The notes below the pieces were generated by a model. The model was not told where the DNA came from. It did not search any database and saw only the letters and a program-made list of their open reading frames with translations. Source: Cenococcum geophilum 1.58 (lineage: Eukaryota > Ascomycota > Dothideomycetes > Gloniales > Gloniaceae). Taken from it: DNA of 64,000 nucleotides. Position 1 is the stretch's first letter. Each line of letters starts with the position of its first letter. The DNA is taken from positions 1,550,001 to 1,614,000 of the forward strand of contig KV748188.1 of assembly GCA_001692895.1 (NCBI GenBank), in the 5' to 3' direction. Shown here piece by piece: positions 1-64,000 of the stretch. Both the position numbers and the translations under genes were made by a program.

Positions 1-303
1 AATAAAACCACACACGATCGTCTTTTCGGGAGTTACAAGCTTTCAAATAACTCCTGCACAAAGATTTCCCGGCCTTTGAGCCACAAATACGCATATTGAA
101 GCAGTTGCTGGAAAACTGCACCTGCTCTGAGGAGGACTTGAAGTATACCACCCGCCCGGCGGACGCCGCTTGCACTGCGTGAGGTAGGCAATACACTCCA
201 CCCAATCAATTGGCGATTTCTGATCGCTTTTGCAGTTTCGGAACCAGAAGGATATCCCATATCTTCGATAAATCGACCCTCCGGACTCGACCTGCATTTC
301 ATT
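1..303. other. Upstream region of the swi5/ace2-like gene
   Basis: No coding signal was recognised. The stretch directly precedes the start codon at 304 and is most likely promoter and 5' untranslated leader. No TATA-like box or operator could be assigned with confidence. Confidence 0.4.
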
Positions 304-2355
304 ATGCTGTCCAATAATGCGACCTCGGGTATTCAAAAGCGGCGGACCCAACACCGACGACAGAATTCAACACCCGCTGTATTCGAGGCGCCTAAAGTAC
401 GACCACTCCCTGCCAACATCCAACGACACAGCCGTCACCGAACAGGCATGAGCCTTGATCTTCGAGACCTTAATCTTGAGAACATACTCACGCCTGAACG
501 GGGACAAATCCCGGACCGGATGCCGACCACACCAACAAAAACAGAATCAATCCCGCAGGATGACAGTACGGTAAGTATTACTAACACAGGACAACCGCAA
601 CAGCATAGCATGCAAGTAGCGCAGACGCACAGAATGGCCCAGCCGGGCCCCCAGTATGAGTATACAAATCAGTCAACAGAGCTTCATTCCCCTACGTCTC
701 CTCAGGCGCCCCAACAGTCTTTCCAGCAACAGCAGGCCACTCTTCCCAAACCTCCCACTGAGCAGCAGCTCAAAGAACTTCACGACCATATTCATTCCGT
801 TTACGGCTCCTTTGGACAAGTATTCGTCAATATCCTTCCCACCCCAGTTGCGACACCACAGAAACAAGCCCAATTACCCAGTCATGAGCCTCTTGACACG
901 GCTCCCATGCCATCCAATTTCAGTGATATAGCGGAGATCAACCTTGACCCTCTTGGCAGCGACCTGAATTTCAACTTCGAGAACCCTGAAAGCGATATGG
1001 GATACGAATCGTCTTCCTACTATACCTCTGATGCAATTTCTCCTTCGCCATCCTCTTCAACCCAGCAGAAATCATCTAGGACATTTCTGGAAGACGTTGA
1101 AGAGTATCCATCACATATGTCTTTTTCTCAGGCGCCGCCTCTTCTCCCTTCATCAAGCAGCACCGGAAACTTCGATGACCTCCTCCCTCCTGTCACTGAC
1201 ACAATTCCTCGATCAATGTCCATCCCTGACCTTGATGTCGATGCTAGTATCGAGTACACGGGTATTGCACCCGAGGATGTTCAACGATTTATCAGTGAGC
1301 AAGACGTTATAACGCATCGCTGGAGCTGTCTCTACCCCGGATGCGAGAAGACGTTTGGGAGAAGAGAGAACATTCGTTCACATGTTCAGACACATCTAGG
1401 CGACCGACAATTCCGCTGCAATGGTTGTGGCAAGTGCTTCGTTCGCCAACACGATCTAAAACGACACGCAAAAATCCACACTGGCGACAAACCTTACAAG
1501 TGTCCCTGCAGTGCAGGCTTCGCAAGACAAGATGCTCTTACCCGACACCGACAGCGTGGTATGTGTGTTGGTGGATTTCCAGATGCTGTCCGACGACAGG
1601 CCAAACGTGGTCGACCGAAGAAGAATCGCCCGGAGATGGAGGACAGAGTAAAGAAAGCCAACAAAACACGTCGTGCTCTTGCCTCGGTAGCATCTTCGTC
1701 GTCAAGTGGCTCTCCTTCATCGGAACTCCAATCGCCTGCCGGGCAGTCGCCTCTTCCACACACTGGACTTGAGTTTATCGAAACCAGTGAACTCTCAAGG
1801 TCCATGACAGGCGTTGATAACTTTGGAGATCCATTAAGCTCATCTACTGATCCGTTCAGGTAAGTATTTCCCAATGACAATATCAACCTAGTCACTGATT
1901 AGCTAATCTTTTTTTTATTCAGTTTCGACAGTGCTTCAAGCCCATTCACCAACACATCCCAGACTAACAATGACAGCTTCGAGTCATCCAGCTCATTTGA
2001 CGGCGATGAGGGATCTATCAATCTTTTCCACCACCTCTCTGCGGAAGGCTTTACTCAAACGCCTCCAATGTCTCCTACAGACAAAACAACTACTTCCGAC
2101 GAAGGTTACAAAAACATCTGCATCGATCCTATAATCCAAAAGCCGTCCGCGACACCGTCCCACACTTCACTTCAGTCAAACCCATTCACTACGCCACCAA
2201 CTTCTCCCGCAGGACCCGCCGGTGATGACCTGGATGATCTTTTCAACTCTTTCCAGGATGGAACGACTTGCTCTCCCTATGACTTGGATATGAAGGCGAT
2301 GAACGATTTCACCTCCGTGGACTGTTCGCAATACACCCTATTGGATTTTATTTAG
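304..2355 (+). CDS. C2H2 zinc-finger transcription factor, Swi5/Ace2 family
   Basis: Two exons, 304-1859 and 1923-2355, joined by a 63 bp intron (GTAAGT donor, TTCAG acceptor), give 662 residues. Three adjacent C2H2-type fingers occupy about residues 340-430: the first begins WSCLYPGCEKTF, the second has the CNGCGKCF knuckle, and the third has the shortened C-x-C spacing (CPC) followed by the RHRQRGMCVGGF end that marks the Swi5/Ace2 group. The rest is Ser/Thr/Pro/Gln-rich, as in activators. In yeasts this family switches on genes for cell separation, including endoglucanases, in late M/G1, with nuclear entry controlled by Cdk phosphorylation. That role here is inference from the family. The start fits the family's basic N-terminus (QHRRQNSTPAVFEAPKV). 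High certainty for family, lower for target genes. Confidence 0.93.
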
Positions 2356-2841
2356 GTAGGAGTGAACGACTTTTGTAACTGATGCTTAGAGTTGGTTATT
2401 CAATACTGATTGGCGAAACGAAGCGCGGCGTTTAATGGGATTTTGGATATTGGGATCTGGATAGGATTACAGGCGGACTGGATGGGACTGAACGGATAAC
2501 GACCAGAATGACTACCTTCTTAATTGTCTTTATATCATTACCACACTCCTTTTTATCTAAAAATCTGTAAGCAGATTTTCAGGCAGATATGCAGGCGTTG
2601 CTTTTGGATCGAAGATGAAGGGAATGAAATAAGCGCGGAGATAGAGAACTTGGTGGCGCGCTTCATCGAATGAATGATAATGCTGTGGTACTGTTTCAAG
2701 CGATTCAGAAGTGAAGAGATTCGTGATCCTCCACTAGCTCCAGGGCTGACAGTAGACATCCGCCTTGCTTTCAGGCAAGAAACTTGTAAAATAGCCATTT
2801 CAATCCACCAATATCTGCTATACGAGCTTCCGGTGAGGTGG
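2356..2841. other. Convergent intergenic region
   Basis: This is the 3' flank shared by the plus-strand zinc-finger gene and the minus-strand SnoaL-like reading frame. No gene or repeat was recognised. Confidence 0.4.
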
Positions 2842-3288
2842 TTACCTATCGATGAATGTACAAAGACTCTTTATCTTCCCCCCAACAATTGTCAAAACAT
2901 CTAACCCTGTAATCGTCGAAGTTTCTCCCGGCTTCCCATATCTCCACGGCAAGCGCGCAATCCGGATATCATGGTCAGGAGCCTCGTTAATGCTTTCAAC
3001 GGGACCTATTCATGCTCTAATAATTAGCTCTAGCTCATTAAACGAAGATGAGGCTTGATTGTCTAGCTCCGTGAACACAGCTCCTGGGTACCGCTTCTGC
3101 AATGCGCTGCTCATATCGCTGACAGCCCCATGACTATGATATACGCCTTCTGGATCAATAAACATACAGTCTAAGGATGGGACCCAGAGACGGTAGAGTT
3201 CTGCGAGACGTTTGGCAGGATCTGGCTCGTCAAAGACGAGGTGAAAATTGTCCAAGTAGATTTTTCTCATGGTTGATGAAGACGTCAT
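2842..3288 (-). pseudogene. SnoaL/NTF2-like protein with one in-frame TGA
   Basis: A 149-codon frame starts at ATG 3288 and ends at TAA 2842-2844, but it is interrupted by TGA at 3010-3012. The N-terminal part (LAELYRLWVPSLDCMFIDPEG, then a stretch around ALQKRYPGAVF) and the part beyond the stop (IGPVES, RIARLPWRYGKPGE, ITGLDVLTIVGGKI, ending LCTFIDR) together look like one complete SnoaL-like alpha+beta barrel of normal length. Such proteins are usually small-molecule isomerases, hydrolases or scaffolds. No intron with usable GT/AG sites removes the stop without breaking the fold. A CGA-to-TGA change would explain it. The gene could be a recent pseudogene, a readthrough gene or a sequencing error. 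Confidence 0.6.
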
Positions 3289-3458
3289 ATTGAAACAATA
3301 CTAATGAAAAGGTTCTTTCCCAATGGATGTAAGAGAGAATGAGAACGATGGCAATTTCAGATTGCACGTAAACCCGAATGAAGAATGAAGGATAGGAAAT
3401 ATTTAATGGAAGCTGCTGCAGCTCCGAAGGTATTCATAACCTCTTTTCTGCCTTATAC

Positions 3459-3944
3459 CGGTACAGGACTCGTTCCGGACCAAATTATTTATCGCTTTTT
3501 AGAAGTTGATTCCGTATTAATTGCTTTATTCCGGAAAAGATTTTATATAAAAGGCTTTAAATTGGCATGCTAATGGGGGCGTCCAATTGGCCTTTAGGGT
3601 GTCTTTTTGGGATCGTTTTTGGGGTCGTTTTTGAGTTTTGATCCAAGCAATCGTGTTGGGCCTTAGCTCTACAATTGCCTTAGTTAGGCCTAGCTCAGGG
3701 GTAGCACTTGATTGCCCACCTGATTGCCCACCCGATTGCCCACCCGATTACTCAAATCAAGACATAAAACGACCCCAAAAAGACACCCTAAAGGACACCA
3801 ACTCATGGCCAATCGAACACCCCCGCCAAGGTGCTACCACCGGCTAAATTTAAAGGCCTTTTGAAGATCTTACATAAAAAATCTTTTCCGGAATGAGTCG
3901 TTGGTCCGGAATACAGCCTCTTAAAGCGATACACGACTTGTACC
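3459..3944. mobile_element. Inverted-repeat (MITE-like) element
   Basis: The two ends are imperfect inverted copies of each other over more than 150 bases. The outer arm starts GGTACAGGACTCG on the left and reads GGTACAAGTCGTG in reverse complement on the right. An inner arm has TTTAGGGTGTCTTTTTGGG on both sides (around 3594-3650 and 3755-3800). A short direct repeat (GATTGCCCACC, three copies near 3710-3745) sits in the centre. No coding sequence is present. The exact borders and target duplication are not clear, and AT-rich decay on the left arm blurs them. Confidence 0.6.
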
Positions 3945-5360
3945 TAAATAGGGACGTCTTTGTTCCGGTTTGAAGTAGAAATATTCCGGAACGAAGAACA
4001 GTAATGTCAGGACAGTGACTAGGCTGGCATGGAATATATAAATGAGAGGCTCTACGAGGAAGAATCTAAGGGGCTCTATGGCCCGAGAAGATATCTACAA
4101 TGTGGCCGCGATCTGTCACGTGATCTGTCACGTGCATGTCACCCTACCAACAAGTAACTCCTAGGGTTGCTGAAGGCGCTCGCAACGTAACGGCACCACA
4201 ATAACCATCTAGGTTGTGCCTCAGTATCAAGTGCTAAATGTGACCAATCAAAGGAGAAAGGGAACGGCAGACCGGGCGGAAATGGCGGAAAGCCAGAGAC
4301 CAAAGCTTCTCGCTCCGGCCGACCGAACCCGCAACACCATCAAACATCAAACATACAATAACGCCAACATTCACACTCTCCTTGCCCAGAAACTAAGCCA
4401 CCGAGGGACACTGGCCTCCTTCATATCAAAGGAAAACTTATAAATTTTTCACGGCGCACCTGTCACACTTCTACCATGGGTTAATTTACCTAAATCCCTA
4501 GGACTAGAGCAATTTCTCGGGTTGGCCATCCATATATCTCTCCTTCCCTTTCTAGCCTATAGTGAAGTTGATGGGCAAGGGAACGCCTCGCCGCGGCGGC
4601 CTTAGGAGCGACTTCATGGAGTTAGGGTTGCCCCAGCTTTAGCAACTCTTTGGGTCCTATCCTGGTGACGGACCTTGGACGCGATGTGACCCAGTCTACG
4701 AGCTCCGAGTGTTGCAGTTTGATCCTACGCTAGAGCGCAAGTCCGATCCCTTGATGCCAGTGTTTTCAAAGCGTGAGAATAAAGGGTTAGCCACTTATCC
4801 AACCTTAAGTGTCTGGCCTTTGCCATGTTCTATGGCTGAGGCTTGATTTTTGTTGCAACCAATACTCTTGTCCCTCAACCGCCTTCGAGACCTTCCGGGA
4901 AAGAAAGATGGGCCCCCTTAAACCCGGGTGCCACTGTGAAGGACCAGCAGAAGTTCGATCCTAGAGAATCATCGACCAAGCCGTCTCAGGGCCTAGATAG
5001 TGTCCGTGCGTTGTCGGAATTATTCTCCCTAAACTAGCCTTTCCTCTTTCAGCAGTGTATCCCGTCCTGGCCACTATCAACACCGGGTCACATCTGCTTG
5101 TGATTCGATACTGAATTGAACTGTGAATATGTTTAATATGAAACACTTTGAGAGGCTCCATACTTAATCTTGGAGAATATAATAAAGGATGAAGATGCAT
5201 CATAGCACCCATCGGTGTGCTTGTTCATTCTTTGACGGTACCCTTACACTCCTTCTCTGTTTCTTAGCAGCAGTCACTCATTTTCTACTATACACTCTTT
5301 TGGAATTTTTGCTTGACGCAGCATTTATATCTTGTCACCCTTTATTCCCTAGTTGCGAAT
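3945..5360. other. Intergenic region before GH81; no recognisable gene
   Basis: Short open stretches exist (for example around 4610-5035), but none shows a domain, splice pattern or family resemblance that I recognise. A tandem pair of TCACGTG motifs occurs at about 4115-4135, a possible bHLH-type site. The 3' part should hold the promoter of the glucanase gene. Confidence 0.35.
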
Positions 5361-8097
5361 ATGGCAAAACTTACCTTACTGCTTGGTCTATTTCAGGTCA
5401 ACTTTATATATGGCTTGCCAACCCGCGATATGAAGCCGCAGTCGGCAATCCTAGACGCCAGAAGCGTGCCCATTTCTATTAGTCTGGCGGTCACTACAAG
5501 CTATAGTTCAGCTATAGTCTCTTCTGTGCAGTCCGCTTCTCTTACTATCGAGCCAAGCGTCACAGGCGTAAGTATATATGTTATTTATTATCCCTAATAC
5601 TGCTCGTCATATTTCTTGTTTGGTTTTATGTATTCTGATGCTCTTTCATATAGTCTGTTAATACCGCTCTTCCTTCCGGACACGATACTGGCCTTCCTTT
5701 TAACACGACCGATATTTCAACCCCCGTAGGAAGTTTAGCACCGGCCACCACTACTCTCAACCCAGGCCCTATACGTGCAACAGCGGCGACATCAGCAAAT
5801 GTTTTTGTTACAATCGCCACAGATGCTCCTCCAGCACAAATTCAAAGTCGATCTGACCACCCTGTGGCCCAACTGGGTATAACAAACCAAACTGGTCCAG
5901 TTGAGACCAACAAATTCTACGCAAACTTCTTTCTAGGCGGACAATCCAACGCTGCTTGGACACATCCATACTCTGTGAGCTGGTCGAAGGGAACTGGCAA
6001 CGCCCTGAGTTGGGGTTTAGCGGTTTCCCACATTGAAAGAAGCCAACTGGCATGGGCTTCAGGCGACCCCCCGGAATATTTTGTCAATCCCACCGGGCTG
6101 CAATCCATAATACTCTCTGCAGCAGAGCTTGGTAGTTCAACAACCCTCACCACCGATACTCTAGAGGCTTTCTCAGTCAATGTGAATTTGGCACCTTCTC
6201 GAGGGGCTGATCCCTTGATTTCGTTCTCCTTAGTCCAAGGAATGGGCTTTGTCACTGGCCTCTATAATGGAGCCACGCCATACGTGGAAAGCGGCATTTT
6301 CTTCCGTACCTTGACATACGTTGGGCAGGTTAACTACGTAACTTACAAGTATCGAATTGTGCTTGAAGATTCTACGAATTGGCTACTCTATGCTACTCCA
6401 ACTGGCAGTCTCGGCGCCCCACCGTTTACTCTCCAGAACAGTACTCTTATTGAAGGACCTGCGGACTTCCATGGGACCATACAGGTGGCCAAGAATCCTG
6501 CGAATACTAGTGGCGAGGCTTCCTATGATGCTTCTGCCGGGTCATACGCCGTGACCGCTACAATTAGTGGCTCAATTGACAATGGTTCCGGAAGCTACAC
6601 CCTGGCTTGGACGAAGGCCGGCATTCAAAACCAGACTTTGATCATGTTTGGTTTGTCTCACCATGTTGAATCCTTTGACAGCACCACATCTGGCGGTTTA
6701 ACTGATATTGAGCTGGAGACTACAACAAAGGGCATGGCAAAGGCCGTTGGGCGCGACCAATTTACAATGGTAGAAAGCAACCTCCCATCAGATATTGGTT
6801 TTGCACCTTGGATGCCAGGAATCAACGGTGCATCCGGATCTCAGGGCAATACTCTCCCGAGCGCTGCTATTAGTGCTATCAATAGCGCCGGAGCAGTCGA
6901 GTTGAATGAAGATATGAATGCTCAGACAAACTTGAACAGCATGTACTACAGTGGGAAGGTAAGCAAGCCTAAGCTATCGATATCAAAACAAACGACTAAC
7001 GTTCCAAGGCTCTGGCTAAGTTCGCGGGTATAATTTACACCGTCAACGATCTTGGGTCAAATTCAGCACTTGCAGCAGCAGGACTCACAAAATTAAAGGA
7101 TTCTTTCAACGTGTTCGTTAACAACACACAGCCTTATCCCCTCGTCTATGACGCTGTCTGGAAAGGCGCAGTCTCGTCCGGCACCTACATTGCTGGTGAT
7201 AGTGGTATTGATTTCGGCAACACTTACTATAACGATCACCACTTCCACTATAGCTACTTCGTCTGGGCTGCTGCTGTCATTGGATATCTTGATCCAACAT
7301 GGCTGACAGAGGGTACTAACAGAGCATGGGTGAATATGCTTGTTCGAGACTACGCCAACCCAAGTACCGAGGATCCCTACTTCCCGCTCTCGCGCTCCTT
7401 TGACTGGTATCACGGCCACTCCTGGGCTAAAGGCCTCTTCGAGTCTAGCGACGGCAAGGATGAGGAATCGTCTTCTGAAGACGCCTTCTCTTCCTATGCT
7501 ATCAAAATGTGGGGGAAAGTGACGGGCGACCCGAATATGGAAGCACGTGGTAACTTGCAGCTGGCGGTGCATGCACGAAGCTTGAAAAATTACTTCTTGC
7601 TGGAGAGCACGAATGCAGTGCAGCCTGCGAAGTTTAGTCCGAATAAGGTTACTGGAATTGTAAGCACCACTTTTCGGTCCCGCTCTTAAAGGAGCATCAC
7701 TGACTATTTCGCTAGCTCTTCGAGAATAAAGTAGATCATACGACTTACTTTGGTACAAACATGGAGTACATTCAAGGGTATGTCTATCTACCCTTTCGTC
7801 CCCTTGTATCGCTACTAAGATAACTCTAGAATTCACATGATTCCGTTGAACCCCAGTTCAGCGTACACACGTACCCCGAATTTTGTCAAAGAGGAATGGA
7901 ACATGCACTTCGCCAATGGTGTGGCTGACTCAGTCCAAGGTGGCTGGAAGGGCATCTTGTATGCTAACTTGGCCATCATTGATCCGGTAACTTCTTACAA
8001 CTTCTTTGCAGATGAGGATTTTAGTAGCTCGTTCTTGGATGGAGGAGCAAGCAGGACGTGGTATCTGGCTTATGCCGCGGGCTTGGGTGGAGTTTGA
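5361..8097 (+). CDS. Secreted endo-1,3-beta-glucanase, glycoside hydrolase family 81
   Basis: Five exons (5361-5567, 5654-6958, 7009-7659, 7716-7777, 7830-8097) give 830 residues. The first 20 or so residues (MAKLTLLLGLFQ...) form a signal peptide, followed by a Ser/Thr/Pro-rich linker and the GH81 beta-sandwich starting near VETNKFYANFFLGGQ. The catalytic half carries the family motifs DHHFHYSYFVWAAAVIG (Asp about 580) and FDWYHGHSWAKG followed by EESSSED (Glu about 657 and 661), which match the known acid/base and nucleophile region. Enzymes of this family cut internal beta-1,3-glucan bonds in the cell wall, as yeast Eng1/Eng2 do in septum breakdown. All key residues are present, so the gene looks functional. 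The start was chosen because it directly heads the signal peptide. Confidence 0.93.
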
Positions 8098-8307
8098 AAG
8101 AAATAGCGTCTATATATATCTGTAGGCTTGACCGGCATTGATAACTATAGAAAGACTATGTGATCTTGTGAGAGGTAAACTTATATATAGGCGGCTGCTG
8201 TGGGTATTGTAAATAGCCCGTAGCTACAAGGCATTGTATGTCTATTAAGGTAAATTTATGATTCATGCTTATTTGTTGGACTCGGGTGCAGTACACGATC
8301 CATTCAT

Positions 8308-9318
8308 TTACTCCTTGCCCGCATAATCTCTTCTCCATACCTTCTCGAATACTTCCTTATCCACCGCAAACTCTTGCAAGAATTCCCTTTCCAGATCGTG
8401 CGTCCGCTTGCCCAAAAGCACCAAGCTATGCAAAGGCTTCCCTAAGTCAGCTTCACAAAGCTGTTCTAGTGTCCCCGCCACAATATTCTGATCCTCCGCC
8501 CCGACCCTCGCGACACCTACTGCCAAGCTCTCTCGTGAATATACCCCTTCCTTCTTCACTTCCTCAATCTCTAGCATCTGTGCCGCACACTGCGCAGATG
8601 TCATGAAGCGTGGCGGCTCGTATATCTTCCGGCCCCTAGCCAGGTTCTCAAGAGAGGGCTCTTTGACCTTGATATCGAGCAGTACGAGCGTGTGCAGGCC
8701 GATGGAGACGTTTTCCCGGATGCGGTCGTAGAAGGAGGCCGGGCGCCAGGAAGGCAAGAAGAACACCATGCTTACCGTTTGCCCGAAATTGTAAAGTTGC
8801 AGGCCTGTGGTGCCGATGGAGGTCAAGATGCTAGCGTTGGGGATAGAACGAGTGGGGATGGAAAGTTCACGCGCACGGAGGACGAGGTCGGTGTGCGTTG
8901 TTGCGCTGGAGGGAGGACAGGGTTAGAAGGGCTTTCGACACATTCGGAAAAGAAGAGTATGAACTGGAAGAAAAATTACCCAAAAGGATCTCCCACAACG
9001 AGAAATGCGACGTCGGTTTTGTCTGCGCCGGCTAGAATGTCGTCGCTGGACGACTCGACCATTTCGCGGTCTGCGAGAATAACGGGGCGGCCATAGAAAG
9101 CTTCCTACTGTCATATAGTAAATGAATTAGTATTTTAAATGTATGATTTAACTTATAAAGTGTTGAGATTTGAAAGAGTATACCAATTGTTCCTTCTCGA
9201 CTAGAAGAATAGCCGTATAGGCTTCTAGGTATACACGTTCGGCCTTTTTAATAATTTCAAGGCCTTTAACCGTGATATCCTTTTCGTCGGCGAGGCCGAG
9301 CCCGACTAGGTACAACAT
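8308..9318 (-). CDS. DPH5: Diphthine methyl ester synthase
   Basis: Three exons (9318-9184, 9104-8980, 8905-8308) encode 285 residues, the usual length of the family. The N-terminus [16 protein letters not shown] and the blocks [29 protein letters not shown] and [20 protein letters not shown] identify the tetrapyrrole-methylase fold that binds S-adenosylmethionine. The enzyme methylates the modified histidine of elongation factor 2 in diphthamide synthesis, in the cytosol. An upstream in-frame ATG at 9495 would add 59 residues, but the short start matches all homologues known to me. It is head-to-head with SPT3, so the 9319-9953 interval is a likely shared promoter. Confidence 0.93.
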
Positions 9319-9953
9319 AGTGGAAGGATTTGATATGGGAGAGAATATAAATAATTTTGAGCGGGGAACTTTTTTTTGTGATGCCTGGAGGGGTGGGCCG
9401 TAGGGCTGAGCTTTAGCGTGCAACCTTTCCAAATTGAGACCTCTGGTTAGCCGCGATTCAGCCTCCTCGTTCACCTGGGCAACATTCACAGCCATTGTTC
9501 TTCAGCATTCACCCCCATGTAGCCTCCGACACACCTTTAAAACTGTAATATTAATACAACCAAAATGGCGGACAAGATGGCGAAGTACAGGACGGAGATC
9601 CAGCAGGTAAATAGAAGGGAAAGTTCATTACAGTATTCATTCTCTTTCTCCTCTCTCTACAGGGAAAGAACCCAACGGGGTAGCACCTATCATGGAGGAC
9701 CTCAAGAGGCTTTCACTAGCTGTGAAAATCTCCAACTCTCTAGCGAGGGGATGGGCCTTCTTCTCTGTATTTATGTTTTCTTGGCATGGATTTGCATCGT
9801 CCACCTTCATCCACAACGTCTGGTGTTATCTTAATCATACCCTTCAACTCTCAAAGGATTCAATTTCTGATATCCGTATCCATAATCTACCCATCATCGA
9901 CTTTTCGCTGTCCAACCCCACCGCCACAACACACCACAATTCCTACTCTTACC
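9319..9953. promoter_or_regulatory. Divergent DPH5/SPT3 intergenic region
   Basis: This interval of 635 bases lies between two head-to-head start codons and should hold both promoters. It contains a short plus-strand frame at 9565 (MADKMAKYRTEIQQ). With the GT-AG intron visible at 9607-9661 that frame stops after six more codons, so it looks more like an upstream ORF in the SPT3 leader than a separate gene. The region from 9800 to 9950 is pyrimidine-rich, common for fungal leaders. Confidence 0.5.
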
Positions 9954-10970
9954 ATGGCGCCCCCAGACCGTCTCCCCGATTTCTCCCACCCCAATTTCGA
10001 AAGCCAGAAAATTCAGGACGAACTGACGCTTGGTATTATGCAGATGATGTTCGTCTCTGGAGAGACTGGTGAACCGTCCGCCGAAACCACCACCTTGATC
10101 GAATCAATTGTGCAACAGCAAGTCCAAGAAATGCTCCGCGAATGCACGGCTCTAGCTACCCGGCGCGGCTCCCGCTCCATCTCCACCGATGATCTCATGA
10201 TGCTGATCAGGCACGACAAGGCCAAGATATCTCGCCTGCGGCACTTTCTGCAATGGAAAGACGTCCGGCGCTCCGTCAAAGACAACAGCGACGACAAAGG
10301 CGGCGATGCAGCAGCAGATATCGGCGCCGGCGACGCAGATCTCGCAACCGGGATTGTCGCTGGCGGCGGGCCAACTGTGGAAACGGGGAAGAAGGCCAAG
10401 CGTGCCAAAGTCGATCTGGTGTGGGATGTGCAGTCCTTTTTCAACGAGAATGTTCCTGCACGCGACGATGTTGAGGACGAGGAGGAAGAGGAAATGAACT
10501 ACGCCACTCTGCAGCGTCTTAAGAATGCCGACGAGCGCACGAAGAACATGACACGTGAAGAATATGTCCACTGGTCCGACTGTCGGCAGGCTTCGTTCAC
10601 GTTCCGCAAAGGCAAAAGATTTAAAGAATGGGCCGGATTTGGTATCATCACGGATAGCAAGCCGAACGACGACATCATTGATATTCTCGGATTCTTGACA
10701 TTCGAAATAGTACAGACGCTAACCGAAGAAGCGCTGAGGGTCAAGGATGCTGAGGATCTATACAAGAAAGAGACAGGAGGAGAGCCACAGAATCGCATGA
10801 AGCGGAAGAGGGAAAGTGGTCTGTTTGATCCGCCAGAGGAAGCTAGAGAGCCGGTACAGCCAAGCCATGTGCAAGAGGCATATAGGCGATTGCAGAGGAG
10901 CAACAATAAGAGCAGAGCTATGTTGAATTTTTCTCGGAATATTCATCGGAGTGCTTTGAAATTGGTATAA
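9954..10970 (+). CDS. SPT3: SAGA complex subunit Spt3
   Basis: A single exon of 338 residues. The N-terminal histone-fold half (about residues 20-105: [38 protein letters not shown]) belongs to the TFIID-18 kDa/TAF13-like group. A second histone-fold half lies at about residues 225-300 ([18 protein letters not shown] through the [10 protein letters not shown] helix). The two halves together imitate the TAF11-TAF13 pair. Between them is a Gly/Ala- and Asp/Glu-rich linker ([10 protein letters not shown]). Spt3 sits in the SAGA coactivator and helps deliver TATA-binding protein to promoters in the nucleus. The ATG at 9954 lies in ACCATGG, a good fungal start context, and directly heads the family's N-terminus. 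Confidence 0.95.
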
Positions 10971-11608
10971 CTTACAATCGTTTTCTATCATCAATGTGAA
11001 TCTGTTCTAACAATCGCTAGATTTGAATGGCAACAAGCAAGACTGGAGTTATGGACCGGCTCGCATCTTGGGTTCGCGATACCTCAATGGGTTTATTATC
11101 TATCAATGGCGTATGGAGTTTGCAGTTATAAACTATGGATAGGAAGTTTACTATGGCAGAAACTTGTTTTATGCCCTTTATTAGCGTCCCCAGTTAGACA
11201 TCACGATATTCAATGTACCTCATTTGTTATAGACTATAGCCATTGGCGATAGTAGTTCGTATGACTATTTGGTTCCTAGAGCTTTACTTACCATTCGATT
11301 GCTGAATAGAATCTGACTAATTGTAACAAAATTTCATGGTTCGCACATTAGCATGTCCACAGCTTAGATTTATAGCTGTACCGCTTATACGCTTTCTTAT
11401 TGTAAGAGCCAAACCGTGCATTCCCACATAGCCAGATTATAGACAGCCATGACATCCCATGCGCAGAGTCTGACGGTAAAGCCCGGAGAACATGATAAAA
11501 CTCTTTTGCAATGACCCAGACGTACATGAAAACATGACCGTAGATGCCCAAATGGAAAGGAGTCTACGCCTCTCAAGAGAAAACACGCCAGTTTGTCATG
11601 TCCGCTAC
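10971..11608. other. Convergent intergenic region SPT3/eL19
   Basis: AT-rich flank between two converging genes, presumably 3' untranslated sequence. No gene or repeat was recognised. Confidence 0.4.
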
Positions 11609-12554
11609 TTATTTCTCCGGCTCCTCGCTCTCGCCTGTCATCGCGAGCCTCTTCGCCGTCACACGCTCCTGCCTCCTCTCCCGCGCTGCCTTGGTCCTCG
11701 CACGCCTGGAGTCCATCTCCTCCTTCAGGGCCCTCTCGCGTTGCTTCTCGGCCTTGGCCTTATGGATCTGTTGGATTGTTAATATTAGTAAAATGAAAGG
11801 AGGTGTCGTGATGTCATGAAGATAGACATACGTGTTCAACGAGGGCACGCTTGTGCTTGAAGGTGTTACCCTTACTGAGATGGTAAAGCTCATGGTAAAG
11901 GTGCTTGTCGATCTTGCCAGCGGCACGGTACTTGACAAGAAGACGTCTGAGAACTCGGAGACGGCGCATCCACATGACTTGGCTGTATCCAACGGCATCA
12001 GCATATTAGCCCATTAAATGGATTTGGTAAGTTCCGAGAAATAGCAACCGCTACCTTAGGTTTTGTGATGATATCCGTTTGCGTAGAGAATAAGAGTCCG
12101 GCCTACCTGGGCATACGAGCATCCTTTGTACCCTTCCTTTTACCAAAACCACGATGTCTGCCAATTCGCCTCGCCTCGGTCAGGGAACGGGCACGAGCAC
12201 GGGAGTGCATCGTGACAGGTTTGCGGATGATGAGGCCATCGGCAACGAGTTTGCGGATAGTCTGGCGGGAGTTGGCGTTTGAGATTTCGCCGACTTCGTT
12301 CGGGTCCAGCCAGATTTTGCGCTTTCCGCAGCCGACAACAGACGCCGCGAGGCGTTTCTGTGTACGGAGATTGACCCTATGTGAGATAGGGTGTCAGCAT
12401 TTGCTATGTGGTGATGGATGAGAGCGTGGTCGAGTGAGGAGTCATTGCGCGCTCAGCCGTCGTGAAAGCGCTTCAACGAGCGGAGAGACAGGCCGAGGGT
12501 AATGATGGAATATGTAGAGAGGCCGATTGGTACAGCGTGTCGTTTTCCTTACAT
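11609..12554 (-). CDS. RPL19: 60S ribosomal protein eL19
   Basis: Four exons (12554-12553, 12376-12107, 11982-11832, 11767-11609) give 193 residues. The first exon holds only the A and T of the start codon: the GTAAGG donor follows directly, and the 176 bp first intron ends in ATAG before GGTCAATCTC, which completes ATG-GTC-AAT. The protein has the eL19 signature blocks [30 protein letters not shown] and [13 protein letters not shown], and the long basic C-terminal helix. It is a structural protein of the large ribosomal subunit that reaches across to the small subunit. The intron in the start codon was preferred because no other ATG can be spliced in frame to VNLRTQK. Confidence 0.93.
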
Positions 12555-13538
12555 TTTGAATTTTTAGCCGCGTTGGTGTCTGACGAGAGGAAACTGGGGA
12601 CGTTGTAATCCAGATGCAATTTGTGCGAGGCCTCGCTAACGCTTCTGTGGGAGAGCACCGGCATTTACCGACGTGTCTTATCTAATCAACAGTCAAGGAT
12701 ATTTAAGCTATATCGTATTCCACTCTTTTGATCATATTCACCTGTCTTTCTGCGTATGGTCTCTCTTAGATATATTAAAAGCGCTACAACAGGCTCCAAG
12801 GTATCCGTGAGATAAGCGACTTGGAATTTTTTTACCGCTTTCAAGCTACACAGCCGGCAGAATACGTTGTGAAATATCTGCTCAACATACCCTCGAGCGA
12901 ACGACTCCCAGGCCGCTCACAGGCCTCGAATTCGACAAGAGATTATTTGTTGTCTATAGCATGCAGATGCGGGGTCTTATTAATATATCAAGGATGGCTG
13001 ACATACAGATCTATGAACAAAAGGGGACTTGTCATACCGTAGTCGTGTGTAAGGTGTGGATTGCCAGTCATCTGTCCACTTGTCCACAAATGGTGCTGCG
13101 GACTTACATATGTGGGATTGTGGGCTGGAGTCGGTACAAAAAGACAGCCATTTCAGGAAAATTCGGAGACGTTCGAAATAAAAGGGCTGTTCATGAGTCG
13201 ATCGTGGATTGGATGGGCTTCATCGCCAGAGTATTCCGAAAAGCCGGTTGTGGTCAGGCATGGAAGCTTTTCCTTATCTTCAAACTGACATTATAATCTC
13301 CATACAGTTTTTCTAAATGCAAGATCTTGAATAAGATCTTGAATATCTGGTTTGAGATTTTAGACTTTTAGCTAATCAGGGACACGGCTAGTGGACTTGT
13401 ACATCGGTATCAGAAGCGGGGTACAAGAACATGAGGGTTTACGATTGATAGCTACGGTATGGCTTACTGGCTTGTAAGGTAGATAGATTTTATTACATTT
13501 TTGCAGCGTAATCTCCTAAGACTCTAGATCACAAGGCT
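12555..13538. other. Upstream region of eL19; otherwise empty
   Basis: The first few hundred bases should hold the ribosomal-protein promoter. The rest up to 13538 shows only short open stretches without recognisable domains. Nothing else was seen. Confidence 0.35.
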
Positions 13539-16500
13539 TCACTGTAGCTTAAGGTCTTCTTCATTGAGTACTCCATATAGCTGCTCAATCTCTTGCCCTA
13601 CAAACGTAATATCCTGCGCTAGCTGACCGGTGACGAGCGCTGAAAATAGTTTGATTAGTACTAAAGTATGGTGGGGAAGGACGCGGAGTACCTACCATAT
13701 GCATACAAAAGCTCGTAGTCCTCATTGGTAGCAATGTCTCCTCCCGGATCAGTCTTTCGAAAATCGAAAATTTTAGCCAACAGCCGATCACGAGCGTTCT
13801 CAATATTGGGTAAGACATCATTCAATGGATATGCCATTTTCATGGAAGATGCAAGAACTGCTCACGGTTAACATGGTTCTTTTTATGTGTGAAACGTGGA
13901 AAAAAATCATTAAAAGCCACCCACCTGAAAGCAAATGACTAATCCGCCAACTTAGCTGCATCCACTCATGCCTTGTGTACTTCAAAATCTCCTTCTCACC
14001 TTCACTCGCTTTCAGATCTTTTAATATGACCACATTCATAGCGTGAAAGCTGTCGAGCATCCGTCCAGTCGCTTCCAAAATCCGCTTGAAAGATTTGTCT
14101 GGAAATGGACCCCGCAACTCGAATTCGGACGTTGCAGCACTTCTGAGAGTCTCCAGATGCATTAGGAAGCGTTGCAACTCGAGTTCCACACGCTGATCCA
14201 TGTACGAAACGGGCGGATCTGTGTCTTCGAGTAGTGTAGCTAGCGGCCCCCGTTTCCATATCAAGCCCATCCGTAACCATAAGATGCAGATACCGTCTCT
14301 CATCTTGCGCCTTGCCGATATCGGCCAAATGATGCGGGTGACAACAATGCCCCAGATACACCCTGCCATGACAGCTACGACGCGGTGGAGCACGATCTCC
14401 CAGATTTCAGGTGAGATGCCTCCCTCGTCATCATCATCGTCACTATCTTTGACAGAGAGCGAGTAAGCATAAAGTGCCGAGAGGTTGTATGTTAGGAGAA
14501 TAAACCGGCCCATTGGTCCTTTGCCTTTGCCAACAATGATGTAGAAACAGCCGAGGGAGACTACCCAGCCAAAGAAGCAGAGGACAAAAGGGTTGTCGTT
14601 AGATATGATCCAGGCAATGACGGCGCACAGAGCCCCAATGCAAGTGCCTAAAAACCGCTGGTAGCCGGTGGTGTTGGATGCACCGATAGTCATCGAACAG
14701 ACCAACATGTAAGATAATAAGCCCCATTCACCTCGCCAGTGGCTGTAGAGCGGCCTAGTAGCTGGAATGAATGACCAAACTGCATATGCTACAGCGCCTG
14801 CGCCAACCTTAAAGGCATATTTGGTATCATCTCTGCGGAAAAATCTTAAGGCGCGCCATAACCTGTATGTGTAAGGTTGACTATTTAGTGGCTTCCCAGG
14901 ATCACCAATTGAGTTGACTCGGCGCATTAGTCTAGGAATCTCATGAGATAGGCCTCGCTCGGCGCTCTCTTCGATCAAGCTGGATTGTTCTGAATGGGGT
15001 AAGCTAAAGAAAATTCAGGAGGATTGATTACCCGCCTACCAGAACCGTCTCTCTTGTTCCATTTCCCCCATCTACGCCAGAACAATAGCCACTTCCAAGT
15101 CCGTTTCCTTGGACTCCTATTAACGTCTCCCTTGAGTTCTTCTAGTATGTCTAGATAAGTAATCATGTCTTCCGCAAAGTCCTGGAGAGAAGAACTAAAA
15201 TAACCACAGCTAGCAGCCACTTCCTCGAAGTCCGCGGCTACTTCTAGAGAACCTGTTTTGGCTGGAAGCTTGTTTTTGTACACGAACCCGAGAGCTTCCT
15301 TCCTCGCAGTGGCAAACATGTCATTCGCTTCGAGAAGGCTACTCCTAAAATGGCTATTGACTATGATAAGATAATCAGGCCCAGGTCCAAATGGTAGCTC
15401 GTCCAGTACTTCTCTAAGGGTATACGCGAGAGATTTCTATATGAATTAGCTTGAACTTAGTATATACATGCTCAACTCGCTTACCATAGGAGGTCCTAGG
15501 TGTGCAATAAAAATTGAGAACATATCAGCAGCCGTCAGAGAAGATTGTATTCCGCTTGGTATGTTCCAGGACGCCCCAGCTTTCGTGCCCCGTTCGTCTC
15601 CAGATCCACTTGAATCTTTAGGCAGCTCATCAATGGAGGCCAGGATACTGGTTCTCCGTTCTGTATGGCTAAGGCTGGGTGATACCATAGGAGATGCGAA
15701 GAAATCCGAGAAGCTGGAAGAGTTTGTCAACGGCGCATTCTCCTCACCTCCAGACTTGGACATGAGAGTGAACTGTGTTTCAGCTGAGCTGCGTAATCCG
15801 CCTATGTTTTGTGTCAACCGTTCCATACATTTAACAAGCCTTGACTCGATCCTGTATTCTTCTTCGGTACCCAAAAAGTAATGTTCGTATTTTGCCTCTC
15901 CCAAATTCTTAATCAGTGATCTAAAGACGGATTTATACTGGAGCGATGCGGCAACAAACGCTGGATGCTTTAGTTCTTTCTCGGAGCCAGATAAGAAGCT
16001 TCTTGTAATAATTGTGAGCATCTCCCCTAAAGAATCCGTAGCTTTCCGCAGATCATCTCGGAGTTCCTTTCTTGCGGATATCGGTTTAACCAATAAACTC
16101 ACTGCGGTTGATGCTACGATGCCCATAATAACCATCCTCAACACCTGAGAAACCTTGTCGTATGAGAATGTGGCGGCCTGTACGGCTCCTTCTCTGGTCA
16201 GGACTGTGATTAGGGCCAGAGAAGCTAACGAGCAGGCCACATTGACGAGAGGGTTTCCGAGCCTTTGTTTCAACCATCCCACAAGCGCCAACCCACCACC
16301 ACAGAATATTACGAGGACCAACGCATGGCCTAGCACAAGTAGATCGTGATTACCAAAAAAGACTGAGACTGCCATGCTGGTAAACGAAAAGAAAGCAGCA
16401 TAGATGAAGGCCATGAGTGCCAACACAGTTGCTTCTGCCATGCTTCCAGCAGATCGCGCCGGGTGAAAGTACACCGTTATTGTAGCCACCGTGTGTTTTC

Positions 16501-16914
16501 CGTCATTCTTCCCCAGCAGCGCAGCGATCGGGTCCACGAAGGTTGCCAGGCTGCCTAGAACGTATGCTAGTGAGCATTTCAGTATGCCCTGTCCTGTCTT
16601 GGAGGTCATGAACGAGTATAACTGTACACCGGCATTTTCGATCCGCTGGAAGAGGTTTTCGATGCGTTCGTCGTAGGGAGGAGAGGATCGCCAGTGAAGA
16701 AGAGGCGACTGCTCGTTTGGAGCTCCATCCGAGTCTCTTGTAGGCCTTCTCAATGTGAAGCTCTTTTTGACGCGCTCTCCAGTTCTTGGTAATATGAGAG
16801 TCGCTTCTCTTAGCTACAGATGTGAGCAGTAGAATGGGAGGATTGAAGCTAGTTTGGGCTTACCCTGGGTCGTAAGAATCGGCGAGCCGTCGGGCTCTGA
16901 GAAGATTCACTCAT
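13539..16914 (-). CDS. BRE4-like multi-pass membrane protein (aromatic acid exporter/FUSC-type)
   Basis: Six exons (16914-16864, 16813-15485, 15436-15040, 14989-13925, 13857-13696, 13639-13539) give 1,034 residues. The tiny first exon supplies MSESSQSPTARRFLRPR. Two hydrophobic blocks are seen: one in the N-terminal half (from ILKCSLAYVLGSLATFVDP to ALITVLTREG) and one in the C-terminal half (from VGAGAVAYAVWSFIPATRP to HRVVAVMAGCIWGIVV). Each is followed by a soluble helical part with a basic motif (KPISARKELRDDL and WPISARRKMRDG). This duplicated layout fits the fungal family of yeast Bre4 (brefeldin A sensitivity), related to aromatic acid exporters and FUSC proteins. Transport across the plasma or Golgi membrane is inferred from the family. 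The 50 bp intron at 14990-15039 has an alternative donor a few bases away. Confidence 0.88.
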
Positions 16915-17199
16915 CTTCTAGCTCTTGCAGCAAGGAGAAGGGAGTGTCTACCCTTGTTCAGCATCGTGTCTACTTGAAATAAGCTTCAAGAGGTGCGGCG
17001 TTCCAACCACACGATTGGATGCTAAAGATGATCAGCCCTACATGATCTACCGCATTGACCACCGTTCTGTGTTTCCAATCTGCGGCCGCCATCTCCGCCA
17101 TCTTGCATTGTGCGTTGGACTTCAGTGTTGCTATTATGGTATTTTCGAATGGTTGGGTCTTCTCTCAGAATTCACGATGAGAATTGCCAATAAAAACCG
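16915..17199. other. Upstream region of the BRE4-like gene
   Basis: Likely promoter of the minus-strand gene. No coding or repeat structure was recognised before the inverted-repeat element that begins near 17200. Confidence 0.35.
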
Positions 17200-18125
17200 G
17201 GTAGCGGTAGAGGGACACCCCCAATTGATATGCGGACACTCACCCTTGATTGAGTTTAGTTTCTCCCTAACCAAGTTAAAATATCACGTGAATTTGAGTT
17301 GTTTGCATTTGTATTGCAAAGCGACGTCGCGCGCCTATACCCAAAAAATTACCTCGCATTTGATCCTCTACTTCTTCGGGATCCTGCAGTTGTTGAACGC
17401 CGTCGCGGCCGCCCGGTAGGCTCTACAAATAGCAATTCGCGTTGACAGCTCTATTCGCCGAGAGCCATTAGTATTTGAGCAAAATACTGCGCGCGGTCGT
17501 GGGCGTGGGCATGGGAGCGGCTGTGCCCGCGGAGGCAGTTCTTAGGTGTCAAGCAGAGGTGGCAGCACCTAAATTAGTTTGCGCGGCGCCTCATAAGTTA
17601 TCTCTTAATCCAATTAATCGACTTGGGAGTAGGTAGGTGGTGCTATCCCTTGACACGTTGGCGTCCTCGTCTGGGCGCCAAGCCTAGGAACAACGTGCCT
17701 GTAAATAGCTAGTTATTTTCAACAATTCGATACCGCACAATGCCACATACACTTTCAAATGATATTGAATCGCTTTAGCTGGGTGTAGTCTCTGGCAAGG
17801 GCAGCCAATTCGGAGCCTCTGATTGGCTAAGCCCTTATCGATAGCTGAGGACGTAAATTAACGTGTCAAGGGATAGGTAGGGGAATGGTGGTGGGAGTTA
17901 AGATACTACTGCGGGTGCCCTGCTAGATGTCGGCGGTATATTTAATAGGCTTTTAAAGGCCTGGGAGCTTTGTCCTTTCACGAGGACTTCGCTGAGGATT
18001 CCTTTGGCGTATTCCAACTTTGATTTGAACTTTACTAGTTGTACTGTACAACTCAAATCCACGTGATATTCGAACTTGATCAGGAAGGAACTAAACTCAA
18101 TCAGGAGGGAGTGTGTTGATTATTT
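17200..18125. mobile_element. Decayed inverted-repeat DNA element, same family as 42109-42833
   Basis: The left part reads ACACCCCCAATTGATATGCG, then CTTGATTGAGTTTAGTTTC and AATATCACGTGAATTTGAG. The right part repeats this in reverse complement around 18040-18115 (CTCAAATCCACGTGATATTC and CTCAATCAGGAGGGAG). The middle shares GCAGAGGTGGCAGCACC and the CCAATTAATCGACTT block with the 725 bp element at 42109. No open reading frame or transposase is present. The ends are blurred and no target duplication was found, so the borders are approximate. A second element is inserted inside it. Confidence 0.55.
17646..17873. mobile_element. 228 bp MITE nested in the older element, TA flanks
   Basis: The ends are the perfect inverted repeat TCCCTTGACACGTT / AACGTGTCAAGGGA, and both sides are flanked by TA, as expected for Tc1/mariner-type insertion. 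The 228 bases inside have no coding capacity. Removing it brings together sequence of the surrounding decayed element, so it is a later insertion. Confidence 0.65.
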
Positions 18126-18609
18126 ACATACAAATTTGGGTAAGCGCACGGGCGTTCGGCATTTTCAATTTCCGGCCACGACTTAACGCACCAGCCCTTG
18201 GCCTATTAAAGATAAAGTAGCGCACAGACGTTTAGTAGAACTTTAACGGGCCTAAATTTTTATCCTGTCTAATCTTTAGTTGCGAGCTAATTTTTAAACA
18301 TTTTATAAGTTTTATTTTTTTCCAACTATTCAAAATAGCCTCTTTGGTGTAGTTGGTTATCACGTGGGTGAGTGGCCAGCAATCCTTAGTGGCCCCGATA
18401 TTAATAATGTTAGGTCTCATATGTAATATGATTTGGTCATCCAAAGTAATCCCAAGCTCGCCAGTGCAAATCTGGCAAGGGGCAGAAACTTCTTTTTGCG
18501 ATCTCATTCTTTTTTCCATATCTGATATCAGGTTCGCTGCTGCAGGCCGTGCGTATAACAACCAGGACGGCCATAATTTAACCTCACAGATAGAGAGAAT
18601 AGCAGACAA
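18126..18609. other. Flank of the element and leader of the interrupted gene
   Basis: AT-rich sequence without a recognisable gene. It separates the inverted-repeat element from the interrupted reading frame that starts at 18610. Confidence 0.3.
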
Positions 18610-20049
18610 ATGGACGAAATATCTCGAGAAAAGGAGGAATACTTTGTAGACGGTGTTCTGTGGAGCGACAATACTTCGTCTGACACGAAAACCGTTTTCA
18701 ACAGAATCACCTGTGGATCCGAACTAGACCTTGCACAAGCTTGCAGCCCAATTTCAATCGAATGCAGGGAACGTTTCCGACAACGATTACGACGCATAAT
18801 CTATCGCCTAAGCGATCTTGTCAAGGCGAATCCATTTTCGAAGGAAGCCGAGTCCATGAATGCACCGCTTTCAACGAATTTTTGGATTGTACTCAGCATG
18901 CTCGAAGTTAATAAAGTTTTTAATATTCTTTTATCATACTTCCCTAAGCAAGTCCAAGCAGCTTTAGGAAAGCCAGAGATTATAATCGATAGCCTACTAG
19001 CACTTCCCCGCCAATCAGATAACAACCTAGGCGGCTAGATTATATACATCGACATTATTACAGAGAGTATTATACTTAATAATAGTAAAGAGATAAGAGT
19101 AGGCCCTCAAACTTATGGACTGGGTCTATACGTCGGTTCTGCCACAGGCTAGGGAGGTAGAATTTAAAGGTGGTTAGAATATAATTGATATGTCCTCAAC
19201 AACCTTTCTAAAGACAATTATTCGAGAAAGGGCTATTATTACTGGTTTTGTACAAGACCTGCTCGCATAATAAACCTTTAAGCTGTTGCTATTGGATTCT
19301 GCCCTCTTAACTCTACATTCTAGCCAATCCTTACTAAAGGTATTATTATAGTCCTACTTAGTACTCTTAGTAATAAGGGTTAAAGAAAGCAGTTTACCCC
19401 GAAGGCAATATTTAATTAGTACGAAGAATATCGCAAAGCTATACCCAATGTGGGAAGATTCCCAGATATTAAACCTTTAAATCACTTATGGCCATTACAA
19501 CAAGGATTTTATAGACGCATTCCAAGGCCAACAAGCTATCCTTATTATGGCTTAATCCCGTTAAGAAAGGTAATCTAGCTAAGAATAGAGGCAAAATATG
19601 TCTGCCTAAGTTGTTGGGAGCAAAGTTCTAAAGGACAAAAGAAACGGTAAATAGCCAGAAATTCGGGACAAGTAAAATATGGAAGGCCAGCTTGCGACTG
19701 GAAATTTGGGCCGTATATTAATCTGGTTAAGAAAGAGCGTCTAGGGATAGCTCTAAAAAGCGGTATTAGTAATAGATGGCTCTACCAGCCGTGCTTTGGG
19801 ATGGCAATAAGGACTGCAGAAGCCCATAGAGTAGTATATGTTTAAGCAAATCGAGGGCCAACAGTAAAGGAGGCGGGTATCTTTTATTGTCAGAATCCAA
19901 AGTGTAAAAGACCGTTGGGGCGGAATAAAAAGAAGAACGAAAGACCGGCAGAAAGACCCCGGCCTGGAATTAGTGATTGCTGGCTCTGTATCAACTGTTT
20001 CCGCAAGAGACGCCGTGGTACTCTTAGTGTGCCAGCTCTCTCTACATAG
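18610..20049 (+). pseudogene. Stop-riddled gene: GIY-YIG-like segment and zinc-binding C-terminus
   Basis: One frame runs 480 codons from ATG 18610 to TAG 20047-20049 with no frameshift, but holds eleven internal stops: TAG at 19036, 19150, 19321, 19417 and 19576; TAA at 19165, 19279, 19381, 19648 and 19843; TGA at 19186. All can come from CAG, CAA or CGA by single C-to-T changes, the RIP signature. The first 142 codons are open and resemble nothing I know. After them comes LGLYVGSATG followed by GGRI and RWLEY, which resembles the YIG half of GIY-YIG endonucleases, then KYVCLSC and a tail with FYCQNPKC and CWLCINCFRKRRR that could bind zinc. The nuclease label is tentative. The continuity of the frame and the stop pattern are directly visible. 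Confidence 0.6.
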
Positions 20050-20102
20050 AGTTTCTATAGTTGGTTTCAACTATGATGTACTCTTATAATCGTCATTGTT
20101 GG

Positions 20103-20999
20103 TTATTTACCCAGTAATTCCGTGTGCCAGCAACACAGGTGCTGGTTGTAAAGGGGGCCCGACTTGTTTTGGAATCGGCGTTCTAGATCGTGTATAGAGA
20201 GGACAGGCGATGATGTATGTGGTAAGCGGCGCCGTGGTAGAGTAGTCGCTGGTGCTGGCGGGGAGGCTCTAGAAGCAGGTAGTGTAGTTGTTGGTACTGG
20301 CGGTGTGGAGGCTAGAGATCGACGAGGCCTCGGTGGTGGTGATGGTGATGTTAGGCAAGGGCGAGACGCAACGGTGGGGTATGAGGGACGGACAGGAGAA
20401 ACCAGGCGAGGAGAGGAGGGCGGTGGCTGGGTAGGTGTACCGGTTGAGGTAGGAGGGGGAGGAGTGGCAGCAGCGTATTCTGATGATGGGCGTTCTTGGA
20501 GCGGGCTCATGGAGGGTGGTGGTGACAATACCTCTGGGGTTCGAGAACGAGGGTGGCTAGTCGATGTGTAGATGTCAGAAACATTGTTGATCATATCGAA
20601 TATCGTATCTGCTAAGAGGCAATCCTCCTCGTGAGCGCTGAGGAGCTCATCGTTGCTCCATTCTCCTAAAGTGGCCATCCGTTGTATGCTCATTGCTTTA
20701 TGACAGACATGACAAAAGCAAGTGTCTTCCCCAGATTTCGTGGAGTAGGAAAAGTCGCATATCGCTAGCTGCTGTGGAGGTAGATCTGTACATGCCCATG
20801 TTGACGGATAGTTTTCTAGACGTCTTGCGAGGTTTCGATACGATGCAGAGGTGTTAGACGGTGGTCGTGACGCGCATCGCGATCGTTGGGACGCGTCAGA
20901 ACGCGACGGTGAGTTGCTTCGGCTTGCTGCTGGTGATGACCTAGGCGATGATAGCGATGATGGCGATGCGAAACGGTTTAATGCTGCCGTTGCTGCCAT
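20103..20999 (-). CDS. Pro/Ser-rich protein with a BIR-like Cys/His motif
   Basis: An intact single exon of 298 residues in normal GC content between two RIP-damaged stretches. The N-terminal 60 residues are Ser/Arg-rich. Residues of about 58-130 contain RRLENYPSTWACTDLPPQQL, then CFCHVCHK, a Trp-x2-Asp and an H-x3-C (ending AHEEDC), which resembles a BIR zinc fold in order of residues but not in exact spacing (the last Cys is too close to the His). The remainder is a long Pro/Ser/Thr-rich tail with no fold. BIR proteins of fungi act in chromosome segregation, but this protein is too short for a Bir1 homologue. No function is claimed. Confidence 0.5.
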   Translation of the reverse strand: MAATAALNRFASPSSLSSPRSSPAASRSNSPSRSDASQRSRCASRPPSNTSASYRNLARRLENYPSTWACTDLPPQQLAICDFSYSTKSGEDTCFCHVCHKAMSIQRMATLGEWSNDELLSAHEEDCLLADTIFDMINNVSDIYTSTSHPRSRTPEVLSPPPSMSPLQERPSSEYAAATPPPPTSTGTPTQPPPSSPRLVSPVRPSYPTVASRPCLTSPSPPPRPRRSLASTPPVPTTTLPASRASPPAPATTLPRRRLPHTSSPVLSIHDLERRFQNKSGPLYNQHLCCWHTELLGK

Positions 21000-21012
21000 C
21001 CCTCACCGTTTG

Positions 21013-21042
21013 CAAGTACGTATGTATGTATGTATGTATGTA
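21013..21042. repeat. GTAT microsatellite
   Basis: About six GTAT units in a row lie just upstream of the start codon of the minus-strand gene at 20999, so in its leader or promoter. Confidence 0.75.
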
Positions 21043-21119
21043 TATTCTATTATCCCTTCGTGTGGCAAAATGCGATTTTTGATTGGGGCGTATTTAGCCG
21101 TCCTGCTTCAGCTAGCACA

Positions 21120-24100
21120 CCTCGGTTAGGCTAGTTAGTGGCGTTTTGGTGGACCCCACCACTAAAAACACAAAAATCGACCTAATGGAAGGATGCTTTA
21201 AGAGGCCATTATAAAAAGGTCATCAAATATATATTTTTAAGGAAGCTGGGCGGAAAGTCGTAATATATAACGTTATGGTTATACGTTCCCGGCCCTTCTC
21301 TATTAACTACCTACTAATTATATAGGAAAATCCTCCAGAGCCCCCCCCTAAATCCTTACCACCTATACACTTTATACGCGTTCTTAACGTTAATAAGAAT
21401 AAGCTAATAGAGGACTAGCTTAAGGCTATAAGGGAGGACGTGTTATATACATCAAATAAGGTAAATTAAGTGCTATAGGTAATTAAGCGGTTTAATTAGC
21501 GATTATTCGGTATGGAGGCCTAATTAAAGGCAGTAGAGGAAGGCTTAAAAGAGGCTAAGATACATACTGCGGTAAAGGCTTAATTAGCTTTAGAGTCTTA
21601 ATATTAAAGGCGTAAGGAAGTAAAGGATTAAAAGTAGTTACCTAATTGTCGTCTACTAAATAAAAGTTGGTAAAGCACCGCAAGCATAGAGGAAGCCTAT
21701 AACCCTTACATTCGTATACTGTCCGTCTTACCTTTAATATAAGCTTCTTTGCCTACTTCCATCTACACATCTAGCACGTTAGCAAGCCCTTATAGCCCTT
21801 TATCTTTATATAGCCTTTAATATATTAGTAAGTTCGCGTTTTACACCGTCAAATTATAGGTAGTAGGGTTTTAGCAGTGACGTAGGTGGTGCTTTAATTT
21901 ATTCCGATATTTCTATAACTAGGCCCAACGCCAGGCTAATATTGCCTATACTTTAGTGAGCTTAAATAAAGAAGACGCTTAGTATCTTGCTTATTTAGGC
22001 CTATTTGCTAACTGCCCATAATAATAAGGTTCTAGGCCAGTCGTATATAGAAGCGGCAATGGATTTAAAGGAAGGGTTTACTTAACGTCCGGAAGATTTT
22101 CTTACTAATAATATAGGCGTTAATTATGGCTGTATTAAGCGCCTAGAAGAATAAGGGTATCTAGGTACGTATAGTAGTAATCTAGGTGGTGTAGTAGCTC
22201 CAAAGCTAATCGTAAATATTAACGCCGCCTATCTAGTTATTATAGTTGATAGAAAGCCTAGGAAGTGTTAACTTCTTAATTAGATTATCGCCCTAAATAT
22301 TAGCTACTAGCTTCTTAAGGAAGGAATTATATACTCGCGGCCGACGCTAATTAACTTTATTAATATCCTCATTACTGCATAAGTGAGCCGTCGTTAAAAA
22401 TCGTACTAAGTTCTTGTCCTGCTATATAATTAAAAGCACTAAATTAACTACGCTAATGACTATTCCCGTAATAAAATTGAACGGTAGCCTTGCCTTCCTT
22501 TTATTAGCCCTTTTATATACCTCTAAATAGGCCTTTAAGTTTAACCGAGCAGTGCTAGCTGTAGTAATTCTAAGTTGTTAAAGCACCTAGAGTAACGGAA
22601 TATTTGTAAAGTAGTTATCTAAAAATAGGCAAAATTAATAAGCCTAAAGAGGAAGCTATTAGGTAAGGTAGAGGACGCACTTAGAGGTTTTTAAGAGGGT
22701 AATATCTTAATAATCTATTTAAGAAGGAAGTCTAAAAAAGTAGCCAGGTAAGGTAAACATAAAGCTATAGCAATATCTATACTAATAAAGGCTTATTATT
22801 TTAAAGCCCTTAGGTATTGGCTTACTAGGCAATTTAATTATAGCTATAGATTGTCTAGTAAACCTTACTATTATTTCATTAAAACTAACTATAGATCTAG
22901 GTATAATGTATTTCCTAAACGCCTTACCTAATAGAGTTGTTAACGGCTTAATCTTCTTAAAAACCTAATATTTAACGCCTTTTAGTGGAGGTGGTAAGAC
23001 GTAAAAGAAGCGCTTAAGTTACTCCTATCTTTTTTAGCCTATAAATAAGCTAATTAAGTGTTTAGGATATTTAGGATCTATAGCCCAAAGGTCTTACACT
23101 TAAGGAGTTTTAAAGACGCCTATATATATAATAAGTCCTACCTAAATCATTAACTCGCCAGCAGAGGTCTCCTTCTACGCCTATAATTGTTTACCAGCGT
23201 GTCGTCCTAATTAGTAATATCTACTAGCGTTTTAAGAAGCTGTATAGAGGTTTGTGTTAATTGCAAGCCTCTTAAATATACTAATACTAAAGAATAATAG
23301 AAATACTCGAATTAGCAGGTCCTATTTAGATCTACACTTACCAGACGCTATACTAACCTAATCTGCCATTATATAGTAAGTAGAGCGCTCAGTATCCTTA
23401 TTTTAATTAAGAAGATTATTAGATTTAACGCCTGTGCTAAAGCTGTTAATAGGCTTACCAGCGCGCCAAGCGGTAAATAGTAACTTATCTAGAAGGTTAA
23501 TAACTTTAAGATCTAATTTAGGAATAGCGGCTATAGGCTCCCATATAGTAGGAACGGCAGGAAGGTCTATTCTTATAACTTCTTTAGCTAATAACTTTAG
23601 TAGTTTAGTCTCATCTACCTTATCTGCCTTATCCTTAGTAGTCTTGCCGCGGGCCTTAAAAACAGCTCCTAATTCTTCCTCCTTAATATCCTCTGTCTGG
23701 CCACTTAACCGGGCCTCCTTACTTAGCACTACCTGCTATATAGCTACTGGAGCCACTAAAGCCTCTAGAGGCTGTGCAACTAAGCTATTATATATATACT
23801 GCGTTGCTTAAAAGGATTGTAAATAAGATTCCTAGGCTTTAGGTGCTTTTAAAGGCTTTAGATAACCTTTTTTAGGCGGTATAAAAATTATATTTTATAG
23901 AGGATTTAATGGTTAAATAGAGGGCAATAATATTGAAGCTTTTTAATTAACTACACTACTAAATATACAGCCTTCCTAGCCATATCGCTGCTGTTTACCA
24001 CAATATTTAAGCGTTAATAAGGCGCCAGCACCCCTGCCGCCAAGTAGTCGCATTGACCAGCGGCTTTAATACTAAGTTATATACGGTATAGAGCCTCTAG

Positions 24101-24168
24101 ATTGGCTTAAGAGGCTTATATATACGAAAAGTGTAAGAAATCTTTACCATACAAAGGGATAGCTATGT
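21120..24168. mobile_element. RIP-degraded repeat, unidentified
   Basis: The sequence is strongly AT-biased, rich in TAG/TAA and poor in CA/TG, like the neighbouring LINE copies, but it is not another copy of them. The longest open stretch is on the minus strand at 23403-23729, with a Lys/Glu/Leu-rich product (EDIKEEELGAVFKARGKTT) and tripled-residue bias. The same frame appears to continue on both sides with mainly TAG and TAA stops. I could not recognise a transposase, integrase or reverse transcriptase motif, so the class of element is left open. Confidence 0.45.
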
Positions 24169-27100
24169 ACTATCTAGGGTATAGGCCGTTATAGAGCGCT
24201 AACTAAATACTTCCTGCCATTAATATGCTTGCTCTAGTTTAGAAGCCAACTATAAGAACTATATATCTATTACCTAACACTATACTTAACTAAGGAGAAA
24301 ATAAAAGAAAGTAATATATTACTATTAAAGAAAGTTAGAGTTTAGAGGCGAGCCTAAGTAAGTAGTTTTTGATGCCTTATATCCGTAGGGCTATTCTAGC
24401 GTTATGCGCTTCTTAATTAGCAACGCACTAGTAGAGGCATATATAGAGGAGGCTTATAGTATATTCGGTTAGATAATTAGAGGAGGAATTCTTAAAAGTC
24501 TTTACTTATTAATATCGGCTTTTATACTCTTTATATCTTATATACTTAGGTATAAACGTCTAGTCTCCTTTATAAATTTAATTATAGCTTTAACTACGCT
24601 AATATCTAGCTTCTAGCGCTTAATTAGGCCGTTAATATTCCTGCCTCCTTTTTATCTATATAAGTAGCCTTCTAATATATATAATAGATCCCCAAATCGA
24701 TCTCTATATTACTCTCTTAGTTTAATCCTCTACTACACCTACCTCCTATAAGAGAAGAGGAAGTGCTATATTAACTCTATAAGCCTATAGTTGCATAACG
24801 CCGTCTCTAATGTATTAATTTTATAGAGATATTCCTTTAAAAATGACTTGCCGGTCCGTAGCTGCGTAAGGATAGTAGCTTTTAAGCTAATTAGCTGCTG
24901 GTATAATCCTATAGCCTTTTTAAGGTAAAGTACTACGTTAATCTTCCTTATAAACTTGCCTATATTAGATCTTCCTAATAGAAGCGGTCCTATTATTATC
25001 TTAGCTCTTTTTAACGCTTACGTTATAAGGTACTATAGGAGGCCGTCTTTTTATAGTAGCTCCTCGCTCTCTAGTCTTATTGCTACTTTAGTAAGCTTAT
25101 TAGCCTTCTTATTTTCTATAAATCCTAAGTAGCCTAGAATCTAGTATAGTGTGATATTATTTAGCTAAAGCTTCTTTAAGATCTCTGCGATTATTTCCTG
25201 GTAAGCTCTAGCCCTTTAGCTCTATACTAACAGCAACGCTAATTATAAGTTAGAGAATATTCTTATACTAAATATAGGTATTAGAAAACCTACTTAGTTA
25301 ACAGCTGTGCACGTAGGGTCCTATAGCTAGTTAGCTGCCTTGCTAATTACTAGAAGCTCTATAAGATAGGCGTTGGCCTAATTAGAGCTTACTACCGTTT
25401 TTAAAAGCGTTGCTTTAGATAGCGTAGCATATATACTAACTCCTGCCCTACTATTACGCACTAATATATTAACGTATATATTAACCTACCCTAGCTTATA
25501 GTCTTTAATAATAGCTTAAGTATAATATTCGTCCTTATATATTACTATATTAGGCTTAGCTACCTATAGCGGGTATATATATAGTTTAACCTCCAGCACC
25601 CTATTTACCTAGATATCCTCATATATCTCTACTATCCTTTAAAGTAGCGATTAGTATTATCTATAGAGCCTCTGTCTTTAAATTATCTAATAAGGATATA
25701 ATTTACCTAGTTTATGGATTAATACCTAAAACGCGATAGCCTAGTTACGTAGCCTTTACTTAAGAGGAAGTAAGCTAGCTTCTACTTCCGCTATTAGTAG
25801 GGTAATAGAGCGGAACCCCCTAATAATAGCTTATGCTATAATCCTCTGCGCCTACTAGAGGAGCTATATTAACTCTTATATCGCAAGCGGGTACTATATT
25901 AGCGATGTATAGTTTACTATTAGTAAAACTAAGCTCTTAGCTAGCTGCTTAATGCTCTTAGACTATAGTCCCTTTAATCTACGCAACGCTAGCGCTACCT
26001 TAGTAGCTTTGCCTACCTTATCCGCTAAGTGCGCCTTAAACTATAGCTCCTTATTAAGGATTACCCTAAGGATTTTAACTTCCTAAGTTAGGGGGATCCC
26101 TTTTCCTTTAAATTAGAGCGGCGTAGTAGCATCTCTACCTGCTTCTTTATATCTAGTAAGGTAGATAAATAACATTTTCTTTACTTTAAATTAGGCTCTA
26201 TTAGTTCTCTCCCATTTCTTAAGCATTAGTATAATCTCGCCCTAGATAATCTACGTGTTTTCCTCCGCTATAAGGCCTATAACCTATACTAAGTAGTTAT
26301 TAACAAAGGCCATAAAGCTGCTATTTTTAGGTACGCTTTATATAAGATCCGCGTTAAAGAATAGAAAGAGTATTAGGGCTAGTGCTAATCCCTNCGGGAG
26401 ACCCGCTTATAGGAGCGCCTATACCTCTAATATATATCTATTAACTAGGATATAAGCTTAACGGTTTATATAAAAGTCCTATACCTATTATATAATTATC
26501 TAAGGTATATAATATTACTATAATCTCCTAATTTCCAGCTCTATAGCCACATTATTATACGCACCCTTAATATTAAATAATACTAGAGATAGCGTCTTCT
26601 TTCCTTTTTATACTCTAAATACGTCCTTATAGAGATATAATAGCGTATATATTATTAACCTTTACTTCCTAACTCTAAAGTGCGTCTTAAGTAATAGGCT
26701 ATGTTCCTCTACTAGGTATACTATCCTCTCTACTACTAGTAATTTAAGTGCTTTTCCTAGCGTTAGGAGGAGGGAGATCGGCCTATAGTTATTTACTACC
26801 GTATAGTCCCCCTACTTTAGCTTCTATAGTAGTATAATCTTTACTACCTTCTATTTCTAGGGTACCTTTCCTATCTTAAGTAATTTAGTAAAGAGAGTAG
26901 TAATCTTACCACTTAGTACGGGCTATAGCTCTCGCTATACCTTAGCTAATAGGCCGTCCCTTCTAGGAGCCTTATTTAGGCTAGCCCTAAATATAGTTAC
27001 CTTAACCTTATATTTAGCGATAGGCTCCTATAGTAATTAGTTATAGCTAGTTATAACTTCCTCCTTTTATTTATACGGCGGTAGGACCGGAAAGAATACT

Positions 27101-29850
27101 TAGAGTAGTTCTCTTATAATATTATAGTTCTCTGTAATAACTTCTCCCTATCCTTTATCCTTCTTAATTAGCGGTATTTTAGTAAACGCGGATATAGCCT
27201 ATAGATTAAGGTATTTTAACGCTTTTTATATATTATTACTGTTACTAAGGAATTTATCCTAATAGAGCTTCCTATATCGCCGAATAGTCCTATAAAAGAG
27301 CTTCTTCGCTCTTACTGTGATATTACGTAGCTTAGGGTCATCCCTTCCTTATCTCTATATTGCGCTATTCCTATTCCTCTAGTATATATATAACTTCCTT
27401 AGCGTTATAAGGTCTTTATTCCACTATCTTTTTATATATAGTAATAGTCTGGCCCGTTAGCAGTATACTTTAAAGGCTTTATTAACCTACCTATTAAGGT
27501 AGTTAACTATTTTATCTATATTTTCTATAGGGAATCCTATTTCTTTCTATTGCTTTATATCTTCTTATATCTTATCCTAGTTTATATTTTTAATAAGCAG
27601 CCTCTCCTAGCTCTCCTATATGTTTATATTAACTTAAAAGCTAGTATAAATAGCTCTATAGTCTAATCCGTACTTATACTCTTAAATAGCGTACTTTACT
27701 AGTTTACTTACTAGGCCTAGGGTTATAAGTATAAGGTTAATTGTTAATATTTGCCCCGCGTTACTTTTAAATATAGGTATTCCTACTAAAAGTAGGCTCT
27801 AGAGTAACCGGTCCGCTATAAAGTTAATAATTAGCGTACTTTCTTTCTACGTTAATATAGTACTAATATAACTTCCTCCCTATAGTGGATTATACCGATT
27901 AAAGTTACCTATAATTACTACCTCGGTATATAGGTTGCGTAATAGTTTACCCTAGATTAGCCTATTAATTATCTCTAGTCTACTAAAAAGCTCCTCTAGG
28001 TTCTCTTCCTTAGTTCTCCTTAAATATCTATCTAGAATATATACCGATATAATTATAAGTCTCCTTTAGCTAATGTGCGCTACTACTACCGTAATATCTG
28101 CTAAATCTACCTATAGCTATATAGCTGCTAGCTCTTTAAATGCCTAGATATATAACCTAACTAAGGGATACCACTGCTACTTACCTATTGGGATGAACCT
28201 TATCCACCAGGGATTTAAGCTAGCTAGCACTACTTCCCTATTTAAGAGAAAGTAGTAAGGCTCCTGGCCTAAAATAAAGTAGAAGTCCGCTAGCGCTTCG
28301 TCATTATATAGCGCATACTACGCCTCCCTATACTTCTTTATATTCGCCTAGAGAATCTAAAGTTCTCTATTTATAGCGCTGTTATATAAGAATCCTATCT
28401 ATCTCTTTCCTATATACTAGGCATTTACGGTATAAGGCTTAATAAGGACCCTAGTAGTTTACGTAGTATAGATTTACCATCTTATACTAGAGATGGCCTT
28501 CCCACCTATATATTTCGCACGTATTAGGTTATATATAGTCTCTAGCTTTATATCTAAACCTTTTACATTTATAGCATACTATAGGGGTGCATTACTTCTT
28601 AAATAGTAATATAATAATTGCGCCTCCCCTAAATAATATATTATCTAATATAAGCAGCTTCTCTATATCCTCCTTTATTACTACTTTAATAATTATTAAT
28701 ACGTACTAGCCGCGCGGCCTTAGTTGTCCTAGCTATCTTATTATATATACCTCTACCTTATTCTCTACCCTAAAGCGCTCTATAGCTAACTTACTTACTT
28801 TTCCGCTATTAATATTTATTACTAAAGGTACTTTAACCTAGTCCGCCTTAACTATATACTACTTAGGTCTAATAAGCCTCGCCCTAGGGATATATAGTTT
28901 AAGCTATTAAGTAGTCGTCTACCTAAATATAGCTTCTTTATCTTTTTTTACCAAGAATCTAATAATGCCTATGCTATCGCTTATTCGCTATACGCGGAAG
29001 TCCTTAAGTATAGCTCCCGTAAGCCCCTTAACATCCTTTATACCTTACGCAATAGTTTACTTTACTACTTTAGTAGTAGCTACCCTCTTTATTACCTCTA
29101 AACCCACTTAACTAATATCTATTACTAGCTGCTAATTAGGTTCCTTAGGGTTCCTAGCGCTTATTATTTATAGTAAGGTTATCTCTAACCCTACCATACC
29201 TTTACTAGCCGCTACTAATACCTATAATTGTGTTAGAGCTAAGGGAGTGTTTAGTTACGCTTATAAGGACTAAATAGCCTTTTAAAGTTTAGCGTTTTAC
29301 TTTTTAAGGCTTTGCTATTCTAATTTAATGTCTATAAGGTTATTTCTAATACTCTTAATAATGCTATTCTGGTTTATAATAATATTGCTCTACTATACTA
29401 TAGTTTTTTTAAGGCTTTTAATAAGTTAATAAAATTTGTTATAATTAATACCTCCTCCTTTATATTTAGGTAAGGTAAAGACTCTTACTATAGGGAATAG
29501 AGGTAGTATATACTGTATAGCTTATAGTCTAGTTTATAGTGCGGTTATCTACTATTTAAACTATATTAATATTTGGGCTCGTGTCCTTAGCGACTACTAG
29601 GCCTCTTATACCTTCGCGCTTAGTTTCTTTATACGTCTTAGTGAAGCTACTAGTAGGTCTAGAGGTAGTGTTACTAATACGCGTTTAGGGGTTAAAGCAG
29701 CTATTAGGGCTCTAGGGCTTCATTTAGTAGGCCGTAGGGGCCGCCTTATAGCGGGAACTAGCTAAACAAAAGACTAGGATTCGATTAAAAAAATATCCAA
29801 GATAAATATCCTCCTCTTTCCGCGTCCGTTAAATTTTCATTAGTAAGTAC
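24169..29850 (-). mobile_element. RIP-degraded LINE (Tad1-like), copy A
   Basis: Read on the minus strand the copy has, from 5' to 3': a zinc knuckle of ORF1 (CYKCKRFRYKARD near 28,560), a reverse transcriptase with GLPxGLALALILFLFFNADL followed by FVNNY (26,290-26,420), and an RNase H-like block ITLYxILGYLGFIENKKANKL (near 25,130). These parts and their order match non-LTR elements of the fungal Tad1/I group. The catalytic FVDDY is changed to FVNNY, and tens of stops of TAG/TAA type break every frame, so no protein can be made. Both aspartate changes are C-to-T on the plus strand in a CA context, which is typical of RIP. The 3' end is at the low coordinate and its exact limit is uncertain. 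Confidence 0.8.
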
Positions 29851-32800
29851 GTATATATATTCTATTATAGCCATATACTATCTAGGGTATAGGCCGTTAT
29901 AGAGCGCTAACTAAATACTTCCTACTATTAATATACTTGCTCTAGTTTAGAAGCTAACTATAAGAACTATATATCTATTACCTAACACTATACTTAACTA
30001 AAGAAAAATAAAGAAAAGTAATATATTACTATTAAAGAAAGTTAGAGTTTAAAGGCGAGCCTAAGTAAGTAGTTTTCGATGCCTCGTATCCGTAGGGCTA
30101 TTCTAGCGTTATACGCTTCTTAATTGGTAATATACTAGTAGAGGCACGTATAGAGGAGGCTTGCGGTATATTTGGTTAGATAATTAGAGGAGGAATTCTT
30201 AAGAGTCTTTACTTATTAATATCGGCTTTTATACTTTTTATATCTTATATACTTAGGTATAAACGTCCGGTCTCCTTTACAAATTTAATTATAGCTTTAA
30301 CTACGCTAATGTCTAGCTTCCAGCGCTTAATTGGGCTGTTAATATTCCTACCTCCTTTTTATCTGCGTAAGTAGCCTCCTAATGCATATAATAGATCCCT
30401 AAATTAATCTCTATATTACTCTCTTAGTTTAATCCTTTACTACGCCCACCTCCTATAAGAGAAGAGGAAGTGCTATATTAACTCTATAAGCCTATAGTTA
30501 TATAATGCCGTCTCTAATACATTAATTTTATGGAGATATTCCTTTAGAAATAACTTGCCAGTTTATAGCTATATAAGGATAGTAGCTTCTAAGCTAATTA
30601 GCTGCTAGTATAATCCTACAGCCTTTCTAAGGTAGAGTACTGTATTAATCTTCCTTATAAACTTACCTGTATTAAATCTTCCCAATAAAAGCGGTCCTAT
30701 TATTATCTTAGCTTTTTTTAACGCTTGCGTTATAAGGTACTATAAGAGGCCGTCTTTCTATAGTGGCTCCTTGCTCTCTAGTCTTGTTGCTACTTTAGTA
30801 AGCTTATTAGCCTTCTTATTTCCTATAAATCCTAAGTGGCCTAAAATCTAGTATAGCGTAATATTATTTAGCTAAAGCTTCTTTAAGATCTCTATAACTA
30901 TTTCCTAGTAGGCTCTAGTCCTCTAGCTTTATACTAATAGCAACGCTAATTATAAGTTAGAGAATATTCTTATACTAAATATAGGTATTAGAAAACCTAC
31001 TTAGTTAACAGCCGTATACGTAGGGTCCTATAGCTAGTTAGCTGCCTTACTAATTACTAGAAGCTCTATAAGGTAGGCGTTGGCCTAATTAGAGCTTACC
31101 ACCATTTTTAAAAGCGTTGCTTTAGATAGCGTAGCATACACACTAACTTCTGCCCTACTATTATATACTAATATATTAACGTATATATTAACCTACCCTA
31201 GCTTATAGTCTTTAATAATAGCTTAAGTATAATCTTCGTCCTTATATATTACTATATTAGGCTTAGCTACCTACGGCGGGCATATATACGGTTTAACCTC
31301 CAGCACCCTATTTACCTAGATATCCTTATATATCTCTACTGTCCTCTAAAGCGGCGATTAGTGCTATTTATAGAGCCTCTATCTTTAAATTATTTAATAA
31401 GGATATAATTTACCTAGTTTATGGATTAATACCTAGAACGCGATAGCCTAGTTATATAGCCTTTGCTTAAGAGGGAGTAAGCTAGCTTCTACTTTCGCTA
31501 TTAGTAGGGCGATAGAGCGGAACCCCCTAATAATAGCTTATGCTATAATCCTCTATACCTACTAGAGGAGCTATATTAACTCTTATATTATAAGCGGGTA
31601 CTATATTAGCGACGTATAGTCTACTACTAGTAGAACTAAGCTCTTAGCTAGCTGCTTAATACTCTTAAACTATAGTCCCTTTAATCTACACAACGCTAGC
31701 GCCACCTTAGTGGCTTTACCTACTTTATCCGCTAGGTGCGCCTTAAACCATAGCTCCTTATTAAGGATTACCCTAAGGATTTTAACTTCCTAAGTTGGGG
31801 GGATCCCTTTTCCTTTAAATTGGAGTGGCGTAGTAGCATCCTTACCTACTTCTTTATATCTAGTAAGGTAAATAAATAACGTTTTCTTTGCTTTAAATTA
31901 GGCTCTACTAGTCCTCTCCTATTTCTTAAGTATTAGTATAATTTTACCCTAGATAATCTGCGTATTTTCCTTCGCTATAAGGCCTATAACCTATACTAAG
32001 TAGTTATTAACAAAGGCTATAAAGCTGCTATTTTTAGGTACGCTTTATATAAGATCCGCGTTAAAGAATAGAAAGAGTATTAGGGCTAGTGCTAATCCCT
32101 ACGGGAGACCCGCTTATAGGAGCGCCTATACCTCTAATATATATCNATTAACTAGGATATANGCTTAACNGTTTATATAAAAGTCCTANACCTATTATAT
32201 AATCGTCTGAGGTATCTATTACTACCATAATCTCCTAATTTCTGGCTCTATAGCTATATTATTATACGCACCCTTAATATTAAATAATACTAGAGATAGC
32301 GTTTTTTTTTCTTTTTACGCTCTAAATACGTCCTTATAGAGATATAATAGCGTATATATTATTAACCTTTGCTTTTTAGCTCTAAAGTGCGTCTTAGGTA
32401 GTAGGCTATATTCCTCTACTAGGTATACTATCCTCTCCACTACTAGCAATTTAAGTGCTTTTCCCAGCGTTAGAAGGAGGGAGATTGGCCTATAGTTATT
32501 TACTACTATATAGTCCCCCTACTTTAGCTTTTACAGCGGTATAATCTTTACTACTTTTTATTCTTAGGGTACCTTTCCTATCTTAAGTAATTTAGTAAAA
32601 AGAGTAATAATCTTACTACTTAGTACGGGCTATAGCTCTTGCTATACCCTAGCTAATAGGCCGTCCCTTCTAGGAGCCTTATTTAGGCTAGCCCTAAATA
32701 TAGCTGCCTTAACCTTATATTTGGCGATAGGCTCCTATAGTAATTAGTTATAGCTAGTTATAGCTTCCTCCTTTTATTTATATAGTGGTAGGACTAAAAA

Positions 32801-35579
32801 AAATACCTGGAGTAGTTCTCTTATAATATTATAGTTCTCTATAATAACTTCTCCCTATCTTCTATCCTTCTTAATTAGCGGTATTCTAGTAAACGCGGAT
32901 ATAGCTTACGGATTAAGGTATTTCAACACTTTCTATATATTATTACTATTATTAAGGAATTTGTCCTAATAGAGCTTTCTATATCGCCAAACAGTCCTAT
33001 AAAAGAGCTTCTTCGCTCTTACTATAATATTACGTAGTTTAGGGTTGTCCCTTCCTTACCTCCGCATTGCGCTATTTCTATTCCTTTAGTATATATATAA
33101 CTTCCTCAGCGTTATAAGGTCTTCGTTCCACCATCTTTTTATATATAGTAATGGTCTAGCCTATTAGCAGTATACTTTAAGGGCTTTATTAACCTACCTA
33201 TTAAGGCAGTTAACTATTTCGTCTATATCTTCTATAGGGAATCCCATCTCTTTTTATTACTCTACGTCTTTTTATATCTTATTTTAGTTTATATTTTTAA
33301 TAAGCAGCCTTTCCTAGCTCTTCTACGTGTTTATATTAACCTAGAAGCTAGTATAGATAGCTCTATAGTCTAATCTGTACTTATACTCCTAAATAGCGCA
33401 CTTTATTAATTTACTTACTAGGCCCAGGGTTATAAGCATAAGGTCGATTATTAATATTTGCCCCACGTTGCTTTTAAACGTAGGTATTCCTACTAAAAGT
33501 AGGCTCTAGAGTAACTGGTCCGCTATAAAGTTAATAATTAGTGTACTTTCTTTCTATGTTAATATAGTACTAATATAACTTCCTCCCTATAGCAAATTAT
33601 GCCGATTAAAGTTACCTGTAATTACTACCTTAGTATATAGGTCGCGTAATAGTTCACCCTAGATTAGCCTATTAATTATCTCCAGTCTACTAAAGAGCTC
33701 CTCTAAGTTCTCTTCTCTAGTTTTTTTTAAATATCTGTTTAGAATATATACTAACACAATTATAAGTCTCCTTTAGCTAATATACACTACTACCGCTATA
33801 ATGTCTGCTAAATCTACCTATAGCTATATAGCTGCTAGCTCTTTAGATGCCTAGATATATAACCTAACTAGGGGATACTACTACTACCTACCTATTAGGA
33901 CGAACCTTATCTACTAGGGATTTAAGCTAGCTAGCACTACTTCCCTATCTAAGAGAAAGTAGTAAGGCTTCTAGCCTAGAATAAAGTGGAAGTCTACTAG
34001 CGCTTTATTATTATATAGCGTATACTACGTCTCCCTATACTTCTTTATATTCGCCTAAAGGATCTAAAGTTCTCTATTTATAGCGCTNTTATATAAGAAT
34101 CCTATCTATCTCTTTCCTATATACTAGGTATTTACAGTATAAGGCTTAGTAAGGACCCTAGCAGTTTACGTAGTATAGATTTACCGTCTTATACCAGAGA
34201 TAGCCTTCCCGCCTATATATTTTGTACGTATTAGGTCGCGTGTAGTCTCTAGCCCTATATCTAAACCTTTTATATTTATAGCATGCTATAGGGGTATATT
34301 GCTCCTTAAATGGTAATATAATAATTACGCCTCCTCTAAATAATACGTTGTCTAACGTAAGCAGCTTCTCTATATTCTCCTTTATTACTACTTTAATAAT
34401 TACTAACGCGTGCTAGCTGCGCGGCCTTAGTTGTCCCAGCTATCTTATTATATATACCTCTACACCATTCTCTACCCTAAAGCGCTCTATAGCTGACTTA
34501 CTTACTTTTCTACTATTAATATCTATTACTAAAGGTACTTTAACCTAGTCCGCCTTAATTATATACCACTTAGGTCCGATAAGCCTTGCCCTAAGAATAT
34601 GCGGTTTAAGCTATTAAGTAGTTATCTACCTAAATATAGCTTCTTTATCTTTTTCTACTAAGAATCTAATAATGCTTACGCTGTTGCTTATTCGCTATAC
34701 GCGGAAGTCCTTAAGTATAGCTCCCGTAAGCCCCTTAATATCCTTTATACCTTATATAATAGTTTACTTTACTACTTTAGTAGTAGCTACCCTCTCTATT
34801 ACCTCCTTATATATTTAGCTAACGTCTATTATTAGCTACTAATTAGGTTCCTTAGGGTTCTTAGCGCTTATTATTTATAGTAAGGTTATCTCTAACCCTG
34901 CTATACCTCTATTGGCCGCTACTAATGCCTATAATTATATTAGAGCTAAGGGAGTGTTTAGTTACGCTTATAAGGACCAGATAGCCTTTTAAAGTTTAGC
35001 GTTTTGCTTTTTAAGGCTTTACTATTCCAATTTAATATCTATAAGGTTATTTCTAATGCTCTTAATAATGCTATTCTAGTTTATAATAATGTTGCTCTGC
35101 TATACTATAGTTTCTTTAAGGCTTTTAATAAGTTGATAAAATTCGTTATAATTAATACCTTCTCCTTTACGTTTAGGTAAGGTAAAGACTCTTACTATAG
35201 GGAATAGAGGTAGTATATACTATATAGCTTATAGTCCGGTTTATAGTGCGGTTGTCTACTATTTAAACTATACTAATATTTGGGCTCGTGTCCTTAGCAA
35301 CTACTAGGCCTCTTGCACCTTCGCGCTTGGTTTCTTTATACGTCTTAGTAAAGCTACTAGCGGGTCTAGAGGTAGTGTTGCTAATACGCGTTTAGGGGTT
35401 AAAGCAGCCATCAGGGCTCTAGGGCTTCGTTTAGTGGGCCGTAGGGGCCGCCTTATAGCGGGAACTAGCTAAATAAAAGACTAGGATTTGATTAAAAGAA
35501 TATCTAAGATAAATATCCTCCTTTTTTAAAAGTTCTGTTTCTTTTATAGACCCTTAACAAGGGTATTGTTAGTAAGTAC
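29851..35579 (-). mobile_element. RIP-degraded LINE (Tad1-like), copy B
   Basis: This is the same element in the same direction as copy A, 5,729 bases long, with most differences being C/T or G/A. It starts at the low coordinate with a TA-rich 3' tail (GTATATATATTCTATTATAG) joined directly to the AGTAC that ends copy A. The reverse transcriptase block lies near 32,000-32,130 and again has the changed FVNNY motif. The 5' side ends in a damaged version of the 62-bp repeat seen intact at 41264. Several undetermined bases (n) lie between 32,145 and 32,190 and at 34,088. Confidence 0.8.
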
Positions 35580-35605
35580 ATATATATATATATATATATG
35601 TATAT
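35578..35605. repeat. (AT)n tract at the LINE junction
   Basis: A pure TA repeat of about 22 bases forms the 3' tail of copy C where it meets copy B. Copy B has a shorter TA tract at the matching place (29851-29860). Short simple-sequence tails are common at LINE 3' ends. Confidence 0.7.
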
Positions 35606-38600
35606 TCTATTATAGCCATATACTATTTAGGGTATAGGCCATTACAAAGCGCTAACTAAATACTTCCTGCTATTAATATGCTTGCTCTAGTTTAGAAGCC
35701 AACTATAAAAACTATATATTTATTACCTAATACTATACTTAACTAAGGAATAAATAAAGGAAAGTAATATATTACTATTAAAGAAAGTTAGAGTTTAGAG
35801 GTGAGCCTAAGTAAGTAGTTTTTAATGCCTTGTGTCCGCAGGGCTATTCCAGCGTTATATGCTTCTTAATTGGCGACGCACTAGTAGAGGCACGTATAGA
35901 GGAGGCTTGCGGTATATTCGGTTAGATAATTAAAGGAAGAATTCTTAAGAGTCTTTGCTTATTAATATTGGCTTTTATACTCTCTATATTTTATACACTT
36001 AGGTATAAACATCTAGTCTCCTTTATAAATTTAATTATAGCTTTAACTACGCTAATATCTAGCTTCCAGCGCTTAATTAGGCCGTTAATATTCCTACCTC
36101 CTTTTTATCTGCGTAAGTAGCCTCCTAATATATATAATAGATCCCCAAATCAATCTCCATATTACTCTCTTAGTTTAATCCTTTACTACGCCCACCTCCT
36201 ATAAGAGAAAAGGAAGTGCTATATTAACTTTATAAGCCTATAGTTGTATAACGCCGTCTCTAATATATTAATTTTATGGAGATATTCCTTTAGAAATAAC
36301 TTACTGGTCTATAGCTATATAAGGATAGCAGCTTCTAAGCTAATTAGCTGCTAGTATAATCCTATAGCCTTTCTAAGGTAGAGTGCTGCGTTAATCTTCC
36401 TTATAAACTTACCCGTATTAGATCTTCCTAATAGAAGCGGTTTTATTATTATCTTAGCTTTTTTTAATACTTGCGTTATAAGGTACTATAGGAGGCCATC
36501 TCTCTATAGTAGCTCCTTGCTCTCTAGTCTTATTGCTACTTTAGTAAGCTTATTAGCCTTTTTATTTCCTATAAATCCTAAGTAGCCTAGAATCCAGTAT
36601 AGCGTGACATTATTTAGCTAAAGCTTCTTTAAAATCTCTATAACTATTTCCTAGTAGGCTCTAGCCCTCTAGCTCTATACTAACAGTAACGCTAATTACA
36701 AGTTGGAGAATATTCTTATACTAGATGTAGGTATTAGAAAACCTGCTTAGTTAATAGCTATACACGTAGGGTCTCACGGCCAGTTAGCTACCTCGCTAAT
36801 TGCTAAAAGCTCTATAAGGTGGGCGTTAGCCTAATTAAAGCTCGCCACCGTTTTTAAAAGCGTTACTTTAGATAGCGTAGCATATATACTAACTCCTACC
36901 CTACTATTACGCACTAATATATTAACGTATATATTAACCTACCCTAGCTTATAGTCTTTAATAATAGCTTAAGTATAATCTTTATCCTTATATATTACCA
37001 TATTAGGCTTAGCTACCTACGGCGGGCATATATATAATTTAACCTCTAGCACCCTATTTACCTAGACATCCTTATATATCTCTACTATCCTCTAAAGCGG
37101 CGATTAGTGCCGTCTATAGAGCCTCTATCTTTAAATTATCTAATAAGGATATAATTTGCCTAGTTTATAGATTAATACCTAAAACGTAATAGCCTGGTTA
37201 TATAGCCTTTACTTAAGAGGGAGTAAGCCGGCTTTTACTTCCGCTATTAATAGGGCAATAGAGCGGAACCCCCTAATAATAGCTTATGCCGTAATCCTCT
37301 ACGCCTATTAGAGGAGCTATATTAACTTTTATATCGCAAGCGGGTACTATATTAGCGACGTGTAGTCTACTACTAGTAGAACTAAGCTCTTAGCTAGCTG
37401 CTTAACGCTCTTAAACTACAGTCCCTTTAATCTACATAACGCTAGCGCCACCTTAGTGGCTTTACCTACTTTATCTACTAGGTGCGCCTTAAACCATAGC
37501 TCCTTATTAAGGATCACCCTAAGGATTTTAACTTCCTAAGTTAGGGGGATCCCTTTTCCTTTAAATTAGAGCGGCGTAGTAGTATCCCTACCTGCTTCTT
37601 TATATCTAGTAAGGTAGATAAATAACGTTTTCTTTACTTTAAATTAGGCTTTACTAGTCCTCTCCTATTTCTTAAGTATTAGTATAATCTCGCCCTAAAT
37701 AATCTGCGTATTTTCCTCCACTATAGGGCCTATAACCTATACCAAGTAGTTATTAATAAAGGCTATAGAGCTGCTATTTCTAGGTGCGCTTTATATAAGA
37801 TCCGCGTTAAAGAATAGAAAGAGTATTAGGGCTAGTACTAATCCCTATAGGAGACCTACCTATAGGAGCGCCTATACCTCTAATATATATCTATTAACTA
37901 GGATATAGGCTTAACGGTTTATATAAAAGTCCTATACCTATTATATAATCGTCTAAGGTATTTAATACTGCCGTAATCTTCTAATTTCCGGCTTTATAGC
38001 CATATTATTATACGCACCCTTAATATTAAATAATACTAGAGACAGCGTCTTCTTTTTTTTTTATACTCTAAATACGTCCTTATAGAGATATAATAGCGTA
38101 TATATTATTAACCTTTACTTCCTAGCTCCAAAGTACGTCTTAGGTAGTAGGCTATATTCCTCTACTAGGTATACTATCCTCTTCACCACTAGCAATTTAA
38201 GTGCTTTTCCTAGTATTAGGAGAAGGGAGATTGGCCTATAGTTATTTGCTACTATATAGTCCCCCCACTTTAACTTCTATAGCGGTATAATCTTTACTAC
38301 TTTCTATTTCTAGGGTACCTTTCCTATCTTAAGTAATTTAGTAAAGAGAGTGGTAATCTTACCACTTAGTACAGGCTATAGCTCTTGCTATACCCTAGCT
38401 AGTAGGCCGTCCCTTCTAGAAGCCTTATCTAGGCTAGCCCTAAACATAGCTACCTTAACCTTATATTTAGCGATGGGCTCCTATAGCAATTAGTTATAGC
38501 TAGTTATAGCTTCCTCCTCTTATTTATATGGCGGTAGGACCAGAAAGAATACTTAGAGTAGTTCTCTTGCAATATTATAGTTCTCCATAATAACTTCTCC

Positions 38601-41311
38601 CTATCCTTTATTCTTTTTAATTAGCGGTATTCTAGTAAACGCGGATATAGCTTACGGATTAAGGTATTTCGACACTTTCTATATATTATTACTGTTACTA
38701 AGGAATTCGTCCTAATAAAGCTTCTTATATCGCCGAATAGTCCTATAAAAGAGCTTCTTTACTCTTACTGCGACATTATATAGCTTAGGGTTATCCCTTC
38801 CTTACCTCTGTATTGCGCTATTTTTGTTCCTTTAGTATATATATAACTTCCTTAGCGTTATAAGGTCTTTATTCCACCATCTTTTTATATATAGTAATGG
38901 TTTAGCCTATTAGTAGTATGCTTTAAGGGCTTTATTAACCCACCTATTAAGGTAGTTAACTATTTTATCTATATCTTCTATAGGGAATCCTATCTCTTTC
39001 TATTACTCTACGTCTTCTTATATTTTATCCTAGTTTGTATTCTTAATAAGTAGCCTCTCCTAGCTCTCTTACGTGCCTATATTAACCCAGAAGCTAGTGT
39101 AAATAGCTCTATAGTTTAATCTATACTTATACTCCTAAATAGCGTACTTTACTAGTTTACTTACTAGGCCCAGGGTTGTAAGCATAAGGTTAATTGTTAA
39201 TATTCGCCCTATATTACTTTTAAACATAGGTATTCCTACTAGAAGTAGGCTTTAGAGTAACTAGTCTACTATAAAGTTAATAATTAGTGCGCTTTCTTCC
39301 TACGTTAATGTGGTACTAATATAACTTCCTCTCTATAGCGGATTATGCCGATTAAAGTCACCTATAATTACTACCTCAGTATATAGGTCGCGTAATAGTT
39401 TACCCTAAATTAGCCTATTAATCATCTCTAGTCTACTAGAGAGCTCCTCTAGATTCTCTTCCTTAGTTCTCCTTAAATATCTATTTAGAATATATACCAA
39501 TACAATTATAAGTCTCCTTTAGCTAACGTGCGCTACTACTACTATAATGTCTACTAAATCTACCTACAGCTATATAGCTGCCAGCTCTTTAGATGCCTAG
39601 ATATATAACCTAACTAGGGGATACCGCTATTGCCTGCCTATTAGGACGAACCTTATCCACTAGGGATTTAAGCCAGCTAGCACCACTTCCCCATCTAAGA
39701 GAAAGCAGTAAGGCTCCTAGCCTAGAATAAAGTAGAAGTCTGCTAGCGCTTTATTATTATATAGCGCATACTACGCCTCCCTACACTTCTTTATATTCGC
39801 CTAAAGAATCTAAAGTTCTCTATTTATAGCGCTGTCGTATAAGAATCCTATCCATCTCTTTCCTATATACTAGGCATTTACAGTATAAGGCTTAGTAAGG
39901 ACCCTAGCAGTTCACGCAGTATAGATTTACTGTCTTATACTAGAGATGGCCTTCCTACCTATATATTTCGCACGTGTTAGGTTACATATAGTCTTTAGCC
40001 CTATGTCTAAACCTTTTACATTTATAGTATGCTATAGGGGTATATCGCTCCTTAAATGGTAATATAATAATCGCGCCTTTTTTAAATGATATATTATTTA
40101 ACGTAAGCAGCTTCTTTATATCCTCCTTTATTGCCACTTTAATAATTACTAATACGTGCTAGCCGCGCGGCCTTAGTTATCCTAGCTATCTTATTATATA
40201 TACCTCTACCCTATTCTCTACCCTAAAGCGCTCTATAGCTAACTTACTTACTTTTCCGCTGTTAATATCTATCGCTAAAGGTACTTTAACCTAGTCCGCC
40301 TTAACTATATACTACTTAGGTCTAATAAGCCTTACCCTAGAGATATGCGGTTTAAGCTATTAAGCAGTTATTTACCTAAACGTAGCTTCTTTATCTTTTT
40401 CCACTAAGAATCTAATAATGCTTGCGCTATCACTTATTCGCTATACGCGGAAGTCCTTAAGTATAGCTCCCGTAAGCCCCTTAATATCCTTTATACCTTA
40501 CGTAATAGTTTACTTTACTACTTTAGTAGTAGCTACCCTCTCTATTGCCTCTAAACCCGCTTAGCTAATGTTTATCACTAGCTACTAATTAGGTTCCTTA
40601 GGGTTCCTAGCGCTTGTTATTTATAGTAAGGTTATTTCTAACCCTGCTATGCCTTTACTAGCCGCTACCGATGCCTATAATTATATTAGAGCTAAGGGAG
40701 TGTTTAGTTACGCTTATAAGGACCAAATAGCCTTTTAGAGTTTAGCGTTTTGCTTTTTAAGGCTTTACTATTCTAATTTAATGTCTATAAGGTTATTTCT
40801 AATGCTCTTAATAATGCTATTCTGGTTTGTAATAATATTACTCTACTATACTATAGTTTCTTTAAGGCTTTTAATAAGTCGATAAAATTTGTTACAATTA
40901 ATACCTCCTCCTTTATATTCGGGTAAGGTAGAGACTCTTACTATAAGGAATGGAGGCAGTATATACTGTGTAGCTTATAGTCTAGTTTATAGTGCGGTTG
41001 TCTGCTATTCAAACTGTGCTAATATTTGGGCTCGTGTCCTCAGCAACTGCTAGGCCTCTTGCACCTTCGCGCTTGGTTTCTTTATACGTCTTAGTGGAGC
41101 TACTGGCGGGTCTAGAGGTAGTGTTGCTAATACGCGTTTAGGGGTCAAAGCAGCTATTGGGGCTCCGGGGCTTCGTTCGGTAGGCCGCAGGGGCCGCCTT
41201 ACAGCGGAAACTAGCTAAACGAAAGACTAGGATTCGATTAAAAGAATGTCCGAGATGAATATCCTCCTCTTTCAAAAGTTTCCTCGCCACCTTGAGATCG
41301 TTAGCAAGTAC
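35580..41311 (-). mobile_element. RIP-degraded LINE (Tad1-like), copy C
   Basis: The third head-to-tail copy, 5,732 bases, is in the same direction and has the same order of domains. Its 3' tail is a longer (AT)n run at 35,580-35,602. The reverse transcriptase block is near 37,740-37,880. It appears somewhat less damaged at the 5' end (higher coordinates), where more CG and CA dinucleotides remain, and it leads into three intact 62-bp repeats. No frame is open. Confidence 0.8.
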
Positions 41312-41449
41312 AAGGGGGTAACATGCTCCTCTTTCAAAAGTTTCCTCGCCACCTTGAGATCGTTAGCAAGTACAAGGGGGTAACATGCTCCTCTTTCAAA
41401 AGTTTCCTCGCCACCTTGAGATCGTTAGCAAGTACAAGGGGGTAACATG
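41264..41449. repeat. Three perfect 62-bp tandem repeats at the LINE 5' end
   Basis: The units start at 41264, 41326 and 41388, begin CTCCTCTTTCAAAAGTTTCC and end GGGGGTAACATG. They are identical to each other and not RIP-damaged. They lie at the 5' end of the minus-strand LINE, where some LINEs carry promoter monomers. Copies A and B each keep one damaged, partial unit at the same place, always cut after GTTAGCAAGTAC or its decayed form. Unit and period are seen directly; a promoter role is inference. Confidence 0.85.
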
Positions 41450-41712
41450 AGCGGGCCAGCTGCCCTCCCTGCTAGCGTTGGCGCGGTATTAGCCATATAA
41501 AGTATAGCTCTTATAGTAATCTAATTATTATAAGCAGCCGAAGAAGCTGCAAGAGCACAACCTAGAGGTAATATAAAGTAATTGAAATGCGAGATATAAT
41601 TGCTGCAGATGGGGGTCCTACAAAATACTAAATAAGCACTGTTTTTAATGTGGCAATGCGGCAATATAAGCGCTAGCGGGAAGCGCTTGCAGGGAGGGCA
41701 GCCCGCCCCTTG
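41435..41712. mobile_element. 278 bp MITE with TA flanks
   Basis: The ends are inverted copies starting CAAGGGG and sharing GCTGCCCTCCCTGC further in, with TA on both sides as in Tc1/mariner-type insertion. The left end overlaps the last 62-bp repeat, whose TACAAGGGGG is therefore either the source of the end or a chance likeness. The interior is non-coding. Confidence 0.5.
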
Positions 41713-41895
41713 TAGGAGTCAGCTGAACGATTACTGTCTTTTTGGCGGGGTTGATTAACCTTCCTGCAGCTCTAGAAAGTCTGCCGATTGGTGGCGATTA
41801 GCGAGTTTTAATAAACGGTAGATTGGACGGATAGCGAGAATCTGGGGCGGAAGACACTGTCCTTAGTGTCTCCTTGTAAGCAGAAAAACGTATAT

Positions 41896-42004
41896 ACATA
41901 CACCACCTCGTCGCAGCCGGTGGGTTCCCGCCGCTAAAATTTTGTAAGGTTTTGCTAAGAGTGCACAGGCGACGCTAGCCCACCGGTTGCGCCTAGGTGT
42001 ATGT
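41896..42004. mobile_element. Small inverted-repeat element
   Basis: About 109 bases are bounded by ACATACACC on the left and GGTGTATGT on the right. The arms also share CGCAGCCGGTGGG and CCCACCGGTTGCG. It could fold into a long imperfect hairpin. No target duplication is clear. Confidence 0.45.
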
Positions 42005-42100
42005 GACGGGAGTATCACGCTAGCATGTTCATCCCTATCATATCCAGCATCAGCGACTCCTATCTCCTTCCCAAACAGCCGTAGATCATCTCAGGACCAT

Positions 42101-42108
42101 TAAATTAA
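42101..42108. repeat. Target site duplication, left copy
   Basis: TAAATTAA lies directly left of the 725 bp element and is repeated exactly on its right side. Confidence 0.85.
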
Positions 42109-42833
42109 GGCCACTGCTAGCCATACACCCCCTAAATGATACGCGTACACCCCCCAATTGATACGCATACACCCCCTACCCTATTTGGTTTAGACGCTCC
42201 CTTATTAAGTTAGATGCTTCCTCATTAAGTTAGAATATCACGTGCGTTTGACTTGTTTGCGCCTGCATTACGAAAATCCAAGTGTGAGCCCATAGTATTT
42301 CGCTCAAATGCTGAGGGCTCTCTATAAGTAGATCTGTCAACGCAATTGGCAATTGTAGAGCTAGTTGTAGAGTTAACTGCCCGACCGCTACGACGCTCTG
42401 CAATCGCAGGCTCTTGGGTGCGAAGCAGAGGTGTTTGATTTGGGTCTTACCGGGCGCAGGCGCGGGCGCGGGCGTAGGTACGGGCGCGGCGCGAAGTAGA
42501 GGTGGCAGCACCCAAATCAGTCTGCGCGACGCCTTAAAGTACTACGTAATCCAATTGATCGACTTATACGCGATCCAAATTTAGACTCTACTACTTATAC
42601 CATAACTAAAATCAAGACTTGATCGTGATGTTGCAGTCATAAAACTTACATGGCGCGTACTTTGATTTTCGCAATGCAGGCGCAAACAAGTCAAACGCAC
42701 GTGATATTCTAACTTAATGAGGAAGCATCTAACTTAATAAGGGAGCGTCTAAACCAAATAGGGTAGGGGGTGTATGCGTATCAATTGGGGGGTGTACGCG
42801 TATCATTTAGGGGGTGTATGGCTAGCAGTGGCC
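42109..42833. mobile_element. 725 bp non-autonomous hAT-like element
   Basis: Near-perfect terminal inverted repeats of about 185 bases start GGCCACTGCTAGCCATACAC on the left and read the same in reverse complement at the right end. Each arm contains spaced ACACCCCC motifs and a CACGTG. The 8-bp flanking duplication TAAATTAA is typical of the hAT superfamily. The interior is GC-rich with GGGCGC repeats and holds no transposase, so movement would need an enzyme from elsewhere. The near identity of the arms and the perfect duplication point to a recent insertion. The only open stretch inside (minus strand, 42230-42511) is low-complexity and not believed. Confidence 0.85.
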
Positions 42834-42841
42834 TAAATTAA
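42834..42841. repeat. Target site duplication, right copy
   Basis: TAAATTAA, identical to the left copy, lies between the element and the start codon at 42851. Confidence 0.85.
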
Positions 42842-42850
42842 AGGCCCGAC

Positions 42851-43384
42851 ATGGCCCAGACAGATCCATACAACTACGCCGCGGCCGCCTATCGCTACGT
42901 CGACAAGCGCGTCGGCGGCGCCCAGCGCCAATGGGACTCCGTCAACCACACCCTCGCCCTAGCCGCAGAGACGGCTGAGAACAATAGAAAGTACCACGGT
43001 GCATACGGCGACATTTACTCTAGGCGAGATAACCACAGCGCTGGCTTCACGGCCGGCCGCTTAGATGGGCTACGCAGTGCTTGGGCGATCGAAACGCCGG
43101 AAAGGTCGAAAAGCTTTCTACACAAATGGAGGTATAACCGGAAGAAATTGGAAACGAGAGAGCTGGCGATCAGTCTAGAAAGAGAGATCGTCAAAGAGCG
43201 AGGCGTATTTCGATAGGGTGACCAACGAAAGAGGATAAAGATGAACGCCAATGTTCCACCTCCGTACGAACGGGATGACTTTCGGAGGAACAGCGACGCG
43301 ACAAGCTCCACGGAAGGTTCGACGTCGATGGAAGAAGACAATTCAGTCCGTGGGTTGTTGGAGAATATGTTCATTCGTCGCTAG
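42851..43384 (+). pseudogene. Small unknown gene with one in-frame TAG
   Basis: A GC-rich frame of 178 codons starts at ATG 42851 and ends at TAG 43382-43384, but has a TAG at 43214-43216 after 121 codons. The frame past the stop stays open for 55 codons with normal composition (MNANVPPPYERDDF, ending LLENMFIRR), so the break looks recent. A CAG-to-TAG change would explain it and fits RIP in the neighbourhood. The product (MAQTDPYNYAAAAYRYVDKR) is hydrophilic with many charged residues, and I recognise no domain. The start codon lies 9 bases after the 8-bp duplication of the hAT-like element, so its leader and promoter were split by that insertion. The short form may still be made. Confidence 0.55.
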
Positions 43385-44319
43385 AGCCTAGTAGAACGGA
43401 GTATACGGTGAGGATATGAGCAACTCTTGGGGAAGGAGCGTACCCCTTACCTGGCTGGCTGGCTATCTCTCAAATGTTTAGGTATAGGTCGATATGCGGG
43501 GCTGCTGTACGTGTTGTCCATATTTCCATGCAACATGAGTACAGGATCTGATTTTTGGTCACCTGGAATGAATACTATTGTAAGCACCAGCGGTATCCTT
43601 TAGAACAAACTGGACTCGCAAAGTTACCCGTACTTAATGCAGTAATGTCAAACTGCCTAGCTATATAACATTATCACAGCCTAGCAATGAATTCTTAGTC
43701 CATGTGCTAGACCGTCATCTAACTTCGTTTAGGTCACATAGTAAAGAGCTAGCACGGCATTATCCGTCACCGTCTATTTCTTTTAAAGGTTAGCCAATTG
43801 TCTATCTCCCTACATCTATCGTCTACCATCCCCCTTCCCTCCAATCCCCCCCAAATTCTCAACTCCTAACCCCCACGTCCCTTTCCATATTCCTATAAAC
43901 GTATCATCCATAACCCCCGTCGTCTTATCTAGCACATCGTTCACCAGAAGCTCCGTGTCCCCCTCCCTATAAGCTATTAGGGTGAAACAGGCTCTTACCT
44001 ACACCCGTTAAAGCTTCGAAGACTAAGTCTACGCTCTCATCTATACTACCTTCGGCCTCGCTAGCTCGGTCCTCATCGCCTTCTCGCGGTTGAGGAAGGG
44101 ATAGGCGGCCTTAGGGCTATACAAGTAGACTGTATTTCGTGTCGCCGAAGAGTAGCGCGGGTTTGATCTCGCCTTGGCTTTGAGGAAATGGTAGGGAAAG
44201 AGTGCCTAACCACTAATCGGATATTTCGAGGCCGTCGACGATTTTTAGAACGGTATATTTATTGCTAACGGTGATATCGTAGATCCTTCCTAGAGATACA
44301 CAATAGGCTCGTCGTATAT
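43385..44319. other. Unassigned region, possible gene relic on the minus strand
   Basis: From about 44,290 down to 44,060 the minus strand reads like damaged coding sequence (RIYDITVSNKYTVLKIVDGL, then a stop, then GEIKPALLFGDTKYSLL), but I cannot name a family. The rest is C-rich on the plus strand (43,820-43,900) or without features. Confidence 0.25.
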
Positions 44320-45861
44320 ACATTAGATAATTAAAACTTTGGTCTGGAGCGCAAGTGGCCTATTCATCTGGACTGCGACTGCCTGCCGGTTCATTCGCGA
44401 AGGGCTATTCACTAACGAAAGGCTATGCACAATTCTTGAGGGCGACACCTTGCTGCTACTACTATCCAGGAAGAACACCTTAACGGGATCTAAGTTACTG
44501 TTTTGCGGAGTTCTATTCAACCAGGCTTCATTCAACGAGAAAAAGAGAGATTTTACAGCATGCTAAGAGACATTCTTGGAAGTATCGTGGCTCTATTCTC
44601 TCCCCTTGCAGTTGATTCTTTGAGCAGGCTACTCCTCGTCCCGAAACAAAGGATAGGCCGGATGCTGAAGGACCTTCATGATACTCTCAATATTCCAACA
44701 AACCATACCCGCCCGCTCCGTCCACATCATCCTTCATTTCGCGACTTCCTCCTTGACAAAGAGAGGTGCGGAGACCCAAACTTCTGGGTGGACGAGAAGC
44801 AAGCGCATCGGACGTTAGCTACCAGATGCATAAAGCTTATGTCAACTTCTCTTAAGCAAGACATCTGTGGCATTGACGCTCCTAATATGCTTGCAACTGA
44901 TATAAAGAGCACTCAAGTAGAGCAGAGTCTTCCCCCGGAGATCCAATATGCCTGTCTGTACTGAATTAAGCATCTGCAGAAGAGCGGTGCTCAGCTTCAC
45001 GATAATAACTAAGTTTCCCAGTTCCTGCAGGGGCATCTTCTTCATTGGCCCTTGGCGCTGCGCTGGATACGGAGGGTCTCCGAAAGGGTTCATGCAATCA
45101 CTTTACTGGACTCCATCGCTCTTGTAAGACGGTGCTTCTCACGTCTCGAGATAACCCGCTAATTTCTGGTTAAGGCCAGCGAGTTTTCTAGCCTATAGGT
45201 ATTTATCCACGATATAAAGCGATTCGTTTTATACAGCCGACCTGGAATTCAGCAGATTCCGCTCCAAACACACTCTAGTGCACTTATATTCGCTCCGACA
45301 ATGAGCATAGTGAGGAAGCAATTTAAGGATTGGGTACCTAAGTGGATACCAAGATTACCTAAGATGGAAGAGCATTAGAGCGCCTTATTACAGACATTCG
45401 AGGACCATTCGGGTTCCGTCGATACCGTGGCCTTCTCACCGGACGGCAAGCTACTGGCGTCGGCTGCGGACGACAGCATGGTTAGGCTGTGGGATACCGG
45501 CACGGGAGCGACCTTGCAGACGCTTAAGGGCCATTCGGGTCCAACAACGCCGTGGCCTTCTTGCCAGACGTGACGGTACGGTCAGGCTGTGGGATACCGG
45601 CTCGGGAGCGGTCCCGCAGACGCTCGAGGGCCATTCGAGCCCCGTCCGGGTGGCGAGCGGCTGGTGTCGGCTTCCTACGACGGCACGGTCAGGCTGTGGG
45701 ATGCCGGCTCGGAAGCGGCCTCGCAGACGCTCAAGGGCCATTCGTACTCCGCCCAAACCGTGGCTTTCCTGCCGGACGGCAAGCTGTTGGCGTCGGCGCG
45801 GAGAGCCCCTCCAGTCAGCTTAAGGCAAAGAATATTGCGCAGCACCAGGACAAACCAGTGA
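44320..45861 (+). pseudogene. NACHT-WD40 (HET-D/E-type NLR) relic
   Basis: Pieces in changing frames follow the order of a fungal NLR: SGLFIWTATACRFIREG (end of the NACHT module), then RFYSMLRDILGSIVALFSPL and PLRPHHPSFRDFLLD (helical region), then WD40 repeats from about 45,380 (VDTVAFSPDGKLLASA, VRLWDTG, TVRLWDAGSE). A frameshift lies near 44,450, a stop at about 44,491, further stops between 45,130 and 45,290 and at about 45,376, and shifts within the WD repeats. The N-terminal effector and the ATP-binding P-loop are absent, so this is a 3' fragment. Intact relatives act in self/non-self recognition and programmed cell death on hyphal fusion. The WD repeats are near-identical GC-rich units, a type known to vary quickly. 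Confidence 0.75.
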
Positions 45862-45903
45862 GAGAGCTCGCCTTAAGCCTCTCCTGCGTCTTAACTACCC
45901 ATT

Positions 45904-48900
45904 TCAAGCCAACCTAACCATCCTCACCACCGGCCCCGCGTTCTCCCACGCCTTGGCATGGATCCTTGCAACAGTCACCCGCTCGCCATAGTCATAACCC
46001 ATATCCAAATTCACCGCAAGCACATTAACAAGCCCACTGCTTTCCCCAACAGCAGGATACGCTTCGTCGTCAAACAGCTTAATCTCTCCCTCCACGCGCT
46101 TCGGCCCTGCCCTCGCCCAAAACGTATCCTTATGCCGGCTGATCCCTACCAGCAGCATCTTGCTCTCCGTCTCAGTGCTCATGCCCCGCCCCACATAAAC
46201 GTACCCGGCCTGCTCCCACTATAGCCCACAGCGCTTGCCTCAACGGTCTAGTATATAGCGTACCGCCTGGCGGCCCGAAGCGTAGATGTGGTCCGCGTAC
46301 GAGACGTATTCATGTTCTGTAGAGATTATAAAGGCTAAGAGAGGCACGGAGGGCGAGAGGAACTGGAGGATGTTGGGGAGGGTTGGGTTGGCGATTGGCA
46401 CGTTCTCGTCCGCGTCCGTGGAGAGAGCTAGACCTTCCATAACAGCAGCAACAGTATCTTCAGGCGCCTGGACACGGGCAGGGGCAGTAGGGTCTACTGC
46501 AGCCGTTGGGTTGCGCGACAAAGAAACTACTCTATGCTGCTGCCCCTGACACACCGTTACGGCCCAAAGCTCTTTCCTATCAGGATTGATCGTAAACTCG
46601 CGGACCGGCGGCATTAGTAGCGGCTCGTCGGAGCGCGCCTCCGCGAACAGCCTATACTCTACGGGGCCCTTCCATCCAACCCACAACCAGCTGGGGAACT
46701 TCCTGTCGATTTTGTCGTCGAAAGTCGGCATTGCATTCGGGCCCCAGACCGTCAAAACCGTGTTCCTGTTGGTAGGCAACACGTGGTCGAGGACGAGCCT
46801 ACCCTCCATGTTGGCTGAATTCCCCATAATGCCCAAGGTGTGGCCGCGGCGCGGCAGCCGTCCTGCCAGCGCCCACAGCAGCGCGAGGTCGAACGCGGAC
46901 GCGGGGAGACCGCAGAGGACGTCGCTGTGGAAGTACTCGTTGAGGACTGTAATGGTGCCTAGGAAGGCGTTGATAATGTCCGAGTCATAGGAGAGTTATC
47001 GAAGAGTGTACTTCTCAACGAGCTTGCTGTACACTATAAAGCTCTTAGCTCGCCGCGTCAGGTCCCAGGCCGGCAAGCTCCTGGTGGAGATCGAACAGTA
47101 GGTTGTCAAGAGATGTGGCTACTAGTACTTTGCTAGGCATGTCCCAGAATTTCTGCTTAGAGCGCACTAGCCCGTTGACGCCGCACTCCAACAGGACTTT
47201 GTCGCAACGGCCGCACTAGAAGTACACGCAGCGCTCTAAGAAGTACAGGCGGCGGCGCGAGAGCATGCGCTCCTGGAACGTCCAGCCGCGAGTGTCCCAC
47301 CGCGAGGCCTCGAGCGCGAAGTGGAGCGGCAGCGGCGTCGCCACTAAATAAAGAATAACCTGTTCATTGCTATCGCCGCCGTCTGGATCATAGTCCAAGT
47401 CCCTCAACCCAGCCTGCACAACAAGCGTCTCAATCTTCTGCGGCGGCCTCATCCCAGGCCTGGCCCCCGGTAGACCCGCGTCCGCGCTGTCGCCGTAAAT
47501 GGCAACGATCGTCGCAAACGCCTTGCCGTAGACCACGCCCATATACGCGATATCGCGCGCTTTATGTTCCGCGTCATCCTGCACGATGCACAGGGCATTA
47601 ACCCAGAGGTGGCGCTCGCCGGGGGCGTGCACCAGCACAATGGCATCAGAGATGGTGTTTAGTAGCCTAGCCGGCAGCCCCCCCCTCTAGCAGCAGGACT
47701 GGTAGTTTGCCAGGAGCGTCTGCGACATATCAACTGTCCCCCACACGTAGCTCAGCGCGAAGAACTTTACCGCAGAGGTGGCTAGGACTAGGTAGTGGTC
47801 CACCACGTCGATAAAGACTAGTGGCACGTCGGCAGCGTAACGCGGGCTGGCGCCACTACCGCGGTAGCTACTATTGCAGGCCTCGCCGTGGTTCTGGTAG
47901 CAGTCGTTAAGCCACCACTTGAGCGTGGCGGTGTCAACTTGCTGGCCGGCCGCGGAGCGGAGTGGTCCGTCGTCTTTCCCATTCCCAGCGTCGTCCATAA
48001 ACTCTTCAAATTCGCGCTGTTGACCCCTAGCCTCCCNCCCCTGCCGTATCGCCTGCGTGTAGTTTCTAGGGCTAACAATCCTCAGTTCCCCAACCGGCCG
48101 CATGCCGTACTCAACCAACAGGACTTCCTTCCCGCTGGCCAGCTCGCCCACGCGCAGCATCGTGCCCTGGATCTCCGGGTCAATAACGGCGAGACGCAGG
48201 TACAGGGTGTTCCACACCTGGTCGCTGACGATAAGGGAGAGGACGAGCCGGCAGATTAAGCACATCGTTCGCAGTTCCAGCTAGTGCCAGTTGCCAAAGG
48301 GCAGGTACCAACACTCCAAGTCCCATTTAAACCCCCGCGGCCACCGCCACCACCATTCTCAGCCATCGTCGGGCTCAGCAGCTTGACGAGCCTACACATA
48401 TGGCAGAGCTTAGGGTTCGGGCGCCTGCCTTCCGCCTTCACCTTCTCAACACTCTCCTTCTCGAGCTGCGTCTACTTTGCCACGAACTTGGAGTACAACA
48501 TTAGCACGCTAGGGTCGTAGCCGAAAATGCTTATCATCAGCCCGCAAAAATCCATCACAATTCTGTTGTTAGTCGGGTCCATAGCCAGCCGCCGCAGTCC
48601 CAGCTCCGTTTTGTAATCCCTCAACTTCCATCAGGGCCGCAACAAGTGCTGTTCAAGCTCGGCCTTCCCCTTAAGCTGCAGTTCTTCAGCTCTCTTATGT
48701 GCCTCCTCGTCAGTTATTGTTTCTCCGCCATAGGCAGCGTCGGCATAGACCCCAGATGCGTAACAAACTCCTTCCCGATGCCGAGCAGCCCATTAACAAA
48801 ATTGTGGGACTTGCACGCCGTGACTATCCGGTCGTATAGCATTCCCGTTGCTGCGTCTCTTGTCTCCCCACGCGGAGCTAAAGATAACTTCCCCACTTTT

Positions 48901-49112
48901 GTCGAGAGGCTGGAGATCAGAGAACAGTCAACCGGAGGTATAGTCCCTGACTTGTTGACTTCGTTGTTATAGTTATAGCACAGCCCCCAGACATGGAAGA
49001 CAGCATCCGCGAAATCCTCCAGCTTTAGCGATAGAATATACCTGCGCCCAAGCACATCGCCGTAGAGCCTGCGACAACTGTGCCGCTCAGGGTACTCGTT
49101 TCGCATCTCCAT
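45904..49112 (-). pseudogene. HET-domain (heterokaryon incompatibility) protein, broken
   Basis: The minus strand holds the HET domain core in order: FFALSYVWGTVD (about 47,770), RHLWVNALCIVQDD (about 47,600) and TRGWTFQERMLSRRRLYF (about 47,250). A long C-terminal region (WLWVGWKGPVEYR near 46,680) follows, and the N-terminal part (48.2-49.1 kb) has CxxC pairs (LCHMCRLVK, MCLICRLV). In-frame stops at 48281 TAG, 47687 TAG, 47216 TAG, 46996 TAA, 46240 TGA and 46219 TAG, and one at 48472 in a shifted frame, all fit CAG/CAA/CGA with a C-to-T change. Frameshifts lie near 48.35, 48.72 and 47.05 kb, and an undetermined base is at 48037. HET proteins trigger cell death in incompatible fusions. The gene cannot make a full product now. 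Confidence 0.8.
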
Positions 49113-49361
49113 AAGGTGTGAGTGGCCCTTTAAGATAGCTTCTTCTACGTCCTAAACGGACGTTGCGGCGTTTGCAAAATCCCAAAGAAGGCGTATATGG
49201 TCCAGGAGATAGCCACCCCTAACGCTATGGAAGACCGGAACTGTCGCGAGCGTTATATTTAAGTAGTGGACCGCGTTACAGAGGTCTGCGACGTTATTTG
49301 TCTTTTTATATCAAGATAAATAGAGGGTGGCGATCTGGTTAAGGCACGCGGGCTTTCCCTC
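49113..49361. other. Short region between the HET relic and the inverted-repeat element
   Basis: This may be leader or promoter of the broken HET gene. No further structure was seen. Confidence 0.3.
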
Positions 49362-50694
49362 TTACCTCAGAAGCTTAGACTAAGAAATCGATTGCGGATA
49401 TAGGAATATCCGCACCGTCCGCTAAGCTGATTTAGGTCTGAGAGACTTTGGCGAGATTTGTAGGAAAACCTAAACACGGTTTATATAAGAAGACCTTATT
49501 AACTTTAACGAAATTAATCTACCCTCCCACAATACCTATTGACATAAAAATTACATTAGATTATAGAGAAAAGCCTACTCTATAAAGCTATGAGATCTTT
49601 AGCTCCTTATACGCGCGCGACGTTAGGAGGAATTCGTCGTCGTAGAGGCCCCATTCTACTGCACCGCCGAGCCGCTCAGTAAACACCAACGCTGAACGCT
49701 TACGCCCACGCCCACGCCCACGCCCACGCCGCCAGCCCTCTGCGTAGAGCTGTGGAGCTTTGCGAGAGCTCTGCGGAACGAAGCTCAGGGGGAGACCTGC
49801 ACGGAGCTCTGCACGGAGCTCTACCAAAGCTCTGCAAAAGCTCTGCACGAAATTCCGCACGAAGCTCCGCTCGAAGCTCTACTCAAAGCTCTGCACGAAG
49901 CTCTGCACGAAGCTCTACATGGAGCTCTGCACGAAGCTCTACATTAAGTTCTGCACAAAGCTCTACTAAAGCTCTACACAAGGCTCTACACGAAGCTCTG
50001 CAAAAGCTCTGCACGAAGCTCTGCACGAAGCTCTGCATGAAGCTTACCCCCTAGTAGTTGTAGAGGCACTCCGGGCCAAGGGAGGATATTTTCAAGGAAG
50101 GACTCAACTATAGCACCTACTAAGTATTGCAATAGCTTTAAATAGTAGATGTCTACATATTTATATAGTTTTATTAATATTAGCAGACTATTTAATAAGA
50201 TATAATATGTGCTTAGGCTTTTAATAACGCGTTTTTTACCTTTAATAAAATTAATATTAGAACTAAGCGATAGCCGTATAATATATACCATTTAGAAGCC
50301 CTAAGTCTTAAAAAAAAAGTAACTACGTGTGGTAATAATAACGCGTTATATAAATTAATGAATTAGATATCCGCAATATCCGTTTTACGGATTTTGCTTA
50401 GGATTTTAACAAAACTCGCCAAACTGTCTCAGACGTGATTTTGCAATTCGGAAGATGGCGTAGGTTATTCCGACACTAGCTAAAAAATCACGTCTGAGCT
50501 CGCTGAGGTAAGAAACCGATGAATATCCGCTGCGCGGATTATCGAATATACGCAAGCTAACCTATTCGATCGATCGATCTGTTTCTTAGTCGCCTCAGAC
50601 TAAGAAAACCGATTACCGTCCTAAATCAGCTTAGCGGACGGTGCGGATATTCCTATATCCGCAATCGATTTCTTGGTCTGAGCTTCTGAGGTAA
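49362..50694. mobile_element. 1.33 kb element with 75-bp terminal inverted repeats
   Basis: The left arm 49362-49436 and right arm 50620-50694 are inverted copies with only a few mismatches (TTACCTCAGAAGCT... to ...GATTTAGG). Each arm contains the palindrome GCGGATATAGGAATATCCGC. A second, looser pair of inverted motifs (CTGAGA..CTTTGGCGAG and CTCGCCAAACTGTCTCAG) lies inside near 49,440 and 50,415, and further CTCAGACTAAGAAA-type motifs lie near 50,510-50,605. No transposase is present. The middle is AT-rich and includes a minisatellite. No clear target duplication was found. Confidence 0.65.
49750..50045. repeat. 12-bp minisatellite (GAAGCTCTGCAC)
   Basis: About 20 degenerate units of GAAGCTCTGCAC (variants with GGAGCT, AAAGCT and CTACAC) follow one another inside the inverted-repeat element. 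Translations give only Ser/Ala/Arg or Lys/Leu/Cys low-complexity strings, so the open frames here are not believed. A short CGCCCA repeat lies just before it at 49,704-49,730. Confidence 0.8.
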
Positions 50695-50874
50695 ATCGGT
50701 TTCTTAATCTGAGCATGCTGAGTCAAAGAATAGGGCGCTTTTGAGGCTGTCACGTTTTCTTAGCGACCTCACGTGCAGGCGAGGTCCTCGCATTCATGGG
50801 GACCTACGTCGACCTTATTTATCTCGTCACCATTAAGGTCGAACTTTTTTCGGGCTCAGACAGCCTTAACAAAA

Positions 50875-51561
50875 ATGGATGCTTGGGATGACATCGACAT
50901 CGACCCAGAGATCGCAGCTGCTATGGGCTTTTCGTCATTCGGAAATCAGCTGAACAACAAAAAGAGAAAATTCAATCGTCAAGACACTTTCGTGGACGCT
51001 TCTAAACTAAACTCGTCAGGGGCAAATTCGATACAACTCGGTGCTAGGCAAAAGAAAATACCAAGCATAGGTACCCTCCGTTTATCTCAACAAGATGACA
51101 AGGATGGAGAGGAGTGGCTTGATCCTGGGTACGTCGAGGAAAGCGTGGATATGAACGAGGAGTCATCCCTAAGTGCCGATACTGTTCTTCCGCCACAAGC
51201 CAGCCCTTCTAATTTCGAACCAATCAACAGGGCCAATCCAAGGTCCAAAGGGAAGCAAAATCAATCTGGCCCGTCTGGGCTCGCGCAATTTCTGGCGCGT
51301 GGTGAAGTATTCAAACAGGATGTTCCGACCAGCGAAACTGGAGACTCCGGAACAAAACACAGTCTTGATGCTGTCTTCCCGTCTGACCCCTCCCCAACTG
51401 AACCTACGGCGTCCGTTCCATCAATACCCTTGGGAACTTTTGGCCGTGATGATACCCACGTACTGCGCAAAGGGGTTAGGAATGCCCAGGGAGATGTGGC
51501 CTACTTTTTACCTAGCTTTGTTGAAGATCCCTGGGAGAATCAGCGTAAAGAGAGGAAGTGA
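50875..51561 (+). CDS. Conserved ascomycete protein of unknown function
   Basis: A single exon encodes 228 residues. The N-terminus MDAWDDIDIDPEIAAAMGFSSFG and the C-terminus (THVLRKGVRNAQGDVAYFLP followed by SFVEDPWENQRKER) look like conserved ends with a disordered Ser/Pro-rich middle. I recall this pattern from uncharacterised proteins of filamentous ascomycetes, but no function is known to me. The ATG at 50875 was chosen because it starts the conserved block, although the frame is open upstream. It starts 180 bases from the right arm of the inverted-repeat element, so its promoter is short or overlaps that element. Confidence 0.7.
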   Translation: MDAWDDIDIDPEIAAAMGFSSFGNQLNNKKRKFNRQDTFVDASKLNSSGANSIQLGARQKKIPSIGTLRLSQQDDKDGEEWLDPGYVEESVDMNEESSLSADTVLPPQASPSNFEPINRANPRSKGKQNQSGPSGLAQFLARGEVFKQDVPTSETGDSGTKHSLDAVFPSDPSPTEPTASVPSIPLGTFGRDDTHVLRKGVRNAQGDVAYFLPSFVEDPWENQRKERK

Positions 51562-52780
51562 AACGATATGCTTTAGGGAATTGATATAGTTTCATATTAC
51601 TGGGCCGACCGTGCGGGCACCCCTAATCTCGGCACGACTTAGGAGGTGTTTTCTGAACTCTATTTAGCTTCCTTAGAAACACAAACGCTGCTTTTATCTT
51701 GCATCTCAAGAGAGCTAGGATTGACTTCATCATTCTTGTGTTGTAATAGCCAGTAAGCTGCCTGGCCTTTTTCCTTAGGGATTCCTCACACTCAAGAGAC
51801 GTCCGTGCTAAAGCCTTGTCTACAAGTAACCAAAATACAAGCTTAGTATTGGCTAAGAATACATTTGCATAATATGCTGTACGCAGCCATTAGGGAGTCA
51901 CCTGATTAGCAATATTTTAGTGTTGGTATGGCGTAAGTAGGCCATATTAGAGCGGCGCTAGGGTGCTGGAGGTGGATCCAACGGCCTTCTTTCCATTATC
52001 CAATTCAATTCATGATCACGTTCATTGAACCTATCATCACTCATGTGACTCTCCCTCATCAGTCCAGTTATGACGGAAATCACCGATGCAATTCAAGCAT
52101 GTCATATTTCCTAAGCTGGTAACCTGATACCAAATACATTAAAAACGCGTTCGTTCCATTTTCATTTCGTTTCCAATTTCCTTAATTCATCCATGCATCC
52201 ATTCAAGGCCCAAAATACAAGGCTAACCCACCAACCCAAATAACCGGGAAGACAATAGCCACACCACCGCCACGCCCATCCCTTCCCAAGCCAAAAGAAC
52301 GCCTTAAATTCAGATAGCCGTCCCAAGAACCCAACCTCCGGGGCGGCAGAATGCGAGTCAGGACATCTGCATACCAAAACAAGCGGACAAATGGAAACAA
52401 GACGAATAGCAGGCAGCCCTACCCAGACGGGAGCCCACATCCAATCGCGAATGGTACCGTGTTCTTGTCATTTCCAGATGGAGCAATTAGCGCGGTTCAT
52501 TCGTTCGTTAAGCGCCGCGCGCCGGACCGAGCCGCGTCAAAAGCGGCGAGGAAGTGGACTGCGTGAGCTAAGACGCTAAAGGAGTGTAAAGCGGCGATGG
52601 TGGAGCGGAATGTGAAGGGTGGAATTGACGTCGCTTGTTTGAAGATTCCGCCAGGGAGAGGAACAAGACCGCCCAGAGTAAAAAAGGAGTTTACAAGAAA
52701 TCAACAATGATGGGGATTTTGCTAAAAGAACTGGTGAGTCCTAGAAATTCGAACAAGAGAGAAACGTATTGTGGCTCGTC
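51562..52780. other. Convergent intergenic region
   Basis: 3' flanks of the conserved protein gene and of KXD1. No gene, RNA or repeat was recognised. Confidence 0.4.
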
Positions 52781-53460
52781 TCAATAATCGACAGGGGCGG
52801 GATATTGCTTTGATGCGGCTTTGTATTCGTTGGGGTACTTGCGAGCCGCTCTGTCGTTGAGGGCGCTGGTGTCGTCGTTAGTTTTGGCGTTCGCGAAGGA
52901 GCTGAGGTTGGTGAAACTTACGTTACGCGCTTTTGCGTCCATTGCAAATCTCGTTGGACTTCTTTCGCTGTCTTCATTCCGTCGGCAAAGTTTGCTCGTA
53001 CGCTGGCCAGCCGGCGTTGGGCAAGCGCTTGCAATTCGAGAAGTTCGCGGTGCTTGGCGTTGAGTTCGCCGGAACTAAGGACATGGTTAGTCCTTTATTT
53101 CTAGATTTCACAACCAGAGTACGAAACCAATACTTACGTTTGTGCCTGCTTAGCAAGACTGCGATCCAGAGGCATTGGGTCGAAAGCGCCATTAAGACGA
53201 TCGCCCATGTATTCCATCAAATCAACCCCAGACGCAGCTCCGCTAGATTCGTACTCGCTTGCGCTACCTGCATAGTTGCTTGAGGTCGCTGATGGCTCGT
53301 AGGAGGGGACACCCGATGTGGTGACGCTCTCTGGAGCTTCCGGAGGTGAGACAGATACGCGGCTATAGGCATGATGCTGCGTGGTCGGGTAGTAACCCGG
53401 CTTCTTGGGCATGTTAATTGGAAGAGAAGCGGCTGGGTAATAACTGTGAGTAGCAGACAT
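52781..53460 (-). CDS. KXD1: KxDL domain protein (KXD1, BORC/BLOC-1-related)
   Basis: Three exons (53460-53138, 53074-52922, 52865-52781) give 186 residues. The N-terminal half is Ser/Pro/Tyr-rich (PEAPESVTTSGVPSYEPS). The C-terminal half is a helical segment with DRSLAKQAQT, ELNAKHRELLELQALAQRRL and VQRDLQWTQKRV, followed by ALNDRAARKYPNEY, which is the KxDL region of fungal family members. KXD1 proteins belong to BLOC-1/BORC-type complexes on endosomes and lysosomes or vacuoles and affect organelle sorting and position. The 56 bp second intron has a clear CTAAC branch site; the nearer AG would give an intron of only 20 bases. Confidence 0.85.
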
Positions 53461-55336
53461 GGTGGTGAGAAGCTAGGATTCAGAGGTCGGATGTGACGGG
53501 AAGGAAGAGCAATGGTTGGACTGAAGGTGTACGAGAGGGGACTTCGACAGATACTAGTGACGGATGATGAATGGACTTGTGTTTGCTTGTGTGATAAGTG
53601 TGTTTGGATAAGTATACTTGTATGTGCAAACGATGAAGAAAAGATTTCAGAAGAACGTCCGTCCTGGCCGATTTGACTCCCCCTTTTATACCTTTAGCGG
53701 CGAGGGCAGAACTAGCATCTTTTCCGCTGGGGGATTGCTTTGACCCCTTCATCTGACCTCCAACATCTGACCCCGCTCAAGCTGAGATAAAGTTGCATAG
53801 TCCTACATCCACTGAAACCATCTCCCGCTCCATCCGAACCTTGAAGCTTCGTTTCGGCTGACCTGGAAGAATCCCCCAAGAGCGTAGGCCGCAGCCGATC
53901 CATGAGCCCTTGGCGGCGATGGGCCCTCAGGAGTGGGCCCATTGGCCGGTGGCAAACGACTAACAGTTAGATACAGAGCTCGTATCAGCAAGAGAAGCCG
54001 ACGGAGAAAGATTGGCGCCTTGGATGAGGGGTGGGATGTGGAGAGTGATGACTGCGGACAGGCTAGCAATGATGAGAAGCGTAAGGGCAGCAACATCCGG
54101 TAAGCGCGCAAACGCGGAGCCCAAGGCCATGGCAAAAGCAGCGACGGCGGAGGCTGTATGTGCATGGGTAGGATGCTGGATGGATGGGCTAGGTGCTGTC
54201 AAAGTTGATGCGTTGGCTCGCCAGCTCGCCAACGGCTTTGGACATGTAATCTGTCACGGCTGGAAATAGCAGGCAGACGAGCATGGCAAGTCGTCTCGGC
54301 GCTGCAGCAGAGCAGCAGGATCAAGTGAGGCATCGTATCAGCTAATTGAAATAGCTTTGGATGAGTGCAGCTTGCGGGGCTGTGGACGCATCTCATCGCC
54401 ATCAGCAGTCGTTGTTCTGGTGTCGACCCGGCATTTTTATCTCGGTGCCAGATGCGTCATGGCGGCGGCGATAGCTGCCTCAGGCCATTGGCTGTTCTGG
54501 CGAGAACAGGCCCGGGAACGCCCCAACGGCCTTGATCGTGCCACTGATGCCCTACCCCCATCCTTGCAGCGACACCTTTCATGACACCACGCCGACTAAG
54601 GGCGTTCTGCTCTATTGTTCACCACCTCAGCTTCATGTAGTCGCGGAGCACTAGTGGCGGTGAGAGCGGGTCCAACGCTTCATGTGACCAGCCATGCGAA
54701 GTCCTTAAGCATCCAAAGCACCCTTGCGTTAGGGCTGTGCGTCTGCTGCTATCCGTTCCGACTACACGAATATGTTACAGGCTTGCTTATCCCCCATCTG
54801 CGAGCGTACCCTATCTGCCCCGCCTCACCCTTTCTCCAGCGTCTCCGAGTACCTATTCCTAGCATAAGCCTCACTGACTCTCCGCGATTCCGGCACTGGA
54901 CAGCGTTACCTTGGCTCGGACCAGTCACAGGCATGATGTGCGGCGCCGTTGAATTGTGCGGGTGGCCCATCCTCGCGGCGATCCTGCGGTGCCACAGCTG
55001 TCAAAGACCATGTGAGCTGCGCGTGGAGACAGTGTTGTGGAACGAGAACTTGAATTGCAATTGGCATACACTATCCCTGAAGTTACGTCATGTCGGTTCA
55101 TAGAGATGTCGATGTGATGAAACATTTGAATCTCCTCAACGTTTAATTTAATGGGTTCTAAAATCCTTTCTTTTGAATCTAGACAATCTTCTGAATCACT
55201 TTAGTGCTTTTTTTTGGTTGAACGTGTCTTTTCCTACAGAGACGAATACATAATCGTGATCGAACGCTTTTACTTGATCTATTTACCTTGGGCTAAAGCC
55301 CTGCGCGGCATATCTAAAATTCCCGATTTCCGTCCA
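53461..55336. other. Intergenic region KXD1/SEC18
   Basis: 1.9 kb with KXD1's promoter on the left and the 3' flank of SEC18 on the right. It is GC-rich around 53.8-55.0 kb with several open frames, but none starts at a convincing ATG or shows a domain or splice pattern, so no gene is called. Confidence 0.35.
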
Positions 55337-58180
55337 TTATGCGAACGCAGTCCTGGCGGTGATAGCCTGCGCTATTACTCGAGCAAAGCGCCCAGGCATA
55401 TCCTGGTCCTGCTGGGCCGTCTCTATGCCTGTCAAGATCTTCTTAATGCCCACCCCTATCTCTTCACTACCGGTAATCTCCATAATCTCTTTAAGGGCTT
55501 GTTTACGATCTCGTGACTCTGAGAAGGCAGGAGAGCTCACCAAAACATTCTCTAGCTCCCCAGCTGTGTTTACATTGGGTACCGCGATTTCAGCATCAAA
55601 CCGGCTGAATAGGTCTAATTGAGTGAGCACAGACCTTTCTGTCGTTGTGGCGAAAATAAGTAATCGCCGGTTCTGCATGGAGGGCCTTCTGTCAGCAAAT
55701 TACACCTATGTATCTTGATTGCAAAGTATCTGACCTTTGGAGGCTGCTTTCCCAACAAAACCTTCAGCGCAACCAATACTGTATTGCTGAATCTTGGGCC
55801 AATCGGCACCCAATCTACCAGCATTTCAATATTGTCTATTACAATGACACTAAGAGTACTTTTGTACGCATCCCTGAACGTCTTATCAAGCTGTTGTACC
55901 TTCTGCATCTCGTTAAAGCCAACCATGTCTTCTGGCGAAACCAGTTTGATGAAAGGGAAACCAGACTCAATCGCCATTTTCGCTGCGAGGGCTGTTTTAC
56001 CACTTCCAGGAGGGCCATGCAGCGCAACAGACAGCACAGGCGTTGAGTTTAGTTTTCTTACTTGATTAATGTACAATCGTCCTTCTTCGAGGATGTCGTT
56101 AATGAAGTTCGAATAATGGATGATATCGCCCCGAATGCATTTTTCGAGTTCTTCTTCAGCAACACCGAAGAGCGGCTTCACTTCTTCCAGTGCATTCAAA
56201 AAGTCCTGGCGGTTGACCTTCATGTTAACCACATCGTCGTTGATGGCCGCCATTGTGCCGACTTTTATATGTCTGCTGAAAGCAAAAGATGACGCTGCTT
56301 TAACTAATCCATTGATCTCAGCACCTGAGAAGTTTTTCGTCAATCGGGCGAGCTCGTTAACATCGACATCGTTCTCCATGACGTTGTTATTTCGCATCTT
56401 AGCGGTATGGATCTTGAGGATCTGCGCTCGCCCTGACTCGTCAGGAAGGGAAATTTCCATGTGGACTTCCAAACGGCCTGCACGAAGAAGAGCCTCATCG
56501 ATCATGTCCATCCGATTGGTCATGCCAATGAGAAGGATGTTATTCAGCTGATCCACGCCGTCAAGTTTGGAGAGCAGCTGATTGACCACACTGTCTCCAA
56601 CTCCTGTACCTCCACCGCTAGTGCCTCTTTGCTTACATACTGCATCAAGCTCGTCGAAGATAATGATATGGAGGCCACTCTCGTCGCCCTTTTCCTTATA
56701 CTCCTTTTCAGCATCTGCAAAGAGCTTCCGTATGTTTTCTTCCGACTGTCCTACGTATTTGTTGAGCACTTCTGGACCGTTGATGACTTTGGGCTCTCTA
56801 GCGTTGAGCATTTTGCCGATTTGTCGTGCAATCAATGTCTTCCCCGTTCCTGGTGGTCCGTACAATAGGATACCGCGTACATGTTGGATACCCAGTTTTT
56901 CCACTAAGCCAGGGGGAAATATACGAGAAGCAAAGGCTCTTCGAAAGATCTGGCTAAATTCGTTGTCCAGGCCACCTATACCCCTGTGATTGAAAATTAG
57001 TTTATAACTCTCAGGCGACTTGATTTTAAATACACAAAGCTCATCCTATATGTCTCCGAGAGATTCCATGTGCTCCATGTAGCATTGAACGTAGATGTCG
57101 AACAAAGCCGAAAGCGGAGACACTGACTTGAGGGCCTATAAAAACTTCAACTTACATGTCCTCAAATTTGAAACCAGGTTGAATAATGGAATTAGCTGCT
57201 GGCCTTCTGTTAGATGCCTTCAGCTTGATCTCAGATTGTGCACTCTTAAAAAAGTCTATCTGGGTGTGGCGCGTTAAGATCCCTCGAGCGCGTGGGTCGG
57301 TCACGGCTGGGGCCGAGGATGCTGCGGACTTCTCCATGGAAAGGTCAACGAGCTGGACGGTCCTTACAGACATCCGAAGATAGACATTCTTGATATCCAT
57401 AAGAAGTTGTTGCCCAGGAGCTAATATCTGATTTTCGAAGTTCTACCAGCCGTGGGTGTCAGTAGAGTGAGCGCATATTTCCATGTTAAAACCCATCACC
57501 TTTATAAACTGTTTAGCTAACTCGTCTTGATCATAAGATTCATTCGTTATCTTTCTGTTGCTCGCGAAGCCCACTTCCACCTCAGTGGAGCCAAGATATG
57601 ATTGCCCGCCTTGGCTGAATGCATCGTAAGGCTGGATGGATACAATATCTTGAGGGCCTAATGTGATTCCCGCCCAGGTTCTTTGTGCATCCGTGAGCCC
57701 AATTTCTCCGGGTGGGCAGCTTTCAGTAGGTCGTGCGGAGAGAACAAAGTTGCCATTGATCAAAATATAGATGTCGGACCCGTCACGAGAGGGAGGGAAG
57801 TCTCTTGGAGATACTGCGACCCTGGAAGAAGTCAGTGATAAATTCTGTCATTTGAGGAACTAATACGCTCACAAATTTCCGAAGGCGTATGCGTTGCCTC
57901 CCGGACTTTTGATAGGCCTTAGCTGCATCGTGCGTGCACTGTTACCTCCGGCTATAGCTGCGGGTGGCGGTCTTCCCATTGGCGTCCTCTGAGGAGGCTG
58001 ACCGACATAGTTTGGCGGATCGTCATATCCTCCCAACGTTCTTGTATTATATCCACCTTGTCTTGGGGGCGGTTGCTGACTTGGGCGGCCATAGCCATCG
58101 TCTCGTGGTGGTCGAGGTGAGCCGTCTGATCGTAGGCCAAAGGGGTTTGGCATGGCGGGGAGTTTATCTCGGTTGAACAT
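55337..58180 (-). CDS. SEC18: Vesicle-fusing ATPase Sec18/NSF
   Basis: Five exons (58180-57873, 57821-57500, 57442-57156, 56983-55735, 55672-55337) give 833 residues, the usual size of the fungal protein. A Pro/Gly/Arg-rich head (about 1-100) precedes the N domain (about 105-300) and two AAA+ modules. D1 has Walker A GPPGTGKT at 348-355, Walker [10 protein letters not shown] and the [17 protein letters not shown] second-region motif. D2 has GPPGSGKT at about 629 and [10 protein letters not shown]. Sec18 works as a hexamer with Sec17/alpha-SNAP to take apart SNARE complexes after membrane fusion throughout the secretory and endocytic pathways. The 57 bp intron at 57443-57499 is needed to remove an in-frame TAG. 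All motor residues are present. Confidence 0.95.
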
Positions 58181-58695
58181 AATGTCGAGGTATTAGATTA
58201 AGAGCAAAGAGCGAAGATTATATGACTTTGTTGTGAATTGGCCACGTATAGGGCTGATTGAGGCAGCAGCGAAACTGCTAGGCAGAGATCTGAAGAGATC
58301 GAGCCACGTACTGGATCTGGTGATAGGCAATAAAATGCCTCTAGGTATTCGTGAAAGTTGTGGTAGAGCCTGCAAGCATTTAGAAGGCTTTCAAGTACGT
58401 AGAGTTTTTAAGGGAGGTTTGCATCATAGCTGTCTCGGCGTCAGCCTCAATGATGTTTCAGCCCTGCACGTACAGATTAATGCTTACTCATCACTAGATT
58501 TAAGTTTCTTTCCAACTCTATTTGAGACATTCGTAAATGGAACCTTTTCAGATTGGTATGCTTTCGTCCCATTGGCATTTCCAAGGCAAATTAATCTAGG
58601 TAGCTGTTCCATAGAAAGTTGGCTGGGTTAGAATGCCCGCCAAATTTACGTTCTGCAGAAATCTACGTCTATGCTAAAGAGAGCCCTTCTCCACG
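58181..58695. other. SEC18 upstream region
   Basis: Promoter of SEC18 and 3' flank of the next minus-strand gene. A plus-strand open stretch from about 58,233 to 58,631 shows no recognisable domain and is not called. Confidence 0.35.
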
Positions 58696-59809
58696 CTAGA
58701 AGCCCTTGCCTAAGCGCACAGATTCGCCACCGCCATACCAAAGGGTTCCCATTCGACAGTTCAACCCCTTCTCTCCTCCCACAATCCATTCCCCGCCATC
58801 TTTAATGACCCCCTCGTTAGTATTTGGCCAAAACTCGGCTTTCAACCAATTATTGATCTCTTCAATCTTATCAACTAACGCTTTAATTTTTGCTGGGTCT
58901 TGATTGCCCTCGTTGTCCGAAAAGTCCTTAGGGTTGATGAAACGTCCCACAGTTAGATGGCTGGAAGGAACAACATACCGAGAGTCGACCTGGATCCCAG
59001 TATCCCGACATAGATTGTACAGATCGCGACGTAGATGATGGTAGGTAAATTGGTCATCTATAGCCGTCCGGCCGTTGGTGAGTGCTTCGCCAGCTGCTGG
59101 AACAAAACTTAGAGCGAGTGCGGCTGCGTCGTATCCAACCATTGGCTTAATGAGGCGTGAGCGATGGTCAAAAGTATAATCCGTGATAGCCGGAATACTT
59201 GGGTGCATAACGTTAACAAGTCTTTCAATTTCCTCCGCTGTGCGGGAGTGAGTTATCTCTAGAGCGGTCATGTGGAGGCAGTCTTGCGGCATGAGCCAGA
59301 GGTCTACTATTAATTAGAATGACCTAACTATTATTGAAGTGGGATATAAAATATCATTCTTAGGTTGGGTAAGTCGGAGATGGGGAACTCACTCGGAGCA
59401 ACTGCGAGTAATTTCTGCTGAACTTGATGTATCAAATTCTTGACTTTTTGGGTGGGACGTGCCCAGAACACAAGGCAATATCGTGGATCTTTGTAACCAG
59501 GCTCAATTGTGGGATCAGAAAGTCGTAGCAGTATTGGATCTATGCTAACACCCGGAAAGTTTCTATCCAACAGCTTGATCTTCTGCTGGCCATTTCGTGT
59601 CTCCCTGTGAGCGCTGTATCGCTCTTGAATTTGTTTCTGATACCGCAACTTAGTATGAAAGGGACATACTAAACGAGAGCGCATACAGTGTTGTCATGAG
59701 AGGCGGCTATCAACGCATCATAAGGATTGTCGAACGCCGCAGTAGATGTTCCGCTAAGATCTTCGAACATATTGCTCGTGTGAACAGGAACAGGGACCTG
59801 TGAAGACAT
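58696..59809 (-). CDS. 2H-phosphoesterase-like protein (RNA ligase/cyclic phosphodiesterase fold)
   Basis: Three exons (59809-59687, 59636-59393, 59303-58696) give 324 residues. Two H-x-T motifs are placed as in the 2H superfamily: CLHMTALEITHS (His133, Thr135) and SSHLTVGRF (His238, Thr240). The bilobal fold uses these pairs to cut or join 2',3'-cyclic phosphate or 2'-5' bonds in RNA or nucleotides. The fungal branch has no well-defined substrate, so none is claimed. The last acceptor is ambiguous: TAG-TAG allows a start of exon 3 at 59303 or 59306, differing by one residue (N versus I-D). Both catalytic pairs are complete. Confidence 0.82.
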
Positions 59810-60937
59810 GATAGAACGAGAATGCTATAAGAGAAGAATATATGTACGGGAAGATACAAATCTATCTGGGAGGATCTTATTTTCTATATTTTCCGCGAAT
59901 GGGCCGAAATCCGAGGGCGTACAGCCAACCGGAAGAGGATGTCGGGCCGACAGACAACTTTAGGTGGGAGAATATGCATCTGCTCATTTTTGGTCACCAA
60001 CATGTCTGTTACGCCCTCAGCAATCAAAGAGCAACGAATCCCATGGACTTGTGGTTACAGCCAAGTTATGTAAGCCCATGAAGGAGAAGTATCTCTCACC
60101 GCTGAGATTAAAGTGATTACAAGCACACGTCAATTTCAGCTGCGTTGTCCTCAGCTACTACCATTTTTCAGACTTCATAAACCAGCGCTTAGCCGTCAAT
60201 TAGGAAGCACGTTGCAGTACAGGTTTGGACCATGCTGAAGTGGTCTTGTTGCCAGGTTTACGCAGATCAGCCAGTCAAAGGGAGGCGCCCCTGGTTTTGA
60301 CGGGAGCATCCCTGAAATTTAGTTTTATTGAGGCGATACGCCAAGTCCAGACTCGTGGCTTGGACCGGCGCCACCTCTCAACGAAAGCCATCGGCCAATT
60401 CCAAAACTCCCCTTTCGGATGCCACTGCGCATCGATTGTCTCTCGATTGTGCATCGGGCAACGAACTTGCACGCTTGGGTCTGGCTTCCCGCGTGGTGCG
60501 TGCTCCACTTCTGCAGCTTAGACTATTTCTGGTTCGATGATAAGAGTCCGGTCGCGTCTTCAGCCTTGGAAGCCTCCGTGGGCTGGCTGGAACCGCTTTT
60601 GTCCATCTTCCAGCCTTTTGCGTATTTCACCTTCTCAGTCTCCCCCTTTCGCTGCTTGATGCCTTTCTAAACTCCCCGGTAGGGAATCCATCCTTCCTCA
60701 TCCCAGCTTACTTTGTAGCGTTGTTAGCTCATTGTTAACAATCGTGTCCACTCGTTTCCCATTCTAACTGCCATCCGAGTTGAATCTTAATCCACCGTCT
60801 TTTTGTCTAATTGTAATTATCCGAGATATGCCGAAATAACCATCGTAATCGAAACACTCTGGGTAAAGCTTTAGGATAGGCCAAACGCCGCATTTCAATC
60901 AGCAGCTCAACAATCCACCGCACGAACATTTCCCGAT
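59810..60937. other. Divergent intergenic region before GH128
   Basis: This holds the promoters of the 2H-phosphoesterase-like gene (left) and the GH128 gene (right). Several overlapping open frames around 60.2-60.7 kb in both directions lack domains and are not called. Confidence 0.35.
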
Positions 60938-61911
60938 ATGCGCACTTTTTTGCTACTGCAGGCTTTCTCAGCCCTACCTTCAGTTCTCTGCACCACCTCC
61001 TCAAAGCGTGGTCTAGTGTATGTCCCAAGCGAGAAGCACCCAACGGACGACAATATCTGGGTTCAGTCTGGCTCCGATCTGACATGGTACTACAACTACG
61101 GACCCGAACCGTCAAACCCGTTCACAGGTTCACAAATGCAATTCGTCCCAATGTTATGGGGAGCATCAGACACGTCGACCGGCACACCATTCCTTGACAG
61201 CGTCAAGGCGCAGATTTCAGGCGGAGCCAACATCAGCTACGCCCTAGGATTCAACGAACCGGACGGACAAAGCTCAACCGGCGGCAGTGCAATTCCTGCA
61301 GATCTCGCAGCCTCTACTTGGATACGAGAAATTGAGCCTCTTCGCAAGCTCGGTGTGAAACTGGGCGCGCCTGCAGTGACTGGAGCCCCGTCCGGCTTCA
61401 CCTGGCTTCAAAACTTTTTCACTCAATGCGCTGGCAAATGCACGCCTGATTTCATACCAGTGCACTGGTATGGCAATTTTGAAGGCCTGGCAAGTCATAT
61501 TGGCCAAGTTATGGGGACGTATCCGAACATGACTGTCTGGGTCACTGAGTACGCTCTTCCGAATGCGGACCTCACCACAACTGAGACTTTCTACAACCAG
61601 TCCAGCGAGTACTTTGATCGCATGGAGTAAGTAACCCCGACCATGTCGAGGAATTATATGCTTGCTAATAACCCGGTTTCCACAGGAATATCACTCACTA
61701 CTCTTACTTCGGCGCTTTTCGCAGCGATGTCTCTAACGTGGGACCCAACGCAACTTTCCTCACGCAAAACGGCAAACTCACAAATATCGGGAGCTGGTAT
61801 CTAGGAGGAGCGGCTACAAGCAATATACCTAAGGGCGCCGCTGGGAAATCAGCTCTATTTGCTGGCTGGAGTCTGCTAGTCACTGCGGCGGCTTTCTGGC
61901 TCTTTGTTTAA
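60938..61911 (+). CDS. GPI-anchored endo-beta-1,3-glucanase-type protein, glycoside hydrolase family 128
   Basis: Two exons (60938-61626 and 61686-61911) joined over a 59 bp intron give 304 residues. A signal peptide (MRTFLLLQAFSALPSVLC) is followed by the TIM-barrel core with ALGFNEPDG (Glu107, acid/base position) and VTEYALPN (Glu204, nucleophile position), as in the Asl1/GH128 family. HWYGNF lies between them. The C-terminus SALFAGWSLLVTAAAFWLFV after a small-residue stretch is a GPI-anchor signal, so the mature protein should sit on the plasma membrane or wall. Several N-x-S/T sites are present. The likely role is beta-1,3-glucan trimming in the wall; activity is inferred from conserved residues. 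Confidence 0.9.
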
Positions 61912-64000
61912 CGAACTGCACATTGGATTTGTTTCTTTTCCTGTAAAATGCTGTGTTAATGTATGGAGTTGGCTTAAACTTGGTCCAGGGTCTCTCGGAA
62001 GGAGTCTGTCTTAGTCCTTTTCCCAAGTGGGTACAGGCTGCGGTGTTTATATACAGGGGTGCTCATTCTTCTCCCTGTCTCAAGAATTCCACATGCTTCT
62101 ATAACATTATTTAAGCTCGTGGCTCTTAATTGAAACTAATTTGGAAATAATTGCTATCATTCAAATCCTGCATGTCATCACCTAGCTGCAAATCATCATG
62201 TATGTGTCCATGAATTTCCTTTTTACTTTTATATTCATTTACGAACCCCTTTTCGTAACTCCGCGTTTCGTTTGCTAAGTTTTTCTCATTAAATTTTCAA
62301 ATGCACAATCTAGGGGTCAAATATGATTAACAGTTGCACGAATATTTCACCTATGTCATAGTACAATACTAATACATTAACTTATCGTCAACAGCTCATC
62401 TACTATCTCCTCCGCGTGCAAAAACTGTCATTCAGGTATGAATGACACCAGAGGCCAAGGTTGTCTAATCGTTACGAGCCAGTTATCCTTGTCTATACGT
62501 GCACGGCCTTGCGAAATGTTGCAGGCTGTTTAAAAGAGCGTATTAGGGGCGATAGTGAAGCCTTTTGGAAAATTCTGCTTCCTGGGAACCCGATCAAAGC
62601 TTCTCCGCATTTTCTATCCTAGATTCCTTCATATACGAATCCGCTTCATCTCTAGCTTCCCCGCTCACGTCCCGGCTGGCGGTGTTCACGGCCACCGGAT
62701 ACAATTGCTTTATAACCTTTCTTTTTAAATCTTGCTACGCACGAGTGCACCGCCTTGGTCCACTTAATATAGCTACTATGATAGGATACCAAGGGTGGTT
62801 GCGTAAATGTATACAAAACGATATAATTGATATATGTAGCTCTTAGCGTTTTAATGATCTGCTTGGTTAGTTATTTTTTTGATTAACAGCCCTAGCGTCA
62901 TTCCTGACGGAACATAAAAAAACTTACCTTGCTGATTGTCCCACGCAGCAACCATGCAGTGGTTTTATACTTCACCAAGGATGACTGGTTTTCGAGATTA
63001 CGGTCCTCTTCTCCAACTATCATCATGGTTTCAACGTCACTCGGTAATACGGCATTGGGTATGCGAATCCGGCCTTACCCGCTTATTATATGCTTTATGT
63101 CTACAATAACCAATAAGGAATTTATAACAGTAGAGATGAGAAGATCGTCTCACCGACAAACAACGATACAGCAACGTTAATGCTAACTTCCTTATCATCA
63201 TCCTTCTGCTTCTCGGCCTTTATTGTCGCGCTCAGTATCAACGAATAAAATCTGACACATCAAGCAAGATGCCGGCTTCATGTTAAATGTACTAGGTAGG
63301 TTCGCAGTGTTGATCATATATTTTCTTGCCGTGCAATCGTTGTACCTGCGTATCACGGCACCACGCCTAAGATAAAGCCCAAATATAACCTTGCGAACTT
63401 ATATTGGCTATGATCACAGGGGATTTATGATTATAGAAATCGGGATTGTTTCTTCTCGCTTTTTCAAGGTTAAACGCACGTAATAGAAACTCTATATTTA
63501 CTGTCACAGTTTATCTTTTTAATCCAATATTGGTTACAAACACTTGCTACATGTTTATTTCTTTGTGCCCAAAAGCGTACCATTCCGCGTATGCATTCGT
63601 AATAAGCATCATACATTAATAGATCTTCGATTATATTTCGAGTGAGTTTCGCGAGGTGCAATGTTTTAAACGTACCCCCTGCAACAGCTCAAATCTGAAG
63701 CATACTCTACTAGGTGCCTTCTGCCTGAAACATTGTTACCTGGAAGAGTAATAGAAGAGTAGATTCTGATTATATAGTAAGTCGATATAATCACGAAAAT
63801 GGGTCTCAGTTACCTAGACTCAAGCCAACGAAGCGATTGGATCCTTGCGTCGAGGTGGCTGAAACTACGTGGCAGAAATGGAGCTGGCTGACACCACCAT
63901 TGCATCCAAAGTTGCCCGGCCACAGCGTTTGATGTACAGCCTCTTCCAATCATGCAAAGTACCTACTGACTCCCCATGCAGACGCGATCTTCTTTTGTGG
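61912..64000. other. Right-end region without recognisable genes
   Basis: The first 300 bases are the 3' flank of the GH128 gene. From 62.0 to 63.8 kb the sequence is AT-rich with only short open stretches and no domain, so it may be old decayed repeat or intergenic DNA. Nothing was recognised in the last 200 bases, which are higher in GC. Confidence 0.35.

Follow-up and report, generated by a model that had tools for sequence, protein, structure and literature searches.

A duplicated gene in Cenococcum geophilum, probably inactivated by RIP in both copies

Introduction

What is a reading frame of 480 codons that is interrupted by eleven stop codons, what damaged it, and what did it once encode? 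Such a frame runs on the forward strand from ATG 18610 to TAG 20047 (18610-20049) of the window, the 64,000-nucleotide stretch of Cenococcum geophilum 1.58 DNA analysed here. A preliminary description, made from the letters of this DNA, read the frame as a fossil of RIP-type damage that had encoded a GIY-YIG-like stretch together with a zinc-binding tail. Here we compare the frame with its duplicate elsewhere in the genome and weigh what remains of the encoded protein.

Results

Genomic context of the locus

Pfam identifies a glycosyl hydrolase of family 81 (5864-7033, forward strand), a TFIID 18-kDa subunit (9786-10970, forward strand) and a FUSC_2 membrane protein (13818-14978, reverse strand) in the window. 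Inverted-repeat structures that are MITE-like and have mutually related arms are located at 17236-18114 and 42100-42842. An open frame of 298 aa at 20103-20999 (reverse strand), Pro/Ser-rich with a Cys/His cluster and no significant Pfam match, separates the relic from the AT-rich block. At 24159-41280 there are three direct tandem units of ~5.7 kb, ~91% alike and with a GC content of ~0.34; Rfam at gathering thresholds gave no match in the window, this tandem block included. Because the tandem block (24.2-41.3 kb) displays strong RIP-type indices, the RIP process seems to be active in this genome. The entry for Cenococcum geophilum in PMC5445492 gives a genome of 177.57 Mb and grades RIP-like activity as 'Probably'.

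A former coding frame with eleven internal stops

The internal stops (five TAG, five TAA and one TGA) are positioned at 19036, 19150, 19165, 19186, 19279, 19321, 19381, 19417, 19576, 19648 and 19843. With the final stop counted, the frame holds 12 stops over 18610-20049, whereas the other two forward frames hold 30 and 35 and the three reverse frames 24, 24 and 36. The best of six frames in 1000 dinucleotide-preserving shuffles held 25 stops on average and 15 at minimum; a value of 12 or fewer was reached in 0/1000, ruling out a chance origin. The interval is therefore a former coding frame, and the frame and stop counts confirm the earlier account of 480 codons in a single frame with eleven in-frame stops and no frameshift. 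The position of the original start codon is uncertain, since ATG 18610 sits within a 21-nt stretch that is absent from the second copy described below.

The frame lies within a unit present at two loci

Based on blastn and DNA searches of the assembly, the frame belongs to a unit of ~1.6 kb (18493-20074, forward strand) that is common to two places in the genome. With the whole frame and two parts of it as DNA queries, one other copy was found, on contig C62, among the 177,193,698 bases and 162 contigs searched (copy counts are lower bounds). The window and C62 copies are 86-88% identical. Four stop-free protein pieces of 142, 67, 37 and 52 residues, out of eleven that exceed three residues, matched the same two places only, at E up to 10; the largest piece outside this set is encoded by 19651-19842. 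Using these DNA queries and the four protein pieces, no intact relative was found in this genome. The C62 copy is further disrupted by a 1-base deletion within the frame and is split by 5578 bases (about 5.6 kb), with 15-base repeats flanking the junctions and AAT repeats nearby, an arrangement from which we infer a resemblance to LINE-type insertion.

The edges of the unit are sharp. Beyond it, a stretch of ~30 further bases near 20102-20131 matches C62 after a gap (blastn), and the flanks outside this short stretch lack homology between the loci. Two dispersed copies bounded in this way, within a repeat-rich neighbourhood, would be in keeping with insertions of an unrecognised transposable element whose coding part was this frame, later hit by RIP. 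We regard this as improbable, however, because only two copies were recovered by the DNA and protein-piece searches (again lower bounds), there is no target duplication beyond a 6-base common word near the unit ends, no terminal repeats were noticed, and no transposase or reverse transcriptase family was matched in Pfam or NCBIfam.

Differences between the copies bear a RIP signature

RIP has a preference for CpA. Of the 1554 aligned columns, 186 differ between the window and C62 copies, comprising 169 transitions (89 A/G and 80 C/T) and 17 transversions. When both strands were considered, and with sites excluded where the next base differs between copies, C/T differences affected 77/151 CpA sites compared to 22/96 CpG, 20/133 CpC and 17/208 CpT sites (CpA versus the remaining C sites, Fisher P about 3e-19). 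The locus shows what is expected of a RIP-inactivated duplicate, namely a pair of similar copies exceeding a few hundred bases in length and differences that are mainly C/T (G/A) transitions biased towards CpA. At the differing CpA sites T is found 53 times in C62 and 24 times in the window, indicating that the C62 copy is the more damaged.

The preliminary description had instead drawn its evidence for RIP from the observation that reverting a single C-to-T change would undo each of the eleven stops. This argument carries no weight: stop codons all have T as their first base, so it would apply to any of them; it is the second copy that provides the evidence. The TpA/ApT count that the description had proposed gave 1.17 over the whole frame (substrate index 1.01), mild values that count against the RIP reading. 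Along the unit, TpA/ApT is 0.74 at 18493-19011, 1.34 at 19012-19850 and 1.40 at 19851-20074, with the substrate index at 1.26, 0.96 and 0.88, respectively. The reading of RIP-type damage in a single frame is supported by the transition and CpA bias between the copies, but the damage is not uniform and leaves 18493-19011 little affected.

The first third of the unit is largely spared

The first 142 codons (18610-19038, forward strand) extend to the first stop, and up to 19011 both copies are stop-free with a weak RIP signal. Over the 519 bases of 18493-19011, neither copy contains a stop in the frame and the CpA excess is small, with C/T differences at 13/51 CpA versus 20/154 other C sites (P 0.047). 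Within the RIP-damaged portion (19012-20074, forward strand) the corresponding values are 64/100 and 39/283. Transversions show a contrast of their own, at 10/497 columns in 18493-19011 versus 7/1057 in the remainder (P 0.03), although in all these comparisons the boundary at 19011 was picked after the stops were seen and the numbers are small. The damage falls mainly in the 3′ two thirds of each copy, and the transversion contrast hints that the first part and the remainder differ in history. RIP acting on the whole unit does not predict a low signal in the first 519 bases, which are duplicated too; patchy RIP is the simplest account of the spared first third.

Shared and private stops

At the eleven stop sites of the window, the C62 copy carries the same stop seven times, a different stop twice and a sense codon twice, and it contains 13 further stops of its own in the frame. 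That nine of the eleven positions are stops in both copies is what might be expected if the gene were alive, with its stops lying within introns or being read as amino acids. Against this, independent damage yields a similar number within the damaged part (9 shared, 8.1 expected, P 0.36), and the 169 in-frame differences are distributed evenly across the three codon positions (58, 58 and 53), so that selection after the copies diverged is not apparent. Together with the 13 extra stops, the frame deletion and the ~5.6 kb insertion of the C62 copy, these observations make a living gene extremely unlikely.

The shared stops also bear on the order of events. Over the whole frame, with gapped codons set aside, nine are shared where 6.2 are expected (P 0.047), an excess that would fit a gene that was already damaged when it was duplicated, some stops being inherited by both copies and others added by RIP. 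The excess is gone within the damaged part considered above, and we judge this order of events rather unlikely compared to duplication of the gene ahead of RIP.

Remnants of the encoded protein

The piece encoded by 19039-19149 (forward strand) begins with IIY and ends in LYVGSATG (19126-19149), the stretch that had been described as GIY-YIG-like from its motif. A loose GIY-YIG order (IIY...LYVG...R) is present in the frame, and also in 1.9% of shuffles; the strict order is absent. No catalytic Glu downstream of the YIG position was clear by eye in the damaged frame. Towards the C-terminus, 19888-19998 (forward strand) encodes a Cys cluster, C-x4-C-x24-C-x2-C-x2-C, that could form a zinc site and that occurs in 1.5% of shuffles. 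Both shuffle rates overstate the case, because the patterns were written after the sequence was seen. The Cys tail may resemble fungal GATA-like fingers, a likeness that found no support in Pfam. The cysteines of the proposed zinc-binding tail are thus in place, whereas zinc binding itself is suggested from the motif.

Profile and structure searches did not extend the loose motif. Pfam gave no match up to E 10 with the whole frame and four pieces, NCBIfam none with the read-through frame, and the PDB none with a 131-residue piece from the middle of the protein; damage to the sequence lowers the sensitivity of such searches. A single-sequence AlphaFold2 model of the protein had a mean pLDDT of 29.6 and was not usable. 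When compared profile against profile with two of the GIY-YIG-like proteins encoded in this genome, the frame reached a probability of 0.1 on a scale of 100, and this link was rejected. A profile built from eight such proteins did align to the YVG stretch (-0.3 bits, E 0.041), a score that was reached by 80/2000 shuffles, and this match was likewise set aside. The DNA pattern for the YVGSATG stretch matches only the window itself, GIY_YIG_2 (PF20815) has no match anywhere in the genome, and none of 39 pattern-matching stretches in viral contigs was confirmed. The GIY-YIG-like stretch therefore survives as a loose motif without support from Pfam, NCBIfam, the PDB search of the middle piece or the own-genome profile; its assignment to GIY-YIG is unproven but not refuted either, no intact homologue having been found in this genome.

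For the encoded protein, a nuclease of GIY-YIG type that carries a zinc-binding tail is possible but doubtful. In this genome the protein is an orphan, and among the papers listed, no description of it was noticed in titles and abstract openings.

Discussion

Taken together, the evidence identifies the locus, with a probability of roughly 85%, as the RIP relic of a duplicated gene whose two copies both appear to be non-working now. In this scenario, a fungal protein-coding gene of ~1.6 kb would have been copied to a second genomic place. RIP would then have converted C to T on either strand, mostly at CpA, across the 3′ two thirds of each copy, filling both with stop codons, and the second copy would additionally have been split by the ~5.6 kb insertion. 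Both the role of RIP and the sequence of these events are inferred from the comparison of the copies. More speculatively, the relic might be the last trace here of an undescribed fungal family that joined a helical N-terminal part to a divergent GIY-YIG core and a GATA-like zinc tail, perhaps a small nuclease with a selfish or genome-defence role, whose gene was duplicated a single time before RIP killed the two copies; we hold this to be a long shot.

A RIP-inactivated relic of a two-copy gene is nothing unusual in a fungus that has RIP. The locus nevertheless offers a clear two-copy case of RIP on what seems to be an ordinary gene and not a known transposon, within a genome of 177 Mb. The two copies have in common the contrast between a spared first third and a damaged remainder, which could be useful for studying where RIP begins and ends. 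Interest in the protein itself would depend on intact homologues revealing a new nuclease architecture.

Another GIY-YIG-like family is present in the genome at eight places (L018-L025, the query included), two of which have a stop inside the match. Two of the eight (L005 and L007), scanned alone with Pfam, fell just under the GIY-YIG cut-off; a ninth match (L026) covers a different part of the query and has no frame with the sought motifs. This family resembles the relic in having a YVG stretch with comparable surroundings and, by eye, a later 'LN..PL.Q' stretch. It differs in that visual inspection of its printed frames revealed no Cys tail like that of the relic, and in that the family profile scores the relic frame at shuffle level. 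Separately, bacterial-looking frames on contig C1 (L006, G000:C1:173729-173878 and flanks), MazG-like and GIY-YIG plus helicase-like by eye, appear to represent contamination or an associated bacterium.

SLX1 combines a GIY-YIG domain with a C-terminal zinc domain, an architecture overlooked when the pairing in the relic was said not to be known from a described family. Provided that the weak motif readings hold, the relic shares this order of a GIY-YIG part followed by a zinc-binding tail, although Pfam matched neither GIY-YIG nor the RING/PHD-like zinc part of SLX1 in the damaged sequence. The relic differs from SLX1 in its long extra N-terminal part, and a separate gene that looks like SLX1 (L004) is present on contig C10, with a GIY-YIG domain by Pfam and, by eye, a Cys-rich second part.

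As for its fate, the locus is comparable to the RIP-degraded endogenous gene repeats described by Hane and Oliver (2010, PMC3017866), which come from a different species and form a larger repeat class, compared to the two copies found here.
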